From Cellulophaga sp. BC115SP (GTDB lineage: Bacteria; Bacteroidota; Bacteroidia; Cytophagales; Spirosomataceae), in NCBI RefSeq assembly GCF_009905545.1, contig NZ_JAAALB010000018.1, positions 62,001 to 126,000 on the forward strand: a stretch of 64,000 bases of DNA, read 5' to 3'. The translations under genes were made by a program, and so were the position numbers. Positions 1 to 64,000 of the stretch are shown in pieces; the first letter of the stretch is position 1, and each line of letters starts with the position of its first letter. The notes beneath the pieces were generated by a model. The model ran no database searches, was not told where the DNA came from, and saw only the letters and a list, made by a program, of their open reading frames with translations.

Positions 1-3000
1 ATTTTTATACTTGGCATCCATAACAGTAAAAGACAATATGGTTTCTTTTTCGAGCCAGATAGCAGTTTTACCCTTATCTTTCTTCATACTCTCGTCGAGT
101 GTGAAGCGTCCGTCGTATAACTTGTAACCCTCTGCTTTTACTTCAATAGTATAATTTACTTTATCCATCAATGAAGCTAATACATATTCATTACGAATAT
201 CGGTACTTCCTTCGGCAATCGTACCTCCTCCTGGCGCGCTAATTTTTATGCTTGCGGACACTCTTGATTTTTTGACTGCATCAATAGCATACAACTGAAT
301 AAAATACTTTTTGAAGGGTTGTAATTCCAAATCCTTGCGCTGATCATCGCTAGTAGCCTGTATTTGCGTTTCGTATTCCTCAAAACCTGCTGCTTTCACC
401 TTCATTTTATAAGTATGTCCAGGCGTTAGATTAGCACTTACCTCTCCGTTTGGTAATGTTACCATGGCAGATACCATTTTGTTGGTCTGAATATCTGTCA
501 TTATCACCAAGGCATCTTTCAATAAATCACGCGTTTCGGCATGAACTGGACGAGCGGTTAGCACTGAAAAGTCTCTTGAGAAATAGACATTAAAGCTTCT
601 ACTCGCAGAAAGATCTGCAATCGTAATTTTCTCTTTTTTAACAGAATATCCTTTTACTACGGTCTCAACATAATATGAGCCAAAAGCAGGAATGACAAAC
701 TTAAACTCCATTTTACCAGATATGGTCAAACCCTGACTAACAACACTTCCATCTGCTTTGGTTACTTTAAATATAGCTTCTAATGGTTTTTGTGAAATCG
801 AATCTTTAGCAGCCAAAGTCACGGTCATATCCGATGCCACTCGTGTCATTCGGCAAACTAACTCCGTACCTGAAAAATTATTGATTTCTTGTGAAAAACG
901 CTCAAATCCGCTCGATACCAACTCTATTCGGTATTTGTTTTCTGGCAAAATCGAAATACTAGGCGAACCATCGTTTGCAATGATTACCTCAGGCTTGGCA
1001 TTTTTATCGGACAAATCATATAGTGCATATTTCTGTACATCAATTTTGGAACCTGTTGCATTGTCAATTACTTTGACAGCAACTTGTACATATTCTTTTT
1101 CGAGACGGATAATATAATTATACTTCTTATTTTCAAGCAAATCCGCCATATTGAAGGTACTTTGCTTATGCTTGAATGTTGGCGCTGAAGTTTCGACCGT
1201 AAATACTTCTTTTTCTGATATGCGTATCTCTACTTCAGATTTACCTTGGAAAGTCTCCACTCGATTAGATTTCTCAAGTTTGACCGTTAAATTGGCCTCA
1301 ACAGGCTTATTGGTTTTAGCATCCAAAACAGTAAAGCTTACAGGAACAGATTTGTTTCTGTACAAGGTAAAAGTAAGAGTTGCTCCTACGGGAATGTCCT
1401 CTATTTTTTGAGATAAAGGACGATAGCCATCGGCACTTGCTACTACCTCAAAAGATCCTTTACGTTTCATCATGGCTTTAAATTCACCAGCAGAACCCTG
1501 AATAGTAGGATTTACTTCGCCAGTGAGCATATCAGCAATTTTCACTTTCGAAGTTTTGATGATTTGCTTGGTATCTCCGTCTACAATTTTCACCGTCATA
1601 GGATAACGGTCATTTTGCATGGCTATCAGCTCTACTTTCTTTTCACCTAATTTAAAATCTGAAAATTCAAGTGTTTTTTCAAAAGGCAAGTAACCATCTG
1701 CCTCTGCCGTAATTTCTAATACGTCCTCTTTCAAAAGTTTAACCTCAAAAAACTCCGTATCTTTATTCGTTTTACCTTCTAAAACCTCGCCCTTTTTCTT
1801 CGTTTTTACTTTGAATGAAGCATACAAAAGCCCTTGTGTTACATCATCTATCGCCTTCAATCGTATGAGCGTAACCTTACGTGGAATCAACTTAACCGTC
1901 AAATCATTCGTTGATTGTCCAGTGAAATTGAGGTCATTATCTTCAAAATAATCAGATTGAATAGACACTTTGACTTGGCGATTTTCTGGAAGATGGAGTT
2001 TTACAGAATTCATGCCTGTTTGTGGCGCAAATTGTGCTATAGTCCCAGTTCCGTTTTCTGTCAAAATCACTTTCCAGTTTGGTGCAGGCTGATTGGTGCT
2101 AGCATCCAATGCCTTTATCGTAAAATTGGCATTAGTAGCTTCTAAAGCGATTTGCGTGAGTGGCTTTGCATCTTTTTGATTATCATATTTGAGGGGCTGC
2201 CTTATGGAGTTATATCCTTTGGCATTCACCACTAATTCGTATTCCTGCCCCAAAGCAACTGCGCTTGCAATTTGTCCTGTTGCACCTTGTTGTTGGGTAG
2301 CAATAGCTTTTCCACTCCCCTTTTCTAAAATCTCAACTTGTGCTGGCACTAGAAAACGAGTTTGTGAGTCAACTACTTGGAAAACTAATTTAAGTTGAGG
2401 CACATTGGCAGGAATTTTGGCTGGAACAGGCTCGACCTTTGCCGTTGTCTGATTAGCGAGCATCACCAACTTGATAGGCTCTACACTTGCTTCACAGCTT
2501 GATTGATTGGTAAGATCCAGTCCTAATCTTTTCTCATAATATCCTGCTTCTCTAATTTCAAAAGAATAGTTTCCTTTAGCTGGAACAATAGCGGTATAAT
2601 TTCCTTCGGCATTTGACAAGAATGAAGCTATCAGAGTATTGCCTTTATTTTTATCAAAAATATTGATTCTAGTTGCCACAGGCTTATTGGTAAGCGAATC
2701 AGTAATAGTCCCAATAATGGTCTGATTAGCAAATAAGGAAACCGAAGTGGTATATATATCGTTATTTTCTACAAAGAATAACTCTTGTCCACAAGCAGGT
2801 ATTGCCGCAAACAAATCTGCCTGTGGAGTGTTTATTTCATTTAAAGGTTTTGCTGGCGACCATGAATTATTCGCTTGAAGAGTAGAATAATACAGATCAA
2901 AATTACCCTTTCCTTCTTTTCTTACTGAGGCAAAAACTAAGGTTTTCCCATCAGGCATAATTCGAGGGGCTTTTTCGCAAAGCAAATTGATAGGACTTGG

Positions 3001-3597
3001 TAGCTCTACAGGCGTTTTCCAAGAGCCATCAGGCGCTTTTTCAGACACCATGATTCTGTAACAAGATTGAGCATCTTGCGTGTTTTTTTCATTGTATTTG
3101 GCACGAGCAAAATACAGCTTTTGTCCATCGGGTGACAAAGATGGATATCCTTCGTAATCGGTGGTGTTGATGGTATTAGGCAAACGAGATGGTGACGACC
3201 ATCCTGTAGATTCTTTTACGGAAACAAAAATATCTTCGTGACCAGAAGATTCTTTGCTTTCTGCCGAGAAATACAAAATATTTCCATCGTAGCTCAAACA
3301 TGGAGCTCCGAGTGGTTGATTTTCGTAAAAAGTAGCACTGATTTTGGGTATTGACGTAGGAACAGACCAAACATTTCCTTTCCTTTTGGTTTCAAACAAC
3401 TTCCAATCTCCCTGTCGATTTGACTCGAAAATCATGGTACGACCATCTGCACTAACTGTCGGAGCGGTTTCTATAAATTTGGCTGTGTTAACAGGTGGGT
3501 TTAGGGCTTTTTTTCCTTGCGCCACGATATGCTGTGAACCCAAAGAGCCAATTATTCCCAAAAGTATAAACTTAATATTTCGTGTTACGTTTTTCAT
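1..3597 (-). CDS. PD40 propeller / carboxypeptidase-regulatory-like repeat protein (3' end outside window)
   Basis: The reading frame starts at the ATG at 3597 and stays open to the window edge, giving 1199 codons with no stop seen. The N-terminus is a signal peptide (MKNVTRNIKFILLGIIGSLG, then HIVAQ). Residues ~40-290 are PD40/WD40-like TolB-type propeller repeats with motifs such as APTVSADGRTMIFESNR, PSLSPDGQKLYFARAK and APRIMPDGKTLVFASVR. From ~295 onward there are about ten repeated ~90-residue beta-sandwich units of carboxypeptidase regulatory-like type (IGTITDSLTNKPVATRINIF; PVSFTVLDAKTNKPVEANLT). In Bacteroidota, proteins of this layout often end in an OmpA peptidoglycan-binding domain, and some belong to the T9SS (PorE-like). 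That end is not visible here, and the N-terminal TPRs of PorE are absent. An envelope-anchored structural role is inferred. A TAATTTTG -7 box lies just upstream. Confidence 0.88.
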   Translation of the reverse strand, partial: MKNVTRNIKFILLGIIGSLGSQHIVAQGKKALNPPVNTAKFIETAPTVSADGRTMIFESNRQGDWKLFETKRKGNVWSVPTSIPKISATFYENQPLGAPCLSYDGNILYFSAESKESSGHEDIFVSVKESTGWSSPSRLPNTINTTDYEGYPSLSPDGQKLYFARAKYNEKNTQDAQSCYRIMVSEKAPDGSWKTPVELPSPINLLCEKAPRIMPDGKTLVFASVRKEGKGNFDLYYSTLQANNSWSPAKPLNEINTPQADLFAAIPACGQELFFVENNDIYTTSVSLFANQTIIGTITDSLTNKPVATRINIFDKNKGNTLIASFLSNAEGNYTAIVPAKGNYSFEIREAGYYEKRLGLDLTNQSSCEASVEPIKLVMLANQTTAKVEPVPAKIPANVPQLKLVFQVVDSQTRFLVPAQVEILEKGSGKAIATQQQGATGQIASAVALGQEYELVVNAKGYNSIRQPLKYDNQKDAKPLTQIALEATNANFTIKALDASTNQPAPNWKVILTENGTGTIAQFAPQTGMNSVKLHLPENRQVKVSIQSDYFEDNDLNFTGQSTNDLTVKLIPRKVTLIRLKAIDDVTQGLLYASFKVKTKKKGEVLEGKTNKDTEFFEVKLLKEDVLEITAEADGYLPFEKTLEFSDFKLGEKKVELIAMQNDRYPMTVKIVDGDTKQIIKTSKVKIADMLTGEVNPTIQGSAGEFKAMMKRKGSFEVVASADGYRPLSQKIEDIPVGATLTFTLYRNKSVPVSFTVLDAKTNKPVEANLTVKLEKSNRVETFQGKSEVEIRISEKEVFTVETSAPTFKHKQSTFNMADLLENKKYNYIIRLEKEYVQVAVKVIDNATGSKIDVQKYALYDLSDKNAKPEVIIANDGSPSISILPENKYRIELVSSGFERFSQEINNFSGTELVCRMTRVASDMTVTLAAKDSISQKPLEAIFKVTKADGSVVSQGLTISGKMEFKFVIPAFGSYYVETVVKGYSVKKEKITIADLSASRSFNVYFSRDFSVLTARPVHAETRDLLKDALVIMTDIQTNKMVSAMVTLPNGEVSANLTPGHTYKMKVKAAGFEEYETQIQATSDDQRKDLELQPFKKYFIQLYAIDAVKKSRVSASIKISAPGGGTIAEGSTDIRNEYVLASLMDKVNYTIEVKAEGYKLYDGRFTLDESMKKDKGKTAIWLEKETILSFTVMDAKYKN

Positions 3598-4002
3598 GGG
3601 CAATTAATTACTTTGCAAAATTAGTTAATTTTGCCAATTGCGTACCTTGCTTTACACTCTTAGATGAAGTATTGAGTAGCTTTCTTTCATAACGCATAAT
3701 CTGATGATTCATGATTTGCAAGAATTTGAAAAGTTTTCACTCATTATGGATAAAAAAGCGAGCACATTAAGGTTTTGAATCCAAAAGATACGGGGTTCAC
3801 CAATTTTTTTTGCAGAATTAGGCACACAAGTATCATTTTTTGACTGATTTATTTTTATTTGGTACGTTCCTTTAAAAATCATCTCATAAAAATTGCATTT
3901 AATCTATAAATAACACAGTTTCGTATCCTGATTTACCCTGAGGCATTTACCCGTAAAAATTGGATTTAGCAGAGATAAGAAACATACAACAGTATTATTA
4001 AA
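3598..4002. other. Divergent intergenic region
   Basis: This 405-base AT-rich gap separates the minus-strand PD40 protein from plus-strand pth. Apart from the palindromic promoter candidate at 3615-3634 no gene, hairpin terminator or repeat was recognised. Confidence 0.6.
3615..3634. promoter_or_regulatory. Palindromic pair of -7 boxes, divergent promoter candidate
   Basis: GCAAAATTA and TAATTTTGC face each other across a 2-base centre. Each strand therefore carries a TAnnTTTG Bacteroidota -7 box (TAATTTTG). The minus-strand box would start transcription about 10 bases upstream of the PD40 protein's ATG. The plus-strand box points toward pth, which is ~370 bases away. No good TTTG -33 box is seen for either direction. 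Confidence 0.4.
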
Positions 4003-4563
4003 ATGAAATATTTAATTGTTGGCTTAGGAAATATCGGCCCAGAATACTTATTCACTCGTCATAATATTGGCTTTATGGTCATCGACAAATTAGCCAATAC
4101 CCATGAAGTAAAATACGATATGAGCCGCCTTGCCTACCATACCGAATTCAGACATAAAGGTAAACAAATTCACCTATTGAAGCCCACTACTTATATGAAC
4201 CTAAGTGGAAAAGCGGTAAACTATTGGCTAAAAGACCTAAAAATAGAACCTGAGAATCTTCTAGTTATTACAGATGACATTGCTTTGCCTTATGGAAAAA
4301 TGCGTTTAAAAACCAAAGGCTCACACGGTGGGCACAATGGTTTGAGAAACATTGAAGAGCTATTAGGTACACAACAATACAGCCGTTTGCGTATCGGTGT
4401 TGGGAGTGATTTTTCGAAGGGTCGACAAGCTGATTATGTATTAGGTAATTTTACGGATGAAGAAACAAGCTTTTTACCCGAGCATCTTGATAGAGCAAGT
4501 GAAATAGTACTTTCATTTTGTACTCAAGGCGTAAATCAAACGATGAACAAATACAATCAGTAA
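4003..4563 (+). CDS. pth: Peptidyl-tRNA hydrolase
   Basis: This 186-residue protein has the usual Pth length. It hydrolyses the ester bond of peptidyl-tRNAs released by stalled or drop-off ribosomes and so recycles tRNA in the cytoplasm. The family motifs are intact: the N-terminal strand MKYLIVGLGN with Asn10, His20 in TRHNIGF (catalytic base), PTTYMNLSGK with Asn66 (substrate binding), the DD pair at 91-92 (one being the aspartate that orients the histidine), and KGSHGGHNGLRNI. The start at 4003 places the first beta strand directly at the N-terminus, as in other members. The gene stands alone: the region downstream holds the small-RNA-like array, and no terminator hairpin was recognised straight after the stop. 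Confidence 0.97.
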   Translation: MKYLIVGLGNIGPEYLFTRHNIGFMVIDKLANTHEVKYDMSRLAYHTEFRHKGKQIHLLKPTTYMNLSGKAVNYWLKDLKIEPENLLVITDDIALPYGKMRLKTKGSHGGHNGLRNIEELLGTQQYSRLRIGVGSDFSKGRQADYVLGNFTDEETSFLPEHLDRASEIVLSFCTQGVNQTMNKYNQ

Positions 4564-5060
4564 TTGTACTTTTTAAAGAATTTTTCTATTTTCTCAAAAA
4601 GATACAATCAGAATATTCCAATAGTAATTTGCACAATTAACAAAATATTATTTTGGTATGCTTACCGACAATTACATCTTATACCCAACTATTCACTGAT
4701 TTTGAAATAGTTATGACATAGTTAGCTTCGTAAATTGAAAAAAACATTTGGAGAATTAAAAAACTTTGCAGAAATTTGCATCATAGAACAACAGCAAAAT
4801 AATTTGTACAAATCAACGATTAAACAAATTATTAAAAATGCGAAAGGTGACATAAAAAAGTTACAGGCGTCAAAAAATCAGTATGTAAATTATTACTAGA
4901 AAAATAGAACCAAACAGCGTCATTTTTCGTTTATTTTATAAGTAAAAATACTGAAAATAAAAATTTTTGTTGTGCCTTACAAAACCCATTTTGGAAAGGT
5001 TTTTGTAACTGTTAAAAGTAAGAAATTCGTAAGTCGATTATAGACTCAAAAATATTTTTT

Positions 5061-5124
5061 TCATAGTTAAATAGGTTTAGAGGTAAGACGAGAAAGGGCG
5101 TTTTCAATGGAGACGCCACTTTTT
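5061..5124 (+). ncRNA. Small-RNA-like unit 1 of 4
   Basis: A 64-base unit. It begins with the conserved module TCATAGTTAAATAGGTTTAG followed by AGGTAAGA. A 9-bp stem (GGCGTTTTC / GGAGACGCC, two G-U pairs, loop AAT) and a T tract follow. The stem differs from unit 2 at several positions yet stays paired. The layout of a constant 5' end plus an intrinsic terminator suggests a short transcript. Strand and ends are inferred from the T tract. Confidence 0.55.
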
Positions 5125-5176
5125 AATTCTCCTCCAAAAGCTATTCAAAGATTTTGGCGAAAAGCCACCGTTTTTT

Positions 5177-5240
5177 TCATAGTTAAATAGGTTTAGAGGT
5201 AAGACGGGAAAGGGCGTCTTCAATGAAGGCGCCACTTTTT
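5177..5240 (+). ncRNA. Small-RNA-like unit 2 of 4
   Basis: A 64-base unit with the same 5' module as unit 1 and the stem GGCGTCTTC / GAAGGCGCC (loop AAT) followed by a T tract. Relative to unit 1, stem pairs change T-A to T-G, T-G to C-G and T-G to T-A, so pairing is kept. A short GGC-GAAAA-GCC hairpin and T run lie directly upstream. Confidence 0.55.
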
Positions 5241-5335
5241 AAAAACATTTACACTCAAAGTCGATTAGGTAGTAGCGAATGGGCAGATGGTTGCGATAAA
5301 GAGTTTTTGATTTTGTAAAAAGGTGCAGTTATTTT

Positions 5336-5400
5336 TCATAGTTAAATAGGTTTAGAGGTAAGATTTGAAAGGACATGGCTATTGGCTTCGTCCTTTTTTT
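5336..5400 (+). ncRNA. Small-RNA-like unit 3 of 4
   Basis: A 65-base unit with the conserved module, then an unrelated hairpin (AAAGGAC / GTCCTTT with a GC-rich inner helix) running into a seven-T tract. The stem sequence differs completely from units 1 and 2, but total length and architecture are the same. Confidence 0.5.
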
Positions 5401-5589
5401 GTTTTTATTCCCTTTAGTTTTACTCCATTTATTCGCAAAAATTATGACTTCATACCCAAAAAACATGTATATACATTAATTTTTCAAAACTCATCAAAAA
5501 TATGCTCTTTGTATCAAATCGACACAATAAAAAAAATTTGTACAATTCTTAGTAAATTCCAATCGTTAGGTATATATTTGTATCAATTT

Positions 5590-5653
5590 TCATAGTTAAA
5601 TAGGTTTAGAGGTTAAACAGATAAGGGCGGGAGCTTCTCCTGTCCTTATTTTT
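5590..5653 (+). ncRNA. Small-RNA-like unit 4 of 4
   Basis: A 64-base unit with the conserved module, slightly diverged after AGAGGT, then a two-part hairpin (ATAAGG / CCTTAT outer stem, GGAG / CTCC inner stem, loop CTT) and a T tract. A perfect -7 box TATATTTG lies about 14 bases upstream of the module, which would place a start close to the conserved TTTTCATAG. Confidence 0.5.
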
Positions 5654-5781
5654 ATTATACATTCTACATACTTCACAATTTGCAGACATATATGCAAATT
5701 ATGCTAAGTCATGAATTTGACGGCTCAATAATTCATATTCCAATCTTTTGAATATCAAGAACTTTCCGTAAAAGCAAAAAA

Positions 5782-5808
5782 AAATCTGCCACTTTCGTAG
5801 CAGATTTT
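5782..5808 (-). terminator. Rho-independent terminator of kduI
   Basis: AAATCTGC / GCAGATTT stem with loop CACTTTCGTA, followed on the minus strand by a long T tract. It lies ~20 bases after the kduI stop codon. The terminator after exbD at 28363-28400 has the same loop. Confidence 0.85.
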
Positions 5809-5826
5809 GAAAGACTTTTCTTGCAA

Positions 5827-6657
5827 TTATCGTAAGTCTGAAATCGCAGCAAAATCCATATCGGTAAAGTCAAGATTTTCGCCAGCCATACCCCAAATAA
5901 ATGAGTAATTAGTAGTACCCGCTCCTGAGTGAATAGACCAAGGTGGCGATACAATTGCTTGATGGTTGGCTACTAGCATGTGACGTGTTTCTTGTGGCTG
6001 TCCCATAAAATGGAAAACACGGTGCTCTTGTGGAACATCAAAGTACAAATACGCTTCCATACGACGATCATGCACGTGCGACGGCATTGTATTCCAAACG
6101 CTACCTTTGTTCAATACAGTAAGCCCCATTACGACCTGACAGCTCTGTAAACCATCTTTGTGGATATACTTATAAATCGTGCGCTCGTTTGAAGTTTCTA
6201 AGCTACCTAAAGCTACTGGAGAAGCCTCCTCTTTCGATAGTTTACTTGTAGGATATGCTTGGTGTGCTGGAGCCGACAAAATAAAGAAATTAGCAGGAGC
6301 AGTAGCATCTGCACTTTTGAAGGTTACCTTCTGAGAGCCTTTACCAATGTATAAGCAATCCAATTTTGACAATGCAAATACCTGACCGTCCACTTCGATT
6401 GAACCATCACCACCTACGTTGATGATACCAGCTTCTCTTCTTTCAAAAAAGTAAGTCGATTTTAGGTTATCATACGTTGGTAATTCCAATGCTTGTTCTA
6501 CAGGCATTGCTCCCCCAATAATCACACGGTCGTAGTGCGTATAAACGAGCTGAATAGTATCAGCAACGAAGTTTTTCTCTACTAAAAAATTGTTTCTTAA
6601 CGCTTGCGTATCGAAGCCCTTTGCCTCATTTGGGCTGATGGCATGAAGAATTTGCAT
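5827..6657 (-). CDS. kduI: 5-dehydro-4-deoxy-D-glucuronate isomerase
   Basis: This 276-residue protein matches KduI in length. It converts 5-keto-4-deoxyuronate, the product of pectate or glycosaminoglycan lyases, to 2,5-diketo-3-deoxygluconate in the cytoplasm. The cupin metal site is visible: His194 and His196 in MPSHVHDRRMEAYLYF, Glu201, and His243 in PPWSIHSGAGT. These fall two positions before the zinc ligands known for E. coli KduI. No other uronate gene (kduD, kdgK, lyases) is adjacent, so partner genes must be elsewhere. A terminator follows the stop codon. A CGTT...AACG palindrome 260 bases upstream could be a LacI-type operator. Confidence 0.95.
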   Translation of the reverse strand: MQILHAISPNEAKGFDTQALRNNFLVEKNFVADTIQLVYTHYDRVIIGGAMPVEQALELPTYDNLKSTYFFERREAGIINVGGDGSIEVDGQVFALSKLDCLYIGKGSQKVTFKSADATAPANFFILSAPAHQAYPTSKLSKEEASPVALGSLETSNERTIYKYIHKDGLQSCQVVMGLTVLNKGSVWNTMPSHVHDRRMEAYLYFDVPQEHRVFHFMGQPQETRHMLVANHQAIVSPPWSIHSGAGTTNYSFIWGMAGENLDFTDMDFAAISDLR

Positions 6658-6915
6658 ATTACTTATTTGGTTTTAATAGACTAAGAGAATCCTTCCTCAA
6701 AAAGAATCTTGCCTTCTAAATCTACTTAGAAAGGCTAAAAGATTATTTCGAAAGAAAAACTCCGTACAATCATTTTATTTAAAAAGTACAATTTTAAGAA
6801 ATCAGTTTATTGAAGAGTATTCATTCAATATAAGGTATATTAGGACTGATTGTGAAACGAATCTAAAAGGTTTTCAAACTTTCTCTTAGTATCTGAAAGA
6901 GTTTTTTTGTGCAAT

Positions 6916-6929
6916 CGTTACCGTAAACG
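6916..6929. promoter_or_regulatory. Possible LacI-family operator upstream of kduI
   Basis: CGTTACCGTAAACG is a palindrome at 10 of 14 positions with CGTT...AACG ends, the general look of LacI/GalR-family sites. It lies ~260 bases from the kduI start. No regulator gene is adjacent, so this is weak. Confidence 0.25.
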
Positions 6930-7104
6930 TTATCAAGTCAAACCTGCATCCTATTTTTAGCATACTCCACCCCTATTCTATTCACCTATCGATTCAGTTA
7001 TTAGGCAAGCAATGTTCTTTTCTAAATGGATATCATAGTTTGGTTACAATCTTAAATAAGTACCATTTATCGTCCCATAACAACTGACAATAATCACTAT
7101 TTTT

Positions 7105-7148
7105 CATACAAAAGGGTTACCTCTGTAGAGAGATAACCCTTTTGTATG
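7105..7148 (-). terminator. Terminator after metG
   Basis: A long near-perfect inverted repeat: CATACAAAAGGGTTA against TAACCCTTTTGTATG, with a partly paired centre. It starts ~20 bases past the metG stop codon and would also block transcription coming from the other side. Confidence 0.8.
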
Positions 7149-7170
7149 ATTAGCTATTGGTAAGAATCTT

Positions 7171-9204
7171 CTAGTTGATAGAAGCTCCACTCCAAACGTC
7201 TTTTGAAGGATATAAGAAAGCCAAAGAACCATCTTTGTCTTCCGCCATCAAAATCATCCCTTCAGATACCATTCCCATCATTGGGCGAGGTGCTAGGTTA
7301 GCCAAGAAAGTTACTTGCTTTCCAATCACATCCTCTGGAGAGAAATGCTCTGCAATACCACTCAAAATGGTGCGTTGCTTAAGCCCATCGTTCACTGTCA
7401 ACTTCAATAGTTTCTTCGATTTTGCTACTTTCTCTGCGGCTTCGATTGTACCGATACGCAAATCCATTTTCGCAAAGTCATCGTACTGAATTGTATCTTT
7501 GATAGCCGAAACTTCTTTTCCTGCTAATTCATTCATTTTTTTAGCGTCTTGTAATTTTTGAATTTGTGCTTGAACAGTTGTGTCCTCAATTTTATCGAAC
7601 AACAAACCAATTGACTCAATTGGACTTCCTGCTGTTAATAAATCCGCATTTCCTGCATCTGACCAGTTCAATCCAGATAAACCTAAGCCAGTGCTTAATT
7701 TAGCCGCCGTAAAAGGCATAAACGGCTCAGAAACGATTGATAAAGTTGCAGCAATTTGCAAACCGATATTCAAAATTGTACCTGTGCGTTCAACGTCAGT
7801 TTTGATTACCTTCCAAGGCTCGGTATCTGCTAAGTATTTGTTACCCAAACGTGCCACATCCATCACTAAAGCCAAAGCCTCACGGAATTTGTAGTTTGCA
7901 ATAGCATCCCCAATTTTATTAGGCAACTCAGCCAAGGTATCTAATGTCTGACGGTCAAAATCAGTCAACTCGCCACGTGCAGGGATTTTTGAATCAAAAT
8001 TCTTTTGCGTCAACACAAAGGCACGGTTAACAAAGTTTCCAAGAATACCTACCAATTCAGAGTTGTTACGTGTTTGGAAATCTCCCCAAGTAAAGTCTGA
8101 ATCTTTTGTTTCAGGAGCAGAAGCCGCCAAGGCATATCGCAATACGTCTTGCTTGCCTTCAAACTCACGAAGGTACTCATGCAACCATACCGCCCAGTTA
8201 CGTGACGTAGAGATTTTATCTCCTTCTAGGTTCATAAACTCATTGGCAGGTACGTTATCAGCCAAAATAAAGCGACCATCAGCCATACACATGGCAGGAA
8301 AAATCAAGCAGTGGAAAACGATATTGTCTTTACCAATAAAGTTTACCAAGCGAGTTTCAGGGTCTTGCCAATATTTTTGCCATTCGTCGGTCAATTCTTT
8401 GGTCATGGAGATATAACCAATCGGCGCATCAAACCATACATATAGCACTTTACCATCTGTATCAGGAAGCGGTACTTTTACACCCCAATCCAAGTCACGG
8501 GTCATAGCGCGAGGACGCAGACCGTCGTTCAACCAAGATTTTACTTGACCCAATACATTGGTTTTCCATTCTGGATGACTAGCGATATATTCCTCCAAAG
8601 CTGGTTGCATTTTGTCTAATGGCAAATACCAGTTTTTAGTCGGTTTCATCACAGGTTTTTCACCACTCAATGCTGAGCGAGGATTAATCAACTCAGTTGG
8701 AGATAGTGTTGAACCACATTTTTCGCACTGATCGCCGTAGGCATTTTCGTTACCACATTTTGGACAAGTACCTATGATATAACGGTCAGCCAAAAAGGTT
8801 TGAGCTTTTTCATCAAAATACTGTTCTGTAACTTCTTCAACAAATTGACCTTTGTCGTACAAATTTTTGAACATTTCTTGAGAAGTCTCATGATGCACTT
8901 TATTTGAAGTACGAGAATAGATATCAAAAGAAATCCCAAATTCCTCGAAAGAATCTTTGATGATTTTATAATACTTATCTACAACCTCTTGTGGTGTAAT
9001 ACCCTCCTTCTTCGCTTTGATCGTAATAGGTACACCATGCTCGTCGGTTCCAGAAACGAATTTTACATCGTGACCGATTGAACGTAGGAATCTAACATAA
9101 ATATCTGCTGGCAAATAACAGCCTGCAATATGCCCAATATGGATAGGACCATTGGCATAAATCAAGGCAGCTGTTACGGTCGTTCTTTTAAATTGCTTTG
9201 TCAT
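7171..9204 (-). CDS. metG: Methionyl-tRNA synthetase
   Basis: This 677-residue class I synthetase charges tRNA-Met in the cytoplasm. The HIGH motif is residues 22-25 ([10 protein letters not shown]) and the KMSKS equivalent is KISTS at 330-334. A zinc knuckle is formed by Cys147, Cys150, Cys160 and Cys163 ([18 protein letters not shown]). The C-terminal ~110 residues form the Trbp111/EMAP-like tRNA-binding domain ([20 protein letters not shown]), as in the long dimeric MetG form. The start codon gives a normal N-terminus ahead of the Rossmann fold. A -7 box TAATTTTG lies ~55 bases upstream. Confidence 0.98.
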
Positions 9205-9259
9205 TATATAAACGGAAGAGTCGTTTTCTCTTCTTAAGTTTTTGATTCAAAATTTCGGG

Positions 9260-9267
9260 CAAAATTA
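9260..9267 (-). promoter_or_regulatory. -7 promoter box of metG
   Basis: TAATTTTG on the minus strand fits the Bacteroidota TAnnTTTG box and would give a ~50-base leader. No clear -33 TTG is seen at the usual spacing. Confidence 0.4.
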
Positions 9268-9426
9268 CGAATAATTTACACGCTATATGCCGTAGGCGTT
9301 AGGCAAAATAAGATTTAAGTGGTCTGGCAATAGGCATTAGGCAAATAGTTTTTAGATAACCACAGATTAATATTACTGAATGCCGATAGCTGAAAGCCGA
9401 CTGCCTAATATGTTATGTACTCATAT

Positions 9427-11064
9427 TTACGCCTTTCTTTCAATGTCTCTTAAGTTCTCCATTTTCTTATTTCTCAAGAAACCATTAATGTCTTCCAGGT
9501 GCTCTTTTACACGTTTGTTGCCAAACTCGAAAACTTTAGTAGCCAAACCATCCAAGAAATCTCGGTCGTGAGAAATTAAGATAATTGTACCTTCAAATGC
9601 CTTAAGAGCTTCTTTCAAAATATCCTTGGTTTTAAGGTCAAGGTGGTTGGTAGGTTCATCCAGAATCAACAAGTTTACTGGCTCCAACAACAACTTAATC
9701 ATAGCCAAACGAGTTCTTTCTCCTCCTGAAAGTACTTTTACTTTCTTCTCGATAGCGTCGCCACTAAACATAAATGCTCCGAGGATATCCTTGATTTTGG
9801 TACGAATCTCTCCTACCGCAATATTATCAATCGTTTGAAACACTGATAATTCTCCATCCAATAAAGCCGCTTGATTCTGAGCAAAATAACCAATCATCGA
9901 GTTATGACCGATTTTCAAATCACCCTCGTGTTCGATTTCGTTCATAATTGCTTTGACGAAAGTTGATTTACCTTCCCCATTTTTCCCTACAAAAGCTACT
10001 TTTTCGCCTCTTTCGATAGTCATCGAAACATCTTTGAATACCAAATAGTCGTCATAGCTTTTCGCAACACCCTCTGCAATTACAGGATAGTTACCCGAAC
10101 GTGGCGCTGGAGGGAATTTCAAGTTCAACGCTGATGTATCAACTTCATCAACCTGAACAATATCCAATTTCTCCAACATCTTCACACGTGATTGTACCTG
10201 TAAAGTTTTTGAATATGTACCTTTAAAACGTTCGATAAACTCTGTCGTTTCAGCAATCATTTTTTGCTGTTCATTAAACGCTTTTTGTTGTTGCTCCAAA
10301 CGCTCTTTACGCAATTGTTGGTATTGAGTATAATTTACTTTATAGTCATAAATTTTACCCATTGTCAACTCAATGGTACGGTTGGTAATATTATCGACAA
10401 ACGCTCTATCGTGAGAAATTACGATTACCGCTTTGGCGCTATTCAACAAAAAGTCCTCAAGCCATTGAATCGACTCGATGTCCATGTGGTTGGTTGGCTC
10501 ATCTAGCAAAATCAAATCAGGATTTTGAAGTAAAATTTTTGCCAACTCAATACGCATACGCCAGCCACCACTAAATTCGCTAGTTTGGCGTTGAAAATCT
10601 GAACGAAGGAAACCTAAGCCCAACAAGATTTTTTCAACCTCCGCATCATAATTGATTTCTTCAATAGAGTAATATTTTTCACTAACCTCCGAAACACGCT
10701 CGATAATCGCCATGTATTCGTCAGATTCGTAATCAGTGCGAGTTTCGAGTTGGTGATTTAGCTCATCGATTTCGGCCTTCATACTCAACACATTTGAAAA
10801 TGCTTTTGAAGTTTCTTCAAATACCGTTGAGTTGTCTTCCGTCAACAAATGTTGAGGCAAATAAGCGATAACAGCATCAGCTGGCTTCGAGATTTTACCA
10901 CGCGTTGGCTTGTCAACACCCGCAATAATTTTCAACAAAGTGGATTTACCAGCTCCGTTTTTGCCCATCAAGGCGATTTTATCTTTTTCGTTGACGTTGA
11001 ATGTTACATCACCAAATAGCGCACGACCGCCAAACTCTACTGTTACGTTATCTACAGAAATCAT
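9427..11064 (-). CDS. ABC-F family ATPase (ribosome-associated type)
   Basis: This 545-residue protein has two ABC ATPase domains and no membrane segment, the ABC-F layout. The first domain has Walker A GKNGAGKST at 34-42, signature SGGWRMR at 165-171 and LLDEPTNH at 186-193. The second has Walker A GKNGEGKST at 360-368, SGGERTR at 446-452 and LILDEPTNHLD. The linker (~235-310) is charged and helical, as expected for the P-site tRNA interaction motif. ABC-F proteins act on the ribosome in translation control or antibiotic protection. The short C-terminus favours a housekeeping (YbiT/YdiF-like) member over a resistance protein; that choice is inference. It stands as a single gene. Confidence 0.93.
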   Translation of the reverse strand: MISVDNVTVEFGGRALFGDVTFNVNEKDKIALMGKNGAGKSTLLKIIAGVDKPTRGKISKPADAVIAYLPQHLLTEDNSTVFEETSKAFSNVLSMKAEIDELNHQLETRTDYESDEYMAIIERVSEVSEKYYSIEEINYDAEVEKILLGLGFLRSDFQRQTSEFSGGWRMRIELAKILLQNPDLILLDEPTNHMDIESIQWLEDFLLNSAKAVIVISHDRAFVDNITNRTIELTMGKIYDYKVNYTQYQQLRKERLEQQQKAFNEQQKMIAETTEFIERFKGTYSKTLQVQSRVKMLEKLDIVQVDEVDTSALNLKFPPAPRSGNYPVIAEGVAKSYDDYLVFKDVSMTIERGEKVAFVGKNGEGKSTFVKAIMNEIEHEGDLKIGHNSMIGYFAQNQAALLDGELSVFQTIDNIAVGEIRTKIKDILGAFMFSGDAIEKKVKVLSGGERTRLAMIKLLLEPVNLLILDEPTNHLDLKTKDILKEALKAFEGTIILISHDRDFLDGLATKVFEFGNKRVKEHLEDINGFLRNKKMENLRDIERKA

Positions 11065-11272
11065 ATATAAAAAATAGCCCGTTTTCGTTTTTAGCTATTG
11101 CCTTTTGAAGTTGTTATGTGTATCGAGAAAATTCTAGCACACAAAGATAAGGCTGATTTATGAATTCTTTGGGAGAAAAGACTTCCGAATTGAAAGTATT
11201 CTTTTGAGGGTTGGTTTATGAGCCTACTACGTAACAGTTCTGAAAAAGCGTAGGTTTGTTTGATAAAAACCC

Positions 11273-11303
11273 TTGACAATCAAATTGGAAATACTTATCT
11301 TTG
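11273..11303 (+). promoter_or_regulatory. Promoter of rpsU
   Basis: TTG at 11273-11275 (in TTGACA), 20 bases, then TATCTTTG at 11296-11303. This fits the Bacteroidota -33/-7 consensus (TTTG / TAnnTTTG) and lies ~40 bases ahead of the rpsU start. Confidence 0.8.
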
Positions 11304-11342
11304 CACCTCAATTATCATTAAGGCAATAAACAAACAAACAAT

Positions 11343-11537
11343 ATGCTGATTATCAACGTAAAAGAAAACGAGTCAATCGACAAAGCTCTTAAAAGATTCA
11401 AGAAAAAATTCGAAAAAACTGGTGTAGTTAAAGAACTTCGTAGACGTATGGCATTCGAAAAGCCATCTGTTGAGCGTCGTACTGAAGTAATTCGTGCTTC
11501 ATACAAGCAAAAAATGTACGGTAACTTAGAGTCTTAA
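11343..11537 (+). CDS. rpsU: 30S ribosomal protein bS21
   Basis: This 64-residue basic protein matches bS21 along its length (LIINVKENESIDKALKRFKK; LRRRMAFEKPSVERR). bS21 sits on the platform of the small subunit near the anti-Shine-Dalgarno sequence, and in Bacteroidota it helps occlude that sequence. It has its own strong promoter. The Xer recombinase gene starts 95 bases downstream, and the hairpin at 11609-11658 may serve as the rpsU terminator. Confidence 0.98.
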   Translation: MLIINVKENESIDKALKRFKKKFEKTGVVKELRRRMAFEKPSVERRTEVIRASYKQKMYGNLES

Positions 11538-11608
11538 TTAACGTTTGATTTCATTTCATAATGTTATCATTTAATCGCGAATTAAGCCGATAACCGTTCA
11601 GCATTCAT

Positions 11609-11658
11609 AAAAAATTGACTATCTTTAGAATCATGAATTCAGAGATAGTCAATTTTTT
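11609..11658 (+). terminator. Perfect 16-bp hairpin with T tract, overlapping the xer start codon
   Basis: AAAAAATTGACTATCT (11609-11624) and AGATAGTCAATTTTTT (11643-11658) are perfect inverted repeats, and the T run continues two bases further. The 18-base loop contains the ATG of the recombinase gene. It looks like the rpsU terminator, but the second arm also encodes the recombinase N-terminus. Confidence 0.65.
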
Positions 11659-12520
11659 TTTAGCCTACATACAACACGAAAAACGTTGTAGCGATCACAC
11701 CACTACGGCTTATCGCAATGATATGTCGCAGTTTAGTCATTACCTTGCCAATACCTACGATTTTCATCATCCTCAACTTGCCGACCACCAAATGATTCGT
11801 TCGTGGGTGGTATCTCTTTCGGAAGCCAAACTCGACAGTCGTTCGATTAATCGAAAAGTGGCTACGCTTCGCAGTTTTTATAAATTTTTACTTTTCAAGA
11901 AAATCATTGACCAAGACCCTATGCGTAAGGTTGTGGCCATGAAAACAGCCAAGAATATTCCTACGTTTGTAAGAGAAAGCGAGATGGAAATGCTATTGGA
12001 TCAAGTTGAATTTCCAGAAGATTTTGAGGGTGTTCGTGACAAACTCATCATGGAATTACTCTACGGTTCGGGTATTCGTCTGTCAGAACTTATTGAGTTG
12101 GAAGTAAAAGACATTGATTTTTACCAACACACAATTAAGGTTTTAGGAAAAAGAAATAAAGAAAGGATTGTGCCTATTCATGCCAATCTCTCAGCACAGA
12201 TAAAGGAATATATTGAAATAAGAGATAGAGAAGGTTTTCAACATCATTTGTTGATTGTAAGCAATAAAGGCGAACAAGGTTATCCTGTGATGATTCAACG
12301 AATTGTCAAAAAATATCTGTCTTTGGTCACGAGCTTAACCAAAAAATCCCCTCACGTATTGCGTCACTCTTATGCCACCCATTTGTTGAATAATGGCGCC
12401 GATTTAACGGCCATTAAGGATTTGATGGGACATACATCCTTGGCTGCCACGCAAGTATATACCCATAACTCAATGGAAAAACTGAAAAAGATATATGAGC
12501 AGGCGCATCCGAAAGCCTAA
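11633..12520 (+). CDS. Tyrosine recombinase, XerC/XerD type
   Basis: This 295-residue protein has the two-domain Xer layout: an N-terminal SAM-like core-binding domain (FLAYIQHEKRCSDHTTTAYR) and a C-terminal catalytic domain. The catalytic set is complete: Arg149 (YGSGIRLSEL), Lys173, His241 and Arg244 (HVLRHSYATH), His267 (LMGHTSLAAT) and nucleophile Tyr276. Length and the absence of nearby att sites or phage genes favour the housekeeping enzyme that resolves chromosome dimers at dif. The ATG at 11633 is preferred to a TTG at 11615, because the protein then begins just ahead of the conserved first helix. The start codon lies in the loop of a strong hairpin, so expression may be low or regulated by structure. 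Whether it is XerC or XerD cannot be told here. Confidence 0.93.
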   Translation: MNSEIVNFFLAYIQHEKRCSDHTTTAYRNDMSQFSHYLANTYDFHHPQLADHQMIRSWVVSLSEAKLDSRSINRKVATLRSFYKFLLFKKIIDQDPMRKVVAMKTAKNIPTFVRESEMEMLLDQVEFPEDFEGVRDKLIMELLYGSGIRLSELIELEVKDIDFYQHTIKVLGKRNKERIVPIHANLSAQIKEYIEIRDREGFQHHLLIVSNKGEQGYPVMIQRIVKKYLSLVTSLTKKSPHVLRHSYATHLLNNGADLTAIKDLMGHTSLAATQVYTHNSMEKLKKIYEQAHPKA

Positions 12521-12573
12521 TTTAGTGAGTTGTGATTAAGGAAATGAGTGATTATTTTTTATCTAAGTCGTTT

Positions 12574-12657
12574 ACTAGTTCAAGACTCTTGGGCTTATTT
12601 TTTAAAACAGTTTACAAACTGAAGTAAATAGCAGTCCGAGACAAAGTCCCGAACTAG
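12574..12657. repeat. MITE/REP-like palindromic element, copy A
   Basis: An 84-base element with ~25-base imperfect terminal inverted repeats (ACTAGTTCAAGACT... / ...AAGTCCCGAACTAG). Inside is the AT-rich block TTTAAAACAGTTTACAAACT. It shares both ends and centre with copy B at 61088-61175. It carries no coding capacity. Confidence 0.75.
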
Positions 12658-12695
12658 AAAAGCGGTCGAAAAACAAATTTCGACCGCTTTTCTAG
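12654..12695. terminator. Bidirectional terminator-like hairpin (GCGGTCGAAA family)
   Basis: CTAGAAAAGCGGTCGAAA / TTTCGACCGCTTTTCTAG with loop AACAAA. It sits between the convergent xer (+) and AAA (-) genes. Its core stem recurs at 19571-19612 after thrB. Confidence 0.75.
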
Positions 12696-12708
12696 TTAAT
12701 GACATAGC

Positions 12709-12736
12709 TGTAGACGCAAGGCATTGCGTCTCTACT
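12709..12736. repeat. GTAGA(GA)CGCAA hairpin module
   Basis: AGACGCAA / TTGCGTCT stem with loop GGCA, flanked by TGTAG and CTAC. A degenerate relative lies at 19527-19555. Confidence 0.5.
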
Positions 12737-12791
12737 GATATAATGAATGTTAAAACAATCACTCATGCACTCAATCACAAATCACTCAATA

Positions 12792-14315
12792 CTATTCTTC
12801 GTCTTCAAATTTGAAGTTATCCAAGTCGAACAACGAATCAGTCAAGTCTTTGAATTGTAGACCTTGGTCGAGGGTTTTCTTTGAAATCATTGAGAATTCT
12901 GAAAGTCCGTGCAATACAAACTCCATCATAAATAATTTTTCACGACCTTCGAATGTTGGATATATTTTTTCTACCAGTTCATCCAAGCCATCAATAGTTC
13001 TCAATCTTGATGAATAATCAGCATCGGAACTATCGTTGAAAATATCAATAATGTTGCCATCCATAAACCAGTCGATAATTGGTTTGTATGGATTTTTACC
13101 AGCTTTGTCTTTCGCCAACTTTTTGATTTTCTCAGGATCTGGGAAGAAGTTCAAAAACTGCGCACGAATAGCTTTACCAACTAAGTTTTGTGCCACGATT
13201 ACTGGGCCTTCTACTTCGCCTTCATACACTAACTCAACCTTACCACAAACCGCAGGAATCACGCCTACTAAATCGGCAACACGCACATAAGTTTTTTCTT
13301 CTCCACTCAATAATGCACGACGCTCAGCAGCAGAAATAAGGTTTTCATAAGCCGAGATAGTCATCCTTGCCGATACACCAGATTTGGCATCTACGTACTC
13401 TGATTGACGGGCTTCGAAAGCAATTTGTTCAATCAAATCCTCAATTAAGGCATTTGTTGTAACTAATTCTTCTTGCTCAGGTTTGATATTGGCTTCCTGC
13501 AAAGTAATACGCTTACCGATTTCTAAAGTCTTAGGATAGTGTGTTACAATTTGAGAATCAATACGGTCTTTGAGTGGTGTTACGATTGAACCGCGGTTGG
13601 TATAATCCTCAGGGTTGGCTGTAAATACAAACTGGATATCCAAAGGCAAACGCAATTTGAATCCACGAATTTGAATATCACCTTCTTGTAAAATATTAAA
13701 CAAAGAAACCTGAATACGAGCCTGTAAATCAGGCAATTCATTAATTACAAAAATTCCACGATGCGAACGAGGAATCAAACCAAAGTGAATTACACGTTCG
13801 TCAGAATATGGTAATTTTAATGTTGCAGCTTTAATTGGGTCGGCATCACCAATAAGGTCAGCAACAGATACATCTGGAGTGGCTAATTTTTCGGTATAGC
13901 GGTCGTCACGATGCAACCATGAGATAGGTGTAGCGTCACCTTTTTCTGTAATCAAATCTTTGGCATAGCGTGATAAAGGCTGTAAAGGGTCGTCATTTAG
14001 TTCTGAGCCTTCTACGACTGGGACATATTCGTCCAAGAGATTGACCATCAAACGAGCAATACGAGTTTTGGCTTGTCCACGCAAACCCAATAAGTTGATA
14101 TGATGTTGCGAAAGAATAGCACGTTCGATATCTGGAATTACAGTATCTTCATATCCCCAAATTCCATCAAATACTTTTTCTTTATTTTTAATCTTTTGAA
14201 TCAAGTTATCTCGTAATTCTTGTTTAATAGATTTTACTTGATAGCCTGCATTTTTTAATTCGCCAAGGGTTTTGATAGCTAGCAATTGTGTTGCTGAAAG
14301 ATTTCTGTAAGACAT
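12792..14315 (-). CDS. ChlI/MoxR-like AAA+ ATPase (magnesium-chelatase-type family)
   Basis: This 507-residue protein has one AAA+ module. Walker A is GLRGQAKT at 77-84. The Walker B region is GIFVINELPDL at 188-198, with Asn192 where most ATPases have Asp, then Glu193. Sensor 1 lies in FVFTANPEDY and is followed by RGSIVTPLKDRI. The C-terminal ~170 residues are helical and acidic. Proteins of this family are annotated as magnesium chelatase because they resemble BchI, but no tetrapyrrole gene is present. The VWA gene lies 231 bases upstream on the same strand, the usual ATPase-VWA pairing for a MIDAS-dependent remodelling machine. The Asn in Walker B seems normal for this subfamily; that is from memory of relatives. 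Confidence 0.85.
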   Translation of the reverse strand: MSYRNLSATQLLAIKTLGELKNAGYQVKSIKQELRDNLIQKIKNKEKVFDGIWGYEDTVIPDIERAILSQHHINLLGLRGQAKTRIARLMVNLLDEYVPVVEGSELNDDPLQPLSRYAKDLITEKGDATPISWLHRDDRYTEKLATPDVSVADLIGDADPIKAATLKLPYSDERVIHFGLIPRSHRGIFVINELPDLQARIQVSLFNILQEGDIQIRGFKLRLPLDIQFVFTANPEDYTNRGSIVTPLKDRIDSQIVTHYPKTLEIGKRITLQEANIKPEQEELVTTNALIEDLIEQIAFEARQSEYVDAKSGVSARMTISAYENLISAAERRALLSGEEKTYVRVADLVGVIPAVCGKVELVYEGEVEGPVIVAQNLVGKAIRAQFLNFFPDPEKIKKLAKDKAGKNPYKPIIDWFMDGNIIDIFNDSSDADYSSRLRTIDGLDELVEKIYPTFEGREKLFMMEFVLHGLSEFSMISKKTLDQGLQFKDLTDSLFDLDNFKFEDEE

Positions 14316-14446
14316 AAATTATTGTTGATTTTGGGATCTAGGCGAATTTTCAATCGATTTCCAAAGGATTCCGCTATAATTCGACCACTTATTTATCTAA
14401 TTCTGCCGTTCACATACATTTAAGTGCGGCGATACTTAACATTCGG

Positions 14447-14454
14447 TAATTTTG
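14447..14454 (+). promoter_or_regulatory. -7 box of a candidate small RNA
   Basis: TAATTTTG matches TAnnTTTG on the plus strand, opposite to both flanking genes. The -33 region is weak. It precedes the terminator at 14521-14548 by about 70 bases. Confidence 0.35.
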
Positions 14455-14520
14455 AAAGGTAGTAACCTCTTTATCTAAAATTCAAAATGAAGCTCCTTTC
14501 TGCTTAATCTCAACCTAGCA

Positions 14521-14548
14521 AGCCTCTGCTTTCGAGCAGGGGCTTTTT
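14521..14548 (+). terminator. Plus-strand intrinsic terminator between two minus-strand genes
   Basis: AGCCTCTGC / GCAGGGGCT stem (one G-T pair), loop TTTCGA, then TTTTT on the plus strand. It overlaps the last bases of the VWA gene (stop codon at 14547-14549). The minus-strand side has no T tract, so it is oriented for a plus-strand transcript. Confidence 0.6.
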
Positions 14549-15665
14549 ATCTGACATCCTTCCTACGATTTCGTTGATAGTCTTCAAAGATAAATTCTCC
14601 CAAACCCTTCAAAGAAGAGTAATAGGCACGACCATTGTTGGTTTTAGTAAACTCTTGTACAAATTCTTTGAGATACTGGTCTCGCGCAATCATAAAAGTT
14701 GTTACTGGAATTTTCAAACGACGGCACTGAGCAGCGAGGGTGAGGGTTTTGTTCAGAATCTTTTTATCCAAACCAAAGCTATTTTTATAATATCGAATAC
14801 CTTCTTTTAAACAAGTAGGTTTGCCATCGGTAATCATAAAAATCTGTTTGTTTTTGTTTTTTCTTCTACGCAACAAGTCCATCGCTAATTCTAAGCCAGC
14901 TACGGTATTGGTATGATAAGGACCCACTTCCAGATAAGGTAAATCCTTTACCTGAATCTGCCAAGCGTCGTTGCCAAATACAATTACATCGAGGGTATCT
15001 TTGGGATATTTGGTCATAATGAGCTCCGAAAGCGCCATAGCGACCTTTTTGGCAGGCGTAATTCTGTCTTCTCCGTACAAAATCATTGAGTGTGAAATAT
15101 CAATCATCAACACCGTAGAGGTTTGAGCTTTATATTCCTTATCCATGATTTCGAGGTCATTTTCGGTCAACATAAAGTTCTCGAAACCGTTATTGATTTG
15201 AGCATTTCGGATAGACTCCGTCATGGCAATTTGTTCTAAAGAATCACCAAATTGAAACTCTCGACGATCGGTATTCATTTCGTCGCCCGTGCCTTGATAG
15301 GGCGTACGGTGATTACCAGAATTACCAGTCTTTTTGAGTTTACCAAAAATCTCATCTAAAGATTGTTTACGAATACTTTGCTCACCTTTGGCTGAAAGGA
15401 CTTGAGCTTGTTGACCGTTTTCGTCTTTTTCTTCGCGGATATATCCTTTTTCTTTGAGGTCTTCAATAAAATCGGCAATACCGTAAGAGTCGTCTGTAAG
15501 GTTGTATTGTTTGTCGAGTTGGGTAAGCCAAGCCAGTGCCTCAGAGACATCGCCTGAGGTCATAGTGACCAATTGGTTAAAAATATCTAACAATTGGTCG
15601 AACTTAGCTTTTTTCCCTTCTTCTTGTTCTTGAGGAACAAATTCAGAAAAGCGGTATCCGAGCAT
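14547..15665 (-). CDS. VWA (von Willebrand factor A) domain protein paired with AAA+ ATPase
   Basis: This 372-residue protein has a VWA domain in its C-terminal half. The MIDAS motif is DxSxS at Asp189, Ser191 and Ser193 (LMIDISHSM), followed by GPYHTNTVAGL and MITDGKPT, which supply the remaining metal ligands. The N-terminal ~170 residues are mostly helical and contain a charged linker. The frame extends to 15767, but the ATG at 15665 (MLGYRFSEFV) is preferred, because the extra 34 residues are low-quality sequence and relatives start near this motif. With the ATPase downstream it probably forms a BchI/BchD-like complex of unknown substrate. Confidence 0.85.
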   Translation of the reverse strand: MLGYRFSEFVPQEQEEGKKAKFDQLLDIFNQLVTMTSGDVSEALAWLTQLDKQYNLTDDSYGIADFIEDLKEKGYIREEKDENGQQAQVLSAKGEQSIRKQSLDEIFGKLKKTGNSGNHRTPYQGTGDEMNTDRREFQFGDSLEQIAMTESIRNAQINNGFENFMLTENDLEIMDKEYKAQTSTVLMIDISHSMILYGEDRITPAKKVAMALSELIMTKYPKDTLDVIVFGNDAWQIQVKDLPYLEVGPYHTNTVAGLELAMDLLRRRKNKNKQIFMITDGKPTCLKEGIRYYKNSFGLDKKILNKTLTLAAQCRRLKIPVTTFMIARDQYLKEFVQEFTKTNNGRAYYSSLKGLGEFIFEDYQRNRRKDVR

Positions 15666-16063
15666 GCGTGTTTTAGAGCTAGTTGAAGGTTTTAAAAAAG
15701 GTAAAATTGAACACCGACACATCGGACTGTTCGAAATTCTATAATTATAAAACAAATTTTTACGCATTGAGGTTTCCAGAATTTAACTTCTGAAATAGGC
15801 ATAAAGCAAAATATTTTAGTTAGGCATAAGATTTAATCATTTATTTATACCGTTATTTTACTATTTAGCAGGAAAAATATTCTATTTGCCCCCTAAAATC
15901 CCCAAAGATTATTCTTGGAAAAGCTTTCCGAAAGGTCAAATCATATCAAGGCTTTATCTATATTTGTACTCCATTATAAACATTTAAACTGCTGTTGTAA
16001 AGCAGAAGCGTGCTTTTTAAGAGGCTTTTACACCAACTTATCAAGCAGCATCTTTACCAAAAT
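15666..16063. other. Divergent intergenic region upstream of thrA
   Basis: A 398-base gap between the VWA gene (-) and thrA (+). It holds a TATATTTG -7 box at 15959-15966 and two short hairpins (GGAAAAGCTTTCC near 15917; CTGCT...AGCAG near 15990). No threonine-rich leader peptide or known riboswitch was recognised. Confidence 0.5.
15959..15966 (+). promoter_or_regulatory. -7 promoter box of thrAB
   Basis: TATATTTG fits TAnnTTTG exactly and would give a ~90-base leader before the thrA ATG at 16064. No convincing -33 element was found. Confidence 0.45.
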
Positions 16064-18520
16064 ATGAAAGTATTAAAATTCGGAGGAACGTCTTGTGGAA
16101 CCGTTGATAGTATTCAATCAGTTCTAAGCATCATCAAGGGAAACCTTGAAAAAGGAGAAAAAATCGCCGTTGTATTTTCGGCAATGGGTGGAGTAACCAA
16201 TCAACTTATTGAAACAGGCAAAAGAGCTTCTGTAAGTGATTTAAGTTATTTTGACCTTGTAAAAGCTATCGAGGAGCGCCATTTCAATGTAGTTAGAGCA
16301 CTTATCGATGTAAAAGCTCAATCAAAAGTATTTGCCAATATCCGAACGATTATCAACGAGCTTGAGGATTTATTGAAAGGGGTATCGTTGATTCGTGAGA
16401 TTTCTTCTCGAACGGCTGATTTAATCGTAAGTTTTGGAGAACGTCTTTCGACTACCCTCATTTATGAAATTCTTCATGCACAAGGCGTAGATTGTCAGTT
16501 TTTGGACGCCCGCAAGGTGATTCGTACCAACGATAGCTTTGGCATGGCAGAGGTGGATTTTGATACAACAAATCGTTTGATTCAAGAACATTTTGCCAAA
16601 ACCAAATCACTACAATTAATTACAGGTTTTATTGGTTCGACGGACAAAGGCGAAACTACGACTTTAGGACGTGGGGGGTCTGACTATACAGGTTCAATAT
16701 TCGGAGCAGCACTCAACTCGGAGGAAATCGAAATTTGGACAGATGTAGACGGCATGATGACCGCCGACCCACGTAAAGTAAAAAATGCTTTTACGATTCC
16801 TACCATTACCTATTCGGAGGCAATGGAGCTTACACATTTTGGTGCCAAGGTGATTTATCCACCTTCGTTGCAACCAGCATTTGCCAAAAATATTCCCATT
16901 CGTGTACTCAATACCTTCAACCCTAGCTTTATTGGCACAGTTGTAAGTCGCCAAGCCGAGCCAAGCGAGTATATTATTACAGGTATTAGTTCGATTGATA
17001 ACCTTGCCTTGGTAAATCTTCAAGGTTCAGGGATGATTGGTGTGGCTGGGGTTTCAGGAAAGCTGTTTACGATTCTAGCAAAACATAAAATATCAGTGGT
17101 ATTGATTTCTCAGGCTTCGTCTGAGCACTCAATTTGTTTTGCCATCGACCCACAATATTCGCAACAAGTACGTCAAATTTTGGAAACAGAATTTGCGAGT
17201 GAAATTGCCATTGGAGATATTGAAGGAGTAGATATCCAAGAAAACCTTTCGGTAATCGCTGTTGTCGGCGAAGGTATGCGTCATCATACAGGGGTGAGTG
17301 GTAAACTTTTCTCAGTATTGGGTAAAAATGGTATCAACATCGTGGCTACTGCACAAGGTTCTTCTGAGCTGAATATATCGGTAGTTATTGAGAAAAAAGA
17401 TATTTCAAAAGCACTCAATGTTATCCATGATACTTTCTTTTTCTCTCAAGTCAAAACTCTCAACTTATTCTTGGTTGGTACAGGTTTGATAGGAAAGGCG
17501 CTTTTAAACCAATTGAAAGGACAAGCTAATTATTTGTCAAAATATCGTGGTTTGAAAGTAAATCTAGTTGGTGTGATGAATTCCAGAAAAATGCTCGTAA
17601 CAAGCGATGGCATTTCGATGGATTCGTGGCAAGAAACCTTAGATGCCATGGGTAAGCCCGCAGAACTTTGGGCTTTTGTAGAGGAAGCCAAACGCTTGAA
17701 TTTACCAAACTCCGTATTTGCAGATTGTACTGCCGATAAAACGATTCATAATTATTACCTAGGTTTGTTTGAATCTAATATCTCAGTGGTGACGCCAAAC
17801 AAAGTAGCCAACTCTGGACGATACGAAGATTACGCCTTATTACACAGAACCGTGTTGAAAAAAGGCGTCAAATTCTTGTACGAAACCAACGTAGGTGCAG
17901 GTTTGCCAGTCATCAACACTTTGCAAGGTTTGATAGCTTCGGGCGATAGATTCGAGAAAATCGAAGGAGTGCTTTCAGGTACGCTTTCATATATCTTTAA
18001 TAACTTCAAAAAAGGTGTCAAATTTGCTGACATCGTTCGTGAAGCCAAAGTAAAAGGTTACACCGAGCCAGATCCTCGCGAAGATTTGAGTGGTATGGAT
18101 GTAGCTCGTAAGATTTTGATTTTGGGTCGTGAAATCGGACTAAGATTAGAACCAGAAGACGTAACCATTTTAAAATTATTACCAGAAAATTGTGAAAAAG
18201 CCCCAACTGTAGAAGACTTTTTCAACGAACTGGAAGTATCCAATAGTTATTTTGAAACAATGGTTGACGAAGCCGAAGCCAAAGGCGAAGTACTTCGTTT
18301 TATCGCAACACTCGAAGACAATAAAATTACGATTGGGGTAAAAAGCATCGGCAAAACGCATCCATTCTATATGATGGATGGCGCCGACAACGTAATTTCA
18401 TTTACCACCAAACGTTACCACGACCGTCCATTGGTCATCAAAGGACCAGGCGCAGGTGCAGAAGTAACCGCTTCAGGGGTATTTGCCGATATTGTTGCAA
18501 TAGGAAGCTATTTGGCGTAA
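16064..18520 (+). CDS. thrA: Bifunctional aspartokinase / homoserine dehydrogenase
   Basis: This 818-residue fusion has the usual ThrA length. The N-terminal kinase (MKVLKFGGTSCGT, GRGGSDYTGS) phosphorylates aspartate. The middle carries two ACT-type regulatory units (VNLQGSGMIGVAGVSGKLFT; VGEGMRHHTGVSGKLFSVLG), the usual site of threonine feedback. The C-terminal homoserine dehydrogenase begins at the NAD(P) motif LVGTGLIGKAL and contains EGVLSGTLSYIFNN and YTEPDPREDLSGMD. An upstream GTG at 16010 extends the frame by 18 residues, but the ATG at 16064 puts the conserved first strand at the N-terminus. It is followed after 19 bases by thrB. thrC is not adjacent. Confidence 0.97.
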   Translation: MKVLKFGGTSCGTVDSIQSVLSIIKGNLEKGEKIAVVFSAMGGVTNQLIETGKRASVSDLSYFDLVKAIEERHFNVVRALIDVKAQSKVFANIRTIINELEDLLKGVSLIREISSRTADLIVSFGERLSTTLIYEILHAQGVDCQFLDARKVIRTNDSFGMAEVDFDTTNRLIQEHFAKTKSLQLITGFIGSTDKGETTTLGRGGSDYTGSIFGAALNSEEIEIWTDVDGMMTADPRKVKNAFTIPTITYSEAMELTHFGAKVIYPPSLQPAFAKNIPIRVLNTFNPSFIGTVVSRQAEPSEYIITGISSIDNLALVNLQGSGMIGVAGVSGKLFTILAKHKISVVLISQASSEHSICFAIDPQYSQQVRQILETEFASEIAIGDIEGVDIQENLSVIAVVGEGMRHHTGVSGKLFSVLGKNGINIVATAQGSSELNISVVIEKKDISKALNVIHDTFFFSQVKTLNLFLVGTGLIGKALLNQLKGQANYLSKYRGLKVNLVGVMNSRKMLVTSDGISMDSWQETLDAMGKPAELWAFVEEAKRLNLPNSVFADCTADKTIHNYYLGLFESNISVVTPNKVANSGRYEDYALLHRTVLKKGVKFLYETNVGAGLPVINTLQGLIASGDRFEKIEGVLSGTLSYIFNNFKKGVKFADIVREAKVKGYTEPDPREDLSGMDVARKILILGREIGLRLEPEDVTILKLLPENCEKAPTVEDFFNELEVSNSYFETMVDEAEAKGEVLRFIATLEDNKITIGVKSIGKTHPFYMMDGADNVISFTTKRYHDRPLVIKGPGAGAEVTASGVFADIVAIGSYLA

Positions 18521-18539
18521 AGTTCAACCTCCATAAACC

Positions 18540-19475
18540 ATGAATGATTCAATAAAAGTATTCGCCCCAGCTACGGTTGCTAATGTAGCTTGTGGTTTTG
18601 ATATATTTGGCTTTGCGGTAGACAATCCTGGCGATGAGCTAGTATTGCGCAAAACTGATTTGAAAGGCGTAAAGATTAATAAAATCGAAGGTGACGAAGG
18701 TCGTTTACCTTTGGACGCTAGCAAAAATACGGCTGGTATCGCCATTATCAAGTTCCTAGAAGCCATCGGTGCCGAATCGCAAGGTTTTGAAATGGACTTG
18801 AAAAAATTGATGCCATTAGGTTCTGGATTAGGCTCTTCGGCAGCTTCTTCGGTAGCTGGTGTATTTGCAGCAAATGAGTTGTTGGGTCGCCCTTTGGCGC
18901 AAAAAGACCTATTGCCTTTTGCCATGGAAGGTGAGTTTATTGCTTGTGGCTCGGCACACGCCGACAATGTTGGACCAAGTTTGATGGGTGGATTTACGGT
19001 AATTCGTAGCTACGACCCACTGGATATAATTCAACTTCGTACGCCCAAGGAGCTATACGCCACCATTGTTCACCCACATATCGAGGTAAATACAAAGGAT
19101 GCTCGTAATATCTTAAAGCGTGAGATTTCTTTGAAAAAGACCATCACCCAAATGGGTAATGTGGCTGGTTTGGTAGCAGGTTTGATGCTTCCTGATTATG
19201 ATTTGATTTCTCGCTCGCTGGTTGACGTAATCATTGAACCAGTTCGTGCGATTTTGATACCACAATTTGATGTTGTCAAAAATGCTGCTCTTGAAAATGG
19301 AGCGCTTGGCTGCTCTATTTCTGGTTCAGGACCTTCGATGTTTGCTTTATCAAAAGACTTTGACACGGCACAAAAAGTTGGCAGAGCTATGCAAGAAGGT
19401 TTTTCAAAAGTAGGTATCGATTCTGATTGTTATGTTTCTGGCATCAACCAAGCAGGTCCAGTGGTAATAGGCTAG
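18540..19475 (+). CDS. thrB: Homoserine kinase
   Basis: This 311-residue GHMP kinase makes O-phosphohomoserine, the step after ThrA in threonine synthesis. The phosphate loop is PLGSGLGSSAASS at ~92-104. The N-terminal IKVFAPATVANVACGFDIFG and C-terminal CSISGSGPSMFAL motifs are typical of ThrB. It follows thrA at 19 bases and is clearly cotranscribed. A strong hairpin ~100 bases after the stop ends the unit, so threonine synthase must be encoded elsewhere, unlike the common thrABC order. Confidence 0.97.
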   Translation: MNDSIKVFAPATVANVACGFDIFGFAVDNPGDELVLRKTDLKGVKINKIEGDEGRLPLDASKNTAGIAIIKFLEAIGAESQGFEMDLKKLMPLGSGLGSSAASSVAGVFAANELLGRPLAQKDLLPFAMEGEFIACGSAHADNVGPSLMGGFTVIRSYDPLDIIQLRTPKELYATIVHPHIEVNTKDARNILKREISLKKTITQMGNVAGLVAGLMLPDYDLISRSLVDVIIEPVRAILIPQFDVVKNAALENGALGCSISGSGPSMFALSKDFDTAQKVGRAMQEGFSKVGIDSDCYVSGINQAGPVVIG

Positions 19476-19488
19476 ATTAGTAATTTAT

Positions 19489-19558
19489 GAGTGCATGAGT
19501 GATTATATAAGAATTTGCATTCTTGCTGTAGAGGCGCAATGATTTGCATCTTACATCA
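19489..19558. repeat. Mosaic of short intergenic repeat modules after thrB
   Basis: Contains GAGTGCATGAGTGATT at 19489-19504, an exact inverted match to 12757-12772. It also holds an AAGAA/TTCTT hairpin, then a degenerate TGTAGAGGCGCAA hairpin at 19527-19555 related to 12709-12736. Confidence 0.55.
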
Positions 19559-19570
19559 AACACTATAGTA

Positions 19571-19612
19571 TAAAAAAAGCGGTCGAAAATTGTTTTTCGA
19601 CCGCTTTTTTTA
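19571..19612. terminator. Bidirectional terminator between thrB and vanZ-like gene
   Basis: AAAAAAAGCGGTCGAAAA / TTTCGACCGCTTTTTTT with a four- or five-base loop, between convergent genes. The core stem is the same as at 12654-12695. Confidence 0.85.
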
Positions 19613-19705
19613 TGAATAGTTATCAAGTTATAGTAATTTCCAAAATCAGAATGATTCATTTTTGCTCGAACACAAAAAAGTAATATATTACCGACAAAAA
19701 CACTT

Positions 19706-20068
19706 TTATCCTTTTTTGAATATCTTGGAAAATAAGATAGCTAACGATATTCCGAGTAATACCCCAATAAAATCTGCAAGAACATCGGCTAAATCATACG
19801 CTCGATGAAATGATACTGGCAATAAATACTGCATTATCTCTATTCCATATCCAAACAAAGCTCCTCCTATCATAACTCCTAACGTTGATGAATAAGCATA
19901 CATTGTTAAAAACGCCCATGCACCAAATGCTATGAAATGCTGTGTTTTATCATAAAAATTGAGAGAATGAGGTATTTCTTTTGAAGGTATAGCACAAAGT
20001 ACAATAATTAGTCCTCCACATAGCCACGACCACACTTTTTGTTTTAACAGTTTATCAATCAGTATCAT
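19706..20068 (-). CDS. VanZ-like membrane protein
   Basis: This 120-residue protein is predicted to have four membrane segments (roughly 13-30, 45-60, 62-80 and 95-117). The VanZ-like pattern is present: DKTQHFIAFGAWAF in the first half, then GIEIMQYLLPVSFHRAYDLAD, with acidic, Gln, Pro and Arg residues before the last helix. VanZ in Enterococcus gives low-level teicoplanin resistance; most homologues have no known function and are not evidence of resistance. The gene is convergent with thrB and divergent from the GH20 gene. Confidence 0.8.
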   Translation of the reverse strand: MILIDKLLKQKVWSWLCGGLIIVLCAIPSKEIPHSLNFYDKTQHFIAFGAWAFLTMYAYSSTLGVMIGGALFGYGIEIMQYLLPVSFHRAYDLADVLADFIGVLLGISLAILFSKIFKKG

Positions 20069-20185
20069 ATTGTATAAATTAAGGTTTTGATCGTTAATTT
20101 AAAATAAATAAGAAATATATTACCTATATATTAAAAAAATTTAAAAATATTCTTTTTTCCTTATACACCTTGGAGTTTTTTCACC

Positions 20186-20193
20186 TACCTTTG
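20186..20193 (+). promoter_or_regulatory. -7 promoter box of the GH20 gene
   Basis: TACCTTTG fits TAnnTTTG and would start transcription ~20 bases before the ATG at 20220. The nearest TTG (20170) is closer than the usual -33 spacing. Confidence 0.4.
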
Positions 20194-20219
20194 AATCGTC
20201 TTTATCAAACCAATTTTTT

Positions 20220-21830
20220 ATGAAAAAACTATTAACCCTTATTTGTGCTTGCGTAGTATTTGTTAGTTCTGCGCAAAATCAATATAACATTATTCCTTTA
20301 CCTCAGACTGTTACACCACAACAAGGGCAGTTTGTCATAAAGAGTAATACCAATATCGTAGTTAGTACTAATGATCCTGCTTTCAAGCAAGTTGCCTCTA
20401 TGTTGGCCGACCAATTAGGCGCTGCAATGGGGACAACACCTAAAGTAGTTAGCTCCAATAGCAAAGCCATAAGCAACAGCATTCAGTTTGTAAAAAATGA
20501 TCAACTAGCAGAGGAAGGATATACGCTTAATGTAAGTAGCAAGCAGGTAAGTATTGCAGCTAGCACAGGAAAAGGTGCTTTTTATGCTTTACAAAGTTTG
20601 TTACAATTACTTCCGAATCAAATTTTTAGTAAAGAAAAATCTACGGGCATAACATGGTCAGTTCCTAACTGCTCTATTGCAGATGCACCTCGCTACTCTT
20701 ACAGAGGTTTGCACTTGGATGTGGGTCGTCATTTCTTCCCTGTAAGCTTTATCAAAAAGTATATTGATTTGATTGCTTTACACAAATTGAATAATTTTCA
20801 CTGGCACTTGACAGAAGACCAAGGCTGGAGAATTGAAATCAAGCGCTATCCTAAATTGGCAGAAATAGCGTCGAAACGTTCGCAAACTGTTGTGGGTAGA
20901 GCTTACTCAAAGAAATTTGATGGTAAACCTTATGGAGGATATTACACACAAGACGAAGTAAAAGAAGTAGTTGCTTATGCAAAAGCTAAGTTTGTGAATG
21001 TAATTCCAGAGATTGAAATGCCAGGGCACTCACAAGCAGTTTTGGCAGCATATCCTGAATTTGGTTGTAATCCTGATAAAATCTATCAAACTGCTACTGA
21101 CTGGGGTGTGTATGAAGATGTACTTTGCCCAAGAGAAGAGACTTTCCAATTTTTGGAGAATGTTTTGACAGAGGTAATGGAGCTTTTCCCAAGCGAATAT
21201 ATCCATATCGGTGGTGACGAATGCCCTAAGAAACAATGGAAAGAAAGTCGTTTTTGCCAAGAAATTATCAAGCGTGAAAACTTGGGCGATGAGCATGGAT
21301 TACAAAGTTATTTTATCCGTCGTATCGATAAGTTTATTACTTCAAAAGGTCGCAAAATGATAGGTTGGGACGAGATTTTGGAAGGTGGACTTTCACCAAA
21401 TGCCATCGTAATGTCTTGGAGAGGGACTGAAGGCGGTATTGCAGCGGCTAAAGAAAACCACGATGCTATCATGACACCAGGTGGCTATGTATATTTAGAT
21501 CACTATCAGGCAGACCCTAAAACTGAGCCTTTAGCGATTGGTGGTTTTACTACTTTAGAAAAAATCTATTCGTACGAACCAACACCAACTGAACTTTCGC
21601 CTGAACAACAAAAGCATATCATTGGAGTTCAAGCTAACGTTTGGACAGAATATATGCAAACCAGCGACTATGTTGAATACATGGTTTTTCCACGTGCATC
21701 GGCATTATCTGAAGTAGCATGGACGAAAAAGGAATTGAAAGATTATAGTAAATTCTCTGAGCGCATGAAGGTTCATGCTGATCGTTTAGAAAAATTGCAT
21801 GTAAACTTTTTCAAAGGCTTTTTGAAATAA
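20220..21830 (+). CDS. Beta-N-acetylhexosaminidase, glycoside hydrolase family 20
   Basis: This 536-residue secreted enzyme removes terminal N-acetylglucosamine or N-acetylgalactosamine from glycans such as chitin fragments, glycoproteins or muropeptides. Residues 1-18 are a signal peptide (MKKLLTLICACVVFVSSAQ). Residues ~20-150 are the GH20 N-terminal domain. The catalytic barrel starts at RYSYRGLHLDVGRHF. The paired catalytic residues are Asp333 and Glu334 in HIGGDECPKKQW, with FHWHLTEDQGW and EIEMPGHSQA also conserved. There is no T9SS C-terminal domain, so a periplasmic location is likely. It is a single gene, closed by a terminator. Confidence 0.96.
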   Translation: MKKLLTLICACVVFVSSAQNQYNIIPLPQTVTPQQGQFVIKSNTNIVVSTNDPAFKQVASMLADQLGAAMGTTPKVVSSNSKAISNSIQFVKNDQLAEEGYTLNVSSKQVSIAASTGKGAFYALQSLLQLLPNQIFSKEKSTGITWSVPNCSIADAPRYSYRGLHLDVGRHFFPVSFIKKYIDLIALHKLNNFHWHLTEDQGWRIEIKRYPKLAEIASKRSQTVVGRAYSKKFDGKPYGGYYTQDEVKEVVAYAKAKFVNVIPEIEMPGHSQAVLAAYPEFGCNPDKIYQTATDWGVYEDVLCPREETFQFLENVLTEVMELFPSEYIHIGGDECPKKQWKESRFCQEIIKRENLGDEHGLQSYFIRRIDKFITSKGRKMIGWDEILEGGLSPNAIVMSWRGTEGGIAAAKENHDAIMTPGGYVYLDHYQADPKTEPLAIGGFTTLEKIYSYEPTPTELSPEQQKHIIGVQANVWTEYMQTSDYVEYMVFPRASALSEVAWTKKELKDYSKFSERMKVHADRLEKLHVNFFKGFLK

Positions 21831-21894
21831 GCCAAAACAGACCAGTAACTCCCAATTTTCTTATATTTATTTTAAAAATTTATAGATTTCCGAT

Positions 21895-21924
21895 AAAATC
21901 CACTCATGACATGAGTGGATTTTT
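21895..21924 (+). terminator. Terminator of the GH20 gene
   Basis: AAAATCCACTCATG / CATGAGTGGATTTT with an almost closed loop and a T tract, 65 bases past the stop codon. Confidence 0.85.
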
Positions 21925-22000
21925 CGTTATTTTTACCTGTGAGTAAAATCTCTCACCTTTTTATTAATCCATATAAAACTACCTATAACCTACTGTTACT

Positions 22001-22903
22001 ATGACTGTTTCATTCTGGAAACACCATCCAATCTCAGACCAACACGGGCAACAGCTTGCCCAAGAAGCTATTGACTTTCAAAATAAATTTCAGTTTGATT
22101 TCTTAAAACTCACCCCAGCAGGAGATTGGCTGGCTGTATGCTACGGAGCTAAAGATGAAGTCTGGGAAAACGACGCTGTCGGAAGGCGAAAAATTACAGA
22201 ATTTGCCCTAGAAGAAGTCAAGGACTTTTACCAATTACAAGCATTTACCTTTCAAGAACAGTTGCTTGCAGAGATCATTCAAGCACTAGAAATATGTTGT
22301 CGTGAAGTTACAGTACCTGTTTATGCAACCATTTTTTGTCCCCTATCTCAATTAATCCAAATTGCAGGGCTTGAGCTTTTCCTAAAAGCTGCACAAACAG
22401 AACCAGAAGCAATTTTAGCTGCGTTGGATGTTATAAATCAAAACACCATACGCGTAATTGAGCGAGCAGCCGAGATTGGCGTAAAAGGGTTGTACTATGT
22501 TAGCCAGAACATGCAAACAGATTTACTATCGCATGTCTTATACCAACAATATGGTCAACTATCCGATGAGCTTTGTTTGCGAAGCGCTGCGAAAGTGTTG
22601 GATTCGATTATCTTTCATATTCATGGTAACGATTGCTACGCTTGCATTGCGAGTGATATCCCCAAATTGTATCTTCATTGTACCTTCAATCCGAAGTCCT
22701 CTCTATTATTTGAAAAAACTGGCTACCCAATTATTTATGGATTACCTGCAAGTATATTAGAACAGGCGACCAACGAACAAGAATGCCATGAGATTTTAGA
22801 AAAGTTTCCGACTAATACAATCTTCACTTGTGAGTGTGTGTTACCCTTGGCCTTTCCTGATGAGCAAATAGAGCTCTGGAATAAAGTCATTCGCAGTCTT
22901 TAA
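22001..22903 (+). CDS. Uroporphyrinogen decarboxylase (URO-D) family protein, non-haem type
   Basis: This 300-residue protein resembles URO-D/MtaA-like TIM barrels. It begins WKHHPISDQHGQQLAQEAID, then KFQFDFLKLTPAGDW, a middle FCPLSQLIQIAG and FHIHGNDCYACI near the C-terminal half. The arginine-rich N-terminal substrate loop of true UroD (RPPVWxMRQAGR) is missing, so haem synthesis is unlikely. This superfamily also contains methylcobamide:CoM methyltransferases and other methyl or decarboxylating enzymes. It lies 29 bases ahead of an NRPS-like gene on the same strand, so a tailoring or precursor step for that product is inferred. Its reaction cannot be read from the sequence. Confidence 0.7.
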   Translation: MTVSFWKHHPISDQHGQQLAQEAIDFQNKFQFDFLKLTPAGDWLAVCYGAKDEVWENDAVGRRKITEFALEEVKDFYQLQAFTFQEQLLAEIIQALEICCREVTVPVYATIFCPLSQLIQIAGLELFLKAAQTEPEAILAALDVINQNTIRVIERAAEIGVKGLYYVSQNMQTDLLSHVLYQQYGQLSDELCLRSAAKVLDSIIFHIHGNDCYACIASDIPKLYLHCTFNPKSSLLFEKTGYPIIYGLPASILEQATNEQECHEILEKFPTNTIFTCECVLPLAFPDEQIELWNKVIRSL

Positions 22904-22932
22904 CATTTACATAAAGATTTGATATTAATATC

Positions 22933-25500
22933 ATGAACAAACCCTTTGAGCATTTATCTCCCACATGGATAAATGCAACTGTATTTGAACATTTTGAGGA
23001 GATTGCTATGCTTTATCCTTCCAAAATTGCCATAAATGACGGAACACATATATTGACTTATCAAGAGGTGTTGAGTTATATTCATATCATTGCGAGTAAG
23101 CTTCAATCCTCCCAGTCAAAGAATGAGCCTGTTCTTATTTTGTTAGAAAATGATGCTTATTTTATCTGTGTAATGTTAGCGTGTTTGGCAGTGGGCAGAG
23201 GTTATGTCCCTTTAGACGCAGGATATGCACATAGTAGAAACCAAAAAATCATTACACATAGTCAAGCTAAAACGATTATTAGTCGTACATCGTTAGCAGA
23301 AGTATATGACTTAGATGATTCATACGAACTGATTGAGTTTGATGCTAGCTGGCCTTTGGTTTCACCAGCAAGCTACCATAATAATCCCCAAAATTTAGCC
23401 TATATCCTCTACACTTCAGGTTCCACGGGACAGCCCAAGGGAGTCTATCAAAATCAACAAAATCTCTTACACGATGTTATGCAATACATCAATAGTGTAA
23501 ATATTACATCTGAGGACAGGATGAGCTTGTTATACTCACCTAGTGTCAATGGTGCTATACGAGATATTTATGGTGCTTTGCTTACGGGAGCGACTTTGTA
23601 TATCCACAACCTACAAAAGCATGGCGTAAGTACTATTCCAGATTTTATTGAGAAAAATGCTTTAACTATCTACCATTCTATTCCAAGTATTTTCAGGACG
23701 GGTATGGGTTGTAGGAACTTACAAAAGTTCGATACTGTACGCTTAATTTACTTAGCTGGAGATAAAATTTTCAAACATGACATCGACATTTACAAGCAGG
23801 AATTCTCTGCAACCTGCCGTGTATATGTAGGCATTGGCTCTACCGAAAATGCAACAATTTATCGCCAGTGGTTTATTGATAAAAACACAGATATTGCAGA
23901 TGGAATTGTACCAGTAGGTTATGCCGTGGATGATCGTGAAATGACATTGGTAAACGAAGACGGAATCGTACACCAAGTAAATGTTTTAGGTGAAATTCAG
24001 GTAAAAAGCAAGTACTGCGCCTTAGGTTATTGGAAGGATGAACGCCTTACAAACCAACATTTTATTTTGCACAATGATGGCAGTAGAACCGTAAAAACAG
24101 GAGATTGGGGACTTATTAATGATGAAGGTTTATTGGAGTTCAAAGGTCGACGAGACGGGCAAGTAAAAATCAATGGTTTTCGAATTGAAATTGGAGAAAT
24201 TGAAGCCAATATTAGAGCAGTAAAAGGTGTAGCGGATGCTGCGGTATTGGTCAGGCATCAAGAAGAAACTAGTAAAATTGTTGCCTACCTAGTTTTAGAA
24301 GGAGCTATTTCTTTAGAAGACGTAAAGCTCAAACTTGCCGACAGTTTAGCTGCCCAGATGTTTCCTTCCTTTTTCTATCTACTTGAAAGTATGCCTTATT
24401 TGAATAATTTCAAGCTAGATTATCAAGGTTTGAGAGCACTCGAAAAAGAGAATATAGCAAGAGAAAATCAAGCAAAAGCTCCAGTGGTGCCACTTTCGAC
24501 AAATGAACCTCTATATCTCAAAGAGCGTCTGCTTAATCTTTGGTGTCAATATGCTTCGTACGAATCATTTAAAAATGACTTGACTTGGAAAATGGGCGGT
24601 GGAAGTTCCCTAGAGGCTGTCAATTTCATCGTAAAAATGGAGCAAGAATTTGGAATTAAATTTCCCGATGAATGGATTCATGAAGCCATGAAACCAACCC
24701 ACATTGAACAACAGATTAGGCAACTTTTAGGCAACACTACAGCGTTGACTAATACGCAAACTGATGATCTGGTCCATGTGTATGCCTTTCCCCCTCTAAA
24801 AGGGATCACTCCTCAAACGCGAGAATTTCTAAGAGCCTTAGGCAACAATCTTCCTTTAACCTTAATTGATTATCCTAGATTTGAGACATGGGAAAAGGAT
24901 GATATTTGTCTAGAAAAAATTGCTAATACCATCGACAAGCAACTCTTTCATAAAGGAAAATTAAAAATCTTTATAGGGCATTGTTCTGGCGACCATTTGG
25001 CATTTTGCATACTTAATCGGTTATCCGAAGTTTATCCACTGGAAAATCTTCATTTTTTCATTATGGATTCTTGGAATCATCATTATCATTTTAAAGGACT
25101 TACACCATATCGAATCAATCATATTATAAAGCGAGTAAGACATGTAGGACTTTGGACCGTATTCAAAGCAGCCTTCATATTTCGTAAGAGAAGATTGATA
25201 AACAAACTAACAAAAAACGATTTTACAAAAGCACGAGCTTATGACTACGCCCAAGCAAAAGTTCCCATGGAAAATTACCCCTTTAAATCTATGAATATCA
25301 ACGCTCACTTACTGATTTCATCAGAAAACTCTTATTCAGCGGATATGGGCTGGCTATATTATTTACCTAAATTAACCTCTGAGGCTTTTCCTTTCAAGCA
25401 TTTAGAAATGTATAAAGATGAAGAAAATCAACAAGTAGTTTTAGAAAAACTCTTATCTTTTATTGAAGAAGCTAAAAGAAATTATACTAGCGTAATATAA
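22933..25500 (+). CDS. NRPS-like protein: adenylation - carrier protein - thioesterase
   Basis: This 855-residue protein has three domains. The adenylation domain (1-505) has core A3 YILYTSGSTGQPKG at 157-170, A7 TGDWGLINDEG, A8 GRRDGQVKINGFRIEIGEIE and the A10 lysine Lys494 (NNFKLDYQGL). The carrier domain (~525-600) has a GGxS site, MGGGSSLEAV, with Ser558 as the phosphopantetheine site. The thioesterase-like domain (~610-850) has GHCSGD at 682-687, so Cys684 replaces the usual nucleophilic serine. No condensation domain is present, as in A-T-TE synthetases that couple or release a single acid. The A4/A5 region reads YSPSVNGAIRDIYGAL, without the aspartate that normally holds an alpha-amino group, so a non-amino-acid substrate is possible. 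The product is unknown. Confidence 0.85.
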   Translation: MNKPFEHLSPTWINATVFEHFEEIAMLYPSKIAINDGTHILTYQEVLSYIHIIASKLQSSQSKNEPVLILLENDAYFICVMLACLAVGRGYVPLDAGYAHSRNQKIITHSQAKTIISRTSLAEVYDLDDSYELIEFDASWPLVSPASYHNNPQNLAYILYTSGSTGQPKGVYQNQQNLLHDVMQYINSVNITSEDRMSLLYSPSVNGAIRDIYGALLTGATLYIHNLQKHGVSTIPDFIEKNALTIYHSIPSIFRTGMGCRNLQKFDTVRLIYLAGDKIFKHDIDIYKQEFSATCRVYVGIGSTENATIYRQWFIDKNTDIADGIVPVGYAVDDREMTLVNEDGIVHQVNVLGEIQVKSKYCALGYWKDERLTNQHFILHNDGSRTVKTGDWGLINDEGLLEFKGRRDGQVKINGFRIEIGEIEANIRAVKGVADAAVLVRHQEETSKIVAYLVLEGAISLEDVKLKLADSLAAQMFPSFFYLLESMPYLNNFKLDYQGLRALEKENIARENQAKAPVVPLSTNEPLYLKERLLNLWCQYASYESFKNDLTWKMGGGSSLEAVNFIVKMEQEFGIKFPDEWIHEAMKPTHIEQQIRQLLGNTTALTNTQTDDLVHVYAFPPLKGITPQTREFLRALGNNLPLTLIDYPRFETWEKDDICLEKIANTIDKQLFHKGKLKIFIGHCSGDHLAFCILNRLSEVYPLENLHFFIMDSWNHHYHFKGLTPYRINHIIKRVRHVGLWTVFKAAFIFRKRRLINKLTKNDFTKARAYDYAQAKVPMENYPFKSMNINAHLLISSENSYSADMGWLYYLPKLTSEAFPFKHLEMYKDEENQQVVLEKLLSFIEEAKRNYTSVI

Positions 25501-25584
25501 ATCAACATTGCCAGACTTTATGGTTATTAGTAGCTTTGAGTATTCAAAACTTAAGCTAGAGCAATTTGTACTTAAAATTCCAAT

Positions 25585-25620
25585 AAAAAAGGTCAGCAGG
25601 ATGTACCATGCTGACCTTTT
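25585..25620. terminator. Bidirectional terminator between convergent genes
   Basis: AAAAGGTCAGCA / TGCTGACCTTTT with T or A tracts on both sides. It ends the NRPS-like gene (+) and the histidine kinase gene (-). Confidence 0.85.
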
Positions 25621-25621
25621 A

Positions 25622-27313
25622 TTATTCTTCTGTTACGTATTTCAAATGTTGTGCGAGTAAAATATACAAATCTTGTGGCGTATGTGGTTTCAACAAATAA
25701 TCATTCATCCCTGTACTAAGTGCCATTTCGATTGTTTCTGTATTGTTATCGGCAGAACTGGCAATAATAGGAATTTCTGAAAACTTCCTTACTTCTTCCG
25801 CAAATTCAAATCCGCTCATTTCTGGCATTTGTAAATCAACAATTACTAAATCATAATGCGTGCCTGCTTTCAAGGAGGCTAAAGCATCGATACCATTATT
25901 AAAGGTTTTTACAGAAATACCTTTCTTTTGGAGACTTCTATTAATGATAATAAGGTTTATCTCATTGTCGTCAATAGCCATCACATTAAAACCTTCAAAG
26001 TTAAAACTGGCAACTGTATCTTTATTTGCTACCTCTTGTTGTACCTGATCTACAGTCAAATCAAACTTGAACGTAGAACCTTTGCCTACTTCACTTTCTA
26101 CACAGATACGCGTACCAAACAATTCTAGAATTTTACGAATAATGGCCAACCCTAATCCTGTACCTCCAAACTGGCGTGTGGTTTTATTGGACGCTTGAAC
26201 AAATTCTTCAAAAATCTGATTTACAGCCTCTTGAGGTATTCCAATACCCGTGTCTATTACCTCAACAGTAAGGATATTTGTCGTTACAAGCTGCTCTTTA
26301 AGGCTAACTTTTATCGTAACTACACCATTTTTGGTAAACTTTACGGCATTCGAGACCAAATTATTTATAACCTGAACCAGTCTGGTAGGATCCCCTCCTA
26401 CATAACTGGGTACATTGTCAGCAATATCAATCAGTATTTTATTTCCTTGTTCTTTGGCTCGATGCAAGTTTATGCTGACGATATTTTTCACCAAATCTCG
26501 AACATTAAAACTAATTTTTTCGAGTTGTACTTTGCCAGCTTCAAGCTTACTAAAGTCCAAAATATCATTAATGATGGACAACAATGTTTCTCCAGTAAAC
26601 CTCAAAACATTGAGAGGATCTTCTTGATCTGGCCTAGGAGATTCTTCTAAAAGTAGGTTAATATTACCAAGAATTGCATGTAATGGTGAGCGTATTTCAT
26701 GACTCATCATCGATAAAAAAGTTGACTTAGCTTTCAATGCTACTTCCAAATTGTCCTTAGCTTCGGTCAATGCAGAGTTTTTCAACTCCAAACTTTCTTT
26801 AGTTTCCAGCAATTCAAAAGTCTTTTTACGAAGCTCCAGCTGGCCCATTGCCTGCGAGGCTAAGGCTTTTAAAGCCACCACTTGTTCATCTTTCAGCGTT
26901 CTTGGGCTGCTATCTATTACACACAAGGTACCAAGCGCATGCCCATTTTCTGCCACAAGTGGTATTCCTGCATAAAAAACCACATAGGGAGAGCCTACAG
27001 TCAGCGGGTTATCCGAAAAACGTTCGTCTTGACGCGCGTCTTCGATAATAAAAGGGCGATCAGGTTGTACAATTGCATGAGCACAAAAAGATAGCTCGCG
27101 TGGACCACCATCACCATCTATTCCACTTTTAGCTTTAAACCACTGACGATTTTCATCTATGATAGTAATAGTCGAAATGGGGGTTTGACATATTTGAGAA
27201 GCTATTCTTACGATATCATCAAAATCCTTTTCTGGAAGTGTATCTAGTATTTTATACGCCTTTAGGGTATCTAATCTTTCTGTTTCGTTTTGTGGTATTG
27301 TTGGGAAAATCAT
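25622..27313 (-). CDS. GAF-domain hybrid histidine kinase / response regulator
   Basis: This 563-residue cytosolic protein has no membrane segment. An N-terminal GAF domain (~20-160; TITIIDENRQWFK, FYAGIPLVAENGHALGTLC) senses an unknown ligand. A coiled coil at ~165-197 leads to the HisKA box with His205 (FLSMMSHEIRSPLHAILGN). The HATPase_c domain (~310-425) has DTGIGIPQEA and QFGGTGLGLAII. The C-terminal receiver (~440-563) has phosphoacceptor Asp493 (VIVDLQMPEMSGF) and the switch lysine in YLLKPHT. There is no DNA-binding output, so it probably signals through a phosphorelay partner encoded elsewhere. It is convergent with the NRPS-like gene; a functional link is not implied. Confidence 0.94.
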   Translation of the reverse strand: MIFPTIPQNETERLDTLKAYKILDTLPEKDFDDIVRIASQICQTPISTITIIDENRQWFKAKSGIDGDGGPRELSFCAHAIVQPDRPFIIEDARQDERFSDNPLTVGSPYVVFYAGIPLVAENGHALGTLCVIDSSPRTLKDEQVVALKALASQAMGQLELRKKTFELLETKESLELKNSALTEAKDNLEVALKAKSTFLSMMSHEIRSPLHAILGNINLLLEESPRPDQEDPLNVLRFTGETLLSIINDILDFSKLEAGKVQLEKISFNVRDLVKNIVSINLHRAKEQGNKILIDIADNVPSYVGGDPTRLVQVINNLVSNAVKFTKNGVVTIKVSLKEQLVTTNILTVEVIDTGIGIPQEAVNQIFEEFVQASNKTTRQFGGTGLGLAIIRKILELFGTRICVESEVGKGSTFKFDLTVDQVQQEVANKDTVASFNFEGFNVMAIDDNEINLIIINRSLQKKGISVKTFNNGIDALASLKAGTHYDLVIVDLQMPEMSGFEFAEEVRKFSEIPIIASSADNNTETIEMALSTGMNDYLLKPHTPQDLYILLAQHLKYVTEE

Positions 27314-27480
27314 AATATCAACCGACTCGATTAAGTAAGGTTTGTATAAATGATAGGATCAATAGAACCAAGTAATCATATTTTGGTTTATCAAATCGAA
27401 GATACTTAGGAGCGTGGGAAGGAAAACATCATCAATCTAAATGTATATAATAAATTAGCTTAGGATGCTTTTTTCAATAA

Positions 27481-27513
27481 ATATACTACAAAACGCTTGT
27501 TATTGTAGTATAT
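27481..27513. repeat. 11-bp inverted repeat after the mgtC-like gene
   Basis: ATATACTACAA (27481-27491) and TTGTAGTATAT (27503-27513) are exact inverted repeats, ~65 bases downstream of the mgtC-like stop and ~170 upstream of the kinase start. It may be a weak terminator or an operator. Confidence 0.4.
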
Positions 27514-27578
27514 CGTTTCAAAATTATTCAGCCTTTTTATACTTCTATTTAAGTAATCCTTAGAATAATTATCCTTCC

Positions 27579-28250
27579 TTAAAACTCTAACTCAATTACA
27601 TGAGGTTCGGCGATAAGCTTTTTGGCTAAACGCTCATGTTTTGAAGTTTTGCCTCTCACTGACCAAAAGCAGGTAATGGTTTCTTCTTTATAAATTTGCT
27701 TGCCTTTTTTAGCTTGCATTCTAAACTGTTTAAAAATTTCATCCATTTTCAAAAAGCCTTCATCACCTTTCTTTATCACAATTTTGTAATTACGTGTTTC
27801 TCCATATTTATGAATCCAACGTTCCATTACGATAAAAAACTGCAAAATCATAAATACCATAATGGCGCCAAAAAAGGACAATAAAATATGTCCATCGCCA
27901 ATAGCCATCCCTAACGACGCCGTTACCCAAATAATAGCTGCCGTGGTAAGTCCTTTTACTCGGTCGTCTACTTTAAAGATGATTCCAGCACCTAAAAAAC
28001 CTACCCCTGTAACAATATTGGCAGAAATCCTGTCAGGCGATGCACCCATACCTACTTTTTCAGAAAGAATGGTAAAAATAGTTGAACCCACTGCAATCAA
28101 AGTAAAGGTTCGTAAACCAGCGGATTTACTATGATATTCGCGTTCGCCACCAATGATTGCTCCAACAAAAGTAGAAGCAAGCAGTTTGATTAAATCTTCA
28201 TCATGAATAATATGATTCCATAGAATCTCCCAATCACCCATCAAAAACAT
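27579..28250 (-). CDS. MgtC/SapB family inner-membrane protein
   Basis: This 223-residue protein has ~4 membrane segments in its first 140 residues and a cytosolic C-terminal domain of ~85 residues. The MgtC signature is present (LLASTFVGAIIGGEREYHSK, SAGLRTFTLIAVGSTIFTIL, ANIVTGVGFLGAGIIFK). In enterobacteria MgtC responds to low magnesium and acts on the F1Fo ATP synthase; most Bacteroidota members are uncharacterised. The C-terminal domain is ACT-like in position, though its sequence is divergent. No Mg-sensing leader could be identified. Confidence 0.88.
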   Translation of the reverse strand: MFLMGDWEILWNHIIHDEDLIKLLASTFVGAIIGGEREYHSKSAGLRTFTLIAVGSTIFTILSEKVGMGASPDRISANIVTGVGFLGAGIIFKVDDRVKGLTTAAIIWVTASLGMAIGDGHILLSFFGAIMVFMILQFFIVMERWIHKYGETRNYKIVIKKGDEGFLKMDEIFKQFRMQAKKGKQIYKEETITCFWSVRGKTSKHERLAKKLIAEPHVIELEF

Positions 28251-28362
28251 ACGTATATTTTTTCTTTATAGATTTTACGATTAAAAGCTCATACTCGTAT
28301 CAAGAGACACTATGCATACTATAACTTTTATGCACCGTGAAATTAATAGATATTCACAAGGC

Positions 28363-28400
28363 AAAAAAATAGCCGTCACTTTCGTAACGGCTATTTTTTT
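28363..28400 (-). terminator. Terminator after exbD
   Basis: AAAAAAATAGCCGT / ACGGCTATTTTTTT with loop CACTTTCGTA. It lies directly after the exbD-like stop on the minus strand. Confidence 0.85.
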
Positions 28401-28412
28401 GGGTAGTTACTC

Positions 28413-28811
28413 CTATTGTTTTTCGGTGGCCATTACTAGCGCCAAATTTAGCTTGGCAACCACGTCGTAAATTTTTGCTAATTCCTGTACAGTACGATCT
28501 TTTGAAATACGTAAAACCACCGTTTCCGAATTTTTAGCTTTGGCCTGCTCTGCCAAATATGCTTCCAATTGATCGGCTTGAACAGGGTTATCATCTACAA
28601 AATAATTATCATTCTCATCTACAGTCAAACGAATATTCTCTTTGGTAGCCGTTTGTTCTGCTGAGCTTGATTCTGGCAAAAGAAGCTTAATAGCATCAGG
28701 ACTTGCCAAGGTTGATATCATCAAGAAAAACATCATCAAGAAGAATAGGATATCCGCTAAGGCTCCTGTTTCTACTTCAGATTGTTCTCTAGCTCTTTTT
28801 CTAATGTTCAT
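28413..28811 (-). CDS. exbD: ExbD/TolR-type biopolymer transport protein
   Basis: This 132-residue protein has one N-terminal membrane helix (~17-38) carrying the conserved proton-relay Asp20 (ETGALADILFFLMMFF). A periplasmic ExbD/TolR domain follows (LRISKDRTVQELAKIYDVVA). It is paired 25 bases downstream of the ExbB-like gene. The two form a proton-driven motor that energises a TonB- or TolA-type protein. No tonB or second exbD gene is adjacent, although Bacteroidota often carry two exbD copies. Confidence 0.9.
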   Translation of the reverse strand: MNIRKRAREQSEVETGALADILFFLMMFFLMISTLASPDAIKLLLPESSSAEQTATKENIRLTVDENDNYFVDDNPVQADQLEAYLAEQAKAKNSETVVLRISKDRTVQELAKIYDVVAKLNLALVMATEKQ

Positions 28812-28836
28812 ATTTACTTCAAATTAGAAAGCTCTA

Positions 28837-29550
28837 TTATTTAGAAGCTGGTTTGTGAAGAATATCCAAAAAGTCGATGGCTGTAACTTCCATTTTGTTT
28901 ACAGTACGGTCAATCATCGTTGTCAAGATGGTATAAAAGAAGTATGCAATGATACCTACCATCAAACCTGTTGCCGAGGTCACCATTTTCTCATAAATAC
29001 CACTCGCAATCGTACTAATGTCGATTTTGTTAGCTACCGAAATATTGTGGAAAGTACGAATCATACCCGAAACCGTACCCAAGAAACCAAACATTGGAGC
29101 AATTTTGGCAATAGCTGACAAAATACCCAAGTTTTTCTCCATGTTATAAATCTCAACACGGGCCGAATTTTCGATGGCATTTTCAATGTCACGCATAGGT
29201 GAGCCAATACGATTTAAGCCTTTTTCTAATAAACGAGCAATCGGGAAAGGTGATGTTTTGCAGTAGTTTATCGCTCCTTGAATATTACCAGCATACAACA
29301 TTTCTTTGATTGAGAACAAAAATGTATTGTCCAATCTTGATGTTTTACTGATATATCTGTAACGCTCAACGAACAAGAAAAGAGCAATAAAAAACAATAC
29401 AAAAATAGGAATCATTACCCATCCCCCTTTTTCCAAAAGGCCAAATAAGTTTAGATCTTCTCCTACTTTCGTAACTGTAGTTACCGTCGTAGATGTTGTG
29501 TCGGGTTCAAAAGTAGTTGTCTGTAATAAGATACTTAGAAGAGTAGTCAT
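28837..29550 (-). CDS. exbB: ExbB/TolQ/MotA-type proton channel
   Basis: This 237-residue protein has three membrane helices: ~43-63 (WVMIPIFVLFFIALFLFVE), then ~145-170 and ~195-220. The MotA/TolQ/ExbB consensus GILSAIAKIAPMFGFLGTVSGMI covers the second helix. With ExbD it forms the energising complex of the inner membrane. It is the first gene of the pair, and no promoter box of the TAnnTTTG type was seen close upstream. The extended N-terminus (~40 residues, Thr-rich) before the first helix is typical of Bacteroidota members. Confidence 0.92.
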   Translation of the reverse strand: MTTLLSILLQTTTFEPDTTSTTVTTVTKVGEDLNLFGLLEKGGWVMIPIFVLFFIALFLFVERYRYISKTSRLDNTFLFSIKEMLYAGNIQGAINYCKTSPFPIARLLEKGLNRIGSPMRDIENAIENSARVEIYNMEKNLGILSAIAKIAPMFGFLGTVSGMIRTFHNISVANKIDISTIASGIYEKMVTSATGLMVGIIAYFFYTILTTMIDRTVNKMEVTAIDFLDILHKPASK

Positions 29551-29873
29551 AAGTTTTTACAGGTAAAAGCGTATTTCCTCAATTGAAAAATACTGCTATT
29601 TTGATTTGTAGGAAATTGATTAATTATTGAGTTACCTTGCTTGCAAATTATTGCGATTGTTACACGAGCAGTTGCCTCCGCGAACTAAATTTTCAACAAG
29701 TTTAACGAAAAATTTTAAGTAATATGATATAAGTCAGGCAAAAAAAAGCCCGTTGCTGTACTGTAGGGTATGAGTTTGAGCTTGTTATACGAAATGTACA
29801 GAGTCTTCATTTTACTAAAGTAACATAGAAAAACGACTTTCTTTTTACCGTTTGATAAAAATGAAGCAGAGAC
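29551..29873. other. Intergenic region
   Basis: 323 bases between the esterase gene stop and the exbB start, both on the minus strand. AT-rich; no gene, clear terminator or repeat was recognised. Confidence 0.5.
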
Positions 29874-30515
29874 TCAAAAAATTTGTTTCAACACCTTTGT
29901 ATTTATCTGATGCCCTCCTTCAAATTCGATGATATGTATGGTGGGGACTGCCTGTTTCAATGATGTTAAAAATTCATCAAATTGGGTTTGTACTAGAATT
30001 TCATCTTTGTTCCCGTAAACATACACCAGAGGTTTGTCGACAAAATGTGAAGGACTTACTACTTCCGAAATACCCTCCGAAAAATACCCAGACCAAAGAA
30101 TGAGCCTTTGAAATGCTTCTGATTGTACCTCAAACCATCTTGCAGCAGTGGCGCACCCCTGCGAAAAACCTAATAATTCAATCTCTACGTCAAAAGGATT
30201 CAAATCCATCAATAGGGTATCTAACAACTTATTGAGGTAATTAAGATAGTCCAAAATTTCGGTATCTCTTGCCTCCTTGGTCATCCAAGTTGCCCCAACC
30301 CTACCAGAAAATCCATTAAGGTAAAACCTTGACAAGGCTTCAGGCGCAACTATCAACGTATTCTCAGAGGCTAATTCTTTAAATTTTTGGATAAAAAACT
30401 CTCCCAATTGCCCGTAACCATGCAATACAAAAATAACCTTTCGAGTTTTTTCTGACCATTCGCCAATGGTATAATAACGAGCCGTTTTAGTTACTTGAAT
30501 TTCGTGTAAAGGCAT
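29874..30515 (-). CDS. Alpha/beta hydrolase, carboxylesterase/phospholipase-like
   Basis: This 213-residue protein has the short esterase fold without a lid insertion. The oxyanion-loop motif is FVLHGYGQLGEF (~29-40). The nucleophile is Ser118 in LLGFSQGCAT, and Asp171 (YGNKDEIL) and His202 (EGGHQI) complete the triad. There is no signal peptide, so it acts in the cytoplasm. The family covers carboxylesterases, acyl-protein thioesterase-like and dienelactone-hydrolase-like enzymes; the substrate cannot be predicted. It seems to be a single gene. Confidence 0.85.
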   Translation of the reverse strand: MPLHEIQVTKTARYYTIGEWSEKTRKVIFVLHGYGQLGEFFIQKFKELASENTLIVAPEALSRFYLNGFSGRVGATWMTKEARDTEILDYLNYLNKLLDTLLMDLNPFDVEIELLGFSQGCATAARWFEVQSEAFQRLILWSGYFSEGISEVVSPSHFVDKPLVYVYGNKDEILVQTQFDEFLTSLKQAVPTIHIIEFEGGHQINTKVLKQIF

Positions 30516-30569
30516 TATATAATTAGTTTTGAAAATTAAGTATTAGTGCAAAATAAAATTGCATTATTA

Positions 30570-30666
30570 CGCTGTAAGCTGTAGGCATCAGGCAAAAGTT
30601 GCTATTACTTCGTGATAAATACTATTTAACTTTTAGCCTACCGCATAAAGCCTAGAGCTTAAAGCG
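30570..30666. repeat. Long imperfect inverted repeat (AGGC family)
   Basis: The arm at 30570-30600 (CGCTGTAAGCTGTAGGCATC...) pairs with 30628-30666 (...GCCTAGAGCTTAAAGCG), with a short insertion in the right arm. It lies between the minus-strand ppx-like and esterase genes. It belongs to a set of short AGGC/GCCTA-rich intergenic sequences in this window. Confidence 0.5.
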
Positions 30667-30696
30667 AGTAAAATTATTTTTATTTTGCCCGCTACC

Positions 30697-31626
30697 TTAT
30701 TGATTCAACAACTTTGCTAATACCCCTTCCTTCAAAGCATACGTAGAAACTTTAATTTGCTGAATATCATATCTTTTCAAGATAAAATCTATCAAACAAA
30801 CTCCCACCACAATCATATCTACACGTAACTCTATCATCCCAGGAATTTGCATTCGTTTTTCTCTGTCTTGAGAAACCAAAGCTAAAAAAGATGTTTTGAA
30901 TGATTCCAAAGGTAGCTCAAAACTCACTTGCTCGCGCGGTGGCCAATCGCCATGAAGCTGATGCCAGTACATATCCACTAAGGTCTCAAATGAACCTGCC
31001 GAGCCAATGATACATTCGGGAGCATATTGGTGAACCGCATTGGTCAATGGCAAAAGAGCATCTTCCAAATAATCTCGCATTAACCCTACCGAGCGAGGTG
31101 AAATAGGGTCAGTATTCATAAATTGGTCCATCAAGCGCTGACCGCCTATTTCAAAACTTTGTTTCCAATAAACTTTGCTTGCATCACAAATGATAAACTC
31201 GACACTTCCTCCGCCAATATCAATAATCATTGATGATGTTCGTCCGATTTGCGTTCCTAACCTAACGCCTTCATAAATCAAACCCGCTTCTTCATCTCCT
31301 GAAATAACCTGAATACTAATACCTGTTGCCTCAGCAATTTTTTCACAAAACTCCTGACCATTTGACGCATTGCGTACCGCACTGGTTGCCATAGCCTTTA
31401 CATTTGCCAAGGAAACGCCTTCTTTTTCCAAAATGGTTTTGAAATAATTCAGCCCTACAATAGCTCGCTCGATTCCTTCTTGAGTGATAATACCTTTCGA
31501 AATACCACCTTGTCCAATTTTGGCGGCATAACTGTCTTCATGTATAATCTGAAAATTATGCTCCTCTTGTTCAACTACCAAAAGTTGAAAAGTATTCGTT
31601 CCTAAATCAATAATTGCTTTTCTCAT
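30697..31626 (-). CDS. Ppx/GppA phosphatase family protein
   Basis: This 309-residue protein covers the ASKHA-fold core of exopolyphosphatase and pppGpp phosphohydrolase. The phosphate-1 motif is IDLGTNTFQLLVVE (~6-19), phosphate-2 is MIIDIGGGSVEFII (~138-151), and GSAGSFETL sits near residue 208. It lacks the C-terminal HD-like domain of the ~500-residue E. coli enzymes, as do the short Bacteroidota members. It should release phosphate from polyphosphate or convert pppGpp to ppGpp; which one cannot be told. It is divergent from the SDR gene. Confidence 0.9.
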   Translation of the reverse strand: MRKAIIDLGTNTFQLLVVEQEEHNFQIIHEDSYAAKIGQGGISKGIITQEGIERAIVGLNYFKTILEKEGVSLANVKAMATSAVRNASNGQEFCEKIAEATGISIQVISGDEEAGLIYEGVRLGTQIGRTSSMIIDIGGGSVEFIICDASKVYWKQSFEIGGQRLMDQFMNTDPISPRSVGLMRDYLEDALLPLTNAVHQYAPECIIGSAGSFETLVDMYWHQLHGDWPPREQVSFELPLESFKTSFLALVSQDREKRMQIPGMIELRVDMIVVGVCLIDFILKRYDIQQIKVSTYALKEGVLAKLLNQ

Positions 31627-31754
31627 GTTTGCTATCGCTGTTTTTCCACTCGGAGAGAATTACAAAGAAACGGGATTCTTCTCCTACAAACGAACTTTCA
31701 CCGAAAAACTTCGTGTTCTTTGTCTGTAAAAAACTCTTAGGTTATCTTTACAGT

Positions 31755-32753
31755 ATGGTATTAATAACAGGTATTACAGGATTAGTTGGAAGCTTTGTTG
31801 CCAAGCAATTTTTGGATAAAGGGCACCAAGTAGCAGGACTTCGCAGAGCAAGCAGTGATTTGTCACTGGTGGCTGATATTCAAACTCAAATTCATTGGAT
31901 TGAGGGTGATGTATTGGATGTTTTGTCATTGGAAAAAGCCTTGGTAGGTATCGACATCGTTGTGCATGCCGCAGCGGTAGTCTCCTTTGCCCCTAAAGAT
32001 GCCGAGTTGATGAACAAAGTCAACATTGAAGGTACAGCCAATGTGGTAAATGCTTGTTTGGATGCAGCAGTTTCCAAAATGTGTTTTATTAGTTCTGTAG
32101 CAGCTTTGGGTCGCAAATTACCTCAGGAGTATGTGCAAGGACAACAAGTAACCCTCAACGAAAAATCCACATGGGAAGAAGACCCGCTCAATTCTACGTA
32201 CGCCAAAAGTAAGTATTTAGCAGAAATGGAAGTATGGCGTGGCGTGGCAGAAGGACTCAATGCTGTTATTGTGAACCCATCAGTCATTTTGGGCGAGGCC
32301 GACTGGAACAAAAGTTCAACACAACTTTTTAAATATGCCGCTGGCGAACCCACTTATTACCCCAAAGGCACAATCAACTATATCGATATCTTAGACCTTT
32401 CAGCATGTGTTTATCAATTAGCCACTTCTGATATTGCTGGCGAAAGATTTATTTTGAATGCAGGCGTTATTCCATACCAAAATTTCTTCGCACAAATTGC
32501 AAATGCTTTGGGCAAAAAAGCGCCTAATAAGGTTGTGTCAGAGACCATGTCAGAAATACTTTGGAGAATCGAAGCGCTCAGAAGTTGGATTACAGGTAGT
32601 ACGCCTATTTTGACCAAAGAAACGGCTCGCTCTTCGAAGTTTAATTTTTATTTTGACAATACAAAAATCAAGAAACAGTTGAATTTTGACTTTAGAAGTT
32701 TTGAGGATACTATTACCAGAGTGACTCAAAATTTATCAAAGAAACAGCCATAA
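31755..32753 (+). CDS. NAD-dependent epimerase/dehydratase (extended SDR)
   Basis: This 333-residue protein begins with the nucleotide-binding motif MVLITGITGLVGSFVAKQFL (GxxGxxG). The catalytic YxxxK is in STYAKSKYLAEME, and VVNPSVILGEAD and YIDILDLSACVYQLA are typical of the dihydroflavonol-reductase-like branch. An upstream in-frame start at 31614 would add 47 residues overlapping the divergent ppx gene; the ATG at 31755 is preferred because it places the Rossmann strand at the N-terminus. The substrate is unknown. Confidence 0.9.
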   Translation: MVLITGITGLVGSFVAKQFLDKGHQVAGLRRASSDLSLVADIQTQIHWIEGDVLDVLSLEKALVGIDIVVHAAAVVSFAPKDAELMNKVNIEGTANVVNACLDAAVSKMCFISSVAALGRKLPQEYVQGQQVTLNEKSTWEEDPLNSTYAKSKYLAEMEVWRGVAEGLNAVIVNPSVILGEADWNKSSTQLFKYAAGEPTYYPKGTINYIDILDLSACVYQLATSDIAGERFILNAGVIPYQNFFAQIANALGKKAPNKVVSETMSEILWRIEALRSWITGSTPILTKETARSSKFNFYFDNTKIKKQLNFDFRSFEDTITRVTQNLSKKQP

Positions 32754-32835
32754 GCAGGTATACAGCACTAATTTAAAGTTTAGCTAAAATAGCTATTTTT
32801 TTGAACCCATCCCCTACAGAATCAAGTCCTGAACC

Positions 32836-33288
32836 ATGAATGTAATACCCAATTTGATACAACTATTTGAGCGAGATTTACAAAAACTCAAAGCTGAAAT
32901 TGTCCAATATTCTGTGGAAGAGAATATCTGGACAGTAGTTCCAGAAATCAATAACTCTGCGGGCAATTTAGTTCTTCATTTAGTAGGCAACTTGAATACC
33001 TATATCGGTGCAGAAATTGGCAAAACTGGCTATGTTAGAAACCGCCCTTTAGAGTTTTCTCAGAAAGGATTATCAAAAAAAGAACTCGTTAGCAAAATCA
33101 GTGACACACTCGACGTAATCAAAGAAAGTCTCAATACTTTACCAGAAGAGGCTTTGGAGGAAATATATCCTCAATTAGTGTTCGAACAAAAAACATCAAC
33201 AGGCTATTTATTGATTCATCTTACCACTCACCTTACCTATCACCTCGGACAAATCAACTATCACCGTCGTTTGTTAGATAAGGCGTAA
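32836..33288 (+). CDS. DinB-like (DUF1572-type) protein
   Basis: This 150-residue four-helix protein belongs to the DinB/YfiT superfamily. The putative metal histidines are in NLVLHLVGNL and in HLTTHLTYHLGQINYHRR near the C-terminus. Family members include bacillithiol- or mycothiol-dependent S-transferases and many of unknown role. It follows the SDR gene by 82 bases and may be cotranscribed. The presence of a bacilliredoxin gene in this window makes a thiol-transferase role conceivable, but that is inference. Confidence 0.82.
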   Translation: MNVIPNLIQLFERDLQKLKAEIVQYSVEENIWTVVPEINNSAGNLVLHLVGNLNTYIGAEIGKTGYVRNRPLEFSQKGLSKKELVSKISDTLDVIKESLNTLPEEALEEIYPQLVFEQKTSTGYLLIHLTTHLTYHLGQINYHRRLLDKA

Positions 33289-33615
33289 ATAAGACTAATT
33301 ACTCTTGCCATTATACATATACTAATCAACTTTCAATCAAACAATTAAGTAGAGATACAGGACAATACAAAACAGAGTCATATTAGAAAAATACAAAACT
33401 GGTTCGAGCTATTTAAGATAGGTTTTCGGCAAAAATCTCGTTTGCGATTTTGAAAATAAAATCTTATCTTAGCAATAAGTCGTTTTGTAAAAAATAATTG
33501 TGGAAGATTGTTCCCCTATTAATAACCTCTTATCATTTCTAGCTTTAAGAAATGATAAGATTCAAAAACGTTATTTCACCTCGTATTAATTGTATCTTAT
33601 CCAATTAGAACCATT
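33289..33615. other. Intergenic region upstream of the TPR gene
   Basis: 327 bases, AT-rich. It contains the perfect 12-bp hairpin at 33529-33559 and otherwise nothing recognised. A GGTTCGAGC string near 33401 resembles a tRNA T arm, but no tRNA fold surrounds it. Confidence 0.5.
33529..33559 (+). promoter_or_regulatory. Leader hairpin ahead of the TPR gene
   Basis: CTTATCATTTCT / AGAAATGATAAG with a 7-base loop, perfectly paired, 57 bases before the ATG at 33616 and without a T tract. It may be an mRNA-stabilising leader structure or an operator. Confidence 0.45.
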
Positions 33616-35019
33616 ATGGAACAAGACTTTGAAGACCGTCATGAAGATGTTCTCCAATCGGTAAAACGTTTTGAATCTATGTTAAAACGTGCCGAGAGCT
33701 CTTTTTTCGACTTAGATACTTTTGAGCAAATCGTAGAGCATTATATGGAGGAAGGAAAATTCGAAGAGGCTTCTCAAGCTTGCGAAATCGCACTTGAGCA
33801 ATATCCTTATTCGGTTGAGTTGATGCTGTGCAAAGCCGAACTCAGTTCCAGCCTTGGTGAGTATGATGAAGCCCTAGAAATTTTGGCTCGTGCCGAGTTA
33901 TTTAATCCATCCGATAACGATATTACCTTTTTAAAAGGAACCGTTTACAGCCTCAAAGGCGACTATCAAGCAGCCATTGAGATTCTGACAGAAACCCTCG
34001 AAAATGCAGAAGACAAAGATGAGGTGTATTACCATATTGGTTTAGCGTACCAGAGTTGGGAGCGTCATCACAATGCCGTAGCGGCTTTCAAACAAGCGAT
34101 TGAGGTAAATCCTAATAACGAAAATGCGCTGTACGAACTTGCCAATAGCTTAGAGATAACTGGTAAATTAGAAGAAAGCCTTCCTTACTACGAAAGCTTT
34201 ATTGACAACGACCCGTACTCTCAAAATGCTTGGTATAACATCGGTATTGCATATTCTAAGTTAGGACGATTTGAAGAGGCAGCCAATGCCTACGAATATG
34301 CCGTGGCTATTCAGGACGATTTTGCGTCTGCTTATTTCAATTTGGGAAATGCCTACATGAATTTAGTCAATTGGACTAAAGCTGAAGAATGTTATCGTTA
34401 TTGTTTAGAGCATGAAGAAAAAAGCCCAGAGGTGTATTGCTGCCTTGGAGCAAGTATCGAGCGCCAAGAGCGCTTTGATGAGGCAATGCACTATTACAAA
34501 GATGCCATCAAATTAGATCCGCTTTGGGATGATGGTTACTTTGGGGTAGGTATTTGTTTGTGCGAGAAAAAGAAATGGTTTGAAGCTATTCATTTTCTTA
34601 AAAAAGCGCTTGAGCTCAACAAACACAATACTTATTATTGGTTGGCATTGGCAGACGCCGAAGCTAATTTGGGAAGTTTAGTATCTGCTTTGGAAGCTTA
34701 CCAAAAAGCTGCTGAGTTAGACCCACAAAATACCGAAGCTTGGATTAAATGGTCGGTATTGAATCATGAACAAGGCAATTATGACGATGCCGCCAACTTG
34801 ATGTTGAGTGCTATCGACGAATTACCAGAAGAATCAGAATTGTATTATCGAGCTTCGATTTATTTGATTAAGGCAGGAAAATATAGAGAGGCTTTTAATT
34901 ACTTGGAAACAGGACTAATTCTCAATTTTGATGGTCATGAAATCATGTTTGAATATTTCAAAAATTTAGAAACTCAAAAGGCGATTTATCGAATTATCGA
35001 ACAATATCAGAAAAAGTAA
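33616..35019 (+). CDS. Tetratricopeptide-repeat protein
   Basis: This 467-residue protein is almost entirely TPRs, about twelve units from residue ~45 to the end (AYQSWERHHNAVAAFKQAIE; AYSKLGRFEEAANAYEYAV; YFNLGNAYMNLVNWTKAEEC). There is no signal peptide and no membrane segment, so it is a cytoplasmic scaffold for protein binding. The N-terminal ~40 residues are acidic and helical. It is a single gene with a leader hairpin. The specific partner cannot be inferred. Confidence 0.92.
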   Translation: MEQDFEDRHEDVLQSVKRFESMLKRAESSFFDLDTFEQIVEHYMEEGKFEEASQACEIALEQYPYSVELMLCKAELSSSLGEYDEALEILARAELFNPSDNDITFLKGTVYSLKGDYQAAIEILTETLENAEDKDEVYYHIGLAYQSWERHHNAVAAFKQAIEVNPNNENALYELANSLEITGKLEESLPYYESFIDNDPYSQNAWYNIGIAYSKLGRFEEAANAYEYAVAIQDDFASAYFNLGNAYMNLVNWTKAEECYRYCLEHEEKSPEVYCCLGASIERQERFDEAMHYYKDAIKLDPLWDDGYFGVGICLCEKKKWFEAIHFLKKALELNKHNTYYWLALADAEANLGSLVSALEAYQKAAELDPQNTEAWIKWSVLNHEQGNYDDAANLMLSAIDELPEESELYYRASIYLIKAGKYREAFNYLETGLILNFDGHEIMFEYFKNLETQKAIYRIIEQYQKK

Positions 35020-35095
35020 AATTCTTTTGCTGGGTATGTTGAAAATTTTAATTTGGCATTTGCTGAAAAAACAAAATTTCCACTCGACACTCCTT

Positions 35096-35190
35096 ACTTT
35101 TCTTGTCTTGACACAAGAAAAGTAACCGCGCGGCGGCCGCAAAAGAAAGTCAAGAAATCCTAAACTCGCCTACGGCTCAAACAATAGGAT
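35096..35190. repeat. Palindromic intergenic repeat with GC-only insert
   Basis: ACTTTTCTTGT (35096-35106) pairs with ACAAGAAAAGT (35113-35123). Immediately after comes a 15-base all-G/C string, CCGCGCGGCGGCCGC (35126-35140), then AAAAGAAAGTCAAG, and a second loose hairpin ATCCTA...TAGGAT. The base composition of the insert is unlike the surrounding ~38% GC DNA. Similar ACTTTTCTTG-type repeats are scattered in Bacteroidota genomes. Confidence 0.5.
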
Positions 35191-35252
35191 TTCATAAGTG
35201 TCAATGCAAACCTTTTCACTTTTAATGGCTTATAATATTTAAACATGCTCTC

Positions 35253-35290
35253 AAAAAAAAATCCCCAAAGTCTGACTTTGGGGATTTTTT
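35253..35290 (-). terminator. Bidirectional terminator between TPR and bacilliredoxin genes
   Basis: AAAAATCCCCAAAG / CTTTGGGGATTTTTT with loop TCTGA and A or T tracts on both sides. It lies ~20 bases after the bacilliredoxin stop. Confidence 0.88.
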
Positions 35291-35308
35291 GTTTTGGTTA
35301 ACCAACGA

Positions 35309-35722
35309 TTAACAAAACTCTTCGAATACCATTTCAAGGTGTGCAGCAATCATTTCAGCTGAACGGCCTTCGATGTGGTGACGCTCAACAAAATGAACTA
35401 AATCACCATCTTTGAAAAGCGCAATTGATGGAGATGATGGAGCGTAAGGCAATGAGTATTCACGTACTTTAGCTGTAGCATCTTGGTCAACACCAGCGAA
35501 AACTGTGTACAGATGATCTGGTTTTTTAGCAGCATTCCAAACCGCTTCTTTCACGCCTGGACGAGCAGTACGAGCAGAGCAACCACAAACTGAGTTGATA
35601 AACACCAAAGTAGTGCCTTTTTCTGTCATTACTGAATCTACTTCACCTGCTGATTTCAATTCTTTGAAACCACCTTCTACGATATCAGCTCTCATTGGAG
35701 CCACTAAATGTTCTGGATACAT
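35309..35722 (-). CDS. BrxA/BrxB family bacilliredoxin
   Basis: This 137-residue protein matches the YphP/YqiW (BrxA/B) family in length. It has the CGC active site at Cys46-Gly-Cys48 (FINSVCGCSARTARPG), where most thioredoxin relatives have CXXC. Bacilliredoxins remove bacillithiol from modified protein cysteines in the cytoplasm. PSSPSIALFKDGDLVHFVERH near the C-terminus is the thioredoxin-fold cis-Pro region. It lies 99 bases downstream of sufT on the same strand and has its own -7 box, so it is probably a separate unit. Confidence 0.93.
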   Translation of the reverse strand: MYPEHLVAPMRADIVEGGFKELKSAGEVDSVMTEKGTTLVFINSVCGCSARTARPGVKEAVWNAAKKPDHLYTVFAGVDQDATAKVREYSLPYAPSSPSIALFKDGDLVHFVERHHIEGRSAEMIAAHLEMVFEEFC

Positions 35723-35765
35723 AATTACTTATAAACAAATTTAAAAATTTGGAATTTCGTTAATA

Positions 35766-35773
35766 CAAAAGTA
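35766..35773 (-). promoter_or_regulatory. -7 promoter box of the bacilliredoxin gene
   Basis: TACTTTTG on the minus strand fits TAnnTTTG and lies ~44 bases upstream of the ATG. Confidence 0.45.
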
Positions 35774-35821
35774 GTTGAGCAATAATTTATAGGCTTACAG
35801 CCTATTGCCTAAAGCCATCGA

Positions 35822-36133
35822 CTACATAAACCCTAACTCAAGCTTTGCCACTTCTGACATCATATCTTGTGAATATGGTGGGTCAAAAGTAAGCTCAACA
35901 CTTACGTCAGAAACACCATCAATTTCTCTAACTTTTTGCTCGATTTCAACAGGAATTTGCTCTGCTGATGGGCAAGAAGGTGACGTCAAAGTCATGAGAA
36001 TGTAGATGTTGTTTACGGGAAAAACCTTAATGTCATAAATCAACCCCAACTCATATACATCTACAGGAATTTCGGGGTCATATACCTTTTTAAGTGCCCC
36101 AATAACTTCTTCTTTTAATTCTTCCTCAGTCAT
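35822..36133 (-). CDS. sufT: SUF-associated DUF59/MIP18 family protein (SufT-like)
   Basis: This 103-residue protein is a single DUF59 domain (YDPEIPVDVYELGLIYDI; TLTSPSCPSAEQIP with the conserved Cys; VSVELTFDPPYSQDMMS). SufT and its relatives help mature or insert iron-sulfur clusters. It is 64 bases after sufE on the same strand and ends the SUF gene run. Confidence 0.9.
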   Translation of the reverse strand: MTEEELKEEVIGALKKVYDPEIPVDVYELGLIYDIKVFPVNNIYILMTLTSPSCPSAEQIPVEIEQKVREIDGVSDVSVELTFDPPYSQDMMSEVAKLELGFM

Positions 36134-36197
36134 TGTTTTGTAAAAAACTTGTTAAGTGGTTTATAAAAAGATAGTCTACTTCTCTAATATCTTTCTT

Positions 36198-36614
36198 TTA
36201 CACTAATTGATAAGCGATAGCGTAATTTTTCATTTGCTTTACCATCGACACCAAACCGTTTGAACGTGTTTGAGCCAAATGCTGACTCATACCAATTTGG
36301 TCAATGAAATAAAGTTCTGATTCTGCAATTTCTTTGGGTGAATGCCCCGACAAAACTCTAATCAACATACTCACCAATCCTTTTACAATTACTGCTTCAG
36401 AATCAGCTTCGAATACCAAGTTTTCTCCATCTTTATGAGCGTTTAACCACACTCTACTTTGGCAGCCCTTGATAATATTATCTTCTGTTTTTTGGTCTTC
36501 TGGCAAGCCTTTCAGCTTTTTCCCCATGTCAATAATATACTCGTATTTATCTGCCCAATCATCAAATAAAGCAAACTCTTCGATGATTTCGTCTTGTATC
36601 TCGTTGATTGTCAT
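36198..36614 (-). CDS. sufE: Sulfur acceptor protein SufE
   Basis: This 138-residue protein has the SufE acceptor Cys51 in NIIKGCQSRVWL. It takes persulfide sulfur from SufS and passes it to the SufBCD scaffold. GLVSMLIRVLSGHSPKEIAE is also family-typical. It lies 97 bases downstream of sufS, in the order expected for Bacteroidota. Confidence 0.96.
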   Translation of the reverse strand: MTINEIQDEIIEEFALFDDWADKYEYIIDMGKKLKGLPEDQKTEDNIIKGCQSRVWLNAHKDGENLVFEADSEAVIVKGLVSMLIRVLSGHSPKEIAESELYFIDQIGMSQHLAQTRSNGLVSMVKQMKNYAIAYQLV

Positions 36615-36711
36615 TGATTTTTATATCATTTAGTGACTTGTGAATGCGTGGTTAGTAAATTGAACAAACTAAATCACTCACAAATTTATTCACTTTCTCA
36701 AACTCGTGGTA

Positions 36712-37944
36712 TTAAGCAAGCATTTTCTTCACACGGTGAAGTCCCGCGATTAAACGATCGACTTCCTCAATTGTATTATAAACCGCAAAAGAGGCTCTTG
36801 TAGTTCCAAGAATATTAAAACGTTTCATCAAAGGTTGTGTACAGTGGTGACCTGTACGTACGGCAACCCCCAAATTATCCAACAAAACACCTATGTCCTG
36901 CGGGTGAATACCCTCAATCACAAAACTGGCTACTGAAACTTTATTTTTGGCCTCACCAATCATTCTTAATCCTTCGATTTGTAATAATTGCTCCGTAGCG
37001 TATTGTAAAAGCATATCTTCGTGAGCCGCAATTTTATCACGACCGATTGAGTCCATGTATTCCAATGCAGCTTTGAGAGCTACTACATCAGCGATATTGG
37101 GTGTACCTGCTTCGAATTTGTAAGGAAGTTCGTTATAAGTAGTTTTTTCAAAAGTCACTTCTTTAATCATCTCACCGCCACCCATATATGGAGGCATAGC
37201 TTCTAATAAAGCTTTTTTGCCATACAAAGCCCCAACACCAGTTGGACCATACAGTTTATGTGCTGAAAACGCATAAAAATCTGCGTCTAAATCTTGTACA
37301 TCAATGTCTAAGTGAGAAGTTGCCTGTGCACCGTCTATCATCACTACCGCTCCTACTGCATGCGCTTTGGCTATGATTTCTTTCACTGGGTTAATCGTTC
37401 CTAAAGCATTTGAAACATGGTTTACTGATACCAATTTTACTTTTTCAGAAAGCAATTGGTCATACACCTCCATATCCAACTCGCCACGATCATTTACAGG
37501 AATAACCTTAAGATTAATCCCCTTTTCTTCGCAAAGCATTTGCCAAGGCACAATATTAGAATGGTGCTCTAGTCCTGAGATAATGATTTCGTCACCTTCT
37601 TTGATAAACTTACGTCCGTAAGTACTAGCTACTAGGTTGATACCATTGGTAGTACCAGAGGTAAAGATAATTTCTTCGGTCGAAGCGGCTCCCAAAAATT
37701 TACGTACTGCTTCACGCGTAGCTTCAAAATCACGCGTAGCACGTTCGGCCAAAGTGTGAATCCCACGGTGAATATTGGCATTATCAAATTCATAATAATG
37801 CTTCAGTGCATTGATAACTGCGATAGGCTTTTGAGTTGTGGCCGCATTATCAAAATACACTAATTTTTTCCCATTGATTTCTTGATCTAGTACAGGAAAG
37901 TCTGCTCTGATTTTTTGAATATCTACAATTTCGGTGAGTGTCAT
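36712..37944 (-). CDS. sufS: Cysteine desulfurase SufS
   Basis: This 410-residue PLP enzyme of the class II (SufS) type produces persulfide from cysteine. PLP is held by Lys230 (YAFSAHKLYGPTG). The active-site Cys368 is in RTGHHCTQPLM, in the short loop typical of SufS as opposed to IscS. GLEHHSNIVPWQ and IDGAQATSH are family motifs. It overlaps no neighbour; the GNAT gene ends 5 bases upstream, suggesting cotranscription with that gene. Confidence 0.97.
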   Translation of the reverse strand: MTLTEIVDIQKIRADFPVLDQEINGKKLVYFDNAATTQKPIAVINALKHYYEFDNANIHRGIHTLAERATRDFEATREAVRKFLGAASTEEIIFTSGTTNGINLVASTYGRKFIKEGDEIIISGLEHHSNIVPWQMLCEEKGINLKVIPVNDRGELDMEVYDQLLSEKVKLVSVNHVSNALGTINPVKEIIAKAHAVGAVVMIDGAQATSHLDIDVQDLDADFYAFSAHKLYGPTGVGALYGKKALLEAMPPYMGGGEMIKEVTFEKTTYNELPYKFEAGTPNIADVVALKAALEYMDSIGRDKIAAHEDMLLQYATEQLLQIEGLRMIGEAKNKVSVASFVIEGIHPQDIGVLLDNLGVAVRTGHHCTQPLMKRFNILGTTRASFAVYNTIEEVDRLIAGLHRVKKMLA

Positions 37945-37949
37945 GGCAG

Positions 37950-38384
37950 TTACGTGTTTTTGGGAAGTTCTAAAATAAAATGGTGACTAGCAATTCTGAA
38001 TTTCTTTTGAAGATACAAACGATGTGCATCGTGTCGCTGGTGACCCGAATCGAGGTGAATGGCATCACAGCCTAATTCGATAGCAAATTGTTTGACAAAA
38101 TCTAAGAGTTGACTGGCTCGACCTTTTCCACGGGCTTGGGGCAATGTACTGAGGTCATCGATATAGATAATTTTGCCAGCATAAAACAGATTCATACATC
38201 GGAATCCTACAGCTGACCAAATTTCTTGATTCGGTTCTTCGACAAAAGCGATTTGATAGGACTCCTTTTGCATTTGCTCATACATTTCCACAAAACGCTC
38301 TACGGTAAGATGTGGTCGTAGCTCGTGTATGACAGGAAAGCATCGAAGCAAATCTTCATGTGATTGAACCAGTTTGATTTGCAT
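37950..38384 (-). CDS. GNAT family N-acetyltransferase
   Basis: This 144-residue protein has the GNAT acetyl-CoA site (LPQARGKGRASQLLDFV, R-x-x-G-x-G/A type) and the C-terminal LDSGHQRHDAHRLYLQKKF. It lies 5 bases ahead of sufS, so it is probably translated from the same mRNA. The substrate is unknown. Its placement inside the SUF genes may reflect coregulation only. Confidence 0.88.
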   Translation of the reverse strand: MQIKLVQSHEDLLRCFPVIHELRPHLTVERFVEMYEQMQKESYQIAFVEEPNQEIWSAVGFRCMNLFYAGKIIYIDDLSTLPQARGKGRASQLLDFVKQFAIELGCDAIHLDSGHQRHDAHRLYLQKKFRIASHHFILELPKNT

Positions 38385-38732
38385 AGTACCTGAATAAGTA
38401 GGAGTTATGAATTAGTGCTGAATGATGAGTTGTGAATGTAAAATTTTAATTATGAATATCTTACATTTTCAATTGATTAAATCATATTTATCATGACTAC
38501 TTTTTCAAGTAACTAATAACCAACCACTTGCCTCAAAAGCACATTAATTTTGTACCACTACTTAAAATAAATATGTCGGGTAATAAGTTTTGAAATATGA
38601 ATGTAGAGTTTGTGAATTATGAATAAAAATCTTTAATCATAGATAATTAAAAACTTACATTTACAACTCATAATTTAACACTCACACCTACTTAATACCC
38701 GACACGATTTTGATTTTTCTTTAAGATCAATC
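38385..38732. other. 348-base gap inside the SUF gene run
   Basis: This gap between sufD and the GNAT gene is AT-rich and carries a long imperfect inverted repeat at its two ends (38425-38455 and 38641-38671). No gene was recognised. It probably separates two transcription units. Confidence 0.5.
38425..38671. repeat. Imperfect inverted repeat pair flanking a ~185-base spacer
   Basis: The arm 38425-38455 (ATGAGTTGTGAATGTAAAAT...) matches the reverse complement of 38641-38671 at 26 of 31 positions, and similarity extends about 13 bases further outward. It could be a degenerate non-autonomous element. ATGAGTTGTGA-like strings also occur at 12525, 19489 and 36640. Confidence 0.45.
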
Positions 38733-40049
38733 TTACGCTTGATATATTTTTTCAACAATAAGTCCTTCCAAGTATTCTTTAATAGCTGGAATTTCCATTT
38801 TGTCGATTACTTCTTGCGCAAATGCTAACATCAACAAAGCACGAGCAGAATCTTTAGAGATACCACGCGCTTGCATATAAAACAAAGCATCATCGTTTAA
38901 TTGACCAGTTGTTGTTCCGTGTGAACACTTCACGTCGTCTGCCCAAATTTCCAACTGAGGCTTTGTATTCATCGTCGCATCGTTTGAAATCAACACATTT
39001 TTGCAAGACTGGAATGCATTTGTTTTCTGTGCATCTTGTCTTACATAAATTTTACCGTTGAATACCCCTGTTGACTTATCTTTCAAGATACCTTTATATA
39101 ATTCGTTTGAGTTCGAATTAGGTTTGGCATGGTCAACAGCTGTGTGGTTATCTACGTGTTGTTTTCCGTTTGGAATGTACAAACCGAACATGTTCGCTTC
39201 AGCGTACTCACCATCAATTTTGATATTGAGGTTGTTACGTACAAAACCACCATTAGCAGTAACAGTGTTTGCAGTAAATACCGAACGACCTTCTTGATAA
39301 ACAGCAGTAGTACCGATGTTATAAGATTGATCTGTTTCGTTTTGTACTTTATAGTAGTGTACGTTTGCTTCCTCTGCTACGTAAACTTCGGTAACAGCAT
39401 TGGTAAACGATACATTTTCACCAAAAGAGCGAAACGCTTCAGCTACTTTCACTTCAGCACGTTTGCCAGCTATAATCAAGTTACGTGGTTGCGCAGCTAC
39501 GTTAGTTTCGCGAGCATCAGCAATAAAACGCAAGATGATAGGTTGTTCTACTACTTTTTTCTCTGGTACGTAAATAAATACACCATTTTTAGCAAAAGCA
39601 GTATTTACAGCTGTAAAAGCATTGTCGGCAGAATCAGCATATTGGTTGAAATATTTTTCAATCACATCAGCATGCGACTTGATAGCCTCCGCTAATGGAA
39701 GAATTACCACCTCGTCTGTAGGGCTTACAATGGTACTTAAAGATTCGTTGTAAACACCGTTGATAAAATACAAAATATTGCCATCCAAGTTTGGAATAGC
39801 CATTTGCTCTACATCAGCAGCACTAAAGTCGGAAGGGGCATTAAACGCAAACGATTGGCTTACCAAGTTTTTTACGTTAGAATACTTCCATTCTTCATGC
39901 TTGATTGTTGGGAAACCCAATTGATCGAAGGTTTGCAAAGCCTGCTGACGTACCAAATGAATCGGGCTTTTGGCCTCGCCATTCATTTTGCCCTCAGCAT
40001 CTTTAAAGTCAGCAATTAATTGTGCCTTCAAATCAGTATTACTATTCAT
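38733..40049 (-). CDS. sufD: Fe-S cluster assembly protein SufD
   Basis: This 438-residue protein matches SufD in length and in its beta-helix core (VKVAEAFRSFGENVSFTNAV; KSTGVFNGKIYVRQDAQKTN; CSHGTTTGQLNDDALFYMQ). With SufB and SufC it forms the scaffold on which iron-sulfur clusters are built. It follows sufC by 76 bases. The histidine in the DVKCSHG motif, required in known SufD proteins, is present. Confidence 0.97.
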   Translation of the reverse strand: MNSNTDLKAQLIADFKDAEGKMNGEAKSPIHLVRQQALQTFDQLGFPTIKHEEWKYSNVKNLVSQSFAFNAPSDFSAADVEQMAIPNLDGNILYFINGVYNESLSTIVSPTDEVVILPLAEAIKSHADVIEKYFNQYADSADNAFTAVNTAFAKNGVFIYVPEKKVVEQPIILRFIADARETNVAAQPRNLIIAGKRAEVKVAEAFRSFGENVSFTNAVTEVYVAEEANVHYYKVQNETDQSYNIGTTAVYQEGRSVFTANTVTANGGFVRNNLNIKIDGEYAEANMFGLYIPNGKQHVDNHTAVDHAKPNSNSNELYKGILKDKSTGVFNGKIYVRQDAQKTNAFQSCKNVLISNDATMNTKPQLEIWADDVKCSHGTTTGQLNDDALFYMQARGISKDSARALLMLAFAQEVIDKMEIPAIKEYLEGLIVEKIYQA

Positions 40050-40125
40050 TTTGTTCGATGATTTGATAATTGGTAGATTGTTACAGTACTACCTTTGAGT
40101 AAAACGCCTCAAAGATTACCGAAAA

Positions 40126-40893
40126 TTAAGCGCTTACTTCAGCAGCGTCAACTTCAGCTTTAATCCAATCGTAACCTCTTTCTTCAAGTTCAAGCGCTAA
40201 TTCTTTTGTACCTGATTTTACGATTCTACCTTTATATAATACGTGTACGTAGTCTGGAACGATATAATCCAACAAACGTTGGTAGTGAGTTACTACGATA
40301 GTTGCGTTGTCTGGTGATTTCAATTTGTTTACACCTTCAGCTACAATACGAAGTGCATCGATATCCAAACCTGAGTCAGTTTCGTCAAGGATTGCCAACT
40401 TTGGCTCTAATACTGCCATTTGGAAAATCTCATTACGTTTTTTCTCACCACCAGAGAAACCTTCGTTCAACGCACGGTTCAACAAAGACTGGTCGATATT
40501 TACGTAAGACATTTTTTGCTTGAACATTTTCAAAAACTGAACTGCATCCAATGGTTCTTCGCCACGGTACTTTCTGATTTCGTTTACAGCAGTTTTCAAA
40601 AAGTTAGTTGTCGAAACACCTGGGATTTCGACAGGATATTGAAATGCAAGGAAGATACCTTCAGCAGCACGTTCTTCTGGAGCCAAATCCAAAAGGTCTT
40701 TGCCAAAGAAATCTACCGAACCTCCTGTAACTTCATAATCTTCGCGACCTGCCAAAACAGAAGCCAAAGTACTTTTACCTGAACCGTTTGGTCCCATGAT
40801 AGCGTGAACTTCACCAGCTTTAACTTCTAAGTTGATTCCTTTCAGAATTTCTTTTTCACCAATTTTGGCTTGTAAGTTATTTATCTTTAACAT
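40126..40893 (-). CDS. sufC: Fe-S cluster assembly ATPase SufC
   Basis: This 255-residue ABC-type ATPase has Walker [10 protein letters not shown] at 34-42, signature [10 protein letters not shown] and Walker [13 protein letters not shown]. It powers the conformational change of the SufBCD scaffold. It is the first visible SUF gene; sufB, which usually precedes it, is not present upstream. A TAATTTTG -7 box at 41021-41028 would give a ~120-base leader. Confidence 0.97.
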
Positions 40894-41020
40894 TTTCTTG
40901 GTAGTGATATTTGACCTATGACAAACGTTGTAGGATTGGCCTCCTCAATCAAAACTTACTGATTATCATTTGAAAGTACACTTTCATCTGTCAGGAGACA
41001 ACACCTATTTAATTTAGGCA

Positions 41021-41028
41021 CAAAATTA
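41021..41028 (-). promoter_or_regulatory. -7 promoter box of the sufCD unit
   Basis: TAATTTTG on the minus strand. A TTTG lies at 41043-41046, but the spacing (14) is shorter than the usual ~19. Confidence 0.4.
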
Positions 41029-41117
41029 ATTATTGGATTTTTCAAATACTATACTTTATTTAGAACAACTCTAAACAAATTGAAAAAGTTTATATTTATC
41101 CACATTTTTCTTAAAAA

Positions 41118-41135
41118 AAATGACGAAAGTCAGTG
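41118..41135 (-). terminator. Short terminator-like hairpin after the cotH-like gene
   Basis: TGAC-TTTC-GTCA followed by eight T on the minus strand. The stem is only 4 bp plus A-T pairs, and it lies ~190 bases past the stop, so it is a weak candidate. Confidence 0.4.
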
Positions 41136-41323
41136 ATTTTTTTTCTGGAATTTTTAAGACTGACATCGGTAAGCTATTTCTTCTGGTTTTTGGTAGGGTA
41201 GTTGAGGGAGGGTTAAAGGACAAAAGTGAATGAGTCAAACTTTGTGCCTTTGTAACTCTATGTCTGTTCACTCTACCACTAAAAAAATACTCCATGCCTA
41301 ATGCCTCCTTGCCTATCCCCTAT

Positions 41324-42958
41324 TTACTGAACCACCACTTTTATCCTATCCACAGGTATTCCACTGAGGTGATAGTCGAGGATATAAATTCCTTGGGGAA
41401 GTTGTTTATTGAATGGTGCTTGATATTCGCCTACAGATTGATTTTCGTTGACTACTTCATGTATCTTTTTTCCTGACAAATCGTAAAGATTAATTTCTAC
41501 TTGACCTTTTAATAATACTTCATATTTGACCTGACTTTGAGAAGATATAGGGTTAGGAAAAATGGTTAAACTTTGTTTAGGCTCAAAAAAGGCTTCTGTT
41601 CCAAGTACAAGCGACTTACTTTGAAATTGTCCATCCAGCCATAAACATCTCGAGCGAATCCAATCTTTCATAAAATTTAATTCATCTTGAAAAGTTGTTC
41701 CAACGTAATAGTTAGGCCATACTTTTGTTCCTAAAACTCCTGGCCATCTTTTAAAATTACGTGCTACCGCAGGAGCAATAATCGTAGCCGTTGAGTCGAT
41801 CCATTGATTGATACGGTCTGTGGATAAAATAGATTTTCGAAGTTCCCCCCAACGAGTAGAAGCTTTGGTTCTAAAATCTTCATCTTGCACGAGTTTTGAC
41901 CACCAAAGAGGAGACAAATAAATGTCGCCCGTTGGAGATGCCAATGCGTTGATTTGATATTGCCAACCTGTAGTTTTGTATCCTTCATAATAATCAGCAT
42001 TGCCATACGCCAAGTTGTAGTCCCAAGCTGGTCCCATTTTTAGGCGAGCATCTTTACTATCTTTATCCTTGTAGAAATACGTACTGAGTCGATAACCATC
42101 AATATTTTTGGTTAGCTCTGTCAAGATAAAATAGTCTACAAAAGAATCCATATCTATCATATTGCGCCAAGCAGCGTCTTTGTCAAGTGCAGTATTGGCA
42201 TAAAGTTCTTTTTCAAAAGTTGTCATCCAGCCTTTGATATAGGTCAATTGTTTGGAGGTTAAATCGGCATACTTGGGATATTCTACCTGAAAAAGTACAC
42301 TTGGTGTCCCAATCGTATTCTTCCAAGACCAAGCAGGCGAACCATTAACCTTATCAATTTTAAGGATATACCCACCCGTGAGTGCATCGCCAGTACTATC
42401 GGTGGTTTTGATGCTAGAAATATTGACTCTATTTTTATCTCTTTTGATTTTTTCCATGACCAAATACAACCCATCATAACGACCATTCAAGGTAATTTCA
42501 CAATAACGAGTACGCGTGGCATATCTACCCATACGATTCGAAATATCATAGGTCAAAGCATCTCGCATAAAGGTTTTATCATTGTAGCTGGCATTGAGTA
42601 CCCAGTCAGATTCTTCGGGCATTCCTAGAAAAGCTATTTTCTGACTTTTTCCTGTTGTATCTGCCCAAAGTTCAAAGCCATAAGGTTTTTTCGGAAAAAA
42701 GTCTTTGGAGGTCGACCCTCTTAGTTCTATTCCCAAATATCCATCGTAACCTGTAGGCGTATCGTTGGGAGTATTTACTCGTCCGTTGCCATTATTAATG
42801 AGTTGTAATGTGCCCAAAATTTTAGGCTCATCGGGGATGGTTGCGCCATTTTTCGTGGTAATTTTCAGGATAGGTAAATTTGATTGGTCGAGGGTTTGTG
42901 CAATAACAAAATGATGACATAATATACCAATGAAGGTTAGAAGGAATAATTTTTTCAT
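41324..42958 (-). CDS. CotH kinase family protein with T9SS type A sorting domain
   Basis: This 544-residue secreted protein has a signal peptide (MKKLFLLTFIGILCHHFVIA). The CotH-like region (~20-420) has GYLGIELRGSTSKDFFPKKP, WVLNASYNDKTFMRDALTYD, GLYLVMEKIKRDKNRVNI and MGPAWDYNLAYG, the last three carrying the kinase-like active residues. The last ~75 residues form a T9SS type A domain (IFPNPISS ... INLYDLSGKKIHEVV ... LPQGIYILDY), so the protein is exported to the cell surface or medium. Bacterial CotH phosphorylates spore-coat proteins; the role here is unknown. The frame extends upstream to 43084, but the ATG at 42958 starts the signal peptide and has a -7 box just ahead. Confidence 0.92.
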   Translation of the reverse strand: MKKLFLLTFIGILCHHFVIAQTLDQSNLPILKITTKNGATIPDEPKILGTLQLINNGNGRVNTPNDTPTGYDGYLGIELRGSTSKDFFPKKPYGFELWADTTGKSQKIAFLGMPEESDWVLNASYNDKTFMRDALTYDISNRMGRYATRTRYCEITLNGRYDGLYLVMEKIKRDKNRVNISSIKTTDSTGDALTGGYILKIDKVNGSPAWSWKNTIGTPSVLFQVEYPKYADLTSKQLTYIKGWMTTFEKELYANTALDKDAAWRNMIDMDSFVDYFILTELTKNIDGYRLSTYFYKDKDSKDARLKMGPAWDYNLAYGNADYYEGYKTTGWQYQINALASPTGDIYLSPLWWSKLVQDEDFRTKASTRWGELRKSILSTDRINQWIDSTATIIAPAVARNFKRWPGVLGTKVWPNYYVGTTFQDELNFMKDWIRSRCLWLDGQFQSKSLVLGTEAFFEPKQSLTIFPNPISSQSQVKYEVLLKGQVEINLYDLSGKKIHEVVNENQSVGEYQAPFNKQLPQGIYILDYHLSGIPVDRIKVVVQ

Positions 42959-42981
42959 AGTTTGAATAGAATAGTTACCCA

Positions 42982-42989
42982 CAAATATA
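42982..42989 (-). promoter_or_regulatory. -7 promoter box of the cotH-like gene
   Basis: TATATTTG on the minus strand matches TAnnTTTG and lies ~25 bases upstream of the ATG at 42958, supporting that start over the longer frame. Confidence 0.5.
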
Positions 42990-43151
42990 GTCAATATTTT
43001 AGCCGAATAGTGATAATCTATCCTGTAGCATCTATTATCTATTAAATATATTTTTAGCAGAATAAAGTCAGTTTTTTTAGGCAAAAAATCGTTTATTTCT
43101 GCACCAAAACCACTTTTTTTATTTTTTCAAAAATAAAAGATGACAAAAGGC

Positions 43152-43183
43152 TTGTATTTAACTAAAAAAACAAGCTAAATTTA
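43152..43183 (+). promoter_or_regulatory. Candidate promoter of the SWIM-MoxR-VWA gene cluster
   Basis: TTG at 43152-43154, 21 bases, then TAAATTTA at 43176-43183, one mismatch from TAnnTTTG. The same stretch forms a GCTTGT/ACAAGC inverted repeat. It lies ~36 bases before the SWIM gene. Confidence 0.35.
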
Positions 43184-43218
43184 AAACCGAACTTTTACCC
43201 TAGTGTTGAACTTTATCT

Positions 43219-44586
43219 ATGAACTATTTAACTGACGAGCAAGTTGCTCAACTTGCTCCAGACGCTTCTTCTTTAAAAGCAGGACGAGACTTATCACATG
43301 AACCCAAATGGCTCAATTTTCAATCCAATGAACGAGTATTGTGGGGAGAAGTCCAAGGGAGTGGTAAAAACCCTTATCAAACTCAAATTGATTTAACCAA
43401 TACCGCCTTCAAATGCTCATGCCCAAGTCGCAAATTTCCTTGTAAACATGGTTTAGGTTTATTGTTTTTGGTTGCCAAAAAAAATGGCGAAATCTCTTCA
43501 GCCATCGAGGAACCTTCGTGGGTTAGCGAATGGATGAATAAAAGGAGCGCAAAAGTTAATAAACCAGAAGTATCTACCGAAGAAGAAATATCACCTGAAG
43601 TGCTATTAGCACAAGCCGAAAAACAAGCACAAGCAAAAGCCAAACGACAAGAAGAACGCTATCTGAAAGTTCAGAATGGTATTGCAGAACTAGAACTTTG
43701 GCTTAAAGATTTAGTACAAGCAGGTCTATTGACAATTCCTCAAAAAGGTGCGCATTATTTTGAGCGCATGGCTGCTCGATTAGTTGACTCGCAGGCTACA
43801 GGACTTGCAGGATTGGTCAAGTCTTTTAATAAGTTAGATTTCTTTAAAAATGACGACTGGCAAAAAGAATCATTAGAACTCATCTCTAAAATATACTTAT
43901 TGATTGAAGCATTCAATCGACTAGATCAACTTCCTCCACTGGTTCAAGAAGAAGTAAAAGCAAGAATTGGCTGGAATATCCAAACCAAAGAATTACTGGA
44001 GCGTGAAGACATAGAAACCATCAACGATCATTGGTTGGTAATAGGTCGACAAACCACTATAGAAGAAGGTCTGACCATGCAAAAGAACTGGCTCTGGGGG
44101 CTCAAAAGTCAAAAAAATGCCCTAGTACTAAATTTTGCCTTTGGCGGGATGGCCATAGAAACACCCATTTTACCTGGTAGTATTGCACACGCAGATCTGG
44201 CTTTTTATCCTAGTAATACACCTTTGAGAGCTACAGTAAAAAACTATATCTCGACTGTAGACTATCTACCTGAACCTATCTCTGGACTCAGCTCTTGGAA
44301 CGAAGCTCACGCGAAAGCAATAGATATTTTGGCACAAAACCCTTGGACAGATACCGTTCCTTTACTGATTGAGCAAGTATGTATCGTTTTTCATCAAGGA
44401 AAATATTACCTACAAGATGCACACGAGACCATTCTGAAGATTGATTCGACAGTAAGTAACGAGCAAATCTGGAAACTATTGGCTATCACTGGTGGTAATG
44501 CTGTATCACTAATGGTACTTTATCAGTTTGATTCTGTTAGGCCATTGGGTTTAGTTCAAAATTATGAATATCTATTATTGGACTAG
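43219..44586 (+). CDS. SWIM zinc-finger protein (YehQ-like), first gene of cluster
   Basis: This 455-residue protein has a SWIM motif C-x-C-x6-C-x-H at Cys66, Cys68, Cys75 and His77 (FKCSCPSRKFPCKHGLG). SWIM domains bind zinc and mediate DNA or protein contacts. A lysine- and glutamine-rich helical stretch (~125-150) follows; the rest is alpha/beta of unknown fold. Its neighbours (DUF5691, MoxR ATPase, DUF5682, DUF4132 and VWA genes) match those of SWIM proteins such as E. coli YehQ. As first gene of a run of seven it may recruit substrate to the ATPase; that is inference. Confidence 0.88.
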   Translation: MNYLTDEQVAQLAPDASSLKAGRDLSHEPKWLNFQSNERVLWGEVQGSGKNPYQTQIDLTNTAFKCSCPSRKFPCKHGLGLLFLVAKKNGEISSAIEEPSWVSEWMNKRSAKVNKPEVSTEEEISPEVLLAQAEKQAQAKAKRQEERYLKVQNGIAELELWLKDLVQAGLLTIPQKGAHYFERMAARLVDSQATGLAGLVKSFNKLDFFKNDDWQKESLELISKIYLLIEAFNRLDQLPPLVQEEVKARIGWNIQTKELLEREDIETINDHWLVIGRQTTIEEGLTMQKNWLWGLKSQKNALVLNFAFGGMAIETPILPGSIAHADLAFYPSNTPLRATVKNYISTVDYLPEPISGLSSWNEAHAKAIDILAQNPWTDTVPLLIEQVCIVFHQGKYYLQDAHETILKIDSTVSNEQIWKLLAITGGNAVSLMVLYQFDSVRPLGLVQNYEYLLLD

Positions 44587-44651
44587 CCCAACAGCTTAGA
44601 ATTATACTTTAAAAATCAACCTTCGACCAACAATATACCGCTATCGATATT

Positions 44652-46169
44652 ATGTATTGGAGTCACCTAAAAAAAACGGCATTATTGGGCACTACCAAAA
44701 TGCCATTACAGCTTGAGCCATTGCCAGAACCCATACAAAAAGCCCTTGCTGAAGAAAAAAACACAGAGGATCTATTTCTAAAAGCTTCTGCCATGACGCT
44801 TTTGTACGAAAAAGCTGGCACTATGCATGAGAAGGTAACTTTTCCCAATCAGGCATTTTCGGAGACTGAAACCTCTGAGTATAGTTCCAAAAACATTCAT
44901 GCTATCTGGAAAGGCTTTTTGAACGAAGATAAAGTCAACTATTATCTGGTAGAGTATTTACTTCTCCAATGTACACAAAATCAGTTGATTGTACAGGATC
45001 ATCTAATTGTTCCGATTCTGAACAAATTTTTCACAAAATTCAAATCAAAACTATATCCTGTTATTGGCAAAAAAGGACTTTGGCTAACACAATTCAATCC
45101 TGATTGGCAAGATAAGCTTATAGTTGATAATGTATGGACAGAAGGAAAACCCTCTGCTCGAAAGTTATACTTTAGTAAGTTAAGAAAAGAAACGCCCAAC
45201 GAAGCACTGGCGCTTTTGGAGGCTTCATGGAGTTCAGAAACAGGAAAAGATCTTAAAGATTTTCTGAATGAATTCTTTCATCGTTTATCTAGTCAAGACC
45301 TTGATTTTTTGAATAAAGTACACGAAGAGTTAGCCCAAATCAAAAAGCCCAAGGATATTACTTCCGATACGATTAAAATCATTCTTCGCCTAAAGCTAGG
45401 TATTTATGGGTGCGACTGGGCCAATAGCGTTGCTAAGCACATCGTAGATTTGCTTCCTAAGTACTTGGATTCAGAGAAAAAACCTGTAGAAATAGCTACA
45501 TTCTGGGAAGAAACTAAGCTGAGAGAAACCCTCGGAATGCAGCCAATAAGCCCCTATAGAGGTGTTTCTGATGAATTGTATTGGATTTCTGAGACCTTAA
45601 CTTATCTACATCCACAATACATATTCGATTATTTTGACAACGATATACAAAAGCCTATTCAAAAATTTGTAGATACTCCCGAGTCACTATTGCTCAATGC
45701 TTTTTCACAAAGCATGGAACTTGCTACACCTGATCAAATTGATATGTTCCTATCAAGTTGTGACTTTTCAAAATATGCTTGGCATGATTTAATACAATTT
45801 CTCAATTGGGAACGACAAGAAGTTCTTTTGATGAAAAATGATTCTATTGATCTTGCGATACTTAAAGATTTCGTCTTATTAAATCCGCATCAAGAATATT
45901 CCACAAAATTTTCAACGTACATTTTATCAGTTTTAGCCTCTGTAATTGTTAATCCGCAAACCTTTTACACGTTAATGTACGAGCATGATTTAATGAGTAC
46001 TCTAGGAAGATGTTTTTCAACTCAGCTTCTAAAACAACTTGATAATTACCCTGAACAAATTCAAACCGAGCCGCACAGAAACATGTGGGAACGCTCCGTA
46101 GTAGTTCCTCTAAAATCTTCACTGTATTACAAAAAGATGATTCAAGCGGAATTTTTACAAAAACTATAG
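44652..46169 (+). CDS. DUF5691-type protein
   Basis: This 505-residue protein is recognised by context and general pattern as DUF5691, a family regularly found between SWIM and MoxR genes. It is mainly helical and probably HEAT-like (NEALALLEASWSSETGKDLK; LNKVHEELAQIKKPKDITSD). It ends with NMWERSVVVPLKSSLYYKK. No catalytic motif, signal peptide or membrane segment is visible. It lies 65 bases after the SWIM gene and 47 before the ATPase gene. Its role is unknown; a scaffold is the simplest guess. Confidence 0.75.
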   Translation: MYWSHLKKTALLGTTKMPLQLEPLPEPIQKALAEEKNTEDLFLKASAMTLLYEKAGTMHEKVTFPNQAFSETETSEYSSKNIHAIWKGFLNEDKVNYYLVEYLLLQCTQNQLIVQDHLIVPILNKFFTKFKSKLYPVIGKKGLWLTQFNPDWQDKLIVDNVWTEGKPSARKLYFSKLRKETPNEALALLEASWSSETGKDLKDFLNEFFHRLSSQDLDFLNKVHEELAQIKKPKDITSDTIKIILRLKLGIYGCDWANSVAKHIVDLLPKYLDSEKKPVEIATFWEETKLRETLGMQPISPYRGVSDELYWISETLTYLHPQYIFDYFDNDIQKPIQKFVDTPESLLLNAFSQSMELATPDQIDMFLSSCDFSKYAWHDLIQFLNWERQEVLLMKNDSIDLAILKDFVLLNPHQEYSTKFSTYILSVLASVIVNPQTFYTLMYEHDLMSTLGRCFSTQLLKQLDNYPEQIQTEPHRNMWERSVVVPLKSSLYYKKMIQAEFLQKL

Positions 46170-46216
46170 CCAATACCAAATTATAACACATAGTTAGATT
46201 ATAAACCTTCAACACC

Positions 46217-47296
46217 ATGAACGTATTACGTCAACACGCAGAAGAGCAGTTTGCTCATGAATTAGAAGAAATTAGTAAACAAGATAAAAATGTCCGTCCA
46301 ACCAGTTGGAATCTTTCACCACAGGCGGTTGTACACTACCTAATAGGTGGCAAACTACCGAATGGGTTTGAGGTATCACCCAAATATATCGGTAATCGTC
46401 GCTTGATGGAAATCGCTGTAGCCACTCTTACCACCGACCGAGCGCTACTATTATATGGATTGCCCGGAACAGCCAAGTCATGGGTAGCAGAGCATTTGGC
46501 AGCAGCGATTTCGGGAAATTCAACATTGCTCGTACAAGGTACGGCTGGAACCAGCGAAGAAGCCATTCGTTATGGTTGGAATTATGCCAAATTGTTGGCA
46601 GAAGGTCCAAGCGAAAATGCCTTGGTAACCACTCCAATGATGCAGGCGATGCGCACAGGAAAAATTGCCAGAATTGAGGAATTAACACGTATCACTGCCG
46701 ATGTTCAAGATACTTTGATTACTATTTTATCTGAAAAAACACTCCCTATTCCAGAGCTAAATATGGAAGTGCAAGCAGTAAGGGGATTTAATGTGATTGC
46801 CACAGCCAACAACCGTGACAAAGGAGTAAACGAATTGTCAGGTGCCCTAAAACGCCGTTTCAATACAGTGATTTTACCTGTTCCTGAAACGATGAAGGAA
46901 GAGATAGCAATTGTACAACATCGTGTATCTAGCTTACAAAAAGCCCTAGAGCTTCCTGCTGAGGCACCTGCTCTAAAGGAAATTCAACGAATTGTAACTA
47001 TTTTCCGTGAGTTACGTGCTGGCGTAACTGCCGATGGTAAAACCAAAATCAAAACGCCATCCAGTACCATGAGTACTGCCGAAGCTATTTCGGTAGTAAA
47101 TAATGGTTTAGCCTTAGCTGCTCATTTTGGTGATGGTCGTCTCAATGCCGAAGATTTGGCTGCTGGTTTGGTTGGTGCTGTGGTAAAAGACCCTATTCAA
47201 GATAAAGTCGTTTGGAATGAATATTTGGAAACAGTCATCAAAACACGTGAAGACTGGAAAGACGTGTATCGTGCCTGCAAAGAGATTGTATTGTAA
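46217..47296 (+). CDS. MoxR-type AAA+ ATPase (YehL-like)
   Basis: This 359-residue protein has one AAA+ module. Walker A is GLPGTAKS at 81-88. The Walker B position reads IARIEELTRI at ~150-159, with Glu154-Glu155 where most MoxR proteins have Asp-Glu. Sensor 1 is in FNVIATANNRDKG (~191-203), and an arginine-finger region is ALKRRFN at 210-216. MoxR ATPases remodel or insert cofactors into target proteins together with VWA partners; the VWA gene ends this cluster. The AAATANNR sensor and Glu-Glu Walker B are probably subfamily traits; hydrolysis is still likely because the catalytic Glu is kept. Confidence 0.92.
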   Translation: MNVLRQHAEEQFAHELEEISKQDKNVRPTSWNLSPQAVVHYLIGGKLPNGFEVSPKYIGNRRLMEIAVATLTTDRALLLYGLPGTAKSWVAEHLAAAISGNSTLLVQGTAGTSEEAIRYGWNYAKLLAEGPSENALVTTPMMQAMRTGKIARIEELTRITADVQDTLITILSEKTLPIPELNMEVQAVRGFNVIATANNRDKGVNELSGALKRRFNTVILPVPETMKEEIAIVQHRVSSLQKALELPAEAPALKEIQRIVTIFRELRAGVTADGKTKIKTPSSTMSTAEAISVVNNGLALAAHFGDGRLNAEDLAAGLVGAVVKDPIQDKVVWNEYLETVIKTREDWKDVYRACKEIVL

Positions 47297-47356
47297 TATG
47301 TACAATATCTATTCATGACAAACTGAATCTTTAACGCTTAAATCTGCACGCAAAAT

Positions 47357-49645
47357 ATGCCCTTAACAATTTTGGGAATACGACATCATGGGGTAGGTTC
47401 AACCCAAAATGTAATCGAAATGTTGGAGCAAATCCAACCAGATATGGTACTGGTTGAAGGCGCTCCAGAACTAGATTCGATTATTTCTTGGATTGGTAAT
47501 GAACAGCTCAGACCTCCCGTGGCTGTACTTGGTTACAACGTAGACGAACCCCAACAGGCTACCTTCTACCCTTTTGCAGAATTTTCGCCTGAGTGGCAAG
47601 CTATTCTTTATGCCAACAAACGCCAAATTCCAGTAAGAATGTTGGATCTACCTTTAGCCATAGGTTTTCAACAAAAGAAGAATGAACAAAGAACGGAAAA
47701 TGATATTGTAGAAGAAACCAATATTGAAGATAACGATATCGAAGATTCCAAGCCATTAGAGCCCCTGCATATTCATCAAGACCCTATTTCTTACTTTGCA
47801 GAAATAGCAGGTTATGACAATTCGGAACTTTGGTGGGAGCATCACTTCGAACATAACTATATAGCAAATAGTGCCAAAGAGCATTTTGATGCCGTAATGC
47901 TCATGATGACGGAACTTCGCCGTGCCAATATTCCATCGGTATTGGATGAAGAAAATATTGCCCGTGAAGCCTATATGCGTGAGATTATCCGAAAAGCTCA
48001 AAACGAACTTTTCGGCAATATTGTAGTCGTTTGTGGTGCTTGGCACGCTCCTGCGTTGCTCGATGTGGACAGCACCGCCAAAGCGGATACGAAACTCTTA
48101 AAGTCTTTACCCAAAACTAAAATCAAAGTAGCCACCACTTGGATTCCATGGACAAACGGGCGTTTATCCATGTACTCAGGATATGGTGCAGGTATTACCT
48201 CGCCAGGTTGGTATGACTTTTTGTGGAAAAAAGGCAAAAGAAAAGATTTTGCCATAGAATGGCTCAGCCTTGTAGCGAGACTTTTCCGAAAAAAGCAAAT
48301 TGATATATCTACAGCGCACGTTATTGAGGCATTTCGTTTGGCTGAGACTTTAACTAGTTTACGTGGACTTTCTCGTATTGGCTTACTCGAACTCAACGAA
48401 GCTACCCAAACAGTAATGTGTATGGGCGATACAGTTTTATTGAGTTTGGTCAAAGATAAACTTATCGTGGCCAATCGCTTGGGCGAAGTTCCCGACGAAT
48501 TACCGAAAGTTCCTCTTCAACTTGATTTTGAAAAGTTGGCAAAAAGTAACCGTTTGGCACTTACAGCCGAAAAGAAAGATTATGAATTAGACCTTCGAAA
48601 AGAGCTAGATCTCAATCGAAGTAAAATGATTCACCGACTGGATATTTTGGAAATCAATTGGGGACAAAAAGTCTATGCCCGTAGCAAAGGAACATTTAAA
48701 GAAGCATGGACCTTGTCATGGAAACCCGAAATGTATTTGGCTTTGATTGATAAAGCAGTTTGGGGCAACACGCTTGAAGATACTTGTACAAAATACTTGA
48801 TTGACACTAGTCAAAAATCACAAAATATTGGAAAAATTGCTGAGAACATCCAAAAGGCAATACCTGCCGAGCTGTTTGTAGCAATTGAATTTTTGCTTAA
48901 AAAAATTGACGAAGTTGCTGCCATTTCTGCCGATATCTTAGACTTAATGACCGCGCTTAAGCCTATGGTGGAAATCAGCAGATATGGAAACGTTCGCAAA
49001 ACTGATTTAGGTGCAATTCGTCAGATTGTGGATGCTCTCCTCACCCGTATATGTATAGGTTTGCCAAATGCCTGCTACGGACTCGATGATGACAATTCGC
49101 GAAAAGTATTCGAGCATATCAAACAAGTAAATGAAGCAACTAAGCTAATCGAAAATGAAGACTTGACACAGTTATGGTTTGATACGCTTAAAAAACTTTT
49201 GACCAAAGATGGCGTTCATGGTATCATTCAAGGCTGTACTTGTCGCTTATTACTTGATGTTCAAGAAATTAATACTGAAGAAACCGCAGAGCGATTTGCT
49301 TGGGCTTTGTCACAAGGACAAGAACCCAATTTTTCGGCAGGTTGGCTCGAAGGATTCCTCAAAGGAAGTGGTATGATTTTAATCTACGACCATGTCCTAT
49401 GGAACCTCCTCTACAAATGGGTAGCTGAGCTACCTCAGGAATACTTTACGGAGCTATTACCCATTTTACGACGTACTTTTTCACAATTTGAACCTAACGA
49501 ACGAAAACAACTAGGAGAAAAAGCCAAAGCTGGCACTATTATTCAATCACTAGAATTTACCACTATTAACGAAAATTTTAACCCTCAATTCGCCGAAAGC
49601 GTACTGCCTATGTTAGAAACGCTTTTGGGTATTAATCCACTATGA
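47357..49645 (+). CDS. DUF5682-type protein (YehM-like)
   Basis: This 762-residue protein has an N-terminal alpha/beta domain with GIRHHGVGSTQNVIEML (His10, His11), DMVLVEGAPELD (Glu35) and VVCGAWHAPALL (His230). Paired G-x-x-H motifs plus a glutamate resemble the TIKI/TraB/EreA superfamily of putative metallo-hydrolases, but this link is by eye only. The C-terminal ~500 residues are mostly helical. An acidic insertion of ~30 residues lies at 107-135. The gene overlaps the next by 4 bases (ATGA), showing translational coupling. Its function is unknown. Confidence 0.82.
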   Translation: MPLTILGIRHHGVGSTQNVIEMLEQIQPDMVLVEGAPELDSIISWIGNEQLRPPVAVLGYNVDEPQQATFYPFAEFSPEWQAILYANKRQIPVRMLDLPLAIGFQQKKNEQRTENDIVEETNIEDNDIEDSKPLEPLHIHQDPISYFAEIAGYDNSELWWEHHFEHNYIANSAKEHFDAVMLMMTELRRANIPSVLDEENIAREAYMREIIRKAQNELFGNIVVVCGAWHAPALLDVDSTAKADTKLLKSLPKTKIKVATTWIPWTNGRLSMYSGYGAGITSPGWYDFLWKKGKRKDFAIEWLSLVARLFRKKQIDISTAHVIEAFRLAETLTSLRGLSRIGLLELNEATQTVMCMGDTVLLSLVKDKLIVANRLGEVPDELPKVPLQLDFEKLAKSNRLALTAEKKDYELDLRKELDLNRSKMIHRLDILEINWGQKVYARSKGTFKEAWTLSWKPEMYLALIDKAVWGNTLEDTCTKYLIDTSQKSQNIGKIAENIQKAIPAELFVAIEFLLKKIDEVAAISADILDLMTALKPMVEISRYGNVRKTDLGAIRQIVDALLTRICIGLPNACYGLDDDNSRKVFEHIKQVNEATKLIENEDLTQLWFDTLKKLLTKDGVHGIIQGCTCRLLLDVQEINTEETAERFAWALSQGQEPNFSAGWLEGFLKGSGMILIYDHVLWNLLYKWVAELPQEYFTELLPILRRTFSQFEPNERKQLGEKAKAGTIIQSLEFTTINENFNPQFAESVLPMLETLLGINPL

Positions 49646-52593
49646 AAAATTTAGAGAAATTAGAAATCTTTATCGAAAATCTAAAAAAATCAGTTCATGC
49701 ATACGCCCGTGTTGAAGCTGATAGCTGCATCGAATATCTGAGAAGTGACGACCCTACGATTCCAGTACCTCCTATACAAAACTACTGGGTAATCACAGGG
49801 TTTGAGCAGTTATTGGGCAATGTAGACGAATGGGATGAATGGGAAGAAAAAATCATGGCATTGATGACTCAACCTTCCAATTGGAATGAACCTCAAGCAT
49901 TGGGATTTTCCACCTACGGTGGCTTTCGTGATTTTACTGATTGGGTCAGCAAACAAATACTACGTAGCAAGAATAATCTTGACATAACCAAAATCCTCCA
50001 ACTAGCAAGTCGTTTTATTACCGATGAAGCATTCCTAATTTACTTTTTAAATACAAAGACATTTTTTGTTGATGGAAACCAAAATTTGACAAAATGGGGA
50101 AATTATCTTTTGCTCAATAATCAACACTATAATCCAATTTTGCTGAATACCAGTATAGAAGCTAATGAGAAAACCCTCCTAGTAATGTTTCTTTTATCCT
50201 CTAAGCAAAATGAATTTTTATCGTCAACAATCGACTCATTGATTGTTGATGATAATATTTTGAATATCACCGATTTGCTACTTAATGAGGATTCAACAAA
50301 ATATGAACCACTCATCTTCACTAAATGGCAAAACCTAAAGAATAGTTATATATTCATTAAACTGTATGAATTTTTGGCGAACAAGTTTCCCGAAAAATAT
50401 AACCCACTTGAATTAGATGCCATTCAAAAAACACTTACCATCGAATTGAATTGGTGTAGTACCAACTATGCCAGTCTTTACTGTTATGGGCCTGAGCCAA
50501 TCACTGTGTTAGCTCACTGCTTTAATTTTTTGGTAAAAAAAGAAACTCAGGAAACTAAAAAACGATTCCAAAGCGAACTACAAAATATCTACTCAATACC
50601 TGTTGACCTTTTAGTAGCGATAGCAAACGAATTGAAAGAAGATGGTTTAGATATTTTAATAGAAGCCCTACAACAAGACCCGAATAATCTTTACTGGAAT
50701 GATAAAGATTTCTTCAAAAAATACTTCAAAATCGTTGAAGCACTTGATTTCCGCTCACACCAAGAATATTTCTGGGATTTGAGTAAAAACAAATCGAAAG
50801 AGTTACGAAGATTAGGTGCTGGTCTATTGAGTAAATTAGGCAATGAAGCCATTCCAAACGCTTCTGAACTAACAAAGTCTAAAAAGTTGGAGGCTAGACA
50901 AATGGGCTTTCTGATTTTATCCCTTATCAATACCGATGAATCAAAAGTCATTTTGGTTGAACTTTTGGAACAAGAAAAGAATGATGAGGCTCGTGATATT
51001 ATTCTGGAATCATTGCGTCACTTAGTTAGTAAACAAAATTCTTTAGCAGAAATTAATACCAAAATAGCATTTGCTCAAAAAAGAGCTAAGCTCAATGCTC
51101 CATTAACGCCATGGCTCGACGAAAAGGTGCTTCCTCCACTATACTTCAAAGATGGTACCCAGCTAAGCGTTGAGGCGTTTCGTTTCTTACATTATCGTAT
51201 GAGTCGTGCCAAAGAAATTCGCCTCGATATAGAAGCAAAATTACTTATTGAGCATTTGGATACTGACAAAAACTACGAATATGCCGCTAGTTTATTGGAT
51301 GCCTATTTTGTCAATGGAGCACTAGCTAATTTCAAATTCTGTTTGACGCTCGCTAGTATTTTTGGAGATACTACTGTCATCCGTCAATTGCGTAATAAGG
51401 TGCAAGAATTTGCCGATAACAATCGTGGTAAAATGGCGGAATATGTCGTAAAAGCATTAGCGCTCAATGGCGGAACACAGGCATTGCGTCATGTGGAGTA
51501 CTTTTCTAGAAAATATAAAAACAAAAATAAAAACGTTGGCGCTGCCGCAACCGAGTCGTTTACCATTGTTGCCGAAGAGCTGGGAATATCTCCATACGAT
51601 CTAGCCGACCAAATCATTCCTGATTTTGGCTTTGAAGGATTGTTTAAAACCTTTGAAGTTGAAGGACAAGAATATCGTGCCTTTGTGAATCAAGATTTTA
51701 AATTCCTTTTCTTAAATGAAGATAACAAAACGCTAAAAGCGCTTCCTAAAGGAACGCCAGTGGATTTACAAGAGGAATTTAAAGAGATAGGAAAGGAAAT
51801 CAAAGACATCGTGAAATCTCAAACACCTCGTTTGGAGCAATACCTCATTATTCAACGTCAATGGGATACTGAAAAATGGCAGAGCCTTTTCCTGAATAAC
51901 CCCATTATGTTTGTCTATGCAACGAGGTTAATTTGGGGTGCTTTCAACGATCAAAAGCAATTGTTATTTACCTTCAAAGTGCAAGAAGATCAAACGTGTA
52001 TCAACCAAGATGGTGACGAGGTAACGTTTGAAGAAGGACAAATGATTCGAATGGTGCATCCACTAATTCTTGAGACGGAGACCATCAACTATTGGTCAGA
52101 AGTATTAGAGGATGAAGGGCTATCACCTGCATTTTTACAACTCAATCGTGAGGTAGTCAATTTTGACCCTGCGGATAAAGGAACCCTTATTTCCTCAAAG
52201 TACAGAGGCATTGAAATGTCAGGATACACCTTCGTGTCTGTACTTGAAAAAAGAGGCTGGTTTAGAGGTTCGGTTGTCGATGCAGGCTTCATCAGCAATT
52301 ATTACAAAAACTTTGCTGAAGAAGGTATCACAGCCATTATTACACAAGAGGGAGATATATGTGTAGGTTATCTGGACTCCATCGGAGGAATTGGCAACCT
52401 TATGTTTGTAAAATACGGTAGTGTCGACTTTGGAAGTTATACATATGATGAACCAGGGCACACAAACGACCCAAGACTAATTCCTTTTGAACAAATCTCC
52501 CCTATCATTTACTCTGAGGTAATGGCAGATATGCAGTTTTTCAAAGAAAATGATACTAGACAAAACAGCGGTAATTTAAATCCATCTCTATAA
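49642..52593 (+). CDS. DUF4132 (MolR/YehI-like) protein, paralogue 1
   Basis: This 983-residue protein has HEAT-like helical repeats in the middle (~385-465; GAGLLSKLGNEAIPNASEL) and a C-terminal DUF4132 module (~640-975; YLIIQRQWDTEKWQ, MFVYATRLIWGAF, QDGDEVTFEEGQM, RMVHPLILETE). DUF4132 is the family of E. coli YehI/MolR, once linked to molybdate regulation but without known biochemistry. It has no signal peptide or membrane segment. It overlaps the DUF5682 gene by 4 bases. Its final 61 shared bases are identical to the paralogue downstream (see findings), and it carries a five-residue extension after that point. Confidence 0.85.
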   Translation: MKNLEKLEIFIENLKKSVHAYARVEADSCIEYLRSDDPTIPVPPIQNYWVITGFEQLLGNVDEWDEWEEKIMALMTQPSNWNEPQALGFSTYGGFRDFTDWVSKQILRSKNNLDITKILQLASRFITDEAFLIYFLNTKTFFVDGNQNLTKWGNYLLLNNQHYNPILLNTSIEANEKTLLVMFLLSSKQNEFLSSTIDSLIVDDNILNITDLLLNEDSTKYEPLIFTKWQNLKNSYIFIKLYEFLANKFPEKYNPLELDAIQKTLTIELNWCSTNYASLYCYGPEPITVLAHCFNFLVKKETQETKKRFQSELQNIYSIPVDLLVAIANELKEDGLDILIEALQQDPNNLYWNDKDFFKKYFKIVEALDFRSHQEYFWDLSKNKSKELRRLGAGLLSKLGNEAIPNASELTKSKKLEARQMGFLILSLINTDESKVILVELLEQEKNDEARDIILESLRHLVSKQNSLAEINTKIAFAQKRAKLNAPLTPWLDEKVLPPLYFKDGTQLSVEAFRFLHYRMSRAKEIRLDIEAKLLIEHLDTDKNYEYAASLLDAYFVNGALANFKFCLTLASIFGDTTVIRQLRNKVQEFADNNRGKMAEYVVKALALNGGTQALRHVEYFSRKYKNKNKNVGAAATESFTIVAEELGISPYDLADQIIPDFGFEGLFKTFEVEGQEYRAFVNQDFKFLFLNEDNKTLKALPKGTPVDLQEEFKEIGKEIKDIVKSQTPRLEQYLIIQRQWDTEKWQSLFLNNPIMFVYATRLIWGAFNDQKQLLFTFKVQEDQTCINQDGDEVTFEEGQMIRMVHPLILETETINYWSEVLEDEGLSPAFLQLNREVVNFDPADKGTLISSKYRGIEMSGYTFVSVLEKRGWFRGSVVDAGFISNYYKNFAEEGITAIITQEGDICVGYLDSIGGIGNLMFVKYGSVDFGSYTYDEPGHTNDPRLIPFEQISPIIYSEVMADMQFFKENDTRQNSGNLNPSL

Positions 52594-52669
52594 ATGGGCT
52601 ACAAAATACTCTCGAGTAATATTCTTCCGTATTATTACACATTTTGCAACGTGGCTTTTCTCATTTTAA

Positions 52670-52701
52670 AGCTTACCTTGACTTTTTCACCAAGGTAAGC
52701 T
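52670..52701 (+). terminator. Hairpin between the two DUF4132 genes
   Basis: AGCTTACCTTG / CAAGGTAAGCT with a 10-base loop, perfectly paired, in the 210-base gap. There is no T tract, so it may attenuate or protect the transcript rather than end it. Confidence 0.45.
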
Positions 52702-52803
52702 CTATTAGTCATAAGAATTTAATACCACAAACAAAAAATTTAACCATCAACGCACCGAAAGTGTATCGACTATTTTGGAGGTACTTTTAGGCATTACACA
52801 ATC

Positions 52804-55776
52804 ATGAAAAATACTACAGCACTTGAAACGTACATCGCCAACACCAAAGCTCTACCCTTGTATCAAAAGGAAACACAAGAATATGACAAACTCCTCAACT
52901 ATCTAACTGGTTATACGGATGAAGTTCCTGAAATTAATGTACGCAGCATAGAAATACTTTCCCTAGAAACTCTTCTGGGATCTATTGAAGAATGGGATGA
53001 ATGGGAAGAGAGAGTAGTAGGATTGAGACATACAAAACATTGGTTTTTATCTATTCCAAAAGCCAATAGCTACATGCCTAAACCTGAGTACTTATTTCAA
53101 GCATTATTATCATGGGCAAATGCACAGATTTCTGAAGATACTCGTCTATCCAAAATAGATAGCATCCTTACTAAAATAAATAACTACACAAACGACTTTG
53201 GAGGATTGATATATTGGATGTCAAAAGTTCAACCTCTTGTAGTTAATGATAAGCCTACAGCGCTAGGTGAATATGTTTTAGAAAATACAGATGCTAATTT
53301 GATTTCCCTAAATGAGGCATTTTCTTTGGATTATCACTCTTTACTTGATTTGTTTCTTGTTAAAAGACCAGATTTAATAGAACTTTTCTTGAAAGATTTT
53401 CATCGAAATCTTGTTCCTCAGGCTAACTTATGGAGTAGAAACCAAGACAGCAAGCTAAAAAATGCCTTTAAATATATAGAAACCATTCTAGCTTATCAGG
53501 GAGAGAAATATGGTTCCATATTCGAGAATATATTTCATAAAACAGAAGACAATGAGTCTAAATGGAAACTGTTTCAATTGTTACTAAAGTATATACCCAA
53601 TCAAATTCAAACTTATCAAGAATCATATTACAATGATATTTTTGAAAAGCAAGCACAGTATTTTATCAATAGTAATCATTATTTGATTGATGAATATTCC
53701 TCAAAATCTTATTTGAGGATTTGTATACCTTACTTATCAAACTTGAACCCAGCAAAGTATAAGCCCATAATCAGTGATAGACTCTTCAAGATGTCAAAAC
53801 ATCATTTCTTACCTTACGATGTTATTGACGTAATTACTGAAATATTGGATAGAGAGGATGTTGAAAAAATTTACACCAATATGGTACAGTTCAATCGATT
53901 TTCTCCCAAACAATTACAATATTCATTGAATTTAGTCCAAAAATTAGATTACCACACGTACTTACCACAGATTTGGGACATCAGTAAAATAAACTCTATA
54001 GAGCTTAATCAAGTAGCAGGTAAGTTTTTAGCAATACTTGGTAATGATGCTATTCCGCAAGCAACAGAACTTCTAAGTTCTAAAAAGGCCTATACAAGAC
54101 AAATGGGAATGAGTCTACTAGAATCATTGGATACTGTAGAGACCAAAAAGATAATCTATAACTTCTTGGAACTGGAGCCTAACGATGATATTCGAGATAG
54201 TTATACCGAACTACTGAACCAGATGATTAGTAAACCATGTACAATTGAGGAAATTAGGGCTAAAATTGAATTTGCGGAAAAAAGAATAAAGCTATCGACT
54301 CCACTAGCGCCATGGTTGGATGACAAAGAAATATCTCCTTTATACTTTAAAGATGGAACTCCTTTGAATACTAATGAGATAAGATTTTTGTACTATCGCA
54401 TGAGTAGAATCAAAGAAATTGGTTTTGACTTTGAAGCAAAATTACTACTAGAACATATCGATATGAATCGAACAAACGAATATGCAAGTAGTTTGATTGA
54501 TACATTTTTTAGCAATTGGGCACCTGCCAATCTTAAGTTTTGTCTAACCTTAGCAAGTACAATGGGTGATGCCAGTGTTATTCGTACACTTAGAAAAAAG
54601 GTATTTGAGTTGACTGAAAGTAATCGTGGAAAAATGGCGGAGTACGTAGTAAAAGCCATTGCTCTCAACGGAAGCACGCAAGCCCTACGTGAAGTTGAAT
54701 ATCTTTCCAGAAAATTTAAGTCTAAGTACAAAAACATTGGAAAAGCAGCTATAGAGGCATTCGAGCTAGCCGCTGAGGAACTAAACATGGACCCTTATGA
54801 CCTAGCCGATCAAATTGTTCCTGATTTTGGGTTTGAAGGATTGTTTAAAACCTTTGAGCTAGATGGTCAAGAATATAGAGCATTTATTAATCATGATTTT
54901 AAAATCTTATTTTTAAATGAAAGCAATAAAACACTAAAGTCTTTACCTAAAAGCGCCCCTCTTGAATTACAGAATGAATTTAAAGAAATGGGGAAAGAAA
55001 TAAAGGAGCTTGTAAAATCTCAAACCTACCGTTTGGAGCAATATCTGATTATTCAGCGTCAGTGGGAAACTGAAAAATGGCAGAACCTCTTCCTCAATAA
55101 CCCCATGATGTTTGTTTATGCAACCAGATTGATTTGGGGAGCATACAACGAGCAAAAACAATTGTTATTTACTTTCAAAATACAAGAAGATCAAACCTGT
55201 ATCAATCAAGATGGTGATGAGGTAGAATTTGAAAATGGGCTTTTTGTAAGAATTGTACATCCTATTGATCTTACCAAATATACTATTGACTATTGGTCGA
55301 AGACACTTAAAGATGAAAACCTACAACCTGCATTTTTACAGCTAGATCGCAATGTTTTTAATTTCAACGAAAAACATAAAGGATACAAAATTTCTACGAA
55401 TTATAGAGGCATAGAGATGTCTGCTTATAGGCTCTTATCCTGTCTTGAAAAAAGAGGGTGGCTCAGAGGCTCGGTGGTAGATAATGGACGTATTGGCAAT
55501 TACTATAAGGATTTTGCTCAAGAAGGTGTTTCAGCGGTATTTGCTCAAGAAGGAGAAATTGGTATTGGTTTTATGGAAGGTAATGCAATAATAGGAAATA
55601 TGATGTTTGTCAAAAGTGGCAGCATTAAATTTCGTACTGGTCCAGATGAACCTACACATGAGAGTGACCCAAGACTAATTCCCTTTGAACAAATCTCCCC
55701 TATTATGTACTCAGAGGTAATGGCAGATATGCAGTTTTTCAAAGAAAATGATACTAGACAAAACAGCGGTAATTAA
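52804..55776 (+). CDS. DUF4132 (MolR/YehI-like) protein, paralogue 2
   Basis: This 990-residue protein is collinear with paralogue 1. Shared segments include LLGSIEEWDEWEER near residue 58 and the long C-terminal module (PDFGFEGLFKTFELDGQEYR; YLIIQRQWETEKWQ; MFVYATRLIWGAY). The N-terminal third is strongly diverged between the two, while the C-terminal ~350 residues are highly conserved. This fits a variable recognition part and a fixed functional part, but that is inference. It lies 210 bases after paralogue 1 and 5 bases before the VWA gene. Confidence 0.85.
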   Translation: MKNTTALETYIANTKALPLYQKETQEYDKLLNYLTGYTDEVPEINVRSIEILSLETLLGSIEEWDEWEERVVGLRHTKHWFLSIPKANSYMPKPEYLFQALLSWANAQISEDTRLSKIDSILTKINNYTNDFGGLIYWMSKVQPLVVNDKPTALGEYVLENTDANLISLNEAFSLDYHSLLDLFLVKRPDLIELFLKDFHRNLVPQANLWSRNQDSKLKNAFKYIETILAYQGEKYGSIFENIFHKTEDNESKWKLFQLLLKYIPNQIQTYQESYYNDIFEKQAQYFINSNHYLIDEYSSKSYLRICIPYLSNLNPAKYKPIISDRLFKMSKHHFLPYDVIDVITEILDREDVEKIYTNMVQFNRFSPKQLQYSLNLVQKLDYHTYLPQIWDISKINSIELNQVAGKFLAILGNDAIPQATELLSSKKAYTRQMGMSLLESLDTVETKKIIYNFLELEPNDDIRDSYTELLNQMISKPCTIEEIRAKIEFAEKRIKLSTPLAPWLDDKEISPLYFKDGTPLNTNEIRFLYYRMSRIKEIGFDFEAKLLLEHIDMNRTNEYASSLIDTFFSNWAPANLKFCLTLASTMGDASVIRTLRKKVFELTESNRGKMAEYVVKAIALNGSTQALREVEYLSRKFKSKYKNIGKAAIEAFELAAEELNMDPYDLADQIVPDFGFEGLFKTFELDGQEYRAFINHDFKILFLNESNKTLKSLPKSAPLELQNEFKEMGKEIKELVKSQTYRLEQYLIIQRQWETEKWQNLFLNNPMMFVYATRLIWGAYNEQKQLLFTFKIQEDQTCINQDGDEVEFENGLFVRIVHPIDLTKYTIDYWSKTLKDENLQPAFLQLDRNVFNFNEKHKGYKISTNYRGIEMSAYRLLSCLEKRGWLRGSVVDNGRIGNYYKDFAQEGVSAVFAQEGEIGIGFMEGNAIIGNMMFVKSGSIKFRTGPDEPTHESDPRLIPFEQISPIMYSEVMADMQFFKENDTRQNSGN

Positions 55777-55781
55777 GTACT

Positions 55782-56975
55782 ATGACAGACGAAAAAGAAT
55801 CACTCCGACGCTGGCGCCTTATGTTAGGAGGCGATGAAGCTGATGGCACCCAATATCAACTGTCTGATTTAGACAGTCAGATTGATGCTGCCCTCTCGGC
55901 TCTGTATGACTTTGAAAGAAAACGAAGCTTTAATTATGGACAAAATGGAGGAGGCGCAGGAGGAAATAGTAGCTCCAGTCCTTCTGTGGCACGTTGGTTA
56001 GGGGATATTAATAAATATTTCCCTCAGTCGGTAGTGCAAGTGATGCAAGGTGACGCCTTAAAGCATCCTGAGTTACAGCAAAAGCTCATGCTAGAACCAG
56101 AAATTTTGGAAAAAGCTACGCCCAACGTGCATTTAGTTGCCAGTTTAATGGAACTAGGCAAATTAATCCCTTCCAAAACCAAAGAAACTGCTCGTAGAGT
56201 AGTGCAACAGGTAGTAGAGGTGTTAATATTAAAATTAGAGCAAAAAACGATACAAGCTATTACAGGCGCTATCAACCGAAGCGTTCGTAATAATCGTCCT
56301 CGCTATAATGAGATAGATTGGAATACAACTATTCGAAAAAACCTCAAAAACTATTTGCCCGAATACAAAACCATTATTCCAGAAATTAGAGTAGGTTTTG
56401 GACGTAAAAACAAACGATCTTTAAAAGATATAGTTTTGTGCCTTGATCAAAGTGGTTCAATGGGCGCCTCTGTTGTCTATTCAGGCATATTTGGTGCAGT
56501 TATGGCTTCGTTACCACAAGTAACAACCCAAATGGTGGTATTTGATACTGAAGTGGTTGATTTGACAGAAGATTTGAAAGACCCTGTAGACTTGCTCTTC
56601 GGAGTACAACTTGGTGGAGGTACCGACATCAATAAAGCTCTCGGATATTGTCAAGAAATTATTACGAAGCCCGACGATACCATTCTGATTATGATTACGG
56701 ATTTGTATGAAGGAGGTAATCAAGCACAGATGCGCAAACGTATAGTGGAGCTCAGTGAGTCGGGGATTCAAATAATTTGTCTGCTAGCTTTAGACGATTC
56801 GGGTGCACCTTCTTTTGACAAAGACAATGCTAAATTTCTCTCCAACGTGGGAGTTCCTGTCTTTGCTTGCACACCAGATTTGTTTCCAGATATGATGGCA
56901 GCTGCCATTAACCGACAAGATATGAGTACATGGGCAAGCCAAAATGACATCGTTCTGAAAGGATCAAATTCATAA
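55782..56975 (+). CDS. VWA (CoxE/YehP-like) protein, last gene of cluster
   Basis: This 397-residue protein has an N-terminal helical region, a Gly/Ser-rich linker (~54-67) and a C-terminal VWA domain. The full MIDAS set is present: Asp222, Ser224 and Ser226 (CLDQSGSMGAS), Thr281 (LGGGTDINKA) and Asp307 (MITDLYEGG). VWA proteins of this type act with MoxR ATPases as metal-dependent adaptors that bind the target. It starts 5 bases after the second DUF4132 gene and ends the run; a hairpin follows. Confidence 0.92.
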   Translation: MTDEKESLRRWRLMLGGDEADGTQYQLSDLDSQIDAALSALYDFERKRSFNYGQNGGGAGGNSSSSPSVARWLGDINKYFPQSVVQVMQGDALKHPELQQKLMLEPEILEKATPNVHLVASLMELGKLIPSKTKETARRVVQQVVEVLILKLEQKTIQAITGAINRSVRNNRPRYNEIDWNTTIRKNLKNYLPEYKTIIPEIRVGFGRKNKRSLKDIVLCLDQSGSMGASVVYSGIFGAVMASLPQVTTQMVVFDTEVVDLTEDLKDPVDLLFGVQLGGGTDINKALGYCQEIITKPDDTILIMITDLYEGGNQAQMRKRIVELSESGIQIICLLALDDSGAPSFDKDNAKFLSNVGVPVFACTPDLFPDMMAAAINRQDMSTWASQNDIVLKGSNS

Positions 56976-57435
56976 GCAATCGAAACGCCACCTAGTTGGT
57001 AGGTGGCGTTATAAGCTAAAAATCAAGCCTTTACAGGATAGAGTTTTTCTCCATAATTAAGAGTGTCAACTTTAATATTTGAAGCCCTTTACCTTCAAAT
57101 AATTTCTACAAAAAAAAAACATAGCAAAATACACTCTGGCACGGTTTTAGAGCAAATAGTCTAAAATTGCCGCACTTCAATTTCGTACTAATTTTAGTAT
57201 GCTTATCCTCTATTATCCTCACTCATTCAAAACTCCTGCGTATAGTCATAATTTAAGCCTCAATGGCATAATTTTTGCTCCTTTTTAAGCAAGCAACCGC
57301 CAGTTGTATTCAAAAAATCAAAATTTCCTAAGTAGAAAACATCTCCGCCAACCAAAGAGCAATCTCTCGATTGTGACTTTGACTGTATTTCTATGTGGGC
57401 TGTAAAAGGTGTTTAATTCAATTAATTTTATGCTC
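56976..57435. other. Intergenic region upstream of the adhesin-like gene
   Basis: 460 bases. After the cluster hairpin it holds a perfect 7-bp inverted repeat TTTTAGA / TCTAAAA at 57145-57166, a possible operator. No gene or clear -7 box was recognised. Confidence 0.45.
56984..57010 (+). terminator. Hairpin ending the SWIM-MoxR-VWA cluster
   Basis: AACGCCACCTA / TAGGTGGCGTT with loop GTTGG, directly after the VWA stop. The stem is strong, but there is no T tract on the plus strand. Confidence 0.6.
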
Positions 57436-60400
57436 ATGAACAAGTTTACCCAAGTAGTTGTGGTACTGTGTATTTCTATACTCAGTATCTTTCAAACACA
57501 TGCGCAGGTGAAAACATTGGAGAATAATAAAATCCCGATGGATCCAATCGTTGGAACTGGCGTTACCATTAACTCCTCGCTATCTCTTACTGGTGGCGCA
57601 ACAAACACTTCAAACGTCGTAAATGGCGACCTTCGTGATTTTGCTACAATCGATTTAACACTCTCTCTTCTAGGCGGTGGTGTTGGTCTAACCGTACAAG
57701 ATGCTAAACAATACTATCCCGCTGGTAATGTTGTAGGTTTTGTGGTAGCTCCTGGAGCTGGTTTACTCTCAGCTTCCGTTTTATCAAACATCTCAATCAA
57801 AACATACCGAGATGGTACGCTTCAAGAAACAGCTACTTTATCAGGAGGTTTATTGAATGCTTCCGTACTAGGTGGTAGCATTGGAAAGCAAATTTTAAGT
57901 TTCACTACTACAAAAGACTTTGACCAAGTTCAATTGTTCTATAGTGGTGGTGCGGTTGGTTTATTCAATAGCTTAAATGTATATTATGCTTTTGAAGGCC
58001 CTGCGGCAACAACTAATTTAGATTGTGCTGACAAATGGGTGAATGGTGGAACAGGGAGTTATACTGTTAATGGAGCAACGACAAGTTCTATCCCTCTGGT
58101 TGGGGGTCTTACATGTGTTGGTGGCGTTTCTAACGAAAACAACGTAATTGATGCTAATACGACCAATAATGCAGATTTAACGATATTGGTTGGAGTTGCT
58201 TGTTCAAGCTATATTGAAGTAGCAAGCGCTACCGCAAGACCAGCAGGTAGTGAGGCAGGTTTTGTTATTTCAGATGGTAACACGCTTATTGACTTAAGCT
58301 TATTCAGTAATTTGAAAATTCAAACTTATAACGGCTCTATCCTTCAAGAAACTATTACTGGTAACAGTTCAACAATAAAGCTTGGGTTGCTTGGAAATTC
58401 TAACAAATATGAGTTCGGCTTTAAAACTACTAAAGCCTATAACAAAATTAGAATTACAGCAAATGGAGGATTATTGTCTGTAGCAACTAATATAAAGGTA
58501 TTTTATGCTTATTCTAAGCTTGATACCGATAATGACGGATTTGCAGATTGTATAGACAAGTGCCCTACAGGGCCTGACTATTTTGATGAAGATGGAGATG
58601 GTCGTCCAAACGGTATACCTTGTGATAAAAATGAAATCAATGTTTCCATTGCAAAAACAAGTAGCAATAATGGAGCACCTGTTCCACTAGGTTCACAAGT
58701 TACTTATACAATAAAAGCGACAAAAGCTGCGGGAACAGAAGACCCTACGGGTTTAGAAATTACAGATTTACTTCCATCAACAGTAACGTATGTTTCTCAC
58801 TCAGCTGAATCTGGAACAACCTATGATAAAACAACAGGTAAATGGTATATCGGTAGTTTACTAAGTGGCGATAAAACAGAAGTAACCCTTACTATTACAG
58901 TTACAGCAAATGCTGAGGGTATTACTTACAATACAGCAACTGTTACTGCGAGTGATAACAACGTGAACAGAGGTAAAAACTCAGATACAAATTGTTTCAC
59001 TGTTCCTGCAAAACTTTGTACTGGAGAAACAAGGACATTACGTGTACCTAGTACATACACTAACTATCAATGGAAAAGAAACGGAGTAAACATACCGGGT
59101 GAAACAAAAGATTCATTAGTAGTAAGAGAGGCTGGCGAGTATACCATTTCATTAGATTTAGTTGCTGGTTGTCCGACTGGTAACTGTTGTCCAATCATCA
59201 TTGAAATGGCACCACTTCCTGAACTATTAGCTACAGCACAACCAACTAAAGGTTATTGTACAGGAGCAACTATCAATTTAGGTGTAACTACTACTAATAC
59301 TGTTAGTATTTCATGGGCTGGTCCAAATAATTTTACCTCTACCGTAGCGAATCCAACTATAAGCTCAGCAAGTGCTGTAAATGCAGGTGTTTATACCATC
59401 ACGGGTACATCATCTTTGGGTTGTACAGCAACAGCTACAGTTCAGGTAAATGTTAATCCTATTCCAACAGCTACAGCAAATGCTCCACTTCAAGTTTGTT
59501 TGAATGGTACAGCTAATCTTTCGGTAAGCAGTAATCCAGCTGGCGCAAGCTACTCATGGTCAGGTCCTGCAGGATTTACTTCTACAGCTGCCAACCCTAC
59601 AATTGCATCTGTAACAAATGCTAATGTAGGAACTTATTCTGTAAGTGTAACTGATATCAACGGTTGTACAGCAACAACAACTACTTCAATCAGTCTATAC
59701 TCTGCTCCAGATGTGAAAATTACTCCAACAGCATTGGCTGTCTGTGAGCAATCTCCTATTACTTTGACAGCTTCAGGTGCATCAACGTACTCTTGGACAG
59801 GTCCAAATGGATTTACTTCTACTTCGGCAAACCCAACAGTAACAGCAAGTGCTTCGATGACTCAACACGCAGGTGTCTATACTGTAACAGGTGTTAGTGG
59901 TGATAACTGTAGTGCTATTGCTACTGTAAACGTAATGGTGAATCCTAAACCAATGGTTACTGCAACTACAGTAGTAGCGGTTAACTGTTCGGGTGTACCA
60001 CTTACTTTAAGTGCGACAACAGACGGAACAAGTCCTTCATATTCTTGGACCGGACCAAACAGCTTTACTTCAACAGCTGCAAGTCCAGTAGTTTCTGCAA
60101 CTGCAACAGCTGCTATGAGCGGAACTTATACGGTTACGGTAACAGATAGCAAAGGTTGTATTGGTACGGCATCAGTTGCTGTAACAGTTAACCCTGCTCC
60201 TACTACGACAATCACAGGTGGTCCAACAATTACAGTATGTTCTACCACTCCAATTGCCTTTACTCTAGGTGGAAAACAAGCAGGCGAAACTTACGCTTGG
60301 TCTGGTCCAAACAGCTTTACTTCAACCGCAGCTGAACCAACTGTAACAGCATCAGCAACTGCTGCTAACCAAGGTGTTTATACTGTTGTAGTAACTAGTC

Positions 60401-60987
60401 CATTGGGATGTAACCAAACAGCAACAGTTAGTGTAACTGTAAATGCAACTCCTGTTGGAACTACTGAAAACAAAGAAGTTTGTGCAGGTACTCCTGTGAC
60501 ATTGACTGCTACAGGTGGAACTTCATATCTGTGGGATACTGGTGAAACAACAGCATCGATTTCAGTGACTCCTATGTTCTCTACAACATATCGTGTAACT
60601 AAATCTTCAGCTCAAGGATGTTCTATCGAAGATACATTTAACGTGACTGTTAAAGCAGCTCCAATTTCAGCAGGGGTAGTTACAATTTGTAACGACAATG
60701 GTACTCCAGGAACTGGTGCAGATGATAAGTACACTCTCACATTAAACCCAACTGGCGGTAGTGGAACAACATATACAGTATCAGGTGGTATTACATCGGC
60801 TTCTCCACTAAATTATGGTGCTACATCAAGTGTATTTGGTCCATTCCAAATCAGTGATGGCCCTAAAACAATTACAATTACTGATGCAAATGGATGTTCG
60901 TTGAACAACGTGACGATCACGCCTCCAGCGACATGTTCATCTTGTCCTCAAGTTTGTGTGCCGATTACAATTACAAAAGTGAGATAG
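57436..60987 (+). CDS. Secreted SprB-like adhesin with DUF11 and PKD/Ig-like repeats
   Basis: This 1183-residue protein has a signal peptide (MNKFTQVVVVLCISILSIFQ, then THAQ). Residues ~25-365 hold two related ~160-residue beta domains. A calcium-type loop follows (DTDNDGFADCIDKCP; DEDGDGRPNG), then a DUF11 domain (~405-515) and a Gly/Cys-containing Ig-like unit. Five PKD/Ig-like repeats of ~80 residues come next (SWTGPNGFTSTSANPTV and variants), then SYLWDTGETTASISVTP. The end is CPQVCVPITITKVR, with no standard T9SS type A domain. Such proteins act as gliding or attachment adhesins in Bacteroidota. In-frame starts at 57409 (GTG) and 57430 are possible; 57436 gives the best signal peptide. 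Confidence 0.88.
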   Translation: MNKFTQVVVVLCISILSIFQTHAQVKTLENNKIPMDPIVGTGVTINSSLSLTGGATNTSNVVNGDLRDFATIDLTLSLLGGGVGLTVQDAKQYYPAGNVVGFVVAPGAGLLSASVLSNISIKTYRDGTLQETATLSGGLLNASVLGGSIGKQILSFTTTKDFDQVQLFYSGGAVGLFNSLNVYYAFEGPAATTNLDCADKWVNGGTGSYTVNGATTSSIPLVGGLTCVGGVSNENNVIDANTTNNADLTILVGVACSSYIEVASATARPAGSEAGFVISDGNTLIDLSLFSNLKIQTYNGSILQETITGNSSTIKLGLLGNSNKYEFGFKTTKAYNKIRITANGGLLSVATNIKVFYAYSKLDTDNDGFADCIDKCPTGPDYFDEDGDGRPNGIPCDKNEINVSIAKTSSNNGAPVPLGSQVTYTIKATKAAGTEDPTGLEITDLLPSTVTYVSHSAESGTTYDKTTGKWYIGSLLSGDKTEVTLTITVTANAEGITYNTATVTASDNNVNRGKNSDTNCFTVPAKLCTGETRTLRVPSTYTNYQWKRNGVNIPGETKDSLVVREAGEYTISLDLVAGCPTGNCCPIIIEMAPLPELLATAQPTKGYCTGATINLGVTTTNTVSISWAGPNNFTSTVANPTISSASAVNAGVYTITGTSSLGCTATATVQVNVNPIPTATANAPLQVCLNGTANLSVSSNPAGASYSWSGPAGFTSTAANPTIASVTNANVGTYSVSVTDINGCTATTTTSISLYSAPDVKITPTALAVCEQSPITLTASGASTYSWTGPNGFTSTSANPTVTASASMTQHAGVYTVTGVSGDNCSAIATVNVMVNPKPMVTATTVVAVNCSGVPLTLSATTDGTSPSYSWTGPNSFTSTAASPVVSATATAAMSGTYTVTVTDSKGCIGTASVAVTVNPAPTTTITGGPTITVCSTTPIAFTLGGKQAGETYAWSGPNSFTSTAAEPTVTASATAANQGVYTVVVTSPLGCNQTATVSVTVNATPVGTTENKEVCAGTPVTLTATGGTSYLWDTGETTASISVTPMFSTTYRVTKSSAQGCSIEDTFNVTVKAAPISAGVVTICNDNGTPGTGADDKYTLTLNPTGGSGTTYTVSGGITSASPLNYGATSSVFGPFQISDGPKTITITDANGCSLNNVTITPPATCSSCPQVCVPITITKVR

Positions 60988-61015
60988 TATAAATCTTATT
61001 TTGCGAGATAAATAC

Positions 61016-61045
61016 AAAAGGGAGCCTGCATTAGGCTCCCTTTTT
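61016..61045 (+). terminator. Terminator of the adhesin-like gene
   Basis: AAAAGGGAGCCT / AGGCTCCCTTTTT with a short loop, ~30 bases past the stop codon. Confidence 0.9.
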
Positions 61046-61087
61046 GTTGTTTGAGTAGAGCTCAATTAATTTTACCCACAATACCTT

Positions 61088-61175
61088 ACTAGTTCAAGAC
61101 TTAGTCTTGGACTTATTTTTTTATACAGTTTATAAACTGAAGCAAAAGATAGTCCGAGACTAAGTCTCGAACTAG
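61088..61175. repeat. MITE/REP-like palindromic element, copy B
   Basis: An 88-base element. ACTAGTTCAAGACTTAGTCT at the left end pairs with GAGACTAAGTCTCGAACTAG at the right. The centre TTATACAGTTTATAAACTGA is shared with copy A at 12574-12657. Each end is itself a short palindrome (AGACTTAGTCT). Confidence 0.8.
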
Positions 61176-61900
61176 GCAATAATGCAATTATATTTTGTAC
61201 GATTACTTAGATGAAAGTAAATTATGCCATAAACAAAAAGTGTAAAAGTACTTATTTTCCAAAGTCCAATCATGCAAAAACGGTATGAATCGGCATGGAG
61301 AAAACACAAAATGACACATCACTTTCAGATTATTTGAAAGCTAGAATTTCAACAGAATAATAACTTGGGGAAATATTTTTATAGAAGATATTAAGACAAG
61401 AAATAAATAGCAAAAGGGAGTCAAGTCTCGAATTGTAGTAAGGTTAAAAAACATTCAATACCGTGCAATTAAACCGCCTAATTACTGCTTATTCGAATGC
61501 GTCATGAGCAAATGACTTATTACCATTAATACTATCAATCCAAGTAACTTCCCTCCCGTGCCTATATAGATACCTAAACTTACGAAAGAATTTACAAATT
61601 GGATTCAGCTTATATCCTAGAATTTCTTGTAAAAAGGACATCTAGGATGCATCCCTAAGCGTATTTTCTACGAATACCCTACTATTATTTTCTTTTACAC
61701 AGAAAAAACTTCGATTATATAATTTTCATCTTTTGTCAAAGATTATAGGCCATTCTGAAAATCTATTCAGCTTTGAAATGAAAAATTCGTTATGTTTTTC
61801 TCTCGACTTGACTTTGTAGAAAAAAAATCGTTTATTGCGAAAAATGAGTTTTTTACCATTTTTTACCTAAAAAGCAATAAACTTCAAAGACAATCAAATT

Positions 61901-63334
61901 ATGGAAAAGTCTATCAATGTTTCATCGGAAGTAGGAACGCTAAAGAGGTTATTGATTCATAGCCCAGACAGTGGATTAGGGAAGGTTATTCCTTCAAAAG
62001 CTCAAGATTGGCTCTTTGAAGATATAGTGCATCTGGACACGATGCGAAAAGATGAATATGATTACTACGTAAAAACATTACTTTACTTCCTCGACCCAGC
62101 CAAAATTAAAGGTCGCTTGCACGAAATAGATGCCGATACCTCCAGAGAATTCTTCAAACCAGAAAGTCCTCATTATTTCAAATCAGATAAAGTAATCGAA
62201 GTTCAAAGGCTTTTGGCAGAAGTTTTAGACAACTCTATTATAAGGACACGACTTGTAGCTGCCGTTTGTGCGGTTGAACATTGTTCGTTTGCTATTCAAA
62301 ATACATTATTGAATTACCCTTCCACCGAACTGGCCAAAACGCTTATCTCAGGCATGACGCCCGAAAAAGACATGCTTTTTGCGCCTATTCCCAACTTTAT
62401 CTTTACTCGTGATATTGGGATTACCATCAACAACTATTTATTGCTTAATAAACCAGCCAAAATAGCGCGTACCCGCGAAGCTTTGTTGATGCAATATGTT
62501 TTCTTTAATCATCAAATTTTTGAAGAAATACGTAGCAATATCATCGAAATTCCCGACAATGAACATCAGTTCTTAATGCCCGATGACCAAAAGTCAGATA
62601 CCATTGCCACTCTCGAAGGTGGCGACGTCATGATGGTGGCGCCTAACCACTTATTGATCGGTATTTCGGAAAGAACTACAGTGTATGCTGCCAAACAAGT
62701 CATTGAAGCTCTTTTTGAAAAAGATATAGTTGAGAAAATTACCTTGGTAAAAATTCCGAAAAAACGTGACTACATGCACATTGATACGGTTTTTACACAG
62801 GTCAAAAGAAATATCTGGGTATTACTCGGCTCACTTGGAAAACAAGCTAAGCAAGAAAATGAGATATTCGTAAAAGCTGGTTTAATTAAAGCTAAGGTGA
62901 AAGACGAATTACGCATTATACAATTCCGCAAAGATGCCAAAGAACCACGTGTAATTGATTATTTGGAAGATTTGTTGACAGAAATTTCGGTGAATGATTT
63001 AGGCTGTATGCCTCTCGATGTACAATTTGTGTATTCTGGAAATAATGAATTCCCTTACGGTGACCGCGAGCAGTGGACAGATTCTTGTAATTTGTTGGCA
63101 CTCAAAGAAGGAGTCGTAATCGGTTATGATAGAAACGACAAAACCCTTGAAGCCTTTAAGGCATTAGGCTTTGAAGCTATCAAAGCAGCTGATTTGATTC
63201 AAGAATTTGAGAGTGGTCGCAAGTCGCCAGAGAATATGCAGAATACTTTTATTCTACTTCCTTCAGCAGAATTATCGCGTGCTCGTGGTGGTTCACACTG
63301 TATGTCAATGCCAATTCTGAGAGAGGGATTTTAG
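61901..63334 (+). CDS. Arginine deiminase / amidinotransferase superfamily protein
   Basis: This 477-residue protein has the pentein-fold motifs of arginine deiminases: SEVGTLKRLLIHSPDSGLG at the N-terminus, PNFIFTRDIG, ATLEGGDVMMV, the His in DYMHIDTVFTQV, and the nucleophile Cys467 in RARGGSHCMSMP. True ArcA is ~410 residues, so this is a longer Bacteroidota-type member. It probably hydrolyses arginine or a related guanidino compound to citrulline and ammonia. A second superfamily gene follows 175 bases downstream, suggesting a joint arginine/citrulline pathway. No arcB, arcC or transporter gene is visible. Confidence 0.88.
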   Translation: MEKSINVSSEVGTLKRLLIHSPDSGLGKVIPSKAQDWLFEDIVHLDTMRKDEYDYYVKTLLYFLDPAKIKGRLHEIDADTSREFFKPESPHYFKSDKVIEVQRLLAEVLDNSIIRTRLVAAVCAVEHCSFAIQNTLLNYPSTELAKTLISGMTPEKDMLFAPIPNFIFTRDIGITINNYLLLNKPAKIARTREALLMQYVFFNHQIFEEIRSNIIEIPDNEHQFLMPDDQKSDTIATLEGGDVMMVAPNHLLIGISERTTVYAAKQVIEALFEKDIVEKITLVKIPKKRDYMHIDTVFTQVKRNIWVLLGSLGKQAKQENEIFVKAGLIKAKVKDELRIIQFRKDAKEPRVIDYLEDLLTEISVNDLGCMPLDVQFVYSGNNEFPYGDREQWTDSCNLLALKEGVVIGYDRNDKTLEAFKALGFEAIKAADLIQEFESGRKSPENMQNTFILLPSAELSRARGGSHCMSMPILREGF

Positions 63335-63398
63335 CAATGTGTCAGCAATGAACAATCAGCTATCGGAAATTGCTAAAGAAGTGGTAGAAACATCTTTC

Positions 63399-63414
63399 CT
63401 GAATGCCGATAGCT
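63399..63414. repeat. 16-base intergenic string shared with 9376-9391
   Basis: CTGAATGCCGATAGCT occurs here and at 9376-9391, both in gaps between genes. It belongs to the same loose set of AGGC/GCCGATAGC intergenic sequences. Confidence 0.45.
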
Positions 63415-63509
63415 CATTGCCGAAAGCACAATAGGCAATCTTTTTTGCGTGCTAACGGCTACACTACTTACAAATAAACTACTTTGCAACAAACAAAACG
63501 AATCAAACT

Positions 63510-64000
63510 ATGCGCTCACAAACAACTTCAAATATCTTGATGATTCGTCCTGTACGATTTGGCTTTAACGAACAAACAGCCGAGTCAAATGCATTTCAGG
63601 ATAAAGCTTTTGGTCAACAAACGCAAGATACTGCCCAAGCCCAAGCGTTAGGTGAATTTGATGAAATGGTGGCTCGTCTCCGCAAACATGGTGTCAATGT
63701 CATTGTAGTCGAAGACACACCTGAGCCGCATACACCTGATTCGATTTTTCCTAATAATTGGGTTTCATTTCACAATAACGGTACGGTCATCGAGTATCCA
63801 ATGCAGGCTCCCAATCGGCGATTGGAAAGACGTCAAGACATAGTTAACCTACTGGAAAAAGATTTTTATATCAACCGAAAAATTGATTTATCCTATTTTG
63901 AAGAAAAAGGTGAATACCTAGAAGGAACAGGCTCGATGGTACTCGACCGAAAATTTAAAGTAGCCTATGCGTGTTTGTCGCCACGAACCAATGACGCGGT
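63510..64000 (+). CDS. ctlX: CtlX-like citrulline/arginine hydrolase, 3' end outside window
   Basis: The frame opens at the ATG at 63510 and runs off the window after ~163 codons. The N-terminus (SNILMIRPVRFGFNEQTAES), PDSIFPNNWVSFHNNG and EGTGSMVLDRKFKVAYACLS match the CtlX-type amidinotransferase family, annotated as citrulline-utilisation hydrolase. The catalytic Cys, near the C-terminus in this family, is not visible. It probably works with the deiminase-like gene upstream. Confidence 0.85.
   Translation, partial: MRSQTTSNILMIRPVRFGFNEQTAESNAFQDKAFGQQTQDTAQAQALGEFDEMVARLRKHGVNVIVVEDTPEPHTPDSIFPNNWVSFHNNGTVIEYPMQAPNRRLERRQDIVNLLEKDFYINRKIDLSYFEEKGEYLEGTGSMVLDRKFKVAYACLSPRTNDA

Follow-up and report, generated by a model that had tools for sequence, protein, structure and literature searches.

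What do the seven consecutive genes listed in Table 1 encode, and what might their products do together? They lie in a 64,000-nucleotide stretch of DNA from Cellulophaga sp. BC115SP (hereafter the window) and had been read in an earlier note as a MoxR–VWA machine with the gene content of the E. coli yehI-yehL-yehM-yehP-yehQ set. The plus-strand run of seven open reading frames was recovered as described. The intergenic distances are, in order, 65, 47, 60, −4, 210 and 5 bases, confirming the short gaps, the 4-base overlap and the single 210-base gap between the two DUF4132 genes. Pfam searches, which the note had proposed, assigned SWIM, DUF5691, DUF5682 and DUF4132 to the expected genes, and the gene set does match that of the yeh operon.

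Table 1. Features of the seven-gene cassette, in positions of the window
Feature	Position	Strand	Basis
SWIM zinc-finger protein, 455 aa	43219..44586	+	Pfam SWIM, ligand alignment
DUF5691 protein, 505 aa	44652..46169	+	Pfam DUF5691
MoxR AAA+ ATPase, YehL group, 359 aa	46217..47296	+	Pfam AAA_5, tree
DUF5682 (YehM) protein, 762 aa, proposed TIKI/TraB-superfamily hydrolase	47357..49645	+	Pfam, motifs, profile
Proposed TIKI/TraB-like domain, DUF5682 residues 1-300	47357..48256	+	Motifs, profile comparison
DUF4132 protein a, 983 aa	49642..52593	+	Pfam DUF4132
DUF4132 protein b, 990 aa, tandem paralogue of a	52804..55776	+	Pfam DUF4132
CoxE-type VWA protein, 397 aa	55782..56975	+	Pfam VWA_CoxE, MIDAS
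Hairpin, 11-bp stem, inside the 210-base DUF4132 gap	52670..52701	+	-15.6 kcal/mol, z -5.4
Hairpin, 11-bp stem, 3' of the VWA gene	56984..57010	+	-20.2 kcal/mol, z -5.9

The stable hairpin in the 210-base gap is a possible terminator or attenuator, so cotranscription of DUF4132 b with DUF4132 a is not assured, and the hairpin downstream of the VWA gene probably marks the end of the unit. Promoters of Bacteroidota differ in type from sigma-70 promoters. A sigma-70 scan, whose consensus may not be that of the host, found 45 promoters against a mean of 43.6 in shuffled sequences, which is no excess.

The order SWIM-DUF5691-MoxR-DUF5682-VWA was found at 30 of 38 loci anchored on DUF5682, across four phyla, bearing out the expected conservation of the neighborhood; four loci (L008–L011) lying on the same contigs as L053, L050, L048 and L046 were excluded from this count. 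At two of the 38 loci, L012 and L022, DUF5682 stands with no other cassette gene nearby, which counts against the machine reading proposed below. DUF5691 had been taken for an addition to the yeh set, a view that did not hold: the gene is present at the same 30 loci, and it is therefore the E. coli operon that is the variant. No significant DUF5691 match was obtained at the E. coli, Streptomyces or Fusobacterium loci. The E. coli K-12 yehH-yehI-yehK-yehL-yehM-yehP-yehQ region resembles the cassette in its MoxR (YehL), DUF5682 (YehM), VWA (YehP) and SWIM (YehQ) proteins and in having two DUF4132 genes (yehI and the pseudogene yehH). It differs in the missing DUF5691 match, in placing the DUF4132 genes first and the SWIM gene last and in the two CxC..CxH motifs of YehQ. 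Within Bacteroidota the cassette is patchy, being carried by 7 of 247 genomes and by 18 of 150 from the family; it was found on 36 of 72,556 plasmid records, and none of 37 viral-contig candidates proved to be a relative. The yehL-yehQ region occurs in 5,301 of 5,426 E. coli genomes, 5,162 of which carry at least 80% of it. The protein machine encoded by the cassette is widespread in bacteria yet unstudied, and its relative in E. coli is the orphan yeh operon. At single loci, a YhcG-type nuclease gene was seen between MoxR and DUF5682, and urease accessory genes were seen ~13 kb from a Hymenobacter cassette.

The ATPase matches Pfam AAA_5 (E 4.1e-36) and shares its cassette with a VWA gene with an intact MIDAS (Pfam VWA_CoxE, E 5.9e-48). 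In a midpoint-rooted tree, for which the tool gave a long-branch warning, the MoxR protein grouped with E. coli YehL, the 33 cassette rows being separated from 12 other MoxR/AAA_5 proteins by a branch with support of 96/96, which upholds the reading of a MoxR–VWA machine of the yeh type; the E. coli, Streptomyces and Fusobacterium proteins branch together within this tree. Seven MoxR subfamilies have been named, the YehL branch among them (PMC3893208). Among the titles and abstracts that the literature searches listed, none treats the function of this branch. The motifs of the cassette proteins had been called intact, and this is correct for the SWIM ligands, for Walker A (GxPGTAK, 46457–46480, invariant in the aligned rows) and for the VWA MIDAS (D222-x-S224-x-S226, 56445–56459, in 28 of 28 rows, with T281 and D307 also present). 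Walker B needs refinement, being the non-canonical R152-x-E154-E155 (46670–46681) with Glu in place of Asp, a substitution shared by all 35 cassette MoxR proteins and by none of the 12 outsiders compared. RavA–ViaA of E. coli likewise combines a MoxR protein with a VWA partner (PMC3893208), but in RavA the Walker B is the canonical FLDE, and the protein is not part of the YehL group.

Among the remaining proteins, the SWIM match is modest (E 1.6e-4; 21.6 bits against a cut-off of 19.6), and the ligands C66, C68, C75 and H77 (43414–43449) occur unchanged in all 25 rows of the alignment. The DUF5691 match (E 4.8e-33) is confined to the N-terminal half of a fast evolving protein. On a Hymenobacter plasmid, DUF5691 is fused to SWIM; the idea that YehQ is such a fusion was rejected.

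Both DUF4132 proteins are well matched by the Pfam model (E 1.2e-36 for a, 2.3e-36 for b). Such genes occur in 8 of 30 ordered cassettes and, judged from sequence, DUF4132 is an optional subunit of the machine. The C-terminal half of the family is conserved and the N-terminal half very variable, with conserved positions counted over full-length rows (4 of 14 rows of the wider set lack the N-terminal half). In protein a the variable part spans ~350–400 residues and is followed by a weak HEAT_2 match, below cut-off, at residues 381–459. Compared in blocks of 100 residues, a and b share 13–30% identity over the first 400 residues and 60–82% from residue 501. The duplication of this MolR-like component, as it had been called, is real in this genome and in one other of the eight DUF4132 cassettes; E. 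coli also has two such genes, one of them the pseudogene.

The DUF5682 protein offers an indication of what the machine may do. Its Pfam match (E 1.2e-243) begins at residue 20, after a first GxxH motif (G7–H10), which is followed in order by E34, R203 and GAWH (G227–H230). Across 14 diverse members from five phyla, R9, H10, E34, R203, G227 and H230 are invariant and G7 nearly so, and in E. coli YehM the equivalents of H10, E34, R203 and H230 are H11, E35, R175 and H202. As Sanchez-Pulido and Ponting reportedly described in 2013, the TIKI signature has a pair of GxxH-type motifs, the first of which is followed by a Glu. In 23 TraB proteins, G48, H51, R244, G266 and H269 are invariant and E77 nearly so, and all six motif columns have DUF5682 counterparts at similar spacing. 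We propose that DUF5682 residues 1–300 look like a hydrolase domain of the TIKI/TraB superfamily (TIKI/TraB/PrgY/GumN, PF01963), a likeness missed in the first reading. The protein departs from that superfamily in its length of 762 aa, with a large extra C-terminal part, and in being encoded with an AAA+ motor.

Profile comparison supports this assignment. The DUF5682 N-domain aligned by hhalign with 43 TraB proteins gave a score of 42.4 (probability 68%, pairwise E 4.9e-5), against maxima of 25.8 and 24.0 in column shuffles (0 of 100 and 0 of 300 as high) and 12.8–19.6 for seven other profiles, including the reversed domain and the DUF5682 C-terminal part; the non-Bacteroidota rows alone scored 43.2. 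Significance was reached only in the third round, with the enlarged TraB set, and matches to smaller sets (18, then 17) were not significant. Confidence in the alignment is limited to the second motif block of 57 columns, and the first GxxH and E34 come into register with TraB only in a permissive alignment. The DUF5682 profile was built from 37 rows (30 retained by hhalign), without the broken copy L064. For TraB, 47 loci were considered and 43 used (L080, L125, L131 and L136 were dropped for ORF length or lack of a central ORF), and L084 was not taken. Matches to the Ere profile (31 used; partial L091 and L163 and below-cut-off L092–L093 left out) and to the ChaN profile (16 used; weak L110–L113 left out) were not significant. 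At E ≤ 1 in Pfam, TraB_PrgY_gumN was the sole non-DUF5682 family to match more than one of the 14 members; it matched two (best E 0.014), neither significant alone, and PF01963 did not match the window protein at this threshold.

Structure models, examined for the parallel beta-sheet of the TIKI fold, were weak. AlphaFold2 gave a pLDDT of 41 for the full-length protein. The model of the domain was poor (pLDDT 53, pTM 0.56), and its best Foldseek match had an E of 0.008, a TM-score of 0.24 and an rmsd of 18 Å. The top two matches to this low-confidence model are Tetrahymena complex IV chains, not identified as the TraB-family subunit that this complex contains (PMC10060162). PDB sequence searches with the DUF5682 profile, the TraB profile and one TraB protein gave no meaningful match.

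The His/Glu center of the TIKI/TraB superfamily hydrolyses esters and peptides (PMC6254334), and the resemblance of DUF5682 to it suggests a hydrolytic machine. We take the likeliest reading, at about even odds, to be a YehL-type MoxR–VWA remodelling machine that hands chosen proteins over to a hydrolase of the TIKI type. A ring of MoxR, together with the VWA partner, would spend ATP on pulling open or repositioning a client picked out by SWIM, DUF5691 and any DUF4132 in the cassette, after which DUF5682 would cleave the client or free a blocked part through its TIKI-fold His/Glu/His center; the range of clients would broaden with a second DUF4132 whose N-terminal half differs. A bolder version, possible but on balance doubtful, is that the motor is dedicated to a TIKI-fold protease, giving an ATP-driven proteolytic or de-blocking machine, E. 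coli YehL-YehP-YehM included, whose clients are set by an exchangeable, recombining or diversifying DUF4132. With the hydrolase assignment, a first function of the machine becomes open to experiment, and a near-universal orphan region of E. coli would gain predicted catalytic residues accessible to tests in a laboratory strain. A MoxR–VWA motor with a TIKI-fold enzyme would be a pairing for which the literature searches found no description.

The same proteins could instead form a chelatase-like or CbbQO/NorQD-like activase, with MoxR and its CoxE-type VWA partner acting in the maturation of a metalloenzyme, the remaining proteins serving as scaffolds and DUF5682 being non-hydrolytic or metal-handling. 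The VWA_CoxE match, the SWIM zinc site, the urease accessory genes near one cassette and the view that MoxR proteins mature specific protein complexes (PMC3893208) agree with this, but we judge it unlikely. The invariant catalytic-type residues of DUF5682 argue against it, the MoxR protein falls far short of the GvpN model (33.1 bits against 266.8) and of Mg_chelatase (12.5 against 20.3), with no match to CbbQ or NorQ, and no cofactor or target gene recurs in the annotated neighborhoods, a weak argument as most other neighbors are unannotated. A regulated stress-response chaperone, with the TIKI-like fold used for binding only, would fit the description of MoxR proteins as chaperone-like (PMC3893208) and the existence of TIKI-fold proteins that lack catalytic residues (PMC6254334); the invariance of the motif histidines and glutamate across 14 members speaks against it, and we consider it very improbable.

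A role in conflict or phage defence, with DUF4132 as the sensor of variable targets and DUF5682 as the effector, would account for the patchy distribution, the plasmid copies, the hypervariable DUF4132 N-terminal half, the raised cassette dS (see below) and the YhcG-type nuclease at one locus. The defence function raised in the earlier note is nonetheless weakened, and we think it improbable, given the near-universal presence in E. coli, the lack of viral relatives and the PADLOC results: five of the seven proteins matched no family, and MoxR and VWA gave weak matches only, the best (E 2.3e-4) over a 33-residue stretch of the ATPase. In a look for a defence island around the cassettes, none of the 25 PADLOC families listed out of 105 matching ones occurred on more than two of 103 neighbor proteins (105 flank proteins minus two repeats of L059, with flanks of GC-rich unannotated loci left out), weak evidence for want of a control set. 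MoxR–vWA ternary conflict systems share the MoxR–VWA core with further proteins (PMC7159879), but the seven cassette proteins have no Pfam match to VMAP, iSTAND, FtsH or a beta-propeller, bpMoxR scored 23.4 bits, below the cut-off of 27, and the VWA protein has no fused Pfam effector domain. The divergence of the adjoining Ig-like gene also counts against a defence role.

Median dS against F. longus was 0.76 for six cassette genes and 0.29 for 16 other window genes, and against a second strain 0.91 for six and 0.51 for 27; DUF4132 b was left out because it has no orthologue in the compared strains. In a genus member that lacks the cassette, no empty site could be defined, since its CotH-type gene does not have the other compared flanking genes beside it. 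Low dS of sufC, sufD and CotH against F. longus had suggested that the cassette was exchanged as a whole while its locus stayed fixed, an idea that weakened once more genes were compared, the Ig-like gene adjoining the cassette being as divergent as the cassette itself.

As the earlier note had claimed from the sequence, the cluster consists of seven plus-strand genes, SWIM, DUF5691, MoxR, DUF5682, DUF4132 a and b, and VWA, whose positions were borne out exactly and whose family names were upheld by Pfam. The genome carrying the window is 7.08 Mb, and its DUF5682 protein shares 91% identity with the counterpart in Flectobacillus longus (Bacteroidota). With DUF5682 as the anchor, matches were found in 7 of 247 Bacteroidota genomes, in 18 genomes, one of them the window's, out of 150 in its family, and in 36 of 72,556 plasmid records, from Escherichia, Rhizobium, Streptomyces, Hymenobacter and others. 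Cassette genes were called with home-made iterated HMMs at 38 distinct DUF5682 loci (L-numbers below), 30 of which, from four phyla, have the order SWIM–DUF5691–MoxR–DUF5682–VWA on one strand; these counts hold for loci with DUF5682 and, beyond the Bacteroidota, are based on plasmid records and E. coli. The ordered cassettes comprise the window and 16 other genomes of its family, six further Bacteroidota loci (L013, L015, L020, L021, L023 and L064), and loci from Rhizobium (2), Methylosinus, Methylobacterium, Deinococcus, Nonomuraea and Nocardia. SWIM and DUF5691 form one fused gene in L015 (Hymenobacter), and broken frames occur within the cassettes of L017, L049 and L064. The L064 region has protein accessions in common with L015, in which DUF5682 and VWA are intact, and in both of these Hymenobacter cassettes a PDDEXK nuclease gene comes after. 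The eight exceptions are L012 and L022 (DUF5682 alone within the stretch covered), L024 (VWA on the strand opposite to DUF5682), L025 (MoxR–DUF5682), L056 (MoxR, a nuclease gene and DUF5682), L063 from Fusobacterium (where the DUF5691 position is taken by a 637-aa gene that has no significant match), L019 from Streptomyces and L014 from E. coli.

Table. Coordinates of features in and around the cassettes
Location	Feature	Context
window 38733-43084	sufD, sufC, T9SS-sorted CotH-like gene	adjoin cassette
window 57409-60987	gene for large, presumed Ig-like-repeat secreted protein	directly after cassette; weak NCBIfam match only
window 61901-63334	arginine-deiminase-like gene	
L056:10073-11146	YhcG/DUF1016 PD-(D/E)XK nuclease gene	lies between MoxR and DUF5682
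L059:4467-9050	three tandem 505-aa ORFs; first 50 residues (only stretch compared) the same	between MoxR and DUF5682
L017:17220-18388	VWA gene split into three broken frames	Methylosinus plasmid cassette
L064:11986-15425	DUF5682 and VWA spread over several frames	Hymenobacter radiodurans plasmid
L020:2121-5279 and L063:4020-5810	HsdR gene of type I restriction; gene for a Dam methylase	close to two cassettes
L050:4837-4938	final DUF4132 stretch matching in a different frame from the remainder	Flectobacillus sp. BAB-3569

In the MoxR tree, for which the tool warned of long branches, 33 cassette rows including E. coli YehL fall on one side of a branch with 96/96 support, and RavA and 11 more MoxR/AAA_5 proteins fall on the other. 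PMC3893208 lists YehL as one of seven named MoxR subfamilies. R-x-E-E stands at Walker B in all 35 cassette MoxR proteins, with E154 and E155 kept in 29 of 29 aligned rows, while the 12 outsiders all have D-E; this Asp-to-Glu exchange is a marker of the YehL-side group. Within that group, the E. coli, Streptomyces and Fusobacterium proteins cluster together (98/93), and no significant DUF5691 match was found at these three loci.

For DUF5682, residues 1–300 are proposed to form a TIKI/TraB-like domain. Across 14 diverse proteins, R9, H10, E34, R203, G227 and H230 are invariant and G7 nearly so; across 23 TraB rows, G48, H51, R244, G266 and H269 are invariant and E77 nearly so. H–E spacing is 26 in TraB versus 24 in DUF5682, and R–G spacing 22 versus 24. 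Profile comparison was carried out in three rounds with differing TraB sets: the DUF5682 match was not significant with 18 sequences, one of them of unusual length, or with 17, and was significant with 43 (score 42.4, with 0 of 100 and then 0 of 300 shuffles as high). By subset, non-Bacteroidota DUF5682 rows scored 43.2 and Bacteroidota rows 38.6, and reversing the query direction gave 28% with a score of 35. The known kin pair ChaN–Ere was recovered (95%); the known pairs TraB–ChaN (2.4%) and TraB–Ere (1.1%) were missed, and the comparison is therefore insensitive within the TIKI/TraB superfamily. By hmmscan, TraB_PrgY_gumN was found in 2 of the 14 DUF5682 members (best E 0.014); apart from DUF5682 itself, no other Pfam family was matched by two or more of them. 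Because the Pfam DUF5682 match starts at residue 20 of the window protein, the first GxxH lies outside it, which may be why the TraB link was overlooked. The structure model of the domain is weak; in the PDB it best resembles two chains of Tetrahymena complex IV, 384 and 383 residues long (E 0.008 and 0.11). PMC10060162 lists an accessory subunit of the TraB family in that complex; the matched chains may or may not be this subunit, so the match counts as a hint only. No mention of DUF5682 was found in open-access full texts, nor any open-access paper joining two of DUF5682, DUF5691, DUF4132, MoxR and SWIM zinc finger, or three of MoxR, VWA, TraB, TIKI and YehM.

We infer that the cassette encodes a MoxR–VWA machine that would pass selected clients to a TIKI-type hydrolase, with client choice probably made by SWIM, DUF5691 and DUF4132 and the cleavage step presumably performed by DUF5682. 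Intact motifs are the basis for predicting an active ATPase, zinc binding and metal-dependent binding by the VWA protein. A role in defence also has some support, as the patchy spread, the variable DUF4132 and the copies on plasmids are consistent with it, but the E. coli region is close to universal and no defence model fits confidently. Among 103 flank proteins, none of the 25 families listed, of 105 matching, has more than two members, a search that decides little because it covers those 25 and has no control set.

DUF4132 is an optional component of the cassette, present in 8 of the 30, all from the window's family. It always lies between DUF5682 and VWA, where the window has two genes, and L046 has an additional second copy between MoxR and DUF5682; in the E. 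coli and Streptomyces loci the DUF4132 genes are upstream. One E. coli lineage is reported to carry a transposon within its DUF4132/yeh region (PMC9334617), and in Deinococcus an operon that is upregulated when DdrO is depleted includes the gene for a DUF4132 protein (PMC8533742). Window copies a and b share 13–30% identity over the first 400 residues (100-residue blocks), 49% in the block after residue 400 and 60–82% from residue 501 onward. Compared with the two nearest species in blocks of 50, copy a shows 54–82% and 18–44% identity over residues 1–300, and 76–100% past residue 350, with 78–96% up to residue 950. An alignment of 10 full-length rows has 225 strongly conserved positions, of which 20 fall within the first 400 of 983 residues. 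The single DUF4132 of L050 is closer over residues 1–300 to copy b (33–45%) than to copy a (21–39%) and strongly resembles copy a beyond residue 300, which hints that N-terminal halves have been shuffled. In residues 1–300 dN is raised, but dS spans values from 0.6 up to saturation, and w, where computable, is below 0.5, so replacement or old divergence fits better than positive selection in place.

The gene directly following the cassette encodes a presumed Ig-like-repeat secreted protein, with 79–80% identity to the two nearest species versus 93–100% for most other compared non-cassette window genes. The location of the cassette is old within the genus, since a homologue of the arginine-deiminase-like gene also follows the cassette in L059, from a more distant member. 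Against F. longus, sufD, sufC and the CotH-like gene have very low dS (0.01–0.06; median 0.29 in 16 other genes), as if recently exchanged.
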